A DNA stretch of 64,000 bases, from positions 123,255,784 through 123,319,783 of the forward strand of contig NC_072893.1 in the NCBI RefSeq assembly GCF_027943255.1, written 5' to 3'. Position 1 is the stretch's first letter. Each line of letters starts with the position of its first letter. The notes beneath the pieces are model-generated. The model did not search any database. It worked only from the letters and a program-made list of their open reading frames with translations, and had not been told where the DNA came from. The translations under genes and the position numbers were made by a program. Origin of the DNA: Anastrepha obliqua (Eukaryota > Arthropoda > Insecta > Diptera > Tephritidae). Of the stretch, positions 1 through 64,000 are shown in pieces.

Positions 1-140
1 TAACGTAAGGCACCTGATTGCCCGCTGGCATCGACAACAGTGTACACCGTTCCGACAACTGGTGGAATATCTGATAGTGGCCAGTATTTTCTTCGTTTCC
101 GAAATGTGTTTAAATAAAACTCACGCCGATTTGATCCTGT
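1..140 (-). CDS. possible exon fragment at the window edge
   Basis: Read on the minus strand there is an open frame running from just after a TAG near 141 off the left edge. It has a balanced composition (basic RKRRK cluster, then a Pro/Val-rich stretch) that looks more like coding sequence than the AT-rich DNA beside it. An AG at 141-142 could be a splice acceptor. The plus strand also has an open frame here, so the strand is not certain. I do not recognise the protein. It could equally be a transposon fragment. Confidence 0.25.
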
Positions 141-719
141 CTAGCTTAAGGTTATATTTATGTATTGTTTTGATGATTGAATTTTTAAGGCAAGTATTGT
201 TTTTTTTATTATTTGATTGATTGAATTTTTTTCCAGGGCAGCTAAAGCTCTGAAAGCGCTTCACTTTTGTTTTATCAATTCGTCTCATTATTTGTGTCTA
301 TAGTCTTTTTTAACTTTCATTACATCCATATGATTGATATCATGTACAAATTTGCAGCGTCGGGCAAGGTGTCCTGGTGGTCTAGAGCTCGAAAATTTAG
401 GGCAAAATTTTTCAGCAATTTTTTTTACAATAAAAAAAAAATGAAAACCGATATTTAAATTTTTTAGGTTTTTTATTTAACTTCCTTTACATACAAAAAT
501 GAAAAAAAAAAATGTTAATTTTAATAATTTTAAAAATGGCTCTGAAGTTAACCTTCCCGAAAAATTTGACCTAGACGGTGTTGTCCATTTTGGCTCTCCT
601 ATTTATAAATGGCACAAAAACCAAAGAAATTATTAATCAGTATGACTTCTTAAGATACTATACTTTCGAAATATCGAAAAAATAAAAAGTAGAGTTTTTG
701 ATATTTTTAGGCCACCGAG
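141..719. other. AT-rich DNA, nothing recognised
   Basis: Homopolymer-rich A/T sequence with no convincing frame, repeat or RNA gene on either strand. Confidence 0.5.
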
Positions 720-1470
720 CAAGCATTGATGCATACAGCCGTTGAAGAATACTTAAGAACTCGAAGATGCCCAATTCAGAAGAGTGATCGAATTGTCTTC
801 TAAAGACTTGTTTACCGTTTCAAAATCACCGGAAAATTCTTTTCCGTATAAGGTAGCATTACATTTTGCCTTCAATACGATGAATTAGCCCATCACCGTT
901 CCACGAAAAGCAGCCTAACACCATTATTGAACCTCCCCGTACTTTATGATTGGTGAGACGAACTTGGGACCGAATACTGCGCGTTTTAACCGCCGCACGT
1001 ACTTCCTACCATCTGAAACAACTCTATTTATTTTCGTCTCATCGCGGTAAAGGATATAACGCCACTGATTTTGAGTCCAGGGCGTTATCGTTGCGATGTT
1101 GTTACCAAAGGCTACTTCCGTGCCAGTCGACCATGAACTTCTACCATTCGAAGCGCGAATGTTCTTCTCGTTATTGGATTTTCCAAGTGAACGAAAATTT
1201 CTCGCTGGATGTCAGTAGCACTCTTCCTGGGATCCTGTTTTGACATACTCACGATCATCCCATTAATCTGGCTAGTAGTCTTTCGCACTTTCTTTTTTCT
1301 GGTAACTATTTTGTGCTGCTTTATATGTAGAAAAATATTTCAAATGATTAAAAAACACCATTTTTGAAACGTTTAATTGTACTGAAATATCACTATGATT
1401 GCTTTTCGCAGAGCTGGGGCGCAGTTTTTCCCTTTCGACATTATTGAATCGTTTCAACTAAAGTGAAGTG
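720..1470 (-). pseudogene. Tc1-like transposase relic
   Basis: On the minus strand, broken frames give an N-terminal helix-turn-helix-like stretch (1272-1457, ...HSDISVQLNVSK...). After stops and frameshifts come WRYILYRDETKIN and RKYVRR at about 1000-1090, the equivalents of the SDESKI catalytic block and the following KYVRR motif of Tc1 transposases. Many stops interrupt the frame and the C-terminal DxxE part is not recognisable. It lies beside, but is clearly older than, the Tc1 copy at 1.6-3.2 kb. Confidence 0.7.
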
Positions 1471-1577
1471 TTGTAGGAATGCTCCAGATGCTTTATTTTT
1501 TACTGAACTACCAGTTACAACAGAAAACAATTCACAAATTTTTGGACGAAACCCGAATCGTTCTTAAGTATATTTTT

Positions 1578-3170
1578 CACAAAAATATCAGTGATTTTAC
1601 TACTATGCTTTTTTAGAATAAAATGGTTTTATTTCAAAACTTTTAGCGTAACATTAATCACATGGGCTATATACATCTATTCGTAGTTAAAACATTTCAA
1701 TTAAACGTATACATAAACTTAAAATTTAATTCAGGTAAAGATATATAAAAAATTGCTTCCACATAAAAATAGGAGTGATTTGTATAATACTTAGTTTCTC
1801 TAAACTTTTAACACTAAATGGTCTTAAAACTCTTCAAAAGTATTTAAAGACATTAATACTTCGTGCTATATCCTCGATTTCTTAACACTGCTTCGCACCT
1901 TCGTGGCATTGAGTCGATGAGATCCTGACAACGCTTAATTGGGATTCCTTCCCATGCCTCTTTTACCACCTTCCATAAATCTTTCGAATTGGTGGGTTTT
2001 TGTTGATCAATACATTTTTTAATATCGACCCATAGATTTTCTATTGGGTTGAGGTCGGGAGACTGAGCAGGCCAGCGCATAAGCTCAATCCCATTGACTC
2101 TGAACCATTCTTTCGCAGACTTACTCGTGTGCTTGGGATCATTATCCTGTTGAAATATCCATTTTAGTGGCATATTCCATGTGGCATATGGTAGCATAAC
2201 TTCTTCTAATATCCTCACATAAACCTTTTGACCCATAATACCTTCGACTAAATATATTGGACCTACAGCGCCATACGAAAAGCTACCCATGACCTTAGCG
2301 CCACCATGCTTCACTGTTTTTGTTGTGAATCGAGGATTATATTCCATATTGGGTGGGCGTCGAACATACTTTCTGGAGCCTGAACTGCCAAACAACTCGA
2401 TTTTACTTTCATCTGACCACAAAATATTTCGCCATTTACTAGCCGGCCAAGATTTATGCTCCTGCGCAAACTCTATACGGGCTTGCACATGCTTCTTTTT
2501 TAGAAGGGGCACTTTCCGGGGACTTCTTGCGTATAAATTATGATTGACCAAATGTCTGCGTACAGTTTCAGCACTAACTGGTAAATCAAGATCGTCGCGT
2601 ATTTTCCTTGCGGAAACAAATGGGTTACCTTTCCAGGTGCGTATGATGTTGCGATCGTCCTTAGAGGAAAGTTTTTGTTTTCGCCCGCGTTTTTCAGCTT
2701 TTGTTTTATAATACAAGGTGTTTGCTATAATTTGTGCAGAACATCCAAGTATATTTTGAATTTCCTTGTACGTTTTTCCGCTGTTCTTGAGACTTTTGAT
2801 TAAAGCTCGCTTCTCTCCCGTACAATGCTTTGCTCTACCCACTAAGACAAAATAAATCAACCCAAATATTAACAATAATTCTTACTAGTAACCTTCTTAC
2901 TTTTCGATTTTTGTAAATATGTTTGCCAGTTTATCGATATTTTAAGAAACAAAGTTCGCACTCCTATTATTTTGTGTAGCGCAATAACAACGTTCTACAA
3001 CAAAATGTATTACAGTTTTAAAATAGAGAAAGCAATAATAAATTTCGATTCACATTTCAATACTAGTGACCCGTTAGGTGTACCGTTATGAATCGGCGTC
3101 ACTTGCGTTAGCGATAAAAAAAATTGTGCACTCACTTATATTTTTCATATCAGCACTCCTATTTTTTTGT
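1578..3170 (-). mobile_element. Tc1-like DNA transposon with doubled terminal repeats (IR/DR)
   Basis: A motif of the form CACTCCTATTnTTnTGTG occurs twice on the right side, at 2959-2975 and 3154-3171. Its reverse complement occurs twice on the left side, at 1760-1777 and, diverged, at 1578-1593. The two right copies are each followed by a related stretch (TTAAAATAGAG...AATAAATTTC). This is the inverted-repeat/direct-repeat layout known from several Tc1-group elements. The transposase lies between the inner copies. Exact outer ends and the TA duplication could not be fixed. Confidence 0.7.
1853..2842 (-). CDS. Tc1-family transposase (DD34E), start codon apparently lost
   Basis: An uninterrupted frame of about 330 residues. 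The N-terminus is GRAKHCTGEKRALIKSL followed by a helix-turn-helix (KTYKEIQNILGCS) and a GRKQK hook. A second HTH lies around ARKIRDDLDLPVSAETVRRH. The catalytic D is in WSDESKIELF, the second D in QQDNDPKHTS, and the E in SPDLNPIENLW, spaced as in DD34E Tc1 enzymes. The transposase cuts out and reinserts the element through its terminal repeats. Tc1 relatives usually begin MGR(G/A)KH. Here the matching codon at 2840-2842 is GTG, and no ATG lies upstream in frame, so the start seems mutated while the rest is full length. It may be trans-mobilisable but is probably not self-expressing. Confidence 0.85.
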   Translation of the reverse strand: MGRAKHCTGEKRALIKSLKNSGKTYKEIQNILGCSAQIIANTLYYKTKAEKRGRKQKLSSKDDRNIIRTWKGNPFVSARKIRDDLDLPVSAETVRRHLVNHNLYARSPRKVPLLKKKHVQARIEFAQEHKSWPASKWRNILWSDESKIELFGSSGSRKYVRRPPNMEYNPRFTTKTVKHGGAKVMGSFSYGAVGPIYLVEGIMGQKVYVRILEEVMLPYATWNMPLKWIFQQDNDPKHTSKSAKEWFRVNGIELMRWPAQSPDLNPIENLWVDIKKCIDQQKPTNSKDLWKVVKEAWEGIPIKRCQDLIDSMPRRCEAVLRNRGYSTKY

Positions 3171-3199
3171 GGACAGCTGTACAGTACTGTACCTTAAAA

Positions 3200-6100
3200 T
3201 AGAGACGCACATTCGTAATAAATTTCAATAATCAACTGAACTTAATTGGTCACAGGAGCCGTTAATATTCTAAAATAACCGTTAATTTTTTTATATTTTT
3301 AACCGTTACATACATACAACTTTCCTGAACAAATGTATTTTTCATTTGCTAACAGAATAAATGGAGTTCTTACTAGGGGCGGTAAATTATTTTTATTGCC
3401 TCCATCGAGTTTGAAAGAAAAAACAAAAACCACTATTAATAGCTCCGAAACCTTCGATGGCAAAGTGTTAATTTTCGTAAATGTGTACTGTTCACAAGAA
3501 AGCTAGTACAAAAACATTATTAAGTCTGTAAGAAATTTATTGAACCCAATGCTTTTGTTTTGTCCTTCTCTGTAAATATGCCATATTTTGAGGTTAGCTA
3601 CTTCTACACCCATTTTGTTGATTTGTGTAAGCGCTAAAGTTTTTATTTTCATTTTCCATTGGATTGGTTTACTGGAAGAAATTAAAAATCGATTGGTGAG
3701 AGGAATTCGCGATATTAACACTCAGAATGCAAGCACTGTTAAAACTCTCTACAGCAGCTTATATATGTAGCTTAGCAGTAATTGACAGCTGCTAAATAAC
3801 ATCAATTGCGTGCATACACACATATTTGTGTAGGTGCATCGGGTAAAATGTGCCAAGCGCGCTTTAACAGTTGTTGTAGCGCCACACTGAAGCTGTGTGT
3901 TAAAGAGAAAAGAACCTCGCTCACCGTTCATGTACAAAAACAAAATTCGTTGAAGCTTTAAATTGCGAGCCGAATAACCTACAAAGTTTATACGAACAGG
4001 TGCACTGAGCCTTAGAACAACCAAATTTTACACAAGAGCTACCAGCATACCAGCGGTCAGGCGCATAATTGTTTTACCGTTGTGCACATTTTTCACTCAC
4101 TCAATAATTTAAAAGTACAATTCATTTCTTTTGTTACATTATTTCCTTTAGAAGTTCGTTTGGCACTCGTACCACTTCCAACAAGCACTGCACACAATTT
4201 GCATTACAGTGATGATGTACTCGTAAATATAAACGTTCGATAAATGTTAACGACTTACATTATTAATATAGTGGAACGCAACCGCTTTTAGCAAATTAAT
4301 AAAAACAAATACAATAATAATAATAAATGGCAAGTAAAATGGAAGCAACTACTATAAAAACAATAAAAGCTATGCTATATAAACAATACTATAAAAACAA
4401 TAAAAATAAAGCCAACTTTTGTATACACATACATACATACACCTATGTATGTTGCCATGTTGTTTAGAAAGACAAGCATTTTATGAAGTAATAAAATTGC
4501 AATAAAAACATAAAAGAATTGCAGGTTTACAAACATAATTGTGGAAGATAATATACTGAAAAACCACAAACAAATGAAACAAAAAAAAACTTAACAGAAA
4601 CTAAACACAAAATCTCTGAAAAATATAATTAATAATGTAACTGTTTGTAACGTCACAACATCAAATTTAGACTAACAAAAACAGTAATTGAGAATGAAAT
4701 AATTTAACTACCTCAAGGTCGTCGTATGTATTAAAAACCAAAATAAAGTAATGAAAAAGTAACAAAAATAGTGAACAATGTATAACTATTTACGAAAATA
4801 TACGAATATAAAAATTTAAGAAATACATAAAAAAATAGAACCCAACAAGAAAAATGTCTTTGAGCTGCATTTATAGTGTTATTTACATAAAAATATATAC
4901 ACAAAGGAAAAAACAAACTACATTTATATGTGCATACATATGTACATATAATAGATTATAAAATAAGTATTTGAAAACTAAACATTTATGTCAAAAACAG
5001 CGTACTAACACATACTTTTGTGCATCTAAGATTTCTATACGAAAAAAAAATTAACAAAATTGCATACGTTTTTTCCGTTGCGCTAAGTAAAACAAACGGT
5101 TAAGTTGCTATTAAAACCAAAAAATGTCTATATTCATTGATAATTTGTATTCCTATTAGCATTTATGTATGTAGTTAAAATGCCAAGCAGATTTGGAAGA
5201 GTAAGTATGAAGTGGCGTACTAAAAACTCCATCCACATTTCACAGCGCTCCGATTAAATGAACTGTCACCAAACAAATAAGTAGGTAAGCAAGCAGCTGG
5301 AACTATGAAATGCAGAAATGTAGAAATTTGAACCGATAAAATAATATGCGTAACCATCTTCAGCAGCAAAAAGCACTAAAGTAAAATAGAAACAAAAAAC
5401 CATGAAATTTCTACGTCCAGATACACTCGTGCGCAAACCCAACGCCAATAATTGCAAAAAGTTGCCGACACAAATATTATACTATGTACTATACGCCTAA
5501 AAGTAATCAAAATAGAAATAAACACTAATTGCAGTAATAAAATTTGAATTTGCATAGAAAAATGGAAAAATTGAAAAATGCAAAATTAAACGCAATTATA
5601 CCGCTTAGAAACACCGAAACACATAAATGGCACTACAGATGCGCGCAACAAAACCATATATTGAAAATAATCAATGTAATAAGAAATGTAATGAATGTAG
5701 TTAAATTCATAAAAATTTACAAATTGAAAAAGAAAAAACACAGCCGAAATTAGAAAAAGCAAAAACCACAAATACAATTCAAACTGTACATTCAAAGATG
5801 GAAATAACAAACATTTGCAGGTGGCAACGAAGCAACTAATAAATCAGCCTACCATAAAAATGTGTTAAAAGACAACAAAAAAAAAATGTAAAACAAAACA
5901 ATAAAATATTGCAAAAAAGTACTTACATTCTTACGTAGTTTCTTGAAAGCCAAACTGTACCGAACCGTTAACAAACCAATAATTACAAAAACAATAACTA
6001 ACAAGCTAAATACTTACTATAGCTGTAGAATGCCTATGTACGAGTATATCATATGTCTCCAGTGAAAACCAAACAACAAGATTACAACAAAAATAAAAGT

Positions 6101-6640
6101 GGTAAAGCCAGTAAGAAAAATAACGTTACTATTTGTATTAACACATAATCACATACATACAAACATTCAAAACGTACATAAACATAGCATTAAACATTAT
6201 TATCATTATTAGGCCCATTGTATCCCAAAAAAGGCGCAACAGCAAAATGAATGGTGTAATTATTAACAATTGTCAAAAGCAAACAAAAAAGTCCTAATCG
6301 TAATTAGATTTTGTGTAATTTGTATATGTCTGGAACAAACTAAATTAACCACAATATGGAAATGTAATAACACTTACTACAACAAAGCAAGAAAAAATAA
6401 TTTGAATGTTTACAAATGAACGGTAAAAAAAAAAAAAACAAAACATGTATGGAACTTGTATTGTATTTGCAAAAATTTATTTAATAAAATACCTATGTAC
6501 GAAAAATATAAACAATGTTTGTTTTTATTTCGCTTCATTCAATTTTATTTAGCTGTTTTGTTTGCATAAATTTTTTACCAAATAAAAATACAAAAACAAT
6601 TATTTCAAATGATTAAAATCTTTATTTCAACCTCGAGGCG
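3200..6640. other. long A-rich non-coding stretch
   Basis: No coding frame with recognisable content. From about 4300 to 6480 the plus strand is strongly A-rich over T, with many AAACAAAA and CATACATA runs, ending near an AATAAA at about 6484. The strand asymmetry would fit a long 3' untranslated region of a plus-strand gene lying outside the window, but nothing proves transcription. Confidence 0.35.
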
Positions 6641-7547
6641 CTTTATTACTTGTATACTGCCACCAAGGCGAATTTATTAAAGGTGGTGGCACTAGACCAA
6701 CAACAATGTTCTGTACGTTTGATTGTCAAAGCAAAGTATTGGGAAAGTAGAAAACAAATATTGAATTCGCCATGTTACATTCTGAGCTGACAGTCACACG
6801 GTCACGGCGAAAGAAAATAAAAAAAAGTTTATTTGCCCTTTATCATTAAAATTTATTTTCTACTTTTTAGTTCGATTAGCAATAAAAGCGTGTTTTTTAG
6901 TTTTTTTTAACTATTTTTTATTTTTAGTATATGTAGGTGTTTAGGAGTAATATACTATTACACAACCGCACACTAAATACTAACCTCAATGGTAGTGTGG
7001 AAACTAAAAATTCCCAATTTTTGTTTAACAAAATACTCAATTCATGGTTCTACCGGTGTGGCAATATTGGCAAATGTTATAAAAAATGCACATTTTTCAG
7101 CGCTCTCACGAGAAAAAGAGTTTCCCATCTAGTCATCTATGTTGTGTGTTCCGAGTCGATCAGATTTTTAGTACCCAGTGAAAATTAAGCTCAAAGATTC
7201 CGTTACATTCATTCATACATACAACCCGTGCTAATAAAAGTGTGTTAAAAAAAGAAAATATTAATCCTAGCAATCCTAATAAGGATAATGGAAAATTTTT
7301 ATCAAATTATTGCATTGTCATCGGTCCTTGATAGGTGTGCAAAATTTCAAGTCGATCAGATTCTTAGAAGCCAGTGAAAATTAAGCTCAAAGATTCCGTT
7401 ACATACATACATACAACCCGACCTAATAAAAATGTGTTAAAAAAATCAACTCAGCCGATTTGAAAACACTACCCTCAATAGATTTGCCTTGGCAGCTGCC
7501 TTATAGGCCCGTCACCCGTCCGAATTTGACTGACAGCAAATTATATT
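6641..7547. repeat. dispersed-repeat fragments, including a direct repeat
   Basis: About 7178-7252 and 7366-7445 are near-identical direct copies (CCAGTGAAAATTAAGCTCAA..., then GTGTTAAAAAAA), each with a short CATACATA tract. A motif CCAAGGCGAATTTATTAAAG followed by GGTGGC lies at about 6661-6705 and recurs, diverged, at about 10,164 and 46,472. No gene seen. Confidence 0.5.
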
Positions 7548-7779
7548 CAGCCCTATCATAGAATCCGTCGTAGACTGTTTTTCGTATAAACTAAGAAATT
7601 GTAATCATACAATTCGAATGGCTTCGAACATACATTCGAAATTCGTAGAGTATCAGTGAATACACTCGTACGTCAAATCTTACAGTTTCGTATAATTTTT
7701 CTACGACAACGTTAGACTAACGGACAAAACTGAGGTATTAATTATTTAAAAAATTAAATTAATGAATAATTAAAAGGAA

Positions 7780-9226
7780 ATAAAAAAAAAAATACCAGTC
7801 TAACGGTTAGACGCGATAGAAGTGAAACCTTCCGTAAAACAAACTGAGAGAGAATGAGACGAAAGCAGCATTAGGAGCGGGATAATTATAGGTTCATTAT
7901 AATATTGCTATAAAGTTCATATTTTATTTTCTTCATTTTATTATTATTTATCCTCAATGTTTTCAATTTCAACAAATGATACGAGTGGCTTATGATAGCT
8001 AAAATATGATACAAAAGCATTTCGTAATGTTTTTCGGCGTGCACGAAATTCACGTACACGTTCTGTTGAAGTCTTTGCGGTTTTTTTAGTTTTAGTTTTA
8101 TTTTCTTTTTGTTTTTTTCTGTCGATATTCACGACACTTTTCTGCATTATTTTTCGGCATAATTGCGGTAAATATTTAAAAATAAAAATATTTACGAATA
8201 TAAAAATACGGACGCAATACAGCACACGCGGTTGCTATTATGAGCGTCGTAACGCGTATAATACACAGACGTACTAACATACACGCAAACATTCGTAGGA
8301 CGCTTGGTTTGAATTTTTTATACATATGTATGTATGCTATACTATGGCCTAGCCTATGTACGTGCATACATATTTGTGTTCTGAACTTCCAGCAAAACAA
8401 TACTTAGTAATATACACATATGCATCTACATACAACCGCACACACAGGCACCTCACTTTATTCCTGTAAATGCGTATGTCGTCCAAAGCTAAAATTCTAT
8501 GCCTAACGACTACAAGAACAAAATGCATTAATAGGCGCAGGTGTAGCGGCCATCATCCTAGTTGCCATAGCGCTGAACAGTCGCGGCGGCGCCGAACAGT
8601 TTCAACTATTGTACTGTGCAATATATGTTTCTAAATGCTCGACAACCGCAGCTGCCTGTTCAAGGTTACCGTACATTAGGCCGGGTCGATTTGTGGGAAG
8701 GCAAAAAAATCGCCCATTGCTCTGTGAAAATCATATTCTAGGGATCAGAATAAGAATGAATGTGAATTATAGAAAAGAAACTAAAAAGTTCGACCCATAT
8801 TGGGGGACATCAGAATTCGTTTTAGATGTATGATTCCTTCGGCAAAGTTTCTTATTTTGATCCCTAGAATACAATTTTCATAGAGCAATGAGCGATTTTT
8901 AAATCGACCCGCCCTACTGTACATGCAATGCTGTGCCTATGAATGCGCGCTGGATTTCTTGAGAAATTTTACCGTATGTTTTGCTGTGGCGAGGCACATA
9001 TGTACATACACACAACATATATACATATATCCGCATATATACATACATATATAAATTCACAAATTTAAATTTGCTTATGCCATCCTTCTGTGTGCCTGGT
9101 AATGAAGCATTTTCTATACATACATATATATACGTATATCTTTTTTCTTCTTCTTTTTGGTGTCGCTTTTTCGTTTCATCGAGTCTCAAATCACTCCCAA
9201 CGATTCTAAAGAAGTTTTCACTTCAA
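7780..9226 (-). mobile_element. Helentron-like element, copy A (inside the Harbinger)
   Basis: Shares its termini and several blocks with the copy at 57,477-58,593: at the left an interrupted palindrome GTCTAACGGTTAGAC followed by GAAGTGAAACCTTCCG, at the right CGATTCTAAAGAAGTTTTC then ACTTCAA. The GAAGTGAAA element is thus present in inverted form near both ends, as in Helentrons. The minus strand near the left end keeps the last residues of a Helentron-type endonuclease (AFVSYFSYHKPLVSF, 7944-8030); the rest of the domain is deleted. A fold-back MITE sits inside. Confidence 0.55.
8671..8922. mobile_element. fold-back MITE inside Helentron copy A
   Basis: About 80 bp at each end form an inverted repeat. 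The left arm starts GTACATTAGGCCGGGTCGAT and the right arm, reversed, starts GTACAGTAGGGCGGGTCGAT. Both continue through the same TTCTAGGGATCA block. Copy B of the Helentron at 58 kb lacks it, which confirms it as an insertion. No coding capacity. Confidence 0.8.
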
Positions 9227-9338
9227 TAAAAAAGCCGTAAAATGTAAGTCCTATATTAACTAAACTATAAATAAAAAGAAATTTTTGAAGTATATGCACT
9301 TTTATGTGATTTCCGCAGGTGTAGAGTAACAGCACGGC

Positions 9339-9690
9339 ATCAGTATGCCGCTTTGTTGGAGCTAATAAAAGAGAAATCAATCATGGCATTGATACTGTAG
9401 TTGCCCTTCCGGTTGTAGTAGAGGAACTTTTCTTTAGTTGGAGAAATAATTTTTATATGCTTCCCATCCACACACAAAATGATGCCAGGAAATCTGTATT
9501 TTTGATGGAATTCTATCTTTGCCGTTTTTCATTGGCACTCATGTCGCGATTTACCCACTGAGGATACAATATAGTGAAATGTCGACTGCCCCATCGGAAT
9601 GTCAAAATCTTCGCCAGCTCCGTGCTGATAGCCTCTCTCCGCAAAAAACCGTAAAACAGAGGATAGTCGGAGAACTGGAGTTATGGGTGA
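9339..9690 (-). pseudogene. Harbinger-type transposase (DDE_Tnp_4) remnant
   Basis: Minus-strand frames read LRFFAERGYQHGAGEDFD then MGQSTFHYIVSSV (the helix-turn-helix-like GxSQSTVSR region of Harbinger transposases). After a stop comes FPGIILCVDGKHIKI (first catalytic D in CVDGxHI) and YYNRKGNYSINAM, a hallmark of DDE_Tnp_4. It ends at a stop about 9,339-9,341, and the later catalytic residues are absent. Inactive. Confidence 0.8.
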
Positions 9691-10203
9691 CGACCTTGCT
9701 GAGCTTGCGCTGTCTTCAATGAAACTTAAAACGTATGTAAATGCAGATTTATTTAACCGGTAATTTTTGATAAACTCATTTAAGCCGAATTTCAGTTAAA
9801 TTTTTCTTTCACAAAACGTCAAGCACTTACAATGGTTCGTCCATATCGAGAGCGGTGCTGGCATCTCTCAATATTGTTTGCTCAATTTTGAGACTCTGTT
9901 TACTGCTCTATTCCTCCATTAACACAACCGCACATGTCAATGAATGCATATTAATATGAAAATTCAGCTCATTTGACAAAAAACTTAAAGATAATTTGCC
10001 AAATTGTCTTGTTTACATTGAAGTGAGTTGTTGTCGAAATATTAAAATTTGACATTTGAGTTTAGCACTACTTTTTTCGTGTTCACATGGAACCCACGAT
10101 TACAATTTTTTCGTATTCGTAGGTTTTCTACGACGGATTCTATGATAGGGCGGATTATGTGTATTCAAGGCAAATTGAGTATTGAAGGTGGCGCCATTAA
10201 GAT

Positions 10204-10924
10204 GGTTATATACAGTTAGAAGGCCGAAAAAAACGAATTTGAATTTTCCAGAATTTTTTCTGAGAAAACTTTTAAGTTTATTAATGTAAAAATTGTACAC
10301 ATATTATGTTATCTTTTAACTGTATTTTAAGAATTAGTATTAGTAAAAATATTTATTTGGAAAGGAGCTGCAGCTGGTCTCAAGGAGCGCCTCTAAAAAA
10401 AAATGCGTTTTGCGGTGGCCACTATATCTCTGAACTGGATTCTCTGAAATTAAAAAACCAAACAGATTTCGTTAAAGTAATGTTAAATGTAGTAATTATT
10501 CGAAAGAATAAGCAAAATACATTTTTTTGACAAAATGGCGGTTTCCCAAAAAACAAAACGATTTTTGTCCAAAATTTCGGCCATAAATTGTTTATAAAAA
10601 AAAAAATCTATTTATTAGTGAAAAAAAAACTTCGATTAATTACTAAAAAATATATTTAAGAAACTTGTTTTAAGATTTGAGACTAATCGGTTTAGCCGTT
10701 TTCGGGTAATGTTGGTCACCGACTTTGAAAATACAGGTACCATTTTGAGAAAAAACGCGTTTAAAGTTTGGAAAGCACTCTGAAACGGCTTTTCAAATTT
10801 GCGTGTTACTATGAAAATATTTACCGGAACGATATTAATCTGTGTGTATTTTTAAATATATGTACTTAAGAAAAAAATATAAAAAAAAATCGATTTTTTG
10901 AAAATTCTAACTGTATATAATCCC
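10204..10924. mobile_element. non-autonomous TIR element (MITE-like)
   Basis: Terminal inverted repeats GGTTATATACAGTTAGAA (10,204) and its reversed partner GGGATTATATACAGTTAGAA (ending 10,924). The interior is AT-rich with no transposase. Superfamily not determined. Confidence 0.6.
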
Positions 10925-11789
10925 TTAAAAAAACAGTTACTTTACTCTAACGTCAGCTCCCTTCGCAAACCAAACAAAAGTAGAAGAAACTACATGTTTG
11001 TGAAAATTCAATGAATGGCTGGGTAATATTGTGATTTGTGAGAATAAAATTAAACAAACGGATGCAACGAAGTGCCGCGTATTAAATTGTTAAAGCACAA
11101 ATGAATATAAGCCTCCAAATGCAGTTTTTTGCGTTTCCTACAATTCTAGTATTAGTATTGCTGCTACATCAACACAACTACCATAAATTCTTTTAAAAGC
11201 CTCTTTTGCTTCAATAAGCATTAATTTTGTAATTTATTCCACAACCAACAAAAACTTGCTTATATAACATACAACGAAATATGATATTTGCTTTCGCGAC
11301 AAGAACATCTGTTGCTTTTTTGTTTATACTTTTATTGTGGCACCACAGTACGTTTCAGTCAAATGCTTTGCCGCAACGAACCCATTGTGACAGCCCTATA
11401 ATTCACAAGTGGTAAATACGATTGATGTACGACGCCATTTGCAAAAATTATACATCTTCAGATTTGCAAATATCGCAAAAATTAATTCAGGAATTTTTCT
11501 TGATGAAACTTTCGCGATAGCGAATGGCGGAATTTTAAACGTTTGCTTACATTATTTTTGCCAATAAACAACTCTTCCTTTTCTATTATCTTTACTTTTA
11601 TATGGCGGGAAATTTCTTTCGTACAAACCTTGTTCTTGTAACCGTAAATACAATGCAAAAAATGTCGAGCCAAAGAATGGTTACATACACGTTCCCACGA
11701 CAGTCGATTCTACGTAACCTCCGTTCGTAGGGGAATTTTTATGCTGCTACAAGTACGAGAGAATGGTTACATACGTACAACTTAAAAAA
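10925..11789. other. AT-rich DNA with a dispersed-repeat scrap
   Basis: No gene. Around 11,680-11,730 a degenerate piece (GTTCCCACGACAGTCG...ACGTAAC) matches, reversed, the end of the dispersed TAGCAGCA repeat described at 48,474. Confidence 0.4.
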
Positions 11790-11839
11790 ACATGCAGCGC
11801 TAGCATCAGAGGCTATCAGCTGACCGCTGAATGAATGAT

Positions 11840-12467
11840 TTGTGTTAAATTCTTCTCAATAGGTCGCAATCTTTGAGAAAGTGATATATGGTTTTTATGT
11901 TTTCCTCAGTTGGCCTGGAAAGGAGGGAAATAGGATCCGTATTAGAGTAACATTCTCTTTTTCTCGAAGCATTGGGCAAAATTCTAATAGGTGGAGGACA
12001 GTTGCTGTGTCGTTGCAAAATGGACAGTTATTGGTTCTTATGCTACCAAGGAGGTGAGCTGTGTAGCTATTGTGTGTCCTATCCGGAGACGTATGTATGG
12101 AGTGAGAAAGTGAGCTGGAATTGTTGAAGGATATACTGGTTTGATCCTTGCTGAGTTCACTATTGTATAATGATGATTATAAGAAATCCAATCGATGAAG
12201 AGTTTCGAGTGCCTCTTTTCATTGATGAGACGATATACATATAATAATATATATCAGATTTTGTAAAGAAGTTGAGTGTTAATGTGGGCGCGTTAGATGC
12301 ATCTTTTGCTAATTCATCTGCGTAAAAATATCCTGTTATACCAGTAGGGCTAGGAACCCACATTAGCTTAATTTTCTTTTGATATAAAATAATATATTCT
12401 CTAATTGAATTAGTGGCAGTAGTTTGGTTATAGCAATTTTTTATAGCTTGAAAACATGATAAGCTAA
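11840..12467 (-). pseudogene. I-clade ORF2, RNase H and C-terminal zinc motif
   Basis: Starts at the mariner insertion with SLSCFQAIKN (RNase H), then WVPSPTGITGYFYADELAKDA, matching the WVPSHxGxxGNExAD motif; the key histidine is changed to proline and the N-E pair to Y-F. A C-terminal CPFCNDTATVLHLLEFCP zinc motif (about 12,000-12,045) and a closing KTIYHFLKDCDLLRRI follow. Decayed. Confidence 0.8.
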
Positions 12468-13324
12468 GGGTTTTTCAATCGGCGCGGGTCGATTTTGGCG
12501 CCCTGTGGCAGCCATTTTGTTTTGGTGACATCTGTCAAATCTTTTGTTTATTATTCAGTTGTTTATGCCAAATCATCATGGCAAGTTACACGATTGAACA
12601 TCACGTTCAAATGATAAAACTTTATTATCAAAATGAGTGTTCATTAACGCAAACGTTGCGCGCATTGCGCCCATTTTTCGGTAGACGTGGTGGCCCTTCA
12701 AAGTCGACTCTTCAACGTTTGGTGGCCAAATTTGAGACGACCGGGTCAGTAAACAATCAGCCAACACCCGTACGTTCAAGGAACGCAAGATCAGCCGAGA
12801 ACATTGCCGCGGTCCGTGAAAGTGTACAGCAGAACCCGAGGCAGTCTATTCCTCGCCGTGCACAAGAACCTGGCCTTTCGCAGACTTCAACTTAGCGAAT
12901 TTTGCATCGGGACTTGGGCCTACACCCGTACAAAATCCAACTGACCCAGGAGCTCAAAGTTGATGACCATAGACAACGCCGTTTGTTCGCTGACTGGGCT
13001 TCGAATCGTTTGGAAGAGAACCCCAGTTTTGGGCGAAAAATCATCTTTAGTGACGAGGCGCATTTTTGGATGAATGGCTGTGTTAACAAACAAAATTGCC
13101 GTATATGGGACGACACCAATCCACACGAGGTTCACCAGGTGATAATGCATCCTCAAAAAGTTACCGTTTGGTGTGGATTTTGGGCCGGTGGCGTCATTGG
13201 TCCGTACTTTTTTGAACCATATGGACCTAGACGACTTGTGATTCCAGCAGGACGGCGCTACGTGCCACACAGCAAACGCCACGATTGACATTCTGCACAT
13301 CTACCCGCCCTTATTGAAAAACCC
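12468..13324 (+). mobile_element. mariner-like element inserted in the I element's RNase H
   Basis: Terminal inverted repeats AGGGTTTTTCAATCGGCGCGGG at the left and its reversed partner AGGGTTTTTCAATAAGGGCGGG at the right. Removing the element together with one TA rejoins the host frame (...ELKHN|SLSCFQAIKN), so the ends are well defined. It belongs with the elements at 52.2 and 59.4 kb by protein similarity. Confidence 0.85.
12578..13310 (+). pseudogene. mariner-like transposase, internally deleted
   Basis: N-terminal helix-turn-helix (TLRALRPFFGRRGGPSKSTL) and an in-frame stop at 12,893-12,895. The central part carries the first catalytic aspartate in IIFSDEAHFWMNG, then NKQNCRIWDD and HPQKVTVWCGFWAGGVIGPYFF. 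An internal deletion and frameshift follow, after which FQQDGATCHTANATI (second aspartate) is seen near 13,240-13,290. The third acidic residue is lost before the right terminal repeat. Confidence 0.85.
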
Positions 13325-13909
13325 TTTATTATGTTTTAATTCGCTCGCGACTACTCGACATTCAGCGATATAAATCGCATTAGGAGTGATGTTCTTACGT
13401 AGGCGGACTAGATTGTCTATAAAACATTCTTTTGGAATCAACCATGGTGGATGACAAAGTTTACGTAATTTAGGTAGTTTTAATGACAAGTTATTTGTTT
13501 TAGCGAAAATCGCGCAAATGTATATAGCTGATTCAATTTTTGGCAATCGGATCCGTGGTGATGATGAAAACAAAACTTTTCGTAGCATGTTGTTGGAACC
13601 AAGAATAATTCTAGGGTAGAGTTTCATAGTACTGCCTTCCATGTTATCCCTTAGTGAGGGAAGACCAGATTCAGCTAATAAATTTTGTATAGGCGATGTT
13701 GGAAATGCACGAAGCGATCTTCTTATAGCTGAATGATATGGGGCAGCAAGCATTTTGAGATGGTTATTTGAGTGATGTTCATAAATTTCAATAGCGTAGT
13801 TTATTACGGAAAGTATTAAAGCGTTGACGACATGAATTAATAGAGCTGGGCCAATGAGCGAGCGCTTACATGATAGGTACTTAACAATTTTGGGTTTTTA
13901 ATAATTCTA
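13325..13909 (-). pseudogene. I-clade ORF2, post-RT region
   Basis: Minus strand reads KYLSCKRSLIGPALLIHVV, then NALILSVINYAIEIYEHHSN, then APYHSAIRRSLRAFPTSPI, which is the conserved region following the RT of I-type elements. It is joined to the RT piece at 15,236 once the Helitron is removed (YIRN|RIIKNPK), with a one-base shift in an A run. It is cut at 13,324 by the mariner-like element. Confidence 0.8.
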
Positions 13910-15235
13910 TCTATACTAATATTATAAAGAGGAAAACTTTGTTTGTAATGAATAGGCTCAAAAACTACTGGACCGATTTTAAAAATTCTTTCACCATTCG
14001 AAAGCTACATCATCCACGAGTAACATGGATTACATTTTATTTTGGAAATAGGGCTCGAGATATAGGTCAAAACGTGGACCCGGGTAACCTTCGGATGTGT
14101 ATGTGCAATATGGGTATCAAATGGAAGCTGTTGGTGAATGCTTTAGTCCAGAGTATTTTTCATGTCGCTCCGTGACTAGGGTCTCGAGATAGAGACCAAA
14201 ACGTGGACCCTAGAATGTGTTTGTACAATATGGGTATCAAATGGAAGCTGTTGGTGAATGCTTTAGTTCAGAGTATTTCCATCCGCTCCGTGACTAGGGT
14301 CTCGAGATAGAGACCAAAACGTGGACCCTAGAATGTGTTTGCACAATATGGATATCAAATTGAAGCTGTTAGTGAATGCTTTAGTACAGAGTATTTTTCA
14401 TGCCGCTCCGTGACTAGGGTCTTGAGATATAGGTCAAAACGTGGACCAGGGTAACCTTTGGTTGTGTATGTACAATATGGGTATCAAATGAAAGTGCTTT
14501 AATACGAGGTAATTTTCATACCTATTGATGACTAGGGTCTCGAAATATATGCCAAAACGTGGACCCGCCGTGTCTTTGAACCGAATTAAACCAAACTTAC
14601 ACACATTGTTAAGTAAGTATTGAAAATGGAATTCGTAAGGTTTGGTTGAAATTCGGAGCACTGGCAACGGGTACAGCGTTCTTTTGAACCAGCCATAATG
14701 TCGCTTACTTTTTTAACGCTTGGGGCGGAACTGAACTGTCAAATTGACAGTGTGAGTTACAATGTACAATGTGTGTCTTTCTGATTTGGATGCCATAAGG
14801 AAAAAACGTAGGTGCAACATGTAAAAATTGTTGTTGTGCATTTTTTTCGAGTGGATTTTGGAACAGTGAATAATTTCTTACGAAATTTGAGAATTTAATG
14901 TGAAATCCGAATGAAATTATGTGTTCGTGCTCCAATGCTTAATAAAACATATAAATTGAAACGAAAAATTCATGGATGATCAGGAAAAATGACGATTGTT
15001 TCTTAGTTATTCATATGCGTTGATTTGAAATTTAAAAACAATCTTCTTTTTTCCTGATTTTCAATTTATATTTTATATTTACTCAAAAACAAATAGAAAA
15101 ACAAAAAATATTGTTTATGCCAAAGCGCTTGAATAAAGAATAAAGAAATAAATAATATGAAAACCATATCTTTTCTGTTCTAAACCATATCTATTCTATT
15201 TTAGTATGCCCAGCGAAGGGGGCCAGGTTTGCTAG
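13910..15235 (+). mobile_element. non-autonomous Helitron
   Basis: Begins with TC (13,910-13,911) in TCTATACTAATATTATAAAG, a start typical of insect Helitrons, and ends in CTAG (15,232-15,235). A short GCCC...GGGC hairpin lies about 10 bases inside the 3' end. It sits between host A and T without target duplication. Removing it restores the reading frame of the I-element ORF2. No Rep/helicase coding. Confidence 0.9.
14045..14640 (+). repeat. five tandem ~118-bp units inside the Helitron
   Basis: The motif GTCTCGAGATAGAGACC followed by AAAACGTGGACCC recurs, with variations, with AAAACGTGG at 14,069, 14,198, 14,316, 14,436 and 14,554. Spacings are 118-129 bp; the last unit is partial and the first most diverged. 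Confidence 0.85.
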
Positions 15236-16500
15236 TTTCTTATATACTGACAGTGATCTTTAAATACATACTTACTATCTACAACTAATCCAAGAAACTT
15301 AAGTGTAGGAGAACATGTAATATTGACATTATTAAATGAAATGGTTGGAAAATTACAATTTTGTTTTCTACAAATGTGGAATGATTTAGATTTAGAGTAC
15401 GATATTGAAGCGCCTGACGAGAGGGACCAATATGATAGTTGGGAAAGGGAGTCTACAAAGGAAGATGATATGGAATTCAGGCCGGAAGATTTGAAAAGCT
15501 GGTGACATATATTAGGAAAATTTGATAGAATAGAACTAATTTCGTCGAATGCTATGGTGAACAAAATAACTGATAACAGAGATCCCTGAGGAGTTCCGTT
15601 ATCTAAAGGAAGTGTGGAAGAAGATGTACCAGAAACAAGAACTTTGATTTTACGTTTATAAAGGAAAGATTTTACGAAAATAAAAATATGGGGTCCTACC
15701 TTCCATTAAATTAGTTGTCTTAGAACTATTGTACGTTTATGCCAACACGATCAAAAGCCTTTTCAAAATCAAGCGAGAGAAGGGAAACGTGGTTTTTGTT
15801 AGATAGAGCATCACAAATGAAGTGGTCAAGGTACAAAAGAGCATCAATTGTGCTTTGGCCTTTTTTAAAAGTAACCTGATTAGAGTGAATAAGCTTATTA
15901 AATTGGAGGAACCAGGAAAGCCTTGTAGCAACAATTTTTTCTAAGAGTTTACCTAGGCAAGGAAGAAGAGAAATAGGACCATAGCTGGTAACTTCGCAGG
16001 GAGATTTGCCCGGTTTTAAAATTGGAATGATGGCGCTGGTTTTCCAGACTTGAGGGATGATGGAGGTTTGAAAAATATTGTTGTAATGTTTAAGGAGTCT
16101 ATTGATGATGGGATACGAAATTTTATCTAAACCAGGAGTTTTACCTTTCACAGAAGACAGGGCAAGATGGAGTTCAATTGAAGACAAATCAGAGTCGGCT
16201 GAATGGGATAAGGGAGGGGGTAAGTAACTATGGGAGAGAATAGATTTCTTGTTAGAAGAGTATACAGGTGAGAAATTAGAGTCAGAGGAGATGTTAAAAA
16301 AATAAGTGGCGAACTCTAAGGCTATATCCTGAGGATATAGTAGAGTGCCTTGAGAGGAGTTGAGGGAGGAGATAGGAGAGGAAGTCAGGTTACCAGATAG
16401 TCTTTTTATGTTTCTCCAAATCATTTTGGGATCAGAAGAGGAATTTATGCTGGAGGTGAGAGTCTGAAAAGATTTAATTTTTGCCAACTTAGCTTTTCTT
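15236..16500 (-). pseudogene. I-clade ORF2, reverse transcriptase domain
   Basis: Contains the finger/palm signatures IIPILKPGKSP, SYGPISLLPCLGKLLEKI, VTFKKGQSTIDALLYLDHF and LDFEKAFDRVG. After a frameshift comes NGTPQGSLLSVILF (about 15,570-15,600), then the region around LKFLGLVVDSKYVFKDH (15,240-15,330). The YxDD-containing portion is out of frame. Several frameshifts; inactive. Its 3' side at 15,236 is the Helitron insertion point. Confidence 0.8.
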
Positions 16501-17142
16501 CTAAAAATTGCATTCTTCAAACTTAGGCGAGTCAGCTGAAGAGGTTTTGAAGAATATTCTAGGTTTAGTAAAAGTTGAATTATGGTGGGAAATGTTAGCT
16601 TTGAGAGGAAAATGATCGCTTCCATGAAGATCATCAATACGATGCCAATCAACTTTGGAGGAGAGTGAAGTAGAACAGAATGTAAGGTCAATATGAGTAA
16701 AAGTGGAATGAGTGGAAAAATGGGTAGGGGAACCATCGTTAAGTACAAAACAGTCGGAGCTAAGTAGAGCGTCTTCAATTGCGCGGCCTTTGGTATTAAT
16801 TGAGGGAGAACCCCAAAGAGGACACCAGGCATTGAAATCACCAGCAAGTAAGAAAGGAGAAGAGGAAGGGGGGAGAAGGTTCAGGAAATCGGCTGAAGTA
16901 AATGTTTGCTGAGGCGGGGAATATGCACAAATTAGAATCATTTTAAAGGGGGAGGAAATTTCAAGAGAAATGGACGAGATGTTAGAATGAGGTGTAGGGA
17001 GAATGTTATGAGAGATGTTTCTTCCAATCAGGATTGCGATACCTTGCTTGCTTGATGTGTTAGACGGAAGGTTATAGAAGTGACCAATGTAGGGTTTTGG
17101 AGTATAAGCTATTAAATTGTTTGCTATACCTATGTGTTTCAT
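16501..17142 (-). pseudogene. I-clade ORF2, endonuclease domain
   Basis: APE-type endonuclease/exonuclease/phosphatase domain that nicks target DNA for reverse transcription. Visible motifs are KQGIAILIGRNI, LLAGDFNAWCPLWG (catalytic D/N), THIDLTF and the terminal GSDHFPL histidine motif. The frame shifts near 16,530 before the reverse transcriptase, so ORF2 is broken. Confidence 0.85.
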
Positions 17143-17526
17143 TTAATAATATAACAGAGGGGTTGTATTCTTTAATTAATATTTCTAGTTCAAAGTAGTT
17201 ATTTATGTAACCGTTAATGTTCCATTGAAGGACAGTTAACATCATGAAGAGAAAAGGAAAAGAAAAATAGTGTAAGGATTTATGTTTCCATGAGCGAGGG
17301 GATGTGTGAGGAGGGAACGGTAGATGGAGAAGGCGCAGAGGCGGGAGGCAAATTAATGGCAGGAGATGAAGATAGGGAGAGAGGAGAGAAGAGAGGGGAA
17401 GGAGAGTTATTTAAGGAAGATACTGAGGAAGATGGAATATTATAGCAGTCTGTAGAGATTGTATGGATGTTGGTATTAGATAAGGTGTTATGGCTTGAAG
17501 TTTTAACTATAATTTTGAGGTTGGAG

Positions 17527-17927
17527 TCATTTGAGGTTAGCTTGTTTAGGGTTTTTGGTGAAATTTGTATTTAAAGAATCGATGTTGCTGGTAGCAGTTA
17601 CATTGGCGTAAGAAAATGGTGAAGGAGTAGTTGGAGTTTGAGACTTATATAGACTGATGGCTTCCCTCATGGAGCATTTATGAATAGTTTTAATTTTGAG
17701 TAATTCTTTAGATTGGACAAATTTTGGACAGTCATTAGAAGAAGAAGGATGTTCACCACCGCAATTAGCACATTTCACTCTAGTACAATCAGAGGGGGAG
17801 GAATGGTTAGAGGGAAGATTGCAGATCACGCAAGATGGGTTGTTGTTGCAGAGCTTGGTCGTGTGACCTAACAACTGGCAATTTCTGCAGCGCATGGGAT
17901 TAGGATAATAAGGACGGATATCTAGTG
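17527..17927 (-). pseudogene. I-clade ORF1 (gag) C-terminal part with CCHC knuckles
   Basis: After RTLDIRPYYPNPMRCRNC come zinc-knuckle type cysteine/histidine groups (CRNCQLLGHTTKLC, CVICNLPSNHSSPSDC, CANCGGEHPSSSNDC), the RNA-binding part of I-element gag proteins. The upstream gag half is not here: the frame is cut at the 8-bp sequence 17,928-17,935 where the hAT end begins. It continues exactly in frame with the gag piece that ends at 28,173. Confidence 0.85.
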
Positions 17928-17935
17928 TTCGCCAG
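17928..17935 (+). repeat. 8-bp target-site duplication of the hAT, copy 1
   Basis: TTCGCCAG; its reverse complement CTGGCGAA flanks the other hAT end at 28,166-28,173. Eight bases is the hAT target size. The two copies are in inverted rather than direct orientation because the intervening DNA has been inverted. Confidence 0.85.
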
Positions 17936-18704
17936 CAGTGGCGGCGACGTCGGCCACCGCCGACGGTCTCACACCTGAGGGTGCCTCGCAGAAAAACGAG
18001 TTACCTATTTATTTTCGTTTCGCCAATCATCCTGGCTTCGCCCTAATGAGCATTCTCACACACACTGCCCGACGCGATATCTGCATTGGGTGAAAATGTT
18101 TGTAAGTAATACACACACATTACAATATGATTTATCATTTATTTATTTATTGAATTCATGGGTGTAGGTAAACCTATGAATGCAATAAATAAATCAGTTA
18201 TACGTGCAAAAGATCCTAATTTAGCATATATACGAACATAACGTGTGTGTGTGCTTTTCATTATGAGCGTCCGATACCAATATCGTATTATCGGGTAGTG
18301 TGAAAACGCTCGATTTCGCGACCGGCGCACGAGACTCTGGACGGGGAGTCCCCGTGTTGTTTAGTTTATTTATCTATATTTCATTTGTCTGTGAGAGTAA
18401 TCTTCTTCATACGGCAACTTGCAGACTCGCAAGCGCAAAGTTTCTTTTTATTGTATTGTAAAGTCATCACACCGACGTTCTAGTGCACAGTTCTATGGGA
18501 TAAAAGTTTAACGTTATTTGTTATTAATTTCATACCTAATGTTAAGGTAAGTCAACATCAACTTTTTAACGACTTTAACGATAGTATATTACAACCCAAG
18601 GCCAGAAAGTTGGATTTCCTGGCAGGTGTGAGATGATGGCCGAGACGAAGCCGAGATTGAGAATAATATTTAACCCAATTGATTCTGTTTTCGTCAAATA
18701 AAAA
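17936..18704 (+). mobile_element. hAT transposon, 5' terminal portion
   Basis: Starts CAGTGGCGGCGACGTCGG, matching the other end (CATTGGCGGCG at 28,174). It is non-coding, presumably promoter and 5' leader, and is interrupted at 18,705 by a Helentron-like unit. The rest of the element is at 28,174-30,953 on the opposite strand. Confidence 0.7.
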
Positions 18705-18741
18705 AGAGGTTGTCTGTAAAGTGGGTTTACTGACGATAGTT

Positions 18742-18751
18742 TAACGTGATA
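18742..18751 (+). repeat. LOA target-site duplication, left copy
   Basis: TAACGTGATA, repeated exactly at 24,243-24,252. The sequence straddling both copies, minus the element, matches the uninterrupted right arm at 32,365-32,380 (reversed). Confidence 0.9.
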
Positions 18752-18833
18752 GGTAGGTAGGTAGGTAGGGTGGTTGTCGCAAGACACACTTAGACCTTCA
18801 GCAGGTCCATTGTGATACCACTGGAGCTTATCC

Positions 18834-21800
18834 TTACTCTACGTGTTCCTTTTCAAACCATTCGGTTGCTTTAATAAACGAGCAGAGCTTCGTTAGTTTT
18901 AGATGGGCTATGTCCGCTACATCGGTTAGAAATGCTGTATCGAGAGTGCGCAGCCTTCTCATAGCTAGGCTTTCACACTCACATAAAAGGTGTCTGACTG
19001 TTTCCTCTTCTTCTGTATTAAGACAGCTTCTACAGAAATCGAAGTAAGGGAGTCCTAACCTTCTAGCGTGGCTGCCTATTAAGCAATGACCAGTTAAAAC
19101 ACCTATCATTTTTCTTATAGATTCTCTGTTGAATCGTAGCAAGATCTTCGATCGACCGCTGTTCCAGTTCGGCCATGTCTGTCTGCTTAGTTCGCATGTT
19201 GTGAGGTTTTGCCAGATTGTATTTACCTTTTTGATGGTTTCCCTGTCTATAAGTAATTTACAAGTGGCTATAGGCATGGGTGTCAGCGCCTTATCCGGTT
19301 CGAGACCGAGCGTTGTACCGATTCTTGCGAGTTCATCCGCCTTACAATTTCCTGCAATGTTTCTGTGGCCTGGTACCCAGATAAGGTGCACCTTGTAGCA
19401 CTTAGATACGTCATCTAGTAGTTTAAAACATTCTAGAACTGTTTTTGACGAGTGTGTTTTTGATTCCAGCGCATTTATTGCTGCTTGACTGTCCGAGTAA
19501 ATGAAGACTTCATTTGCGGATAATACTCTCGTTTTTATCTCTTTAAGTCCCTCTTTTATGGCAGTGACTTCCGCCTGAAATACACTGCAATGATCAGGCA
19601 AGCGAAATGATTGGCATACTCCGAGTTTGTCGGAGTAGACCCCTCCGCCTACTTGGTTGTCTAGTTTTGAGCCATCTGTGTAGATGTTTAAGTCATTTAT
19701 CTTGACAATGAGCCCGTTATCCCATTCCTCTTTGGAAGGAAATACTGTGACAAAGGATTTATCGAAATTGATGTCCTTGGTCTTACAGAAATCCGTTGTG
19801 CTGGGAATGCAGGGGAATTGTTCTAAAATTGAGGAGTGCCCTCTTTGGTACGTTCTGAGTAGGCCGATTTCTCTTAGTCTGAGAGTTGCTTTGGCAGCTG
19901 TTTGCTTACCGTACTGCTCTATTGGTAGAATGTTAAGAATAATATTTAGTGCATCTGTGGGTGTGGTTCTGAGGGCCCCGCAGATGCAAAGACTGGCCAT
20001 TCTTTGTACGTGTGCCATAGTTCTTTTGACGTACAATTTATCTAAAGCTGGCCACCATACTAATATGCCGTATGTTAGGATTGGTCTGACAATTGCCGTG
20101 TAAAGCCAGTATACGATAGATGGGGAGAGACCCCAACTTAGTCCTATTAGCTGTTTACAAGAGTATAGTGCTATTGTCGCCCTTTTTACTCTATCTTCGA
20201 CATTTGCCTTCCATGTTAGCTTTCGGTCTAGTATTAGACCTAGGTAGCGGGCCTCATCACTGAATGACAGTGCCGTTCCACCTAGAGTCGGAGGAATTAT
20301 ATTTGGAATTTTGTGTTTCCTGGTAAATAGGATGAGTTCAGTTTTATTGGGGTTGACGCTTAGCCCGTTTGCTTTTGACCAGTTTTCAACCATGTTTAGT
20401 AAATCCTGCATGACTTCTATGAGTGTATTGGGGAATTTCCCCCTTACTACCAATGCAACATCGTCCGCATAGGCTACAACGTGTTGTCCTCTCTCCTCTA
20501 GGCTCTTTAGCAATGAGTTTAGTGCCAGCACCCATAGGAGAGGGGACAGCACACCGCCTTGAGGTGTTCCTCTGCTAACTTTTTTCTTGATCTCTGAGTC
20601 CCCTAGGGTTGCGATCACCAATCTGCTCAAGAGCATGTTTTTGATGAACTCAACCAGAGCGCCAGAGATCCCGAAGTCCGTCAGTGCCTTTATTATGGTA
20701 TCCGGTAGGATGTTGTTAAATGCGCCCTCGATATCTAGAAAAGCTACCAGTGTGAATTCTTTATTATACATTGACTTCTCGATTTCTGTAACAAGTGAGT
20801 TAAGTGCTGTTTCGGTTGATTTCCCTTTACAGTACGCATGTTGTGAGATGCTGAGCTTATAAGGGCTGATGTTAGCCCTAATATGCTCTTCTAAAATTCT
20901 TTCTAATGTTTTTAGCAGAAAGGAGGATAGGCTTATTGGCCTGAAATCCTTAGGTGTCGTGTGTGAACTTTTTCCCGCTTTAGGGATAAAGACCACTTTT
21001 ACCTCTTTCCATGTTGATGGGACACTTTTCAGTTTCAGAGCGGCCTTAAATATGGCCGTCAACCACTCCATGATGTAGTTTAGTGAATGTTGTATTTGGG
21101 CCGGGAATAATCCATCTGGGCCCGGTGATTTAAATGGTTTGAACGTGTTCACTGCCCAGGTTATCCTAGTTTCAGTGATTATTTCTTCAATGTCAGAGTT
21201 TGGTCTTTCTGTACCATTGTTGATTAACACGTTAGGTGATTCGTTGCTGGGAAAGTGTGTGTCCACTAGCAACTTCAGAGTTTCGTCACTCGAAGTAGTC
21301 CAACTCCGGTCCGGTTTTTGGAGGTATCCGGTGGTATAGTGTTTTTTTGAAAGGATTTTACGCAGTCTGGAGGCCTCTGTGGTTCCTTCAATTTCTCCAC
21401 GGAACGTTCTCCAACCAGACCTTTTCGCTTTCCTAACTTCTTTTTTGTAAATTTTTAGCTTAGTGTAGTAGCAGTCCCAGTCTTTACTCTCTCGTGTCGC
21501 TTTCGCTCTATTAAACTGTCTTCTGCTGTCGTTTCTTAGTGTAGACAGGTCTTCTGACCACCAGGGCGGCTTTTTCTTCCCCTTATACTTAATTAAGGGG
21601 CAAGCCTTGTTTAGCGCAGTTCTACAGACCTCCGTAAGGATTTGTACGTGTTCGTTCAATGATTCTCTGTCTTCAATATTAATATTTTGGGAGTTTGGAA
21701 GTCTTTCCTTAAGTTCCCGTTTATATATATGCCAGTTGGTCTTTTTCAAGTTCCTGCTGGCGGGCGGGGCCCGTGAGTTTTTTCCCCCAAATTTTATTTC

Positions 21801-22442
21801 TATGTAACGATGATCGGAGTAAGAGTGTTCATTCAGAACCCTCCACTGCGTCATCTTTTCGTAGAGGGTTTGACAAACTAGCGTAATATCAAGAACTTCT
21901 TGTCTATTGCGCGTAATAAATGTAGGTTCGTTGCCTTTGTTACACACTAAAAGCTTACTACATATAATATAATTAAAGAGAGACTCACCTCGTTCGTTTG
22001 TATCCGAGCTCCCCCATACGGTATGGTGGGCATTGGCATCACCTCCTAGGGCTAGTTTGCGGTTGTGTGCTTTGCAGTCTTCCACAAGGCTTCTTATTAG
22101 CGGCGACGGCAGTGGACCTGTGTCGTCTCCGGCAAAGTAGAACGAGGTTAGCCAGATGTTGCTTCCGCTCACTTCCCAGCTAACCGTCGTAGTATCTGCG
22201 TTACTGAAATTTTGAATCATAAATATATTAAGATGTGCTTTTGCCATTATGCATGCTCTTTTAGTACCTTCACCATTGGTCTTGTATACTTTATACCCTG
22301 ATGTCCTCAGACCGCAGATTTCGCCATTCCGTACCCAGGGTTCCTGGATGAGGACTACGTCCGGCTGATCTTCTGCCAGACGCTCCAGGAGGGCAAGGCA
22401 GGCTTCTTTACAGTGATGAAGGTTTATCTGTAGAAGATGCAT
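18834..22442 (-). CDS. LOA-type ORF2: endonuclease-RT-RNase H polyprotein
   Basis: Intact 1,202 residues. Residues 1-220 are an APE-like endonuclease (LQINLHHCKEA, IQEPWV, LALGGDANAHHTVWGS, and SYSDHRYIEI with the catalytic D-H). About 430-720 is the reverse transcriptase (KVVFIPKAGK, FRPISLSSFLLKTLERIL, AFLDIEGAFNN, RGTPQGGVLSPLLW, catalytic VAYADDVALV). About 930-1,060 is RNase H (DLNIYTDGSKLDNQVGGGVY, VFIYSDSQAAINAL, WVPGHRNIAGNCKADELA, all catalytic acids visible). A C-terminal CRSCLNTEEEETVRHLLCEC zinc motif follows. The enzyme nicks chromosomal DNA and copies element RNA in place. With ORF1 intact and a perfect target duplication, this copy is potentially mobile. Confidence 0.95.
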   Translation of the reverse strand: MHLLQINLHHCKEACLALLERLAEDQPDVVLIQEPWVRNGEICGLRTSGYKVYKTNGEGTKRACIMAKAHLNIFMIQNFSNADTTTVSWEVSGSNIWLTSFYFAGDDTGPLPSPLIRSLVEDCKAHNRKLALGGDANAHHTVWGSSDTNERGESLFNYIICSKLLVCNKGNEPTFITRNRQEVLDITLVCQTLYEKMTQWRVLNEHSYSDHRYIEIKFGGKNSRAPPASRNLKKTNWHIYKRELKERLPNSQNINIEDRESLNEHVQILTEVCRTALNKACPLIKYKGKKKPPWWSEDLSTLRNDSRRQFNRAKATRESKDWDCYYTKLKIYKKEVRKAKRSGWRTFRGEIEGTTEASRLRKILSKKHYTTGYLQKPDRSWTTSSDETLKLLVDTHFPSNESPNVLINNGTERPNSDIEEIITETRITWAVNTFKPFKSPGPDGLFPAQIQHSLNYIMEWLTAIFKAALKLKSVPSTWKEVKVVFIPKAGKSSHTTPKDFRPISLSSFLLKTLERILEEHIRANISPYKLSISQHAYCKGKSTETALNSLVTEIEKSMYNKEFTLVAFLDIEGAFNNILPDTIIKALTDFGISGALVEFIKNMLLSRLVIATLGDSEIKKKVSRGTPQGGVLSPLLWVLALNSLLKSLEERGQHVVAYADDVALVVRGKFPNTLIEVMQDLLNMVENWSKANGLSVNPNKTELILFTRKHKIPNIIPPTLGGTALSFSDEARYLGLILDRKLTWKANVEDRVKRATIALYSCKQLIGLSWGLSPSIVYWLYTAIVRPILTYGILVWWPALDKLYVKRTMAHVQRMASLCICGALRTTPTDALNIILNILPIEQYGKQTAAKATLRLREIGLLRTYQRGHSSILEQFPCIPSTTDFCKTKDINFDKSFVTVFPSKEEWDNGLIVKINDLNIYTDGSKLDNQVGGGVYSDKLGVCQSFRLPDHCSVFQAEVTAIKEGLKEIKTRVLSANEVFIYSDSQAAINALESKTHSSKTVLECFKLLDDVSKCYKVHLIWVPGHRNIAGNCKADELARIGTTLGLEPDKALTPMPIATCKLLIDRETIKKVNTIWQNLTTCELSRQTWPNWNSGRSKILLRFNRESIRKMIGVLTGHCLIGSHARRLGLPYFDFCRSCLNTEEEETVRHLLCECESLAMRRLRTLDTAFLTDVADIAHLKLTKLCSFIKATEWFEKEHVE

Positions 22443-23880
22443 CAGCTGTTAGCGTAATGTCTGGGTCTTCTTTGCTTTCGCATAAAAGTTCCCTTTCGGA
22501 ATACTTACGCTGTTGTGTGTGGTACTTACCCTCCCGTTCGAAGTACAGCCTCCCTAAGCCCATTTCTGAGCCTGAAGAGGCGTATTCTTCTTCGGTGGGC
22601 CGGTCGTCTTCGCTCATTGGCTCGGTTTCGCTCATGGGTTCTGGTTCGCCCATGTGCTTTTCACCTTCCTTAGTGGCGAGGAACTCAATTGCATCTGTGT
22701 CTGTTTTGTAAATGTGAAGCTTCACCTTTACAAAACCGTATCTCAGATGCCCATCGCATTTCGCTAATGGTTCGATTGAATTCTCTGTGAGGAGCAGGAG
22801 AGCCTGCATGGTGGCGCGCTTCTGCTCTTTCGATTCTTCCGCGCTATTTTTGCTGGTGAGAGTTTTGACATACCTCCATTCCTGCGTTGGGATGTCCGGA
22901 TTGCAGACCCGAATGAGCTTCATAATCTCATCCGGGTCTTCGACGGTTGAAGGTAACCAAACCCTTGCTCGCGGCCTGGACGGAATATCCTTCCTGTCCA
23001 CGACCACTAGCTTGGCATTTGGGTACACTTCGCCGACTTTGGAGATGGCCTCTTTATACAGTTGAACCGATCTCTCATCGTCGCAAGCTATAATTTTTAT
23101 CTGGCCTTGGTGCCAGCCTAAGTCTTCGCACGCAGGCGGGGGACCGGGGTTCTCCAGAATAACTTTCAGTGCCACTTTCGTTAGCTCGGCCTCGATCCAT
23201 TTCCACTGGGCCCTGGGGATCATACCTTCTGGGTGGTTCTCGTCCAGGACTCCTATGATCAGGCGGTCTTTTGCAACCTCCGCAAATGATCTTCTGGGCG
23301 TCACGCCCATTGATTTGTGCCTTTTTGCGTTTGGCTTATTTTCCTCCGAGGACCGCTGTCGTTTCGGAGCCGATTGTGTTGGCTTGAAGTCAGGGTTGAA
23401 ATCAGGAATGATCGCTTTCGCTCTATCAATCGCCTCTTTCAACTCCTGTGTCATTTCACTTTCCTTTGGGTGAGTTTCGTGCACCCTCCTTAGGAGCCTA
23501 GCCGCGTTTCTGCGATCCTGGTAGCTCGCTTTCGCTGGGTCTACCACCCTCACAAGCGGCCATCCTTCGGTACCGGAGCTAGCAGTAGCATTGCTTCCGG
23601 TCGGGACCGTTTTTGGGGGCTGAATCGCAGTTGACTGCCGGGCCAGTGCCCCCCTACTTGTACTTGGACCTGTGTCCAGTCCTGAGTACGTGTCAGCTGT
23701 CCTCGCTTTCGCTGAGGCTGTCGTTGCGTGTTTTGATCGACTTATTAAGCCGATGGATGGCGTTTTCTTTGAGCTCGGTGCAACCGTTGCTCTTGTTGCG
23801 GAACTGTTAGTTCCTGTCGGTCTATTAGAGGGAGGACCGATCTCCTTTTTTTTATTTATTTTTTTAAAGTCTGCTTGCAT
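22408..23880 (-). CDS. LOA-type ORF1 protein (DUF4780)
   Basis: Intact 490-residue protein starting at an ATG. The first ~180 residues are Ser/Thr/Ala/Lys-rich and probably disordered. Residues ~205-330 (RLIIGVLDENHPEGMIPRAQ, ENPGPPPACEDLGWHQGQ, IACDDERS...IPSRPRARVWLP) match the DUF4780 domain found in ORF1 of LOA-like insect retrotransposons. The C-terminal third is acidic (EPEPMSETEPMSEDD). No CCHC knuckles. ORF1 proteins of this group are thought to coat element RNA and aid nuclear/target delivery. It overlaps ORF2 by 35 nt in another frame, implying reinitiation or frameshift for ORF2. Confidence 0.9.
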   Translation of the reverse strand: MQADFKKINKKKEIGPPSNRPTGTNSSATRATVAPSSKKTPSIGLISRSKHATTASAKARTADTYSGLDTGPSTSRGALARQSTAIQPPKTVPTGSNATASSGTEGWPLVRVVDPAKASYQDRRNAARLLRRVHETHPKESEMTQELKEAIDRAKAIIPDFNPDFKPTQSAPKRQRSSEENKPNAKRHKSMGVTPRRSFAEVAKDRLIIGVLDENHPEGMIPRAQWKWIEAELTKVALKVILENPGPPPACEDLGWHQGQIKIIACDDERSVQLYKEAISKVGEVYPNAKLVVVDRKDIPSRPRARVWLPSTVEDPDEIMKLIRVCNPDIPTQEWRYVKTLTSKNSAEESKEQKRATMQALLLLTENSIEPLAKCDGHLRYGFVKVKLHIYKTDTDAIEFLATKEGEKHMGEPEPMSETEPMSEDDRPTEEEYASSGSEMGLGRLYFEREGKYHTQQRKYSERELLCESKEDPDITLTADASSTDKPSSL

Positions 23881-24242
23881 TTTGGACCCACGAGTGTCGG
23901 AGAAAGGATGTCCGCCCGTGCATAGCTCCGAACTACACGGGTAAGGCTAATTATTACGGAGGGCGCCAGTTATCCGTAAGCTCCGTTCGAGACTTGGTTA
24001 TTTTATAGAAGGGCCCCAAGCCTGACAGATTCTCGGCACGGGTCGCATCACACCTTAATCCAGCCCTTCACCCCCGACCACGTTAAAGGTACTTTGAGTA
24101 GTGCTGTACTATTGAGGAGTATCGAACCCTACCCATAGTACCCTTAGCTTAGCTAAGTACCTCCTGAAAATAGGAAAACTGTGGTACTTATTACCAGCTG
24201 GCACCCTCGGGGAGGGTTCAGTGGAGGATTTTCGCCAACCCA

Positions 24243-24252
24243 TAACGTGATA
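24243..24252 (+). repeat. LOA target-site duplication, right copy
   Basis: Exact second copy of TAACGTGATA. The continuing ACGTCATAAGAAAATATTG matches the related units at 26,217 and, reversed, 32,345. Confidence 0.9.
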
Positions 24253-24368
24253 ACGTCATAAGAAAATATTGATTGAATGGTTGCATTTTTCAAAAGAAAA
24301 GTTTAATTTTATTTGTTTGATAGATATTTTGTATGGATATAGAGAATGAGCTAACATTAACATAACAT

Positions 24369-25142
24369 AATATACTTTAACATAACATAACATAACATAA
24401 CATAACAAAACATAACATAACATAACATAACATAACATAACATAACATAACATAACATAACATAACATAACATAACATAACATAACATAACATAACATAA
24501 CATAACATAACATAACATAACATAACATAACATAACATAACATAACATAACATAACATAACATAACATAACATAACATAACATAACAAAGCATAACATAA
24601 CATAACATAACATAACATAACATAACATAACATATCATAACATAACATAACATAACATAACATAACATAACATAACATAACATAACATAACATAACATAA
24701 CATAACATAACATAACATAACATAACATAACATAACATAACATAACATAACATAACATAACATAACATAACATAACATAACATAACATAACATAACATAA
24801 CATAACATAACATAACATAACATAACATAACATAACATAACATAACATAACATAACATAACATAACATAACATAACATAACATAACATAACATAACATAA
24901 CATAACATAACATAACATAACATAACATAACATAACATAACATAACATAACATAACATAACATAACATAACATAACATAACATAACATAACATAACATAA
25001 CATAACATAACATAACAAAGCATAACATAACATAACATAACATAACATAACATAACATATCATAACATAACATAACATAACATAATATAACATAACATAA
25101 CATAACATAACATAACATAACATAACATATCATAACATAACA
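24369..25142 (+). repeat. pentanucleotide (CATAA/TAACA) array, ~770 bp
   Basis: More than 150 copies of a 5-bp unit with a few substitutions (AACAAAG at about 24,586 and 25,015; CATATCAT at about 24,633 and 25,056). The repeated order of variants about 425-430 bp apart points to duplication of a block inside the array. The long minus-strand frames of repeating Met-Leu-Cys-Tyr-Val are an artefact of a 5-bp repeat, not genes. The array lies in the middle of a Helentron-like unit, as central tandem repeats do in some such elements. Confidence 0.95.
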
Positions 25143-26166
25143 TGCTGTTCAAGCAAGGTAACGACGCATGAGCAAGATAACGACGCATTTTTTGGTGCGT
25201 GCAGCCGGCTACATAGAATTATTAGACGTTATCACGTCAAAAAATAATAATATTATATTTAACATTAAAACAACAGGTATTATTAACAAACTTGGATTTA
25301 TTTTAAATTCTTCAAGTAAATCAAATTAATAATAATCAATAAGAAGGCATATGCAAATACAAATACGTGAATTTATATATGTACATATGCGCATATACAT
25401 ACATATATACGCTCACTTAAGTAGGAGAGAGCAAGATGTCGAACGTTGCCGTTCGTTTGCTTTGTTTGCTTTGTCGTTCGTTCCGCGCTTTCGCTTGCAG
25501 TTCATTCAAGGTAACGAGAAATGAGCAAGGTAACACTAATGAGCAAGGTAACGACACATTTTTTCGTGCGTGCAGCCGGCTAAATCGAATTATAAGACGT
25601 TATCACGTCAATATTTTGACTACAAACTAACAGGTTAGAATGCAGAGACTAGTATTGTGACGTTTCGTATTGAATTATCGGCTCTAGCATGTATATTACT
25701 GGACTGCCGGCCACGAAAGTCTTGTAATCCGCTAGAGCGCGCTGCGGCTCGAGTAGGCCTCAAAAGTCGCTCTTCCTGGAGTCAAATGCGGCAGAAAGAC
25801 CGTACTTTCAGCGGAGAGATCAAGAAAAATTCAATAGTTACCTATATCTTTTATATGTCGTAAATACTCGTACTATTAATCAAGAAATAGATTCGATTTT
25901 ATATTTACCCAGATAAGTAAAGTACCTACCTACTTATTTTTAAACCTGCGCTAGTGATGATGATTCAAAGTTGGCAGCTGACTCGTAAATTTTGTATAGT
26001 CGTTTTTTTCATTTCCCACAAAAAGTTTGACAAAAAATGTTGTATGTATCGTAATCCATGGTTTTCGTATTTTCACTTTATCCAGGACCTCCCTGTGTAA
26101 TAATCATTAAGCAATTCTTATAATCTGTATCCTGTAACATTGCGTTCTTACCAAACTTAACTATAA

Positions 26167-27366
26167 AGAGGTTGTCTGTAAAGTCGGTTTACTGACGATA
26201 GTTTAACGTGACAACGTCATAAGAAAATATTGATGGAATGGTTGCGCTTTTCAAAACAAAATTTTAATTTTATTTGTTTGATAGATATTTTGTATGGATA
26301 TAGAGGAGGAGGTAAATGGAATTGCAATGGAATAGGTCAAGTTACATTTAGACAAACGTGAAAAATGACGAAACATTTATCAAATTCATGAAAGATATCT
26401 TCAATTTCGATTGTGCATCAGACGTTAATAAGTCAACAACACTAAGAGGCATCATCATCGATTTGACTTTCTCAAGACACATTACACTTGAAACACTCCC
26501 TTTCATTTCCTATTTTTCCTATCATCGTTTATTCTCAACACAGAATTGGTTCGTTACCATGCACACAGGAAGAAGGCATATGCAAATACAAGTATGTGAA
26601 TTTATATACAAATGCGCATATACATACATATATATGCTCACTCAAGTAAGACAGAGCCAGATGTCGAACGTTGCCGAACGCGTTGACCGATTGTGCTCTT
26701 TGTCGTTCATTCCGCGCTCTCGCTTGCAGTTCAAGCACATTAGCTTACATTTGCTTGCGTACGGAACAAATTCATATATTTGATATGTCCATATGACTTG
26801 TATGCTTCTTTACATATAGATTTGTTCTTTTTGAAAATTGCGCGAAATTGTATATGTATATGCATGTTTATATACATATATTAGTATACAACATATCTTA
26901 TAAGGTATGTGGTAAATATTACCATACATTTTTTCCTTCATATATAATAAAAAAAATTAATAATAATAACATTAAAACAGCAGGTATTATTAACAAACTT
27001 GGTTTTATTTTAAATTCTTCAAGTAAATCAAATTAATAATAATCAATAAGAAGGCATATGCAAGTACAAATACGTGAATTTATATATGTACATATGCGCA
27101 TATACATACATATATACGCTCACTTAAATAGGAGAGAGCAAGATGCCGAACGTTGCTTTTCGTTTGCTTTGTTTACTTTGTTGTTCGTTCCGCGCTTTCG
27201 CTTGCAGTTCATTCAATGCAATGAGCAAGGTAACGACAAATGAGCAAGGTAACGGCAATGAGCAAGGTAACGACATATGAGCAAGGTAACACTAATGAGC
27301 AAGGTAACGACACATTTTTTCGTGCGTGCAGCCTGTTAAATCGAATTATAAGACGCTATCACGTCA
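26167..27366 (+). mobile_element. Helentron-like unit H2 with endonuclease remnant
   Basis: Starts AGAGGTTGTCTGTAAAGTCG like the termini at 18,705 and (reversed) 32,407, and ends GACGCTATCACGTC at 27,366. Near the 5' end lies ACGTGACAACGTC, the inverted form of the 3' palindrome, a layout like the subterminal inverted repeats of Helentrons. Between about 26,340 and 26,530 the plus strand encodes SDVNKSTTLRGIIIDLTFSR then FISYFSYHR, the C-terminal end of a Helentron-type endonuclease. Blocks with GAAGGCATATGCAA and tandem GAGCAAGGTAACGACA units recur in the other arms. The flank on the right is the I-element 5' fragment. Confidence 0.55.
27190..27320 (+). repeat. tandem GAGCAAGGTAACGACA units
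   Basis: Five or so 16-17-bp units (ATGAGCAAGGTAACGACAA and variants). The same array has two to three units at 25,505-25,555 and about seven, reversed, at 31,560-31,685, so copy number varies between related arms. Confidence 0.85.
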
Positions 27367-27633
27367 AAAAGTGGAGTTACGAGAGGAAAGGCATCAAAAA
27401 AGAATCCAAATTTGGTACAAGTTAATCTTATAAATTAGAAACAACATTCGCTACCGAGCTGTCAAACCGTACGGTCGCATTTAATTCGTTTGTGCTTTAT
27501 ACTTGCTTCTTTCTGTCTGCGCTACTTAACCTAAGTTTGCTTTTAAAGTTTTCCCACGTGCTTTTTTTGTATTTCTGTTAAAGCATTTAACTTACAACAA
27601 TTTTTTTTGACAAAACCGAAATATTCCATCAAA

Positions 27634-28173
27634 ATGCCCCCTGGGGCCAACAAGCTGGGGGATAATAGGTTTGCACCTTTACCCTCATCTCCCAAAAGCA
27701 AAAGGAAAAAACCAATAACCTCAACTCTTGATGTGTTCCCGGAATTACCTATAACCAAGAAGGATGATCCTAAGTATCTGGTTTTAAAATCTCAGGACGA
27801 CACTAAACCGATCTCATCCACATCTTGTTTTGCTGTCTACAAAGGTATTCAATCAATTAGTAAAGATGTTAACAAAATCACAGCTCTTCGAGATGGTAGT
27901 CTACTAATACTTGTAAAAAGTCAAAAAATTGCCGAAAAATTTTTGTCCACTACATATCTGCCTGGCGCTGGTGCTGTTGTATTTTCACTATATGTTTTCC
28001 ATTTATATGCCAACTTGTTGATGGGGAAATAATTGATAGTCTTAAAGATCAAGGCGTTACTGCGGTTCACAAATTCACCAAATTAAACAATGGCTCGCGG
28101 GCACCTACTGGCGCTTTATTACTGACATTCGATAAATACACTTTGCCTAGTCGTATTGAAGTGGCCTGGCGAA
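27634..28173 (+). pseudogene. I-clade ORF1 (gag) N-terminal part
   Basis: Begins at ATG 27,634 (MPPGANKLGDNRFAPLPSSP). It continues through PKYLVLKSQDD and ITALRDGSLLILVKSQKIAE, typical of the I-clade gag RNA-binding fold. After a frameshift near 27,985 come GVTAVHKFTKLNNGSRAP and LLLTFDKYTLPSRIEVAW. It ends exactly at the hAT insertion. The next residues (RTLDIRPYYPNPMRC) are found at 17,927 on the other strand. Inactive. Confidence 0.85.
28166..28173 (+). repeat. 8-bp target-site duplication of the hAT, copy 2
   Basis: CTGGCGAA, reverse complement of TTCGCCAG at 17,928-17,935. Confidence 0.85.
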
Positions 28174-30953
28174 CATTGGCGGCGCTAGACCAAATGTGTA
28201 CGTCGGCGACATCAACTTCGCGAGGCCTCTTACTTCGCAATGAAAAAAAAACCGTAAAGTTAAGTGAGCCAAATTATAAAATAATTTATGAGTATAACGA
28301 GTTTTATTGTTAATAAAATGATGACAAAAAATAATTACACACAGAAATTAAAATAGTCGAACTTTTCGGCTTTAGCGTCACTGAAGTTTTTCAGGATTGT
28401 GTCGTAGTTAAGTCTAGCCGCTATTTCAGCTTCGATTGACAGAACTCGCGGATAGTCTATCTTGGCTCATTGTGCTTCTCAAGTAGGTTTTTATCAATTT
28501 CAACATTGAGAAGCTTCTCTCAGCGGAAGCTGTGCTGACCGGAACTGTGAGCATGATTCTAATTGTAATATAAACCTTTGGATATATAATATTTCTTCTA
28601 AATTATTTTCTAAAATGTATTGGATGAGTTGTTTCGCGTCGTTGATAGAGTCTAGTGAATTAGTTTTTAAAAGCTGAAGTTCTTCATATAGTTCGAAAGG
28701 CTCTATGTCACTATTTTCGCCTTCCCGAAGTCTTGTACCTAAATCAGTACAATGTTTGAGAAGATCCTCTTTTGGCATAGATTTCAAATAATTGATATGA
28801 TAAACAAAACCAAATTGCTCAAAATATTCATTGAGCGCTGTAAATCGACATTCGGTATCGACTATTATAGCATCTACCATTGTGCTAAAATAATTAACTC
28901 CGAACTGCATTTCAGGAGATTCAACTGGTTCATCAGTATGTTCGTAACTAAGCATTCTTTTTTCCTGGCTATTCTTTTTTCCTTAAATTGAGACTGAATT
29001 TCATAAGTACTTTTCTCCACAAATAATCTAGCTTCTGTTACGCTTCTTTCAAATCCTGAATTTCGGAATTCTTGAATTCAGCTACAAAATGAACGTAAAG
29101 TCTCAATAGCGACTTGCAAGTTGACTTGAACCGATTGCCATAGTTTATTTATATTGTTTACACGTAGCAAAACCTCATACCACACGTGTAAGGCAACAAT
29201 AAACTCAAAAGTTAACATTTCCTTTAGGACTGCTTCACTGTCGCTTAGAGTTTCGGTATCATCAGATTTATTTTTTAGTTCATTCACACATTCGATGACA
29301 TCATCAAATTGTAAAAATATTGCTTTTACTGCTTCGATTCTACTCTCCCATTTCGTTTCAGACAGAGTTTGTAAAGTCAATTTTAATTTACTTTTTACTA
29401 TCTCCCAACGCTTGCTTGACTTTGAAAACAGCACATAGATTTTATTGATAAAGCCGAAAAATGTTTTGGCTGTCGTTAAAGAGTTAGCTGCATCTATCAA
29501 AAGTAAATTCCAACTGTGGCATCCGCGTGGTGTGAAGAATGCTCTTGGATTTTTGTTGAGTATTCTTATTCTGATACCTTTGTTAATTCCGACCATATTG
29601 GCGCCATTATCATATCCCTGTCCTCGACAGTTTTGGAAATCTAGACCATTTCTTTCCAGTTCTTGTAACATTGATTTTGTTAAATACTCTCCTGTTGCTT
29701 CTGCGACGTCAATGCAATGTTCTTCTACAGCGCCAGTTGACAAATTGGAAAATCTTAATATTATTGACATTTGTTCAACATGGCTTACGTTCCTGGTACA
29801 ATCGAGCAAGATGGCGTAGTATTTTGCTTGTTTAACCCTGTGTATAATTTCGTTAATAACTAATTTAGACATTAAAACAGCTAATTCGTTTTGGATGTCG
29901 TGGCTCAGATAATGTTGATTAAGTTGCTTTTCATTAATACGTTGCATATGTTCCCGTAATGTCGAATCATATTTAGATAACAACTTAACTAAGTCTAGAA
30001 AATTGTCAGAATTTTTACTATTGTTCAATTTCAAGGATTCGCGATGAGCTCTAAATGCCAAATTGTGTGAGGCCAAGTAGTTTATTATATCCATCAGTCT
30101 TTCAAACAAACCATACTAATACTTTTGGGATTCCCTAATCAATCTCTAGTTATCCTCGTCTATTGTTTTACCGTGTTTGATTCCTTTAAAGAGTTCCATC
30201 TATTTCATCATGCACTCCATTCAGTCATGCACTCCTTGACTTCGTTCATGTCTTTGCAGTATCCGACTCAGATCATTCCAATCACAACATCCTTCTTTTA
30301 CTATCTGTGTCTGCAATTGTGAAAAAAGTCTACATGGAAAGCAATAAACTTTATCTTGAGACATGGAGTAAGTTAACCATCTGCGATGTTGCGTTTCGCC
30401 GTTACTCAATTTTCTAGTATAATGAAATTTAGAAAAATTTCTTTTACTTTGGTGTTTTGAGTAATTTTCATCAGATTTCTCTAGGTCTTGATCGCGACCG
30501 TTTTGAATTAAGTCATGGCGCTGCGCATCATTTAGTGGCAATACCCACTTCGCCGGATCTAGGTCTATTAATGGCTCGCTTAAATGAACTTCTTGCTCTT
30601 GATTTTCTGACTCACACATATACTCACTTACTAACTCTTTATTGGATTCAGAAATTTGGGTCACAGCAGATTCACTCGATGTTGAAGGTAAAGTTGTATC
30701 AGAAATTTGACTAAAAGTTTCATTGAACTCTGTAACTGATTCTGTTTCAGAAAATAAAGATTCATCACATGACTCTGAAGTAGTGGCACCTGAAGAAGGC
30801 TTTTTAAGAAATTTCATCATACTGGAACTCAGAGCGTGGTTGGATATAACAGTTTCAGCCTTTCTTTTTCTTTTTGACGCACCGGATTCCCATTTTCTCC
30901 CTACATCTCTGTCTCTGGAGGGTTCTCCAGACATGATAATCTTAAATATTTTT
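28174..30953 (-). mobile_element. hAT transposon, coding and 3' terminal portion
   Basis: The 3' terminus reads CATTGGCGGCGCTAGACC inward from 28,174, matching CAGTGGCGGCG at 17,936. It includes the broken transposase. The 5' leader immediately upstream of the ATG (30,935-30,953) joins the inner edge of the right arm of the inverted duplication. Together with 17,936-18,704 this makes an element of about 3.5 kb before any Helentron insertions. Confidence 0.8.
28334..30934 (-). pseudogene. hAT transposase, ZMYM1-like (DUF4371), frameshifted
   Basis: N-terminal 237 residues (30,934-30,221): Lys/Arg-rich start, acidic Ser-rich linker, then a TTF-type zinc-finger region (DPAKWVLPLNDAQRHDLI, RRWLTYSMSQDKVYCFPCRLF). 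After a frameshift, 343 residues (30,109-29,078) carry the DUF4371 catalytic region: AILLDCTRNVSHVEQMSII, CRGQGYDNGANMVGINKGI, PRGCHSWNLLLIDAA and LSETKWESRIEAVKA. A third frame (28,955-28,500) and a fourth to the stop at 28,334 carry the C-terminal dimerisation block LTVPVSTASAERSFSMLKLI then TYLRSTMSQDRLSA. At least three frameshifts; otherwise well preserved. The transposase would cut at the CAKTGGCGGCG ends and generate 8-bp duplications. Confidence 0.85.
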
Positions 30954-32407
30954 TAGTTAAGTTTGGTAAGAACGCAATGTTACAGGATACAGATTATAAG
31001 AATTGGTTGATGATTATTACACAGGGAGGTCCTGGATAAAGTGAAAATACGAAAACCATGGATTACGATACATACAACATTTTTTGTCAAACTTTTTGTG
31101 GGAAATGAAAAAAACGACTATACAAAATTTACGAGTCAGCTGCCAACTTTGAATCATCATCACTAGCGCAGGTTTAAAAATAAGTAGGTAGGTACTTTAC
31201 TTATCTGGGTAAATATAAAATCGAATCTATTTCTTGATTAATAGTACGAGTATTTACGACATATAAAAGATATAGGTAACTATTGAATTTTTCTTGATCT
31301 CTCCGCTGAAAGTACGGTCTTTCTGCCGCATTTGACTCCAGGAAGAGCGACTTTTGAGGCCTACTCGAGCCGCAGCGCGCTCTAGCGGATTACAAGACTT
31401 TCGTGGCCGGCAGTCCAGTAATATACATGCTAGAGCCGATAATTCAATACGAAACCTCACAATACTAGTCTGTGCATTCTAACCTGTTAGTTTGTTGTCA
31501 AAATATTGACGTGATAACGTCTTATAATTCGATTTAGCTGGCTGCACGCACGAAAAAAGGTGTCGTTACCTTGCTCATTAGTGTTACCTTGCTCATTTGT
31601 CGTTACCTTGCTCATTTGTCGTTACCTTGCTCATTGCCGTTACCTTGCTCATTTGTCGTTACCTTGCTCATTGCCGTTACCTTGAATGAACTGCAAGCGA
31701 AAGCGCGGAACGAACGGCAAAGCAAACAAAGCAAACGAACGGCAACGTTCGACATCTTGCTCTCTCCTACTTAAGTGAGCGTATATATGTATGTATATGC
31801 GCATATGTACATATATAAATTCACGTATTTGTATTTGCATATGCCTTCTTATTGATTATTATTAATTTGATTTACTTGAAGAATTTAAAATAAATCCAAG
31901 TTTGTTAATAATACCTGTTGTTTTAATGTTAAATATTATTATTTTTTGACGTGATAACGTCTAATAATTCTATGTAGCCGGCTGCACGCATCAAAAAATG
32001 CGTCGTTATCTTGCTCATGCGTCGTTACCTTGCTTGAACAGCATGTTATGTTATGTTATGTTATGTTATGTTATGTTATGTTATGTTATGTTATGTTATG
32101 TTATGTTATGTTATGTTATGTTATGTTATGTTATGTTATGTTATGTTATGTTATGTTATGTTATGTTATGTTATGTTATGTTATGTTATGTTATGTTATG
32201 TTATGTTATGTTATGTTATGTTATGTTATGTTATGTTAAAGTATATGTTATGTTAATGTCAACTCATTCTCTATATCCATACAAAATATGTATCAAACAA
32301 ATAAAATTAAAATTTTCTTTTGAAAAATGCAACCATTCAATCAGTATTTTCTTATGACGTTATCACGTTAAACTATCGTCAGTAAACCGACTTTGCAGAC
32401 AACCTCT
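30954..32407 (-). repeat. right copy of the inverted duplication
   Basis: Reversed copy of 18,705-26,163 minus LOA. The same order of blocks is seen: outer AGAGGTTGTCTGCAAAGTCG, ACGTGATAACGTC, pentanucleotide array, two GACGTTATCACGTC ends, the GAAGGCATATGC block, GAGCAAGGTAACG units, then the ~550-bp inner block ending CCAAACTTAACTA next to the transposase ATG. Few substitutions separate the two copies, so the duplication is young relative to the I element it disturbs. Confidence 0.85.
32042..32240 (+). repeat. pentanucleotide (TTATG) array, ~200 bp
   Basis: Counterpart of the 24.4-25.1 kb array in the right arm, in reverse orientation and about a quarter of its length, without the variant units seen in the long array. 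Confidence 0.95.
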
Positions 32408-32410
32408 TTT

Positions 32411-33243
32411 TTTACTATTCTATTTTATATTATTTTGTTAAATTTTTTTTGTTTATTGTGTCTTATTCTCTTTTTCAATTAATTTGATTACTCAGTCAAA
32501 CGAACCATAACGGGAATATCCGTTTTCATTCCATATTTCTGCTAACGAACCGGAAGATAGCAGAATTTGGTATTGCTCCAGGGTTGCATTCATACTTGCC
32601 AGTAATATTTACATGTTAAACATACTTAGATAATTTAAAAAGCTCGCCTAAGTGCTCTACTAACACTTGTAAACAAACTAAAAACCGTATTTAATCAATT
32701 ATTACAAACAAATTCATATATCCACTTAAATCGCAGGCCCTAATTCAGCATTCAACTCCTCTTGCACTTACAGTGGCAGCATCACATGTGGAACATACCA
32801 TTCCGCTATTCAGTGATGCCATTAGAACCTAAAGTTATACATTTACCAGAGAACGTAATTTACGTTCTCTGCATTTACGAGCGAATTTGAGGGATTTTTT
32901 TCCAGTGAAACTAAATTATTATAGTTAACTAATTTATGTTGAATTTGATTAAAAAGTATTGCGTCGCATTTATAGAAGGCATTTTGTCGTTACCTTGATT
33001 ATTATTATTTTTTTTTTTAATTTCTGCTGAGTGGACAGGTGAGACTGGCACAAGAATTTAATCCAGCAAAGTACAGTCGGTTTAATATAAGTACATTATT
33101 TTTCAACTTAACTATTTAATTTTTAGGGCTGGAGAAAACCTTTTTGTTGATATATGTAAATATGGATACATTTGTTATAAAAAACATATATATGAATATT
33201 AGTTCAAGATTAAAAATAAATACGAAAACCGTTTATAAGACAT
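32411..33243. other. AT-rich spacer with one palindrome
   Basis: No gene seen. Holds the 26-bp palindrome at 32,846-32,871 (listed separately). Confidence 0.4.
32846..32871. repeat. small palindrome, copy 1 (CCAGAGAACGT type)
   Basis: CCAGAGAACGTA, then its inverted form TTACGTTCTCTG. Related palindromes lie at 52,082, 52,149 and 60,313. Confidence 0.75.
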
Positions 33244-34443
33244 ACAAGGTGAAGTCCAAAATAAACAAGACTGAGCTAAAATAGAAACGACCGGAGCTTT
33301 GTTCTGATAACTTCGAGTTTATTTATTCCAAATAGTCTCCTCTGGCCTCAATACACTGTTTTGCGTGATCTAAAAGCTTTTCGAAAGAGTGTTTCAGATC
33401 ATTGAGCGGAATGTCCTTCAGAATGTCGGTACAAGCCTTTTGGATGGTCTCCACGGAAGCAAAACGTTTTCCTTTCATGGCCAAATGAAATTTTCCGAAT
33501 AAGTAGAAGTCACAGGGAGCCATATCAGGCCAATACGGTGAGTGATTGATGGTTAAAATGCGATTTCTAGTCACAAGAGTGGATCGATGAGATGGCGCAT
33601 TATCATGCAATAAGTGCCAACTTCCACATTCGCGGTATGCAGGGCTAATTCGACGAATGCGATGCAACAAACGCTTCAAAATGCAAAGTTAGAAAATTGT
33701 ATTGACGGTTTGACCCGTTGGCACGAACTCCTTGTGGACAATTCCCTTGGAATCGTAAAAACAAATGAACATCGACTTGGTTTTTGACTTCTCCAAAGGC
33801 AATTTCTTGGGTGGTGGCTCGTCTGGGGCCTTCCATTCGGCACTTTGACGCTTAGCTTGAGGTTCATGTTGGAAACACCACTTTTCAACACCAGTTACAA
33901 TGTTGTATGTAAAAGAAGTTCTCGTCTTTTCTCGCCTCTTTAATGAGGTCTTTCGAATGTTGAATTTGGAGCAATTTTTGGTCCTCAGCTAACTTGTGCT
34001 GACCTTGAATGAACTTCAACTATGATTTCGGTTAATTTTTCATAAATTTACGAACTATTTCGATGAAGTTTTCGGTGATTATTGATATTGGGCGGCCCGT
34101 ATGTTCATTGTCATTTATGTTCTCATAACCACCTCTGAAACGTGTAAACCACTCCTGAACTCTGGCACGAGATAGACAATCATCGCTATAAACTTTTTTC
34201 ATCAATTCAAGTGTTTGAGTAAACGTTTATCGATTTTAAAACAAAATTTCATATTAGCCCTTTATTCGAAACTAATTTTTGTACTGATGCCATAAGCATA
34301 CCGACACTTTAGACGCAATAACTTCGCTTCCAAGCTTTCACTGGAAGTCAGCTAGGGATGTAATTTTCAACGCACTAACTCATTAAAAATATGGCGCCAT
34401 ATTTTTTAGGACGCCAATCTTGTTTATTTGGACTTCACCTTGT
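33244..34443 (-). mobile_element. mariner element (DD34D type), decayed
   Basis: Terminal inverted repeats ACAAGGTGAAGTCCAAA at 33,244 and its reverse at 34,443, continuing as ATAAACAAGA/ATAAACAAGAC. Full-length spacing (1.2 kb) with a broken transposase between. Confidence 0.85.
33320..34225 (-). pseudogene. mariner transposase, broken
   Basis: N-terminal frame: KKVYSDDCLSRARVQEWFTR (helix-turn-helix) and INDNEHTGRP linker, then stops. The middle region is scattered over two frames: a Gln/Ser-Glu-Trp-Lys block, KSMFICFYDSKGIVHKEFVP, then GQTVN. C-terminal 118 residues (33,679-33,323): LLHDNAPSHRS (second aspartate) and YWPDMAPCDFYLFGKFH (third aspartate, DD34D spacing). Several frameshifts and stops; inactive. 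It is from a different mariner group than the 12.5, 52.2 and 59.4 kb copies. Confidence 0.85.
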
Positions 34444-37400
34444 TAAATACTGCAATACTGTTTTATTTATTATCTGTCATATCGTTAAATTCTTGACTTT
34501 GTTTGGGCTTAATTTTTTCACGAAGTGCGGCAACACTGCAGCTAATCAGTTGATTATAAACAGTCGGAATCGTTGGGTGTTGTTGGATGTTGTCAATGTT
34601 GTTGGCTGCTTCTTGGCGGCTGTGGGCATATAATGTTCTGAGTGCGATACTAATGCAGATAACGAAACAGTTTAATTTAAATCAATTACGAAATTTGTGG
34701 CAAACAAGAAAGGTTTATAATTTGTTAGCGCAACGTTAAAAAGTGTGAAAATTACTAATAATAGTATACATGTTCATACATACATATAATATATACTTAT
34801 TTAAGAATCGTGTTGTGCGAAAAATCGATCAAAACAGTGAATATTATACAAAAGCACTAGCAAATGTAATGAAAACAAAGCGACATTTAAATGATACAAC
34901 AAATATGTAAATACTGAGAAATTTTTACAGCTGAATATTATACTTTTTGGTGCATGTAAATTTCCTCACTATGTGTTACCATTCAACAAAGCTATGTACA
35001 GTGGAGTGTGCCCTAATTTATTTTTGTTGTGGTTTGATCTTCTTACATACAACTGTGTAAATATGCACATGCATGGATATGCATCTATGTAGTATGCATT
35101 TGCATACATACATAAGTATGTATACACCGCCGCACCCTCCCATCTGGCGGAATTCGTTTATTGAATGTGTTCTTCCCTATAAGACTTTGTCACTTTTCGC
35201 TGCATGCTGTCACTCTACCGAGCTATGTATGTTTACGAGAATATGTGCGTATGTATGTATACATGTGTACAAAATGTCATCCTTTCGAACCCCGGTAGTC
35301 TCCTTTTTTATTGAGAGTTTTTCCATAGTTGGTAATTGCTATAGCGGGTATGAATTTGTGTTAGTTTTTCTTTTCGTGTCATCCTTATACCCCTACTTAT
35401 TTATTTTTTTCACATTATTCTGTCTCCTATTATGTTGTATTATTGTGCTTTTTTTGCGCTCTCTCATCATTGTAGTCTCCAGTTTATTATTATTTACATA
35501 CCGTTGAAATTGCTACACCAACAACACAATCTGTTGCCGGACGTCAGGAGGTCTCTTTACAATTGTGAATAATATGACTGGGTTTGCTATGGTAGTGATT
35601 ATGTACCGTATTTTTTTGTTACATTCAATTGGCCGGTATGTCGCGCCTCTCAAATAGTCCAGATTTATGTGATTGAGTAAAAATCACGTATTAGGAAGTA
35701 ACTTGCATTTTCGTTTGCTTAATCTGATGGGTAAATGCAATTTTATGTATGCATGTATGTATACAACAATCAAAATATTTCGATGCATATACAAACATAC
35801 TTCAATAGGTATGTAATATGAAAATATGCACCTGTTCGCACAAGCTTACACTTTAATGCAGGACTTATGCACCTAATTGGCACTGGTTGAAATTGTTGTT
35901 ACTGTTGCTTTTGTTTTAGCGCTTTACATATTTTTTTAGTGACTTTCTTCGATGCCGAATTTTTCGATGGGGTATGATCCAAGCGAAAACACTGCTAGAT
36001 ATGTTGGTTTGAGAGAACTCTTCTATGACAGCCCATTCGATGTAGTAGATTGGCACAGTTTTCCGCTCCTTCAACCTCAGTGAGCTTCCGTTAGCAGCGG
36101 TTGTTGTTAGTGTAGCAACATACGAATTCCCTCGTGCTCGGTTGTTGTGGGTGCTACCATTGTTGGAGCAATACAAACATTTCCCATACTTTCCAATGCT
36201 GCTGGAGTGACAGTCCGCAGTCGAACATACATCTGGGTAGTTCCGGTGATGTAGAACCGGCTGAAGAGAACACATTGTGGCCGCCATTTTTGTTGTGTTA
36301 TGATTTAGGCTCATCAGTTCAGAACTCCGTTCGACTTGAGTATTCTTGAGTCATTATTAATATTACTATGAGTGGATTTAGCACTGCTACTTGAAAAATC
36401 AATTGTGCCCCCTACATCTCCTCAGAGAAATACTCTGAGTCCAACTGGCTCAATAAATTGTTTTCCAATAAATTTGTATTATTTTATTGAGTTTATTTCC
36501 ATTTACAATGTCCTGTTAGAATTCCTGTGATGATTCGAAAATTATTCCTATTTAATTCTATGCAATCTTTAAATTGCTCAAAGCTTCCTATAACTGATTT
36601 TTATTGCGATAAATCCGGTATATTGCCCCTGTATGGTATTCTTTGCATTTCCTCTGCTTGCTGAATAAGAGAGGAGAAGTTATCCTTTTCTAGGCCAAAA
36701 AATGGCTCCGGGCCTGTAAATGGTGGGGCAAAGGGGTGGCTAAGTGCTGAAATATTATGAATTCATAAAAACCTATGTATATAAAAACGAACATTTAAAT
36801 TCCTTAGACAAATTGAAGTGCTGCTTTTGTCGAGCGTACTGAATTTTTACCAAAAAACGCTTTTCTGTGTTATTTTTTAAAGTTCCGTTAACTTTAAAAA
36901 ATCTTCGTAAGTTTTTATTTTGTATTGTTTCTCTCAAGTGCGCGTGCGTGCACAAAGTCTGTTGCTTCTATCCTACGCACAGTTAGGCAGCAAAAACAAG
37001 TGCAACAATTATGACTACAACAATATTGTGCATTTCTCACCTACAAACTATGTACGAGTATGAGCGAGTTGAATTAAAATCGATTTATTAAACTCAGTGC
37101 AGTGAAAGCTAATCATAGGAGGTGAAGTGAAATCGCACTTCGTGACATATAAACCAAATAATGAAAAAAAAATAAAAATAAAAAATAAAAACATTAATGG
37201 GCCTTAAATTATGCAGCTGTTCAAACACAATTTTCAAATTAGCTTCATAAACACAACAAAGCAATCATCAAAGGTAAACTTCAGAGAGCAACTAAATATT
37301 TTGGAAACAATGACGCGCACAGCCTAGCAGTAATTCATGGCACACACTGTACAAACATACATACATATATAGTATGTGTTAAAAGGACTAAATATAAGCA

Positions 37401-37885
37401 CAATCTAGTTAAAACTTAAAGTGACTACCTGCAAAAAATTATAAATTAGTAAAAAAATTACCCGTGTTAAGATATGTAAAACAAAATAAAATAAATGAAA
37501 ATAAAATAAAGTTATTACACTTAAGGAGTGTGCGGGTGAAAAGCGTATGACAGCCGTAGCCACCTCCCTACGCCTACAAAAGTTTCAACCACTCGCAAAT
37601 TGGTGGGGCTAAATTTCGGCCAAATGCACTAAACCTATTGTATAGTAATCGACCGCGAAAGCGAACGCTGCTAACGAGCCACACAAGGCCGTGCAAATAA
37701 TGACAATTCATATACCTAAGTAATTACAAATATATATATACAAGCTGTTTACCTATAAATATATGCACAACGAAAGTTGTCACTGCACCAAACATAAAAT
37801 TAACAACAACGCGCCAAGCAGCTATACATTTGCAAGCCGATCACTTGGCTACAGACTCCATTTGGTGTTCGTTCGCCTTTTCACG
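34444..37885. other. non-coding region upstream of the Agpat1 coding exon
   Basis: AT-rich, with CATACATA/GTATGTAT tracts. It could hold promoter and untranslated first exon(s) of the acyltransferase gene, but no splice sites can be assigned. A degenerate copy of the TAGCAGCA dispersed repeat lies at about 36,110-36,300. Frames at 35,073-35,507 and elsewhere have no recognisable content. Confidence 0.4.
36110..36300 (+). repeat. dispersed TAGCAGCA repeat, degenerate copy
   Basis: Shares TGCTGCTGGAGTGACAGTCC and GGTAGTTCCGGTGATGTAG with the copies at 41,168, 48,474 and 53,553. Confidence 0.6.
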
Positions 37886-40800
37886 ATGACCTCGTACATA
37901 GAGTTGCTTGTATTGTTTTTGCTACTACTCTTACCATTTCCGTTCTTCTACGAGAATAGTCATATTTTTCGTTACTACTTCAAATTTTTCATCTACTACG
38001 GCATTGTGTCCTTCAATTCCATCATCCTGATACCGGCATTCCTGCTGCGACCGTTCGATGTGCGAAATTTGCTGTGAGTATAAAAAAAATTGATTATGCT
38101 GCTTAGCATTCAGAGTGTTTATTTTACAAATAATTAAGTAAGCGTGTGTGTGTATGTGTCCTGGCATGAGTAGTGGGAATTTGATTTACCGCTCGTTGTT
38201 ATACGCAGCCAAAACTAAATCGATAATAATGTTGTTCTTGGTCAGTTGGTTGACTCTTGGTGGGTGGTATGACACATTGGGAGGTTTTTGAAACCGCTTC
38301 ACCGCTGCGAAAGTTTCAAGGTGCGACAGACAGCACTTTTGTTTGGTGACAATTAAGTGTTTTAGTGTAATTAACGCGCTTTTAGTAATAGAGAGAAATT
38401 TTGGGAGGTAAGAGAGACGCAGCTACATACATACATACTCCTTTCGCCCGCAAGAACTTATTTTTGTCAATTTTGTATTAGTTCGTTGTACGTATTGTAT
38501 TTAAATATTACATGAAAAGTTATGGGCATGCCACTATGAAACTGTCAGGAATTACTGGGCATAGTCTATTATTGAAACAAAAAAATCTGAGGCTTGTGTT
38601 TTGCAAAAGTTAACAAAAAGTTTTCTAAAAGTAAAAACAAAAAACAAAGTGTTTGCCAAACATTTTGAACAAAAAAATAAATTCCAGAAGAAAGTATTAA
38701 GTGTCAAAAAGAACCCAAGATATTTTATTTTCAAAAACTCTATATCAAAATTTTCAACTTTGAATAAATCTCAAAATTTTCAACTTTGCATAAATCTAAA
38801 AATTACTATTTTTTTTAATTTTACTGTTTACATTATAATATTCGGACAAATGAACGTAAGAATGCAGGGATTTTCCTCACTACCCTCATAAAAACTGCGG
38901 AGATGGCGGGCGCTACCCTCTTCCATTCCTCCCTAGAGATTACGCCGTCGTTGTTGTTGTAGCAGCATAAACATTCCCTGTGCACAGTGGGCCAGGAGAC
39001 CCTTATAAGTGGCCAAAATTCATAATTCCCAAAACACCAACAATTTATAACTTTTAATACCGCTATGTACGGGTTTTGGGCTCTCTGATTACAAATATGA
39101 AGTCAGATTTCAACAATTCAAAATGGCGGATCCAATATGGCGGACATGAAATTTAAAAACTTGGATTTTTTTCACCAAATTTGGTATTTAGGGGTTTTTG
39201 GGGGCGCTGATTACGAATCTGCTGCCAGATTTTAGAAATTAAAAATTTCGAATCCCTTATGCGGACCTTTTTTTTTTAATTTTATCTGATTAATTTGAAA
39301 CTTGTTACTCGGGCTTTTTTGTATCGTATTTTGTATTTTTGTATGTTTCCGGAATCTACCACAAGGAGGTTACAGTGCGATTTCAGACTCCTTCTTTTTT
39401 TTTAATTTTTTGTTGTTTTAAATTTTTTTTAAGTTTTTAAATATTATTTTATTGGTTTTTTTTATACATTTTTTTAAAAATAGGTAAATACTAATTGCTT
39501 GCTCTACGAGGTCAAATATCGTCATTTACATCAGATTGTGTGTGTGTGTAGGGCGACAAAATCTTGGAGATTGAGATGTAACATTATTCCACAAAATTAC
39601 ATCCACTTCACTTGATAGCCTTAAGGGGATAAGTGTAGTAACGAACTTGTAACGCCTTGTTTGTAAGGCGAATACCCACTACTCCCATCAAATCCCCAAG
39701 AACACATCAGAACAGTTTTGAGCTCAGTAATTTTATTTTTTTGAATAAGACACTGTAAAACTTCTCTTTGTAGTTCTATTATTCTATTCACCGTGTGGTT
39801 TAAAAGTTCTTGAAGTGATACTTCAGCTAACGTTTCAGAAATTTTAATTGACTCTTTCGACGGTCTTAACTTTTCTTTGGCTTCTCTAATCGCATTATAC
39901 GCAGGCCAAATGTCTGCTCCACTAGATTTGGTCGCTAATCGCATATTCAGATAGACTTGTTTAGACATAGAATTATCGAAAAGAAATGCTAAAGCCACTT
40001 CTGGGCTTTTCTTTTCTATTGTAGGAAAAGGTGTTGTCATTATTTTTCTAATTTTCTTAGCCTGTTCCTCGCTTTTTGAAAGTTCGTTAAGTACCGATCG
40101 CAAATCTGCTTCCCCTGAAACTCGTGCCGCATGACTAGTAGCCATTAACGATTTCTGACGATCATTATCATGTTCTTCACTGATTTTAGACACTTCTCGT
40201 CTTTTCGATCTAGTAGATTTTTCTGCAAAATCGAGCGATGGACGACCTCTTTTAAGTATTTCAGTCTTACTTATTTTAGCTGTGAGGTCTAAGTCAGGAA
40301 TAGTAAATTCAGAATCCAACCACTCTGAATTTTGTGACTCAAAGACAGCTATTTTCCTACTGCAATGCTGATATTTTGCATTTCTTTTTGACTTTAAACT
40401 AATTAAAGCATTTTTCAAGCGTTCCAATCCTTTACAACCTACATCTGATTTATTGATACCAATTTTAGTTAAAATTGAATCAACGGTTATATTCATGTCA
40501 TTATTGCCTAACATAATTTGAAGAACCTCTTTTTTCTTCAATGAAGTCATTATGAATTAAATAAGTTAAAATTGTGTGACTCTTAATACTTGGTTAACTT
40601 TTTACACCCTATTGGCAAATGATTGATATACAGTCAACTCGCGCATAGATCAGTAAAACTTCATTTTTTTTTAAAAGAAAATGAAAAACCGCAGCAAACC
40701 GCACCTTTAGCTTGTTACACATGAACTACTGAAGACGTTAATGTAAAAAAATTGTTAATAGCTTCTGGAGTTTTGCGCAAGGCTCAATCGGCGTATTAAC

Positions 40801-43800
40801 AAGTAGTAAAAAAAAACAAAATTTTTCACAATTATTCTCAATATTTCTAACATCAGATTTATTTTTTCAGCTATTGACTATTTTCGCATACTACATGATT
40901 GCAACTAATGAGAAAATGCAATATAATTAATGACAAATACTACATTTCAGTAAAACAGTGACAGTTTAGAACAATAGCTATATGGTGATCATTTAAGCCT
41001 TACACTTATATTAACTTATTATACAAGCTTAAATATTTCATTAAAACTTATAACATTTACAAAATAACTACTTTCACTTATCTTTATGATGATACTATAT
41101 TGCATTTTGAAAAATCTTTCAATGACTTTTGGCCAAATTTTTTGGTCTTCTGGCCCACAGTGCTGTGCATATACGAGGAATGCTGCTGAAGTGACAGTCC
41201 TTGGCCGGTCGTTCCGGTTACGTAGAACCGACTGTCGTGGGAATGCTTCTCAGATAACTGAGAATCATTTTGGCCGCCATAGCGCTCCAGGATATTGGTA
41301 GCCATACGAAGATCAGAGAAGGACCATTTACTTTGCCCTGCCTGCCTAGTGGAGAGTCCTCGAAGAGATACCCCCGAAGCCCCAGGAAAAGTAGGGAAAG
41401 CCCTTTGCTGGTGCTGTCTACCGCGCCACTAATCTAGCAAACGCAGACGGTGCCGTCTGTAATCCGCTACCTTGTCACCGTTCAGGTTTCCAAAGAACGA
41501 AGGCCGTTGACGCCGCAGATCATTTAGCGCTACCCAGGGTGTACCACGCGGAGGCGGTCTGCCTTACACCCCACCTCACCTATAGCGTGGCAGAGAAAGT
41601 TACTCTCACAATTTTGCTTGCGATGGCCAAATATTGTATCCTATCATTCTTGATAACTTATCCGAAACAAAACGTTGTTGTTGTTTATTGTAATTTTAAT
41701 TACTCCTCTTGCCGGCCTTGTTTTGTGGGTGTCTTCAAGCTAATAAGAAACATAAATTACTGTTGTTGTTGTTGTTGTAGCAGTATCTTCGCCCTGTCAG
41801 TGTGGTGTAATTACCGGTCGTCTTCGTCTAGCTCATCTAACGGTAGGCCCAGGAAACTGGCTGTTTCGACGGGTTGGATCCAGAGGGAGAGAGGTGTTAG
41901 ATGAGTGGGGGTTTTTTTTTTTAAACATAAATTACTCTATCAAAGTAGTTCTCTATAGCCCGAGCACCTACTAAACATACGTAAAATGGGCAGTATGGGG
42001 CATAAACGAACGACCTCCTACGACCAAGTAAACGAAATTCAAGACTGCTACAAAATTTAGTGACGGTTTCTTTGATAACTTTCGTTTTAAATTTTTTACC
42101 TACAGATATATTTTTCTCTGCTCTAGATATGAGAACATCAAAGACATTTTCACATTTTTCTCTGGCAATGCACCAGTGCGACGTCATGCCTCTCTGATGG
42201 GCAGAATCTTGTATTTTATCATTCGTGAGAGGGATGCCTGGAGACTAACGGTAGTCATAACTGGCTGTTGGTCTTTCGGAGAACAAGCAGCCAAAATGGG
42301 CATCCCTCACAACACATACTGTCACAGTTGTAAACAACTGGATAAAAAGGAAACAATCTTCCACTTCCCTATGGAAGGACAGAATGTTAACCCTGGGCAG
42401 GCCGCTGTGCGAGAGTCTCGAACAACTGTAGGGGTTAGATGTCAACAACCTAATAAGGTTCTTAAACCGCACAGACTGGATATAGTCATGCCGTAAATAA
42501 CTGGTAACGAGGATGTGGCAACAAAATGGTGCGGAAGCGCTAGTTGGATTCTGGAAGAATCACCACTAAAACCAACCATCCAACCAACCATCATTCGTAA
42601 GTTATATTTATCAAATGGATTATATGGAATTTTGCAAGCCACCGCTAGCTGTCCAATGGCAAAGTAAATTCGTGGTTTTGTTTTTAATTTGTGCAGTTAG
42701 CACTACTGGCGATAATCCAACATCGAGCATTGTACTTGAGGCACTTAGTATCTGTATTTGCTGGCTAGTCACATACCTCTAACAGCTTATCGATTTTCAT
42801 TGTTTATTTTACGATGTATTAAAATTCTTAAAGCGACCTCAGTTAGTGGCATTCATTAGATTTATTGTTTACAGTCTATACCTTTTACGTCAGAGAAAGA
42901 GTTATGAACCAAAACAAACAAAAAAAAAACAGAAATTTTATTTCGAGCTCGTAATGTTCATACAAATATGAAATTGATTCGATTATTTATTGCAACTAAT
43001 TTTCAGTTTAATATTTACCTACATACACACATACATATGTAGCTATGCATGCACGCACATATGCATATAAATCATTACTAACACCGTGCAACACTGGAAA
43101 TACACCTGATAAATTACACACTGTAGGTTGTTTATATGGTAGAATAATGCATAAAAATATTTTTGTTATATTTTTTGTACCCTCCAATTTTTATTTATTT
43201 ATAAAAAACCGTTTTTTCAGACTTTGCACGGTAATCTACGGATATCTCAGTCATTTTTTCACCGATTTTCAATATTTTATATGTTTTGAAAAGGATATTG
43301 TCAGACCTTTCAAATGATGTACAACAAGTAATTATTCAAACTAGTTAGTTGTGATTTTTATTTGATTAAACCTGGAGAAAGTGGTTTTTTTTATTATTTT
43401 TTTAGTTTCAACAATTTTTTATTGCATAATTTTACAACAAAATTAAAAATGTTTGTTAATATTCTTTGAGTGCATTTATTACCGAAGAAATTAATGTATT
43501 ACTTTCAATAATCGGACAAAAATTGCGTAAACTACGCTAGTTTTTCGTTAATAGAAAATATGGCCCATCATGTGTATTGCAGTGTCTACAATGTATTGGT
43601 CATACATTTTTTGTCAACTTTGAAAATTGGGATGAAGTTGTTCTGACTTGGAGTAAAAAGAACAATCATACTGTTTTTTATATAAATTTTTTTGTTGATT
43701 TTACATACCTAACTTTTTCTAAAAATGTTTACCCGACCTTCGTCGATTTAAAGAAGAATCGCTCGTCTCGCGTTTGAGCGACCAACAGTAATCCGCCAAC

Positions 43801-46800
43801 ATATGTATTTTGTTTTTTCCGAGGAAACGTTTTTCAATTGACGCAATTTCTTGATGAAACCTTTCCCCTTGTTCATCGCTGAATTTTCCAAGGTTCTCCG
43901 GAAAGAAGTCTAAATGTGAATGCAAAAAGTGAATTTTGATGGACATTCTACATCGCATGTCTCCGTAGGCCCGTAAAAATTCATCCACGACGGCAACGTA
44001 GTTGTCACTTCTTTTTTCCCCCAAAAAGTTTTCACAAAGAGAAATGAAACTCATCCATGCTCTTCTTTCCACCGGATTCAGTTTCTCAGTGAAATTTCCA
44101 TCCTTCATGATTTTGCGAATTTGCGGTCCAACGAATATCCCTGCACAAGAACGGAAAATTTTTTATACAATAATACAATAGGTTATATTTCCATGGAATA
44201 TGCACATCAATTTTCTAATAATTAAAAATTTCAGACGATTACTTGCTACTTTCATTTTATTTGAAATGTAATACTTTCTTTAATTTTGGCATCACTCAGC
44301 TTAGGGAAAGTCGTTTTTAAGTGTGAAAAAGCTTCACTGTCTTTATCTAGACATTTCACAAACTGCTTCACGTAAACCTTTCATTTATAATTTATGATAA
44401 ATTGTCATTGTCAAACATTTATTGTCAATACATAAAGAATGCAGTGATTTTTCCAAGTAAATAATCATTAAAGACAAAAACTATGGTTCCACAAATGGAT
44501 AGATATTCGAGGCATTTTTTTCTATTTACGGAAAACTAGCGTAGTTTACGCAATTTTTTATCCGATTATTGAAAGTAATACATTAATTTCTTCGTTTATA
44601 AATGCACTCAAAGAATATTAACAAACATCTTTGATTTTGTTGTAAAATTATGCAATAAAAAATTGTTAAAGTTGAAAAAATGATAAAAAAAGCACTTTCT
44701 CCAGGTTTAATCAAATAAAAATCACATCTAACTAGTTTGAATAAATACTTGTTGTACATCATTTGAAAGGTCTGACATCATTTGAGAGGTCAAAACATAT
44801 AAAATATTGAAAATCGGTGAAAAAATGACTGAGATATCCGTAGATTACCGCGCAAAGTCTGAAAAAACGGTTTTTTTATAAATAAATAAACATTGGAGGG
44901 TACAAAAAATATAACAAAAATATTTTTATGCATTATTCGACCATATAAACAACCTACAGTGTGTAATTTGTCAGGTGTATTTCGTTTTTTTTTTTTGTAG
45001 CACAGTCTAATTAATAAGTAACTGAGCGTATCGTTTGCATCGTCAATTGCTTGGCAAATAAATTGGGGCTAGAAACAAATACTATTCAATTGAACAAAAA
45101 AGTCAACAACCGTTGTAGAAATATGGGTATGTAAATACATATATGGGTACATTATACGATATGTGGAGTAAAAAACTAAACATCACTGGCCCTCAATCCA
45201 AATATAGAGCGTAAGCGAAAATTCTCTCTCACAGAGAAGCAAAAGGCAGCAAGTTAACGAACGGAAAATTATCCATCACTTGCAAAAACTATTCGAAGAA
45301 GACATATCAGCTGAGTTTGTTTACAAATTTTGGTGTTTTCAAAAAAAAAAATACCATAAATATTAGTAATAATATTACCATAAATATATTTTTTGTCGAT
45401 AAACTTTCCATTCTTTCGTTTTCGGACTCTAAATTGCAAATATCAAACCAGGACAAGGAAAAAGTGCTTAAAATGCGAGGTTTCATAAAAAATAGATTTC
45501 TTTGCTTATAAAAATTTCAATTAAATAAAATGTCTTCAGCACAAACTGGCCGTCTCTCTTCCATCGAACTGTCACTTTGCTCTCACAATTTTCGAGTGAT
45601 AGATCATTTTATGGCGTTAACGAGCGCGGAATAACTATTACAAACACGACTACTATTCCAATCGGGTTTAAACACTTAATATGAGAGCATTTCACGAAAG
45701 TAAAAAAAAAAAATAAAAATGTCGGCATCCTGTAAAAACAGTCAGGGCGGGCTTATCATATATTTTTTTATTTGATGTCGATTTTTATCATAGTAAAAAG
45801 AATTGAGAATGTGAGGCCACTAACAGACCGTTATCCGGCTCTCAGCGAATTTGACAGAATCAGCTGATGGTCTGACGTAGCCGAGGTTATGAATCGGTTT
45901 GTTTACAAGCAAACCAAGAATGTGTTAGTGTTGTAAGAAATAAAAAAATGTTACTTCGATGTTGTTCAGATGGCAGCGAATTAATTTGAGTGCTGGGTAT
46001 GTTGATTTTTTCTTATATCATCAACACAAACTCAGTTTTGTCGTAAACAAACCACCGTCACATTATCGGTTGCATCCAAGAATGATAGAGAAGAAGATTG
46101 CGCCTTCCGAATTCGCCGAGTTCATCAATAAACAAACAAAAGGGAGGGAATCACTTGTTTGTGAAGAAGAAGAGTAGGCGAAAGGTATGGAAACACAAGA
46201 AATTATACGCAAACACTTTCTAACCACGACGTCTTCCGCATAAAAACGCAAACGAACTACATTTGGAGGCTTATTATTAATTTGAGCTTATACAGTTTAA
46301 CACGCGGCACTTCGTTTGTATTAGTTTGTTAAGTTTTAATCTCAAAAATCACAATATTACCAAGCCGTTCCCTGAATATGCACAAACATGCAATTTCTCC
46401 TACTTTTGTTTGTTTTGTTCGTTTGTTTTGTATTGCGAAAGGAGCTGACGTCAGAGTAAAGAAAATGTTGTTTAATGGCGCCATCTTCAGTACTCAATTC
46501 GCCTTGGGCTACATCAGCAAATCAGCTGATTCCTTCAAAATCGCTCAACCGGTTAACGGCCTGATGTTGGCCACACCTCTGCATTCTGTGCATCGTAGAC
46601 ACCTGTCATCTAATTCTCTCCTATAGCACATCTAAAATGACGTCATATAAAACTTACTCTAAAAATTCCCTTTCGATCGGTGTTATATTGTATTTCATCA
46701 TTCTGTACTGCATATAAAACATACAAATGTCTAAATACATTTCTAAGCATTTTTTTTATTATAATCAGCGCTATTTTACTTCGAAATTAACTCTTTTCTT

Positions 46801-47829
46801 TTAATTTAAATTTTGGCTTATGTATGTATGTATATCGTACTTTCTTACTTGCAGTTGGGCGAGCACTTTTTGCCATCGCGTCTCAACCTTGATTGGCCTA
46901 CGCTGGGAGCTGCGTGGGAAAGAACATCTGGAAAAGGATCAGGCTTGCATAATTGTGGCGAATCATCAGAGCTCATTGGATATACTGGGTAAAAAATGCA
47001 TATCAACTTACTATTTAATAATTCCTCAATCTCCCCCACAGGTATGTTCGAAATCTGGCACGTAATGAATAAATGCACAGTGGTAGCCAAACGTGAACTC
47101 TTCTATGCTTGGCCCTTCGGTTTGGCCGCCTGGCTGGCCGGTCTTATTTTTATTGATCGTGTGCGTGGCGAAAAGGCACGCGATACACTCAACGCTGTGA
47201 ATACTCGTGTGAAGATGGAGCGTATCAAATTGTGGGTATATCCCGAAGGTACACGCCGGAACACTGGTGAATTGCATCCCTTCAAGAAAGGCGCCTTTCA
47301 CATGGCCATCGATGAGCAAATACCCATAATGCCGGTAGTCTTCAGTTCGTATTGTAGTTTTCTCAATGATAAAATGAAAATTTTAAATGCGGGCAATATA
47401 ATTGTGACCGCTTTGCCGCCAATCAACACGACAAATCTAACAAAGGACGATCTACCCGAGCTAATGGAGCGCGTACACCGGCAAATGGCGTTAACCTTAA
47501 AACAAACCTCGGCCGAAGTGTTGGCGCGTTACAAGACGATCAAGCAATCGCCCTTAAATGCAACGTCGTCCAGCAGCACGGGCGAAAGTCTCAGTAGCAA
47601 TACAAACGGTAGTAGTAGCGGTAGCAGTAGTAGTAGTGTTACTGTTGGTATGCAGTCTAAAAAGCATACAATAATTCATGCAACACCTACTGTTGCGACG
47701 ACGGCTGCGGCGGCTGGTTCATTGCAGCACCGTTTGCCATGCGATACTATCGTTGCGGCCGCGGCGGCGACGGAGGAGTACAAGTGTAGTAGTAAGCAAA
47801 AAGCAACTGCGCTAGAGACGACACATTAG
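37886..47829 (+). CDS. Agpat1: 1-acyl-sn-glycerol-3-phosphate acyltransferase (three coding exons)
   Basis: Exons 37,886-38,073, 46,855-46,988 and 47,042-47,829 (369 residues). Introns are GT-AG: 8.8 kb and 53 bp. It transfers an acyl chain to lysophosphatidic acid to give phosphatidic acid, in the ER membrane. Residues ~1-60 are hydrophobic (LVLFLLLLLPFPFF; IVSFNSIILIPAFLL), membrane anchors. Acyltransferase motifs are NHQSSLD (motif I, catalytic His), GLIFIDRVRGE, YPEGTRRNTG and IPIMPVVFSSY. The start MTSYIELL was chosen because it precedes the first membrane segment; an upstream in-frame extension to 37,763 looks non-coding. The last ~90 residues are a Ser/Gly/Ala-rich extension beyond the enzyme fold. 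A poly(A) signal AATAAA lies at about 47,970. The long first intron is packed with transposons. Confidence 0.92.
38949..38982 (+). repeat. dispersed TAGCAGCA repeat, left half, split by a transposon
   Basis: TTGTTGTTGTAGCAGCATAA then ACATTCCCTGTG. The continuation is at 41,163, on the other side of the 2.2 kb element; the five bases CTGTG are present on both sides. Confidence 0.8.
38983..41162 (-). mobile_element. TIR transposon of unassigned type, ~2.2 kb
   Basis: Left end CACAGTGGGCCAGGAGACC; right end, reversed, CACTGTGGGCCAGAAGACC, with TGGCCAAAA following inside each. It is flanked by a CTGTG duplication (38,978-38,982; 41,163-41,167) inside a dispersed repeat that is continuous once the element is removed. 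The interior has the motifs CAAAATGGCGGATCCAATAT and ATGGCGGAC near 39,120 and a broken protein-coding region on the minus strand. Confidence 0.8.
39518..40550 (-). pseudogene. transposon-encoded protein of unassigned family, frameshifted
   Basis: ATG at 40,550, 309 residues to 39,621, then a frameshift near 39,635. The other frame continues as IPLRLSSEVDVILWNN then VTSQSPRFCRPTHT to about 39,518. Recognisable family blocks are SGADIWPAYNAIREAKEKLR, LAEVSLQELLNHTVNRII and CSWGFDGSSGYSPYKQ. The N-terminal ~130 residues are Lys/Ser-rich. I recall such blocks from multi-copy insect proteins but cannot name a superfamily or see a catalytic triad. The C-terminal half (as at 43.7-44.1 kb) is missing here. 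Confidence 0.65.
41168..41262 (+). repeat. dispersed TAGCAGCA repeat, right half
   Basis: Continues from 38,982: ATACGAGGAATGCTGCTG, AGTGACAGTCCTTGGCCGG, TCGTTCCGGTTACGTAGAAC, GTGGGAATG. Matches the copies at 48,474 and 53,553. Confidence 0.85.
41263..42214. other. intron segment with retrotransposon scraps
   Basis: 41,290-41,600 is GC-richer than its surroundings and looks like decayed repeat, with no frame identified. 41,762-41,905 begins (TTG)nTAGCAGTATCTTCGCC and contains a GGGTTGGATCCAGAGGGAGA block, a second TTG-led dispersed repeat. Confidence 0.4.
42215..42640 (+). pseudogene. LOA-like ORF2 C-terminal fragment (5'-truncated)
   Basis: Plus strand reads RDAWRLTVVITGCWSFGEQA, GIPHNTYCHSCKQLDKKETI and FHF. 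This is the same arrangement as VLTGHCLIGSHARRLGLP and CRSC...H..C at the C-terminus of the intact LOA element at 19.0 kb. It ends in a CCAACC-rich tail (about 42,575-42,595), comparable to the CCTA tail of that element. Family differs; decayed. Confidence 0.65.
43098..44982 (-). mobile_element. transposon with ~465-bp terminal inverted repeats
   Basis: 43,098-43,560 and 44,520-44,982 are near-perfect reverse complements, from AATACACCTGATAAATTACA at the tip to the inner edge ACTACGCTAGTTTTC. Between them is a ~950-bp core with one coding exon on the minus strand. No clear target duplication found. Confidence 0.85.
43719..44140 (-). pseudogene. C-terminal exon of the unassigned transposon protein
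   Basis: Preceded by a good acceptor (CTTGTGCAG|GGATATTCG at 44,140). Reads GIFVGPQIRKIMKD, LNPVERRAWMSFISLCENFL, MSIKIHFLHSHLDFFPENLG, SDEQGERFHQEI and HMLADYCWSLKRE. The KIHFLHSHLDFFPENLG block is very frequent in arthropod repeat proteins. It appears to be the other half of the protein type at 39.5-40.6 kb, though the elements differ in their ends. No matching upstream exons are visible inside the 950-bp core, so this copy is incomplete. Confidence 0.6.
44983..46854 (+). other. rest of the Agpat1 first intron
   Basis: AT-rich, no gene recognised. About 46,472-46,510 carries GGCGCCATCTTCAGTACTCA followed by ATTCGCC, the reverse of a motif at 10,164. Confidence 0.4.
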
Positions 47830-48185
47830 GAGCGACACATTAGGCAAAATAAGAGAGTATACAAATTAGGTGTCAGTGGTAAACGCACACCCACATACGC
47901 ACACACGCAATTTTTGCAGACTTTTTAACAGCAACAGTATTAAAGTCGTTTAGCTTACTAATGTAAACAAATAAACCGGGTGTATTATTTGTGCTTTCAC
48001 GAAATGACATTCTAACAGCACATTCTATATGTACATACGAGTATATCTGTGTGGAAAGGCCCTAAATCATATTTTTACCAAATTGAGTTTTTAACACAGC
48101 TTTTAATACACCTTCACCAAAAAAGTATGGCATTACCATGGAACGTTAATATAAGCATTGAAAACAAATGAACTCATTAGATTTA
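47830..48185 (+). other. Agpat1 3' untranslated region
   Basis: From the stop codon at 47,829 to at least the AATAAA at 47,970. Beyond that no feature until the MITE. Confidence 0.5.
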
Positions 48186-48835
<650 letters not shown>

Positions 48836-48918
48836 TTCCTGTTCCGCTCAAATTTACTTGCACTTATTTTTCTTCTCCTTAGTTAGGGCCTTTCTACAAA
48901 AAATATTACGAAATACAC

Positions 48919-49094
48919 AAGGTGGTACAAAATTAATCATCCAAGTTTGTTTTTGAATAACTTTTTTGCTCAATAAGAACAAATTATTTTCGGTGATGGA
49001 TATCTTTATTTTGAACTTTACGCACTCCTTTGCCTGTATGTTTGTATACTGCAGCTGCCTAGTTCAGGATGATTAATTTTGTGCCACATTGTAC
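48919..49094. mobile_element. short MITE (~176 bp)
   Basis: Ends ACAAGGTGGTACAAAATTAA then TCATCC, and reversed ACAATGTGGCACAAAATTAA then TCATCC. No coding. Confidence 0.75.
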
Positions 49095-49479
49095 ATACTA
49101 TGTCCATGAATAAGACAAACTCACTCGTTTAATAATGTATATGTATAATTTGAAACGAAACCTTCATTGTTTTTTTTTTAATTTAGTTAGCCAAGAGCGT
49201 AGCAATTTTTTGGCAATTAATATTTTTGCATAGATTTAAGCGTTTATGTAAAATTAAGCCGACGAAATTTGTAGTTATACACATACATATATATAACAAG
49301 TGAATTGCAAGTGAAAACGTGATGAATTTTATGTATTTGAAATATCTCATTTAATCTACAAATGCATAATCAACTAACGGCAGTAGTTTAAGCAAATTTT
49401 AACAACTGGACCTTACACGTTAAATGTAGATGCTTCGAGATGATTAAGTTAACGAAATGATATTTTAATGAGGTATTAA

Positions 49480-51420
49480 TTAAAGTAATATAATTTATTA
49501 TTGTTTGTGCTAATTTTTAATTTAAGTGAACTTAGTTTTATTTTACTTCTACTTCATTGTTTAATTTAATTTTTTTTTGCTCTATTCCTATTAACTTAAT
49601 TTAATTTGTTTTAGTATAATTTAATTATGCTTAACATTATTTTGTTTTATTTCCTTTCCGTTATTTTTTTATTCTGATTAGTTTAAGGTAATTAACTTTA
49701 TTTAATTTTATTTTATTTCATCTCACTTCATTCTATCTCATTTTTCTTTTACCTTAGTATTTTATACAATCTAATTGTATTATACTTAATTTTATTTAAT
49801 AAAACTTAATATTATTTCATTTTATATACTTTTTTCTTTTTATTTTCTTTTCTTTTATTTTTATCTAATTTAGCTTGATTAAATACAATTTTATTTTATT
49901 TTCATTAATTTTATTTTTTTATTTATATTCTCATTTACTTAACTTAATTGAATTTAATAAAACCTAGTATTATTTCATTTTATTCCCTTTTTCATTTTAT
50001 CTAATTTTGCTTAATTAAATTAAATTTTATTTCATTTTCATTAATTTTATACATATTCTTAATTTAATTTAATAAACTACTCAACTTTATTTCCTTTTTT
50101 CCTTTTTATTAAATTAAATGAAATTTTATTTTCATTAATTTAATCAAAATGTATTATATTTTATTCTGATTTACTTAGCTTAATTGAGTTTAATAAAACT
50201 TAATATTATTATTTTTTTCTTTTTTATTATATTATCTTTTACTTTAATCTAATTTTGCTTGATTAAATACAATTTTATTTTATTTTCATTAATTTTATTT
50301 ATATTCTTAATTTAATTTAATAAAACTTACTATTATTTAATTTTATTCCCTTCATTCCTTTTTTATTTATATTTTATTTTGTTATCATAAATTTAATTTA
50401 ATTTATTTATATTATCATTTACTTGGCTTAATTTAATTTAATTTAGATTTAATTTTCGTTTTTTATTTTATTTTTATCTAATTTTGCTTAATTAAATTAA
50501 ATTTTATTTTATTTTTAGTAATTTAATTTAATTTTATTTTACTTTTTCTGTTCTGATTTAATATTAATATTATTCAATTTAATTTTGTTTTACTTTCGGC
50601 CGCCGTAGCCGAATGGGTTGGTGCGTGATCACCATTCGGAATTCACTGAGAGGTCGTTGGTTCGAATCTCGCTGAAAGCAAAATTAATAAAAACATTTTT
50701 CTAATAGCGGTCGCCCCTCGGCAGGCAATGGCAAACCTCCGAGTGTATTTCTGCCATGAAAAAGCTCCTCATAAAAATATCTGCCGTTCGGAGTCGGCTT
50801 GAAACTGTAGGTCCCTCCATTTGTGGAACAACACCAAGACGCACACCACAAATAGGAGGAGGAGGTCGGCCAAACACCTAACAGAAGTGTACGCGCCAAT
50901 TATTATTTTTTTTTTTTAAATAATATTTATCAAAATTTAAATAATATTTAAAATTTCATTTCATTTGTTTTATTATGATTTACTTAGCTTAATTGAATTT
51001 AATAAAACTTAACATTATTTAATTTTAATTCCTTTTTTATATTTTTTACTTTTACTTTTATCTAATTTAGCTTTGATTAAATAAAATTTTATTTTATTTG
51101 ATTGATTTAATTTAGTTTTATTTGCTTTATTCTGATTTACCAAACTTAATTTAATTTAATAAAACTTATTTTATTTCCTTTATTATTTTATTTTCTCTTA
51201 TTTTTATCTAATTTTGCTTAAGTTAATTAAATTAAATTTTAGTTTATTATTCCGATTAATTTAATTTAATTTAAATTTTTTTATTTTAATTTTTTTTATA
51301 TTTGTTGTTTTTTTTAATATACATTTTATTTTTATTAATATTTTTGCATATTATATTAATTTAGTTGAATTTATATATTTTCCCATTTATTTATGTTACA
51401 TCACTGCATTTCATTTTTCA
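49480..51420. repeat. TTTTATTTAATT low-complexity tract
   Basis: About 1.6 kb built from T-rich words (TTTTATTTTA, TTTAATTTAA, AATAAAACTTA) with a loose longer-range repetition such as CTAATTTTGCTTAATTAAAT recurring every 200-300 bp. The tRNA-derived SINE at 50.6-50.9 kb is inserted in it. Confidence 0.8.
50598..50925 (+). mobile_element. tRNA-derived SINE, copy 1
   Basis: Head with RNA polymerase III boxes: A box in CGTAGCCGAATGGGTTGG (about 50,604) and B box GGTTCGAATCTC (50,659-50,670). It is followed by a ~230-bp body (GAGTGTATTTCTGCCATGAA, GTTCGGAGTCGGCTTGAAAC, CACAAATAGGAGGAGGAGG) and a T-rich tail. The body shows a second, reversed copy at 58,965-59,262. Confidence 0.85.
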
Positions 51421-52080
51421 TTATTTAAATTCATACAAATTTTACTTGAAAATGTACCAAAGAATGCGGTAGTCGCCATTGGCCGATTAAGAAAGAACAG
51501 TATTTTTAAGGTATAACCTCGCATCGGCGGTCACCGCTACATTCCGAATTAAAATACGAACCGTTAAAGCGAATGTGTACTTTGTATTTTTATAGATGTA
51601 ATAGTTAAACATTTATTGTCAGTTTTTTTTTGACTAACTATTAATTTCTATGTGTATATACCGCCTAATTAATTTCACAAGTAAATATATTTTAAGTTAA
51701 ATTAATTTCCTCCGTATGTAATTTTTGTTATTGTAAATTTTTTTGATTTGGTACCTTTATTAAATATGGCATTTGTAAATATATAAAGTATGGCATAACT
51801 AACACAACAGTTTTCTAAAATTTGGACCGTTAAGTCTTTCTAATTAACAAATAATCTGTTTTTTGTACTTTCAATGAACTAAACTTTAAATGAAAATATG
51901 AAAACTTGTTTTTATTATTGTTTGACAAAAACAATGTAAACCAGAAAACGTCAGAATTCTATGCAGAGAGTCGGTCTTCTTTTACAGCAAAACAAAAAAA
52001 AAACGAAAACAAAAAACGTCGGCAGTTTTCTATAATCCGTACGAAGTAAAGTACGAACTGAAAAAGGTAAGCGTGTAAAG
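51421..52080. other. AT-rich spacer
   Basis: No gene or well-defined repeat. 51,470-51,550 (ATGCGGTAGTCGCCATTGGC) is GC-richer but unassigned. Confidence 0.35.
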
Positions 52081-52081
52081 G

Positions 52082-52104
52082 CAGAGAATGTTAACATTCT
52101 CTGG
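52082..52104. repeat. small palindrome, copy 2
   Basis: CAGAGAATGTTAACATTCTC then TGG, a perfect GAGAATGTTAACATTCTC core. Confidence 0.8.
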
Positions 52105-52148
52105 TTATATTTAGGTCGATAAGGCAGATTCCAAAGAGCTGAGAAGAA

Positions 52149-52182
52149 CCAGAGAACGTTAATGTATATTTAACGTTCTCTG
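52149..52182. repeat. small palindrome, copy 3
   Basis: CCAGAGAACGTTAA, a short ATGTATAT loop, then TTAACGTTCTCTG. With copy 2 it forms a ~100-bp larger inverted repeat, ending at the border of the mariner-like element. Confidence 0.8.
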
Positions 52183-52186
52183 CAGC

Positions 52187-53243
52187 GTGTTTTTTTAGAG
52201 GTTAGGTTTTCAAGTTGGCACTACTTTTTTCGTATATGGTCTTTTTGACAGCTGTCACTTGATTTATGCTCAGTTTGGTTTGCCATTTCATAATGAATAG
52301 ACTTACACCTGAACAACGTTTGCAAATCGTGCAAATTTATTACGAAAATAATGGTTCGGTTCGCGCGCTGCGTCCAATATTCGGTCGACATAATCGTCCA
52401 TCAGAGTCACTAATTCGATTAACCATGGACCGGTTTCGCACCACGTTTGCTCTAGTGGATAATACGCATCCTCAGAGACGTCGTACAGTGCGCACCGAAG
52501 ACGCTATTGCTGCTGTGGAGCAGAGTATCGAAGAAGACCCGAATGAGTCCATCCACCATCGCGCGCAGCAATTGATGTGCCCATCCACTTTATGAAAAAT
52601 TTTGTTCAGCGATGAAGCTCACTTTTGGTTGAATGGGTATGTCAATAAGCAAAATTGTCGCATTTGGAGTGAACATAATCCACAAGCCATTGCTGAGACG
52701 CCGTTACATCCTCAAAAAGTCACTGTTTGGTGTGCTCTATGGGCAGAGGGAATCATTGGTCCATATTTCTTTAAAATTGAAGCCGGCCATAATGTTACAG
52801 TCAATGGACAGCGCTATAGAGCCATGATTAATGACTTTTTCGTGCCTGAATTGGACGATGTTGATGTGGACGACCTTTGGTTCCAACAAGACGGCGCTAC
52901 ATGCCATACAGCCAACGCAACAATCGATTGAGCGCATTATCTCGCGCCGTGGACCTGTGGCGTGGCCTCCAAGATCGTGCGATATAACACCGCTGGACTA
53001 TTTCTTGTGGGGCTATGCGAAGTCGCTTGTCTACGCAAATAAGCCCGAGACGATGAAAGTGGTCGAAAATTGGGCCTCTCGGCTGGAATTTATTCGAGCC
53101 ATCCGCGGCGGCCACTTGCCCGAAATCATTTTTAAAACATAATGGCAAACCCTTATCTTTATAATAAAGCTAAATTCTTGGCCATAACATTAAATTATAT
53201 ACGTTTTATTTTATCTTGAAAACCTAACCTCTAAAAAAAACAC
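52187..53243 (+). mobile_element. mariner-like element, degenerate
   Basis: Terminal inverted repeats GTGTTTTTTTAGAGGTTAGG continuing TTTTCAAG at the left, and the reversed equivalent at 53,216-53,243. Related to 12.5 and 59.4 kb by its protein, but with different terminal sequence. Confidence 0.85.
52293..53142 (+). pseudogene. mariner-like transposase, with deletions
   Basis: Starts MNRLTPEQRLQIVQIYYEN, then a helix-turn-helix region (RALRPIFGRHNRPSESLI). A stop at 52,593 coincides with a deletion of some 50 residues expected before the catalytic core. Then LFSDEAHFWLNGYVNKQNCR (first D), HPQKVTVWCALWAEGIIGPY and FQQDGATCHTANATID (second D). A second deletion follows, then ISRRGPVAWPPRSCDITPLD then YFLWGY (third acidic residue) and a terminal GGHLPEIIFKT. 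Inactive. Confidence 0.85.
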
Positions 53244-53340
53244 CCTTTATGATTTTAAACGCAGGCGCAGGGTCATCTATGGATGCAGGTTTTTTTTCAT
53301 GAACTATTCTTAGACGTTGTGTAATTGCCACTAGTATATA

Positions 53341-53525
53341 TCGGGTGTTTTTTTAGGAACTTGAGAACTTGAAATAATAATAATGGCATTTATTTTTTGA
53401 TATCCGGCGTATGCTCGCCACGGCTACGAATTGCATTGATCCACCCGATTAGTCCAATTTTGGGTACCTTCACAAGCAGAGCATTTACCTGTGATGCGCG
53501 GGTCCCCAGCAAGGCATGTACGCCA
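53341..53525 (-). mobile_element. end fragment of another mariner-like element
   Basis: GGGTGTTTTTTTAGGAACTT (a terminal-repeat-like end) followed on the minus strand by a C-terminal-like INAIRSRGEHTPDIKK, comparable to the RAIRGGHLPEI ends of the neighbours. The rest is missing. Confidence 0.5.
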
Positions 53526-53552
53526 TCATCTTAAAATTAAAGAAGAAAGCAG

Positions 53553-53675
53553 TTGTTGTTGTAGCAGCACAAATATTCCCCATACATGGACAGGGAATGC
53601 TGCTGGAGTGACAATCCTTGGCCGAATATAAATTCGGGTCGTTCCGGTTACGTAAAACCGACTGTCATGGGAACG
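53553..53675 (+). repeat. dispersed TAGCAGCA repeat, near-complete copy
   Basis: GTTGTTGTTGTAGCAGCACA, AATATTCCCCATACATGGAC, GGAATGCTGCTGGAGTGACA, CGGGTCGTTCCGGTTACG, GACTGTCATGGGAACG. Same order as at 48,474. Confidence 0.85.
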
Positions 53676-54810
53676 AGAAGAAATCAGTCGTAACTCCTGA
53701 GTGTAAAGAGGTTTGAATACTAACCGACATGAAGTGCCCCAAAATGGTTCCGAAAGAGTCATTGGAGTCTCCATATGTACTAAGAACGACAATGAGTACC
53801 CATCTACAAACAATGAGATGCGACATTCACGCTTGCACTGATGATTGTGGTCTGATCCGACCGCTAAATAAATTATGCTGATATCACTACTATAGAGAGC
53901 GGCCAGTTTTTTATGGATTAGGCAAAAGCGGGCAAAAATAGCATTCAACGAAGTAAAGACAGAAGTACCTAGTTAATAAAGGCAAAACCACTAGAAGCTG
54001 CATGTTAAAGCGCGCTACAATGATTTCCGATGGCTACTCCAAAGCCAACCACCTGGTGCATGAAATGGAAATTCACTTGTAAACCAGAAATCACCTAATA
54101 GCCGATGCTCCAAATATATTTCATGAAATATAAATTTAGTAAATAAATACCGTTATAAGAGGTCCAAGTCTAGGAAATAGATGTACGACTTTGAATTTGT
54201 TTTAAGTGTGCGGCATTTTATTTAATAAACACATTTCACTGTACATGAATATTGTAGTCAAGTTACTCAAACAGATCTAACATGAAAATTAATTAAGTAA
54301 AAATTTAGTGTTTTTCGCGTACTTATCGTTACCCAAAATGCACAAAGCATGTAAGCAGAAATTTTATCGAAATGGCTTTTTTTTACATTATCTGCTGTAT
54401 TATGTATGTATGTATTTGTAGATGTATCTGTATTAAAATACGCTCCGACAAAACTACTTCAGCTAATCCAAAATCCTTTTTTTTTTTTAATTTATAAGGG
54501 TCAGCACAATCCGCTGCATATATGCCTGCATATTCATATTTCATGGCAACAGAAATTTTGCAAATGCAGCGAATTATGCACAATCAAGGCCATATGCACG
54601 GGTTGTGATTGCCCTTAATGGATTTTGCTTCGGTTAAATTTCAAACATGTTGGTTAGGGACTCTTTGTGCATGTTTATGTAACGATATATTGTAATTTTT
54701 TTACTTACAATTAAATATTGAAATACGCGCACTTTTTACTAATACTCTACGCCTTATTTGGATATACATTAATTGTATAAACATAGTTTTAGATTAGATA
54801 CTTTGTTTAA
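53676..54810. other. intergenic, downstream of mael
   Basis: No gene recognised. The frames here have no domain-like content. The mael transcript end probably lies in 54.3-54.8 kb. Confidence 0.4.
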
Positions 54811-56643
54811 TCAATTGCGGTAGTCGGGATTTCGCCATAGCCTGCCACGTCCCGAGCCTGCAGTTGTATTGCTAGTGGCAGAATGATTCATACGCATTCT
54901 TCCACGTCCATAACCACTGGAAGTTCCAGGCCTATCATTGTCGGTGGTTTCGTCGCGAGTGTAATTGATATCGAAGTGCGATGTATCTGGTTCGCGTGGC
55001 ACATCACGCGAACGTATTGACCACGGATTCCCACCTTCGCACAAATCAAGATCCAGTGTTCTGCCATCAAACCCTTCCGTGTTCCAGCGACTGCTTCTTG
55101 GTGGCGAAGTTGAAGTAATTTTTGAAGTTTTCTTTCTAGCTCCCAAATAAGGAAAGTCATTGGTCTGGTTATTGTTCGTAGAGGTACCGATAGCACTTGA
55201 ATGTGCCGACATAAATGTTTTGTGGTCATCATAACAAACTCTGTTCTCAGAAAATGGCCTGGTGGCGTATGTGCTTTCGCTATTTCCAGAAATTTGTGAT
55301 TCAGTATCGAAGCAAGTACTCGGTGGTGCCGGATTGTTATTGCCACTGTGGTCTACATCCGTACGAATCGGTTTGTGCCGTCCTTCTACCACAGAGATAG
55401 CGACGTCACCGCACATAAAATCCGAGAAAATGTATCCCCAGCGGGTTACACACGATTGTGTACAATATTTACTTTTGTCCATTTCTTCATGTTTCTGTGA
55501 ATGAAAATAAAAGAAACTTTTGAATAAACAATTTAGTAATTTAAATAACACTCACATTGCAGGCAATATCAGTTTGATATTCGTAAAAATCACGGTCAAA
55601 GCAGGCATCAGTTATGTAGTGACATTTTGGGCTTCGTACGTCACCCTCTTTTGCTGTAGCTTCCTTGAGTATAAAGAAAAGGTATTGTATGGAATACACC
55701 TTCAATTCAACATTAGTTGAACTGGAATTTTTGAGGAAGTCCAATACAGACTTAACAATTGGTATTGAATCACGATGTGTATAAATGGGTGGATAATCCC
55801 CAGTTTCTGGGTCGCGTACAAAGTCCAATACATGATTATAAATCAGACCCAAATTCTCTTCACCCAAAGCATTTGGTGGCAGCGGAAGCTTGTGCGTGCG
55901 GTCCGCATGATCTTGCGCATCAAACTGCAGACCGTACAAGTTGCGACCTTTGGAGCAAGTCAAAACGTAAATAATTAAGAGCCATACAAAAAATTCTCAA
56001 TCCTGCATCATACCAGGATTTATCAACGTATGATATTTCCGGCAAACGCCCTCCTGCAATGAATATTCAGCAACAGATATTTCGGCTGGCACATAGCTAT
56101 CGCCCCTGAGCGATTTCACAAAATAATTAACCATTACAAAAAAATATGACTGCGTTTTAAGTTCTAGAATATAAAAAGAGAGGTTAAGTCATTTACATGC
56201 AAAACAGTTATCAGAAAATCCTGTTAGCTTACGGTCATTATTGACACTATTGCGCACCACCATCTCTATGTTTCGTTTCATCTGAATATTCCATTGATCT
56301 GCCACTTGTAAATCTTTTTCCACTTGATCTAAGGGTTTCCCTGTGCAGGTTAGCTTCGGTGGTGCAGATTTTAATTTAGATCTCTCTTGTTTAGCGCGCT
56401 CATTATAAGGGCTGCGTTCTTCCATACTCATCGACTGGATATAAAAAACGGAAATGAGGCTATAGCAACATAACTTACGCCTTCAACACTACCGCAAAAT
56501 AAATCAAGAAAAAAGTTCATATTTACAATCCAAATTTTGCCTGCTTCTTCCGTAGCTTGGCTCAAAGTCATCCTTTTACCATACTTTGACTTCCATTCGT
56601 TAGTGAACGTAATAAAACCATTCGGCTTTTTATTTTTCCGCAT
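54811..56643 (-). CDS. mael: Maelstrom, piRNA-pathway HMG-box protein (five exons)
   Basis: Minus-strand exons 56,643-56,527, 56,434-56,233, 56,163-56,014, 55,947-55,556 and 55,494-54,811, all GT-AG, giving 514 residues in one frame. Residues ~1-75 are the HMG-box (KKPNGFITFTNEWKSKYGKR, IWISMSMEERSPYNERAKQE). About 120-330 is the MAEL domain, an RNase H-like fold (YVPAEISVAEYSLQEG, LINPGRNLYGLQFDAQDHAD, THKLPLPPNALGEENLG, KSKYCTQSCVTRWGYIFSDF). The C-terminal ~180 residues are disordered with RG/GR pairs (GYGRGRM, GSGRGRLWR). In Drosophila, Mael acts with Piwi in the germline and ovarian soma to silence transposons transcriptionally and at the nuage. Exon 2's donor was placed at ACC|GTAAGC because a donor further on would put a stop at the join. 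Confidence 0.93.
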
Positions 56644-57476
56644 TTTTGAATATATCGTTTTAATGCTGCTATGAAATAAAAACTACTTGAGCTTCAGGGA
56701 CAATTAAAAATTCCTCAAACGAAATTTATTAAATTATCTGTGCAATCCAAATAATTTAAACGAACTTAAGTATAAAATACCTGCACTAAATTAATAAGTT
56801 TTCTTTTTTTAGCTGAAAATAAAGCTTTCCAAAAACTTTTCTTTGGTTTATCAATTTGTGAAACAATTAACAAATTGTTGACAAGCAAATAAATTTTACG
56901 CACTAACTGGAATTGACTTTTGCCGCAATGAACATGAATTTTAATGTCAATTTGACGGCTGGGGAAAATACTGCAACGGGACCAAAGAGCTGCCATACTC
57001 GGGCATTTTAACCTGTTAAGTGATTATGTCGTATATATGCGTCAATTTCAAAGGTTCATTTTTTAGTTAATGTCGTATACATATGTGCGTCGTGCCGAAA
57101 AAGGAAATTGTATTTGCTATGAAATTTAAAGTTAAGCAAAAAACGAAAACTTCCCTGTTATTTTGACATTATAAAGTAAGCATGAACATCTGATAATCGT
57201 TATCATAATTATTCAGCCAACGTGCACGGTGAATCCAATATTTGGCTGAAAACCGGTTTTGCATCGACAGTCCATCGCTTGAAATTAATTCAGCACAGTA
57301 AATAGAGCTGTCTAAGAAAAACAGGTTAAATAAATTACAATGAAATGTTAGCTGTTCCCAAAGCCCAAGATTGCAAGCATTTATAACAAATTACGATTAA
57401 GTTCCTTTTAGATATACAAGGAAGGAAATTTATCGTGTTTCTGATTGGCTAGATTCCCAGCGACTCCTCAATCAAA
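56644..57476. other. mael upstream region
   Basis: Contains the presumed mael promoter and leader. AT-rich; no other gene or repeat recognised. Confidence 0.4.
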
Positions 57477-58593
57477 TAAAAAAAATACCAGTCTAACGGT
57501 TAGACGCGATAGAAGTGAAACCTTCCGTAAAACAAACTGAGAGAGAATGAGACGAAAGCATCATTAGCAGCGGGATAATTATAGGTTCATTATAATATTG
57601 CTATAAAGTTCATATTTTATTTTCTTCATTTTATTATTATTCATCCTCAATGTTTTCAATTTCAACAAATGATACGAGTGGCTTATGATAGATAAAATAT
57701 GATACAAATGCTTTGGTTTCGATGTTGTCAACATATCTTTGAAATACCGCGTCAATGGTTGTTTTTGATCGTGTTGTCGATTCAGTGCGATTGTTACACA
57801 TTTTTAAATTGAATGTTGTATTGAGAACGTCAATTAAAGGAACCGATGTGTCCAATGCAAAATTTACGTTAAAATCGCCACTTAAAATCATTGGAACTTT
57901 ATCGTAATCTTTTCTAAGAATCCCCGATACTTCTGGTGTATACTTTATTAAATTTTCGTGAATGAATTCCGTGATGCTATTTATTGATTGATTCGGTGAA
58001 ATATAAATTGCCACAATTAAAACTGTTTTTCCATTGCTCAATCTGGTTTTTAGTTTTATTTTCTTTTTGTTTTTTTTTTCTGTCGATATTCACGACACTT
58101 TTCTGCATTATTTTTCGGTATAATCGCGGTAAATATTTAAAAATGAAAATATTTACGAATATAAAAATACGGACGCAGTACAGCACACGCGGTTGCTAGT
58201 ATGAGCGTCGTAACGCGTATATTACACAGACGTACTAACATACACACAAACATTCGTAGGACGCTTGGTCTAAGCAAGTATTAGGTAGTATAGTATAGGT
58301 ATACATAATGCCTTCTCGCTCACCGTGGCTCCGTAATACGCAGGCGCGCACACATTCGTACTAGCATACATACAAACATACATACGTATGACGCTTGAAC
58401 TAAACACCAAAGCAAGTAATAGGTAGTGTAGTATACATACTACAGTACTCACTATACTAGCGTGGCTCAGCAGTACGCAGCCACACACATATACGTATAT
58501 CCACATAAAACGCTTCGTAGCCAAGAGTGTCGCTTTTTCGTTTCATCGAGCCTCAAATCACTCCCAACGATTCTAAAGAAGTTTTCACTTCAA
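57477..58593 (-). mobile_element. Helentron-like element, copy B
   Basis: Same ends as copy A at 7,780-9,226: ACCAGTCTAACGGTTAGACG at the left, GAAGTTTTCACTTCAA at the right, with GAAGTGAAA inverted between them. It shares the first ~190 bp and the block around 58,075-58,270 with copy A. It keeps more endonuclease but lacks the MITE and much of the right interior. Confidence 0.6.
57637..58041 (-). pseudogene. Helentron endonuclease domain (C-terminal part)
   Basis: 134 residues of an endonuclease/exonuclease/phosphatase fold: VLIVAIYISPNQSINSI, MILSGDFNVNFA (catalytic D-x-N), SKTTIDAVFQRYV and a terminal FVSYFIYHKPLVSF in place of the usual SDHxP. The Rep/helicase part expected upstream in a complete Helentron is absent. 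A related end fragment is in the unit at 26.3-26.5 kb. Confidence 0.65.
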
Positions 58594-58964
58594 AAATTAA
58601 AAAATGGGCGGAGTCCTCACCAAAAGCGTATAACATTTCTTGTGCATATAATGTGGGTTCTAGTAGGCGGAAAAGTAAAAAATTCAAATTTGAAAGCTAG
58701 TATTTCGTAAGATACTGAAGAGATTCGTTTTCAAATGGAGGCAAAATTAGAAATCCATAACCTTAAAATACCAGTATTTCATAAAGTATTTAAGCGGTTA
58801 ATTTTCAAATGGATGAAAAAGTGGAAGTTTCAAAACTTTTAAATTCCAGTATTTCGTAAAGTACTTAAGCAATAAATTTTCAAGTGATGTTAATTTCGCA
58901 ATTTAAAAAAAATTGATTTTAAATAATTTTTTCTTTTATAGTTATATACGTACATACATATGTA
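58594..58964. other. spacer with short tandem similarity
   Basis: 58,680-58,890 holds three diverged units of about 80 bp (CAGTATTTCGTAAAGTA...TTTTCAAATGGATG). No gene. Confidence 0.4.
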
Positions 58965-59262
58965 CATAATTGGCGCTTACACCCTTTTGGGGTATTTGGA
59001 CGAGCTCTTTCTCATATTTGTGGCGTGTGTCTTGTTGTTGTTCCACAAATGGAGGGACCTGCAGTTTGAAGCCGACTCCGAATATCAGATATTTTTTATG
59101 AAGACCTTTTGCATGGCAGAAATACATTCGGAGGTTGGCCAAGGAGCGGCCGTTATTAGAAAAAAATATTTTTTACCATTTTAAGGTTTCATGCACGGAG
59201 ACTTGAATCTACGCACTGCCGAATGGTAGTCACGCACCAAATTATTCGGCTACGCCGGTCGT
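58965..59262 (-). mobile_element. tRNA-derived SINE, copy 2
   Basis: Reversed copy of the 50.6 kb SINE. On the minus strand are GGCGTAGCCGAATAATTTGG (A-box region), GATTCAAGTCTCCGTG (B-box region), CCTCCGAATGTATTTCTGCC, and GAGTCGGCTTCAAACTGCAG then GTCCC. About 80% similar to copy 1 by eye. Confidence 0.8.
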
Positions 59263-59349
59263 TTATATAAAAAAGTAAAGAGATATATACATTTAAATAT
59301 ATACATATGTAGCTATAGAATGATACAAATTTCGTTAAAATCGTCTTAG

Positions 59350-59910
59350 TAAAGGGTTTTCCAATAACAGGTGTTATTTTGAATAGCCCGCAGCTATCGA
59401 GAGATGATTAACGATTTTTTATGTCCGGAATTGGATGGTATTGATCTGGACAATGTTTCTATTTTCAACAAGACGGCGCTACGTGCCACACAAGCAACGA
59501 TACTATTGATCTTTTACGGAAAAAGTTTCCGGACCGTGTTATCTCTCGAAGATGTGATCACAATTGGCCACCGAGATCTTGTGATTTAGCACCTTGTGAC
59601 TTTTTCCTTTGGGGCCACGTGAAAGAGAATGTCTACGCCAACAGCCCAGGGTCGATTCAAGACCTCAAAGATGAAATTCGTGAGGCTATCGAGAACATAG
59701 GGCAGCCACTTTGCAATTCGGTTATGGAAAATTTCATGAAAAGTATATTGTCTGTAAGCGTGGTCGTGGTGGTCATTTGCCTGATGTTATTTTCCACTAT
59801 TAACGGCATACCTTCCTCTTTATAATAAAATAAACATCCGATCATTTATATTTAAAAATAACATTTTTCTTTGAATATCAAAATAACACCTCTTATTGGA
59901 AACCCCTTTA
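59350..59910 (+). mobile_element. internally deleted mariner-like element
   Basis: TIRs TAAAGGGTTTTCCAATAACA with GGTGTTATTTTGA at the left, reversed as TAAAGGGGTTTCCAATAAGA with GGTGTTATTTTGA at the right. Only the last third of the transposase remains. Confidence 0.85.
59395..59830 (+). pseudogene. mariner-like transposase C-terminal part
   Basis: Across two frames: INDFLCPELDGIDLDN, a TALRATQ remnant of the GATCHTx motif, WPPRSCDLAPCDFFLWGHVK (third acidic residue) and NVYANSPGSIQDLKDEIREA, then GRGGHLPDV. The N-terminal two thirds are deleted. Confidence 0.8.
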
Positions 59911-60737
59911 CTTAAAGAAATAAAAGCATTTTAAGGTTTTGAAGTTTCCATCTTTCCGTCCCTCTAACATCCATATTATTCGTTTGTATAATAAATGTTA
60001 TGTGCCTTTAAAATAAGTTCGGACCATGCCCGTTTATGTCTTTTATTTTTTTCCGTCTGCACTTATGCCACATCCCTAATTTAAAGTATCTTTTGCAAAC
60101 TACCCTTTTCTTCTGCTATCGATAAATTACCCCAGTCAGAAAGTGTAAACAAAAACTATTGTATTTTTATTTGATAAGTACATAATTAATTTGTTGTATT
60201 TCGTAGCAAAAACAAGGGTACACTCAAGGGAAATTTAACTGTTTCATACCCGAAATTTTTAACAGTGAATCTCGAAATTAACTTTTTTACGATAACTAAA
60301 TACAAGGCACAACCAGAGAACATGGAATTAACGTTCTCTGGTAAAACCGCACAGCTGTGTGATTAAAATTACACAAAGCTTTTGTCAAGTGTCTTCATGT
60401 ACCGGCACATGCAGAAGTATAATTTTATGCGTTAGGGAAATTTAAAGGCTTAAATGAATACCACTAAAAAATTTAAAAACTTTCACAACGGAATTAAAAT
60501 AAAATGTTTAAAGACATTTTTCTAGCAATACAATTTGTACACATTTACCTTTAAAATACAGGGTCAATATTTAATGTACAATTTTTACTTTAGTTCGTTT
60601 GAAGTTGGTATATCAATTATTTATTTGAATGATCAAAATGACCCTTTACCATTGATGTATGTAACATGCAGTGATTATACTCTTGATTGGGTATCGTCTG
60701 GTATTTTAACGGGTTGCTTATGCTGGTCTGTTTGCGC
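59911..60737. other. intergenic, downstream of the SNIP1 gene
   Basis: AT-rich. Holds the fourth small palindrome (60,313-60,341) and presumably the SNIP1 3' end. No other gene seen. Confidence 0.4.
60313..60341. repeat. small palindrome, copy 4
   Basis: CCAGAGAACATGGAATTAAC then GTTCTCTGG: ends perfect, core diverged. Confidence 0.75.
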
Positions 60738-62234
60738 TCAAGGATTTGGTCCGTCAGGCACATCTTCAGGTTCTGGTTTAATAAATACGTCATCATCCTC
60801 TTGATCTTCTTTACTATTCTCGTGCAATAATACATATTCCCTAGTACTAAACCCAAATTTGATAACATCTTTCTCAATTAGTTCATAATATTTGCGCGGC
60901 TCAATTTTTTTGTTATTCAGAAATGTGCCATTGGCTGATTCTAAATCGATTAGATACAGCCGCACACGTTTACCTTGTGAACCATCCTCACGTTCGAATG
61001 GCACTAGGCGATATTGTAGCGCTGCATGTTGCTTTGAGCAACTGGGATGATCTACAGCTAAATCGGCCACTTTACGATCTCGCCCCACCAAAAAGCAGCT
61101 TTGTCTATGTATGTGCAATGTAGGAAGAGCCGTTTCACCTTTGAACGGATATAAACGCCAACGACGTTTTGGCTTTCTTGCCTCCGGTGGTTCAGCATAT
61201 TTGACAACAACTCCATTCACTTTGTTTGTGTCTTCCAATAATGCTCCACTTAGGCCAAAATTTGGTTTCTCTTTATCGATTGGCTCCTCTTTTGTCGGAT
61301 TTGCATCCTGCTTTTCATTTGCTCGTTTGCCACCCCATTCATAGTTTTTGCTATCATCATCACGTGAATTTCTACGCTGTGGCCGGCCACGTTTGGATGG
61401 TGAATTTTGTTGCCTAGAGGGCTCTCTGGGCTCTCGCTTAATTCGTTCATCACCATGCGGCCTGCCATGCTCCCTTACAGCACGCGGGCTACGACTGTGT
61501 CTAAATTAATTAATTTTGATATTTTATATTATGATATATAAACAAATATAAGCTATTTACTCCTTGCGCTCGTTGTAACGGTCATATCCCTTAATTCGAT
61601 CATCTCTCCATTGACCATTGTGATTTCTATTTGCATAACGTTCTCGATAGTCACGTCTTTCCGGTAAATGATCTCTTTCTGCGTATTCATTGCGTGTTTT
61701 ATTTCCTCGCTCATAACGATCACTACGCGATCGCTCTAAATCGCGTTCATGACTCCTGTCACGTTCCCTACTCTGCTTGCGTCTTTGCCGACTTCTACTT
61801 CTGCTACGTTGTCGAGTTCGTCTATCAGGACTGTCCCATTTGGAGACATTCGGTTCTCCACCACTACTTTGTTCTTCACGCTCGCGACTTCGCTGGCGTC
61901 GACGCTGCCCTCGTTCTGTGGTCTCATAAACATTTTCTCGTTTTTTGCTACCATTCTCTCTGCCTTTTGACTTTTTACGCTCCTCAGTTTCTGAATCTGT
62001 GTCTGATGAATCACTTCCAGAAGTTGAGGTAGAGCTGCTGCTACTTGATTCGTGCTGCTCCGAATATTTGTTGGATCGATTTTTCTTGCTTGAATGTGTT
62101 GAGACACCTTTCATACGTTTTTGCTTGCGATGCCTTGACTCGGACTCGGAACTATGGCTCTCGTTACTGCTAGTATCAGATTGCAAATCGTCATCCTTAC
62201 ATTTGTCCTTGTCCGACTTCTTAGATTTCGACAT
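60738..62234 (-). CDS. Snip1: SNIP1-like FHA-domain protein (two exons)
   Basis: Exons 62,234-61,561 and 61,500-60,738 with a 60-bp GT-AG intron; 478 residues. The N-terminal ~225 residues are charged Ser/Arg/Glu/Lys repeats (SRSRSRQRRKQSRERDRSHE), typical of splicing-associated proteins. Residues ~310-440 hold the FHA domain: RRWRLYPFKGE, SCFLVGRDRKVADLAVDHPS then CSKQHAALQYR, and IDLESANGTFLNNKKIEPR (phosphothreonine-binding GRD, S-x-x-H and NGT motifs all present). The tail is acidic. SNIP1/DDL/Pml1 proteins join spliceosome/RES-type complexes and aid small-RNA biogenesis; the vertebrate protein also binds Smads. The initiating MSKSKKSDKDK is the first ATG of the frame. Confidence 0.92.
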
Positions 62235-63544
62235 TATTTTCTTATAATAATTTATAATTATTTCAACAAATGTATCCGAGAAATGTAAATATTTTGCGCC
62301 TGAATAAAATCGGCGTTGACAGTGACAGCAAATGGGAAGCGTTGCATTGTCAAATGATAGCGAAATACCTTGCTCTTAGCACAGGGTGATCTTAATTAAA
62401 ACGAAAACAAAAATATTTAATTCTGAGTATAATAACAACAGTTTCATGTAATAAAATAATATCAACTGCATAAAAAATGTAAAATTATACAGTTATAACA
62501 TTATAACTTCCTTCTGCAATTTTTAAGATATCAAGCTTATGTATATGTATCTAATAACGGTATAAGTTTAACAAACCTGTTCTTATGTCATAGCAGATGT
62601 CAACTATTAACTGCTCAAATCAAAAGTATGCTACCATATTTTTCGAATTCGTACCTTTTAAAAAAACGGTTAGCTCTAAACTACTCGTTTCTTATGATTA
62701 ATTTGTTACTATATTCTTTTATGCTTAAATGCTTTTCCTTCGTATAATGCTTTTTAAAACTTCAATTGATAAATACTCCAACAATTGTATAAACTTCAAA
62801 TTGTACATATATGCTTCAGAGTTTTGATGAATTTATTAGCTTGGCATCTGGCAAGGCAGAACTTGTCTTTCACGTTCAGCTCGCGAGGAAAGTGAAAATT
62901 TCAGAAAACTTACGAAAAGTCAAAATTGCTAGTAATTTTAATTGAGAAATTTAATGTAACTTGTTTAGGAATTAAATAAGAATATATATAGCTTGACTGA
63001 AATGCAGGACTAGAATTTGGGAGCGGCTGGTTAGATCAAGGGTCGAGTTGATGGAAGTCAGCAGAAGGCAGGGCAAAGCAGGGGATAGACATTAGTAATA
63101 AAAGGTGAAGAAGAAGGTGGCAAAGAAGGGTGACTTCGGATATAAGTCAGTACTGAGGAAATCAGAAAAGAAGAGGACAACAAGCTGGTGGAAGTACCAA
63201 AGTCTGTTTACAATAGGGACGGCATATATAAGTCTTTGAGGTAATAAAATCCTTCATGCCAATCAAAATTTACATTAAAATTGCAAAATTTCTCGTTTTA
63301 CGTCTTTCTATGTAGGCAAAGCAAAGTACAAGTGTTCGAAGCAGGAAGTGTCAAACTCGTGCTGGTGTGGTTAGCGACACGAAGAAGTGCTGAAAAATTG
63401 AGCAACAAATAGCAAATAAGAACGGAACAAAGAAACTTTTTAAAAATATCGGCATTTCATTAGCCAACTAACTTGGAACTAGGAACTCTTGCATTAATTT
63501 AACGCTGTAATCAATTTCTGTGTAATTTTTCATTTATAAAAGCA
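62235..63544. other. divergent intergenic region and 5' leader
   Basis: Separates SNIP1 (minus) from the plus-strand gene at 63,545, so both promoters must lie here. 63,050-63,240 is purine-rich. No other feature recognised. Confidence 0.4.
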
Positions 63545-64000
63545 ATGGATGATACCGCAAGTGCCATTGCTGAACAGCAAAAATTAGATACATCACAAAA
63601 ACCGAAGAAAAGGCAAAGGAATAAAAAAGCGAACGGAAAGGGCTCTGCCAACATTTCACCAAGTGACAACTTGATAGACGTGAACAATGGTCAAAAACTC
63701 GACAAAGTCAGTGGCGATGCCATGGTTTCAACTAACGGAATATCAGAAAAATTAGAACAATTACATATTACAGGCGATGGACTTCAAATGAATGGTGTTA
63801 ATGAAAAGTGCAGCAATCAAGTTAGTAGTCATGCTGTTCAGAATGGGCACCATACACCCTCGACCGTTAATAATACGAACGACAGTACGAGGGTGTCAAT
63901 TGCGCAGCCACAACAGCAGCAATCATCACTTGAAACACCAGCGTGTGTTGCAGTGAAAAAATCAAAAAGTAAAAGTAATAAACAAATCAACAAAGAACCA
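63545..64000 (+). CDS. 5' end of an unrecognised gene, open to the window edge
   Basis: ATG at 63,545 followed by 152 codons without a stop to the last base. Starts MDDTASAIAEQQKLDTSQ, then a basic cluster (KPKKRQRNKKANGKG). A long Ser/Asn/Gln-rich, low-complexity stretch with QPQQQQSS follows, and another Lys-rich cluster (KKSKSKSNKQINK) closes it. It looks like a disordered N-terminus of a cytoplasmic or nuclear protein; no domain is reached. The codon composition, lack of stops and preceding leader without in-frame ATG support a real gene. I cannot name it. Confidence 0.75.
   Translation, partial: MDDTASAIAEQQKLDTSQKPKKRQRNKKANGKGSANISPSDNLIDVNNGQKLDKVSGDAMVSTNGISEKLEQLHITGDGLQMNGVNEKCSNQVSSHAVQNGHHTPSTVNNTNDSTRVSIAQPQQQQSSLETPACVAVKKSKSKSNKQINKEP

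What the first reader, a model, noticed from the sequence alone, without database searches (positions are those of the whole stretch)
17928..32407. Local inversion exposed by a split hAT transposon and a split I element
The I-element gag is cut into two pieces on opposite strands: ...EVAW ending at 28,173 (+) and RTLDIRPYYPNP starting at 17,927 (-). The cut in each is the same 8 bp (CTGGCGAA / TTCGCCAG), bordered by the two ends of one hAT (CATTGGCGGCG and CAGTGGCGGCG). An ordinary hAT insertion would leave both halves of the host in the same orientation. Inverting the segment between about 26.16 and 30.95 kb restores a single I element, a single hAT and a direct duplication. The sequence shows the pieces and matches; the inversion is inference. 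The breakpoints coincide with Helentron-unit ends, so ectopic recombination or aberrant transposition of those units is a plausible cause.
Basis: partly seen in the sequence, partly recalled or inferred. Interest (0 to 1): 0.85.

Follow-up and report, generated by a model that had tools for sequence, protein, structure and literature searches.

The report
Small inversion splitting nested jumping genes
A stack of jumping genes nested inside one another records that a roughly 5-6 kb piece of this animal's chromosome was flipped, with a small part of one element duplicated at its end: a tidy example of an already familiar kind of chromosome scar.

Summary
The I-element gag is cut by a hAT whose two halves, each with the same 8-bp target duplication, lie 10 kb apart in an order that only an inversion reconciles. 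In the window's own genome (836 Mb, unnamed), 10 of 10 fetched I copies carry the gag uninterrupted with the 8 bp once, and 6 of 6 two-ended hAT copies examined have matching direct 8-bp duplications. The ~550 bp taken as a Helentron end (25,612-26,163 and 31,505-30,950) is the middle of the hAT: it joins the transposase half directly in 15 of 19 fetched hAT places that hold it, and 4 of 4 fetched Helentron copies end before it. So 30.95 kb is not a breakpoint; the junctions are 26,163|26,165 and about 32,409|32,413. An inverted duplication of [Helentron + hAT middle] flanks the inverted DNA. This is the known footprint of an inversion formed by staggered breaks or template switching; ectopic recombination between arms duplicated earlier is the main rival. 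No second copy of the right flank was found in the assembly, so no uninverted haplotype could be compared. Ordinary in kind; interest modest.

The parts
27445..28173 (+). 5' end and first part of the I-element gag (gagA); I element begins at 27,445; last 8 bp are the hAT target duplication CTGGCGAA
   Evidence: 9 I copies aligned at the start begin at this base (6) or one base later (3) (L026 not in that listing); gagA/gagB contiguous in 10 of 10 copies
11767..17935 (-). Rest of the I element (gagB from 17,935 down, endonuclease, RT, RNase H remnants); interrupted by 13,911-15,235 and by a mariner-like element about 12,466-13,325; last ~43 bp of the I 3' end missing
17936..18702 (+). hAT right piece (hATR), terminus CAGTGGCGGCG; the family TIR is CAGTGGCGGCGCTAG, this copy lacks 13 bp just inside it
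18703..25611 (-). U1: HINE/Helentron-like unit inserted in the hAT; true 5' end at 25,611, hairpin 3' end at 18,703; carries a ~790 bp TAACA array and a nested LINE
   Evidence: empty site in other hAT copies; hairpin and termini
18751..24242 (-). LINE nested in U1 (ORFs of 512 and 1204 aa open) with 9-bp TSD TAACGTGAT at 18,742-18,750 and 24,243-24,251; U3 lacks it
25612..26163 (+). hAT middle, copy a (hATmid), still joined through U1 to hATR; followed by junction J1
   Evidence: native hAT sequence in other copies
26163..26168 (.). Junction J1: hAT middle joined to the 3' end of U2 (CTTAACTA-T-AAAGAGG); U2 terminal A-run only 3 long, against 5-10 in the six other copies measured
26165..27383 (-). 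U2: full-length HINE/Helentron-like unit of an abundant family
   Evidence: termini shared by 4 of 4 fetched copies; 1324 first-look candidates, 40 scored (window's own included) at 99-100% over 163 bp
28174..30949 (-). hAT left piece (hATL) with broken transposase (DUF4371), terminus CATTGGCGGCG at 28,174
30950..31505 (-). hAT middle, copy b, natively joined to hATL; no breakpoint at 30.95 kb
   Evidence: same join in 15 of 19 other hAT places that hold it
31506..32409 (+). U3: second copy of U1 (without the LINE), natively joined to hAT middle copy b
   Evidence: U3+hATmid against U1+hATmid: 98.9% over 1019 aligned sites after the array, 96.0% over 148 sites before it
32409..32413 (.). Junction J2: 3' end of U3 (where hATR should follow) joined to flank in an A7 run; no second copy of the flank found in the assembly

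Best explanation
A real chromosomal micro-inversion with an inverted duplication at one end. Inferred order of events: an I element inserted; a hAT inserted in its gag (8-bp TSD); a Helentron-like unit (U1) inserted in the hAT; then the stretch from the right-hand flank of the locus to the hAT's middle was inverted, and in the process the piece [hAT middle + Helentron] became present at both ends of the inverted DNA in opposite orientation; later a LINE inserted in one copy. The pieces, their native neighbours and the TSDs are shown; the inversion follows from them. The mechanism is inferred: staggered breaks with fill-in, or break-induced replication with template switching, with A-runs of 6-7 bp at the inferred ancestral breakpoints as possible microhomology and U-U homology possibly helping at J2. 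All of it is read from one assembly.
For: Same 8-bp TSD and complementary gag halves on opposite strands, one open frame when joined. I copies elsewhere are intact at the site, 10 of 10 fetched. hAT family: 6 of 6 two-ended copies have direct 8-bp TSDs; the join at 30,949/30,950 is native in 15 of 19 fetched places that hold the 3' end of the hAT middle; hATR joins the hAT middle without U in 4 places by strict tally, a fifth (L032) with 13 bp unaligned. In the genome search the two window copies of the hAT middle are 99% alike over 468 bp; the other matches are 76-94%, except a 30-bp piece at 100%. Both lack extra sequence that lies at the same point in 15 fetched places, 387 to 1,738 bp long, mostly about 450; one other place, L031, lacks it too. 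Four of 4 fetched U copies have no hAT beyond their end. U1+hATmid and U3+hATmid differ at 11 of 1019 sites after the array (one of them at the junction), whereas pieces of U1 and U3 match the four fetched U copies at about 81-98%, the long pieces mostly 85-93%. Of the two arms only U1 holds the LINE; U3 has its target once. [quoted passage not shown]
Against: No uninverted allele or sister species was available; no second copy of the right flank was found, so whether [hATmid+U] was single before the inversion is not observed. One side of each junction is a Helentron 3' terminus, which a random staggered break would not predict, although the termini seen carry A-runs. J1 has an unexplained T and only 3 A. 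The arms are less alike before the array (6 differences in 148 sites) and differ by 79 gap columns after it. Raw reads across the junctions were not available. All 5 polarisable differences between the hAT-middle copies are derived on the U1 side, more one-sided than equal ageing predicts (sign test about 0.06 two-sided, n = 5, worked by hand).
Confidence: 0.58

Rival explanations
1. Two steps: a copy of [hAT middle + Helentron] was first placed beside U2 in opposite orientation (for example an aberrant, 5'-extended Helentron transposition), then ordinary ectopic recombination between the two ~1.5-2 kb inverted arms flipped the segment between them.
For: The inserted piece would end exactly at the Helentron 3' hairpin end and at an A/T run, which suits Helentron insertion (PMC4067079, passages); inverted arms of 98.9% identity (after the array) about 4.8 kb apart are good substrates; opposite orientation and exchanged flanks are among the signs given for Galileo inversions (PMC2775673, passages).
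Against: Needs an extra event; the hAT piece lies at the 5' side of the Helentron, whereas Helitron capture by terminator bypass, as recalled, takes the 3' side; none of the fetched hAT-middle loci outside the window has a U match beside it and none of 4 fetched U copies has hAT beside it; a chimeric pattern of the arms could not be tested.
Confidence: 0.3
2. Simple ectopic recombination between two independently inserted Helentrons.
For: Helentron-like units lie in opposite orientation at both junctions.
Confidence: 0.05
3. Assembly artefact: the segment between two near-identical inverted repeats was put in the wrong way round, or haplotypes were misjoined.
For: Inverted repeats are a classic cause of misorientation (recalled); reads were not available.
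Against: The window has no N and lies in a 134.5 Mb contig; the arms differ by array length, by 18-bp repeats and by a 5.5 kb LINE, and are separated by 4.8 kb of other sequence, so it is not a read fold-back. Re-orienting the middle alone would still leave an orphan hAT middle next to U3.
Confidence: 0.06
4. Two unrelated hAT insertions in two I copies that happen to lie near each other.
For: None found.
Against: Complementary gag halves with no overlap beyond the 8 bp, and identical TSD; 10 of 10 fetched I copies lack a hAT at this base.
Confidence: 0.01

Closest known systems
[quoted passage not shown] e.g. D. subobscura O7, PMC7584159, passages read)
   Same: Inverted DNA flanked by an inverted duplication of a piece inferred to have been single copy before.
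   Different: Here the inversion is about 5-6 kb, lies within nested transposons, and is polarised from one assembly by repeats instead of by comparing inverted and uninverted chromosomes.
Galileo-generated inversions of D. buzzatii (PMC2775673, abstract and passages read)
   Same: Homologous mobile elements in opposite orientation at the junctions with exchanged flanks.
   Different: The repeat arm extends past the element into hAT sequence on one side; a chimeric pattern was not demonstrated.
HINE / DINE-1-type non-autonomous Helentrons (PMC4067079, passages read)
   Same: Palindromic subterminal repeats, 3' hairpin, A/T-run insertion without TSD, tandem repeats inside.
   Different: A family of this genome not matched to a named one here; no Rep/helicase was looked for in the genome.
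hAT DNA transposons (family features recalled)
   Same: 8-bp direct TSD, TIR, DUF4371-bearing transposase fragment.
   Different: This copy is split by the inversion and internally deleted.

Membership tests
hAT transposon | 8-bp target site duplication | tested here: met
   Window: CTGGCGAA both sides; other copies 6 of 6 with both ends, 4 exact, 2 with one mismatch, out of 9 examined
hAT transposon | Terminal inverted repeats | tested here: met
   CAGTGGCGGCGCTAG ... CTAGCGCCGCCACTG in family copies; window ends 10 of first 12 bases alike
hAT transposon | hAT-type transposase | tested here: inconclusive
   DUF4371 E 4.6e-15 in one of three scanned fragments; no dimerisation domain in them
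Helentron/HINE | Subterminal inverted repeats 2-4 nt from the 5' end and ~38-60 nt from the 3' end | tested here: met
   TT-GACGTGATAACGTC at the 5' end; a near-identical palindrome about 38 nt from the 3' end
Helentron/HINE | 3' hairpin 8-35 nt from the end | tested here: met
   GTC.GTAAA-loop-TTTAC.GAC predicted in U1, U2, U3
Helentron/HINE | Insertion in TT/T-run without TSD | tested here: met
   U1 empty site CAAATAAAATATTTTG in L012, joined likewise in 3 further places; A-runs at the seven 3' ends measured
Helentron/HINE | Moved by a Rep/helicase partner | not tested
   No such ORF recognised by eye in the ORF list of the window; genome not searched for it
TE-mediated ectopic-recombination inversion | Element copies in opposite orientation at both junctions with exchanged flanks | tested here: met
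TE-mediated ectopic-recombination inversion | Repeat arms limited to the mobile element | tested here: not met
   Arm contains ~550 bp of native hAT next to the Helentron
TE-mediated ectopic-recombination inversion | Chimeric element copies | tested here: inconclusive
   No parental uninverted copies; 5 of 5 polarisable sites derived on one arm
[quoted passage not shown]
   U1+hATmid versus U3+hATmid, 11 differences in 1019 after the array
Staggered-break or BIR/MMBIR inversion | Duplicated piece single copy in the uninverted state | not testable with these tools
   No uninverted allele found in the assembly

The most novel reading that the evidence does not exclude
The inversion was made by Helentron activity itself: nicking at the hairpin 3' ends of two Helentron-like units in opposite orientation (U1 and U2) started a rolling-circle event that ran the wrong way and ended in an inversion plus inverted duplication, because one side of both junctions is a Helentron 3' terminus.
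Probability: 0.1. Interest if true: 0.55.

Novelty: new member of a known kind. Interest (0 to 1): 0.3.

Why it matters
It shows that nested transposons can serve as a built-in record: the TSD of one element and empty sites of the others elsewhere in the genome give the ancestral order, so a micro-inversion too small for synteny maps can be polarised from a single assembly. The same logic (split element, same TSD, halves in inverted order) could be scanned genome-wide to count such events. The case itself is a neutral-looking scar inside repeats.

Tried and rejected
Rejected: that 24,243-26,167 and 30,950-32,409 are Helentron to their ends; other hAT and U copies show their last ~550 bp are hAT. 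Rejected after checking: that U2 lacks its tail; U2 is full length, and the longer 'tail' of U1/U3 is hAT. I first read the units in the wrong orientation; the hairpin and subterminal repeats put the true 3' end at 18,703/26,168/32,409. Considered: capture of hAT by Helentron 3'-terminator bypass; weakened because the hAT piece lies on the 5' side. Considered: that U2 inserted after the inversion into the A-run of J1; its short A-run (3, against 5-10) speaks mildly against it, but it is not excluded.

Led nowhere: relatives of gag and hAT in viral contigs (none confirmed) and of the U terminus (0 matches); an I-element TSD as a second proof of the inversion (the I 3' terminal ~43 bp not found in the window; no convincing TSD; L059, fetched for this, gave no match to the window's I and reads like another LINE). 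Never answered: own-genome searches with 27,384-27,460, 25,240-25,611 and 30,500-30,949, and with a pattern for the pre-inversion join.
Full report
What was checked. The window is G000:C2:123,255,784-123,319,783 of an 836 Mb genome in 204 contigs. The finding's key marks are where it says: CTGGCGAA at 28,166-28,173 (+) and 17,928-17,935 (-), with hAT ends CATTGGCGGCG at 28,174 and CAGTGGCGGCG at 17,936, each end once in the window; the 8-mer alone occurs once more, at 9,610 (-). Joining the gag flanks with one copy of the 8 bp gives a single open frame through EVAW-RTLDIRPYYPNP towards the zinc knuckle (Pfam zf-CCHC_6, just under its cut-off); the other two frames have stops.

Empty sites. One search listed 40 matches: the window itself, 26 other hAT-side and 13 other I-side. 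The 13 I-side matches all stop at the 8 bp. Ten were fetched; in all 10 gagA and gagB are contiguous, overlapping by exactly the 8 bp (L026 covers only 172 bp of the gagA side). Nine of them, shown, begin at the base that corresponds to 27,445 (6) or one base later (3), so the window's I element is complete at its 5' end. Ten of the 26 hAT-side places were fetched. Nine were examined for TSDs: 6 had both ends, and 6 of 6 had matching 8-bp direct duplications (4 exact, 2 with one mismatch); one lacked the right terminus, and two had no left end in the table used. The family TIR is CAGTGGCGGCGCTAG; the window copy lacks 13 bp just inside its right end.

The hAT middle. The stretch 25,612-26,167 and its inverted near-copy 31,505-30,950 looked like the end of a Helentron. 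Other hAT copies without any U match carry it inside the hAT, between the right piece and the transposase piece. Six of the ten copies fetched (L009, L010, L013 to L016) are shorter derivatives with no match to it and with no match to the first ~930-1,020 bp of hATL. Among the 19 fetched places outside the window that hold its 3' end, the join hAT middle | hATL is exact (0-1 bp) in 15; in the other 4 (L031, L033, L037, L038) an insertion or deletion lies there; 4 more places listed were not fetched. The join hATR | hAT middle, the empty site of U1, is present in 4 places by strict tally and in a fifth (L032) with 13 bp unaligned; many other copies are a variant lacking both sides of that site (hATR 720 joined to hAT middle 95). 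At one point in the hAT middle 15 fetched places have 387 to 1,738 bp more (mostly about 450) than the two window copies; L031 lacks it as well. In the whole-genome search the two window copies are 99% alike; the other matches are 76-94%, except a 30-bp piece at 100%.

The Helentron-like units. Four of the 39 other places listed were fetched. All four begin with an A-run and GAGGTTGTCTG and end at GACGTTATCACGTCAA, with unrelated flanks and no hAT. U2 is a full-length member; over its first 163 bp the 40 scored matches (window's own included) are 99-100% alike, of 1324 first-look candidates, but over longer stretches the best alignments to the four fetched copies are 90.5-95.8%. Hairpin, subterminal palindromes and insertion at a TT match the description of HINE/Helentron elements (PMC4067079, passages), with the 3' end at 18,703 (U1), 26,168 (U2) and 32,409 (U3).

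What is there. Read on the + strand: I remainder (-) / hATR / U1 with LINE / hAT middle a | J1 | U2 / I 5' and gagA (+) / hATL / hAT middle b / U3 | J2 | flank. Undoing the inversion leaves the order flank - U2 - I 5' - gagA - hAT (with U1) - gagB, and one surplus [hAT middle + U]. The surplus and its partner form inverted arms: 11 differences in 1019 aligned sites after the array (one at the junction; 79 gap columns set aside) and 6 in 148 before it. They give the longest inverted match in the window. U3 lacks the LINE and has its target once, so the LINE came later or was never in that copy.

How it probably arose. A path hATR > U1 > hAT middle > (J1) U2 > I 5' > gagA > hATL > hAT middle > U > (J2) flank reproduces the locus with two joints. 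J1 is CTTAACTA-T-AAAGAGG; J2 is in an A7 run; the sites hAT middle|hATL and U1|hATR are A6 runs. A/T runs of 6 or more make up 1749 of 64,000 bases, but the seven Helentron 3' ends measured all have an A-run (3 to 10), so only the hAT-middle site is independent support for microhomology. This is the footprint predicted by staggered-break and BIR/MMBIR models (PMC7584159, passages). A two-step history (copied arm, then ectopic recombination) gives the same end structure and cannot be excluded. All 5 polarisable differences between the hAT middles are derived on the U1 side (a sixth lies at the junction; three of the five rest on only 5 other copies), which would suit error-prone synthesis of that arm, but the number is small.

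Limits. One assembly only; the flank 32,413-33,000 has no second copy apart from three weak matches (79-80% over 65-74 bp), in a search that skips very common words, so no uninverted haplotype was found. Raw reads, sister species and populations were not available. The genome search answered 4 of 36 requests.

Known or new. Inversions with inverted duplications, and inversions with mobile elements at the junctions, are well described (PMC2775673 abstract and passages; PMC12368964 abstract and section list; PMC7584159 passages). Two searches (20 of 466 papers listed, 12 of 35 listed) showed no title on Helentrons or Helitrons causing an inversion; those papers were not read for this, so no claim of absence is made.

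Noticed in passing
18,751-24,242 (-): A LINE with two long open frames (512 and 1204 aa; endonuclease, RT, RNase H in the latter) and a perfect 9-bp TSD, ending in a CCTA-type microsatellite; looks recent.
   Followed up: partly
24,352-25,143 and 32,043-32,255: TAACA arrays of about 158 and 42 copies inside U1 and U3, so the array length differs between the two arms.
   Followed up: no
26,165-27,383: U2 belongs to a very abundant Helentron-like family (1324 first-look candidates; the 40 scored are 99-100% over 163 bp).
   Followed up: partly
25,612-26,163 versus 31,505-30,950: All 5 polarisable differences between the two hAT-middle copies are derived on the U1-side copy.
   Followed up: yes
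11,767: The I element stops about 43 bp short of its usual 3' end and is followed by unrelated sequence without a recognisable TSD.
   Followed up: partly
13,911-15,235 and about 12,466-13,325: Two further insertions in the I element's ORF2, the second a mariner-like element (named by eye from its ORF).
   Followed up: no
43,097-43,558 and 44,518-44,983: Another inverted pair (470 bp, 93%) in the window.
   Followed up: no
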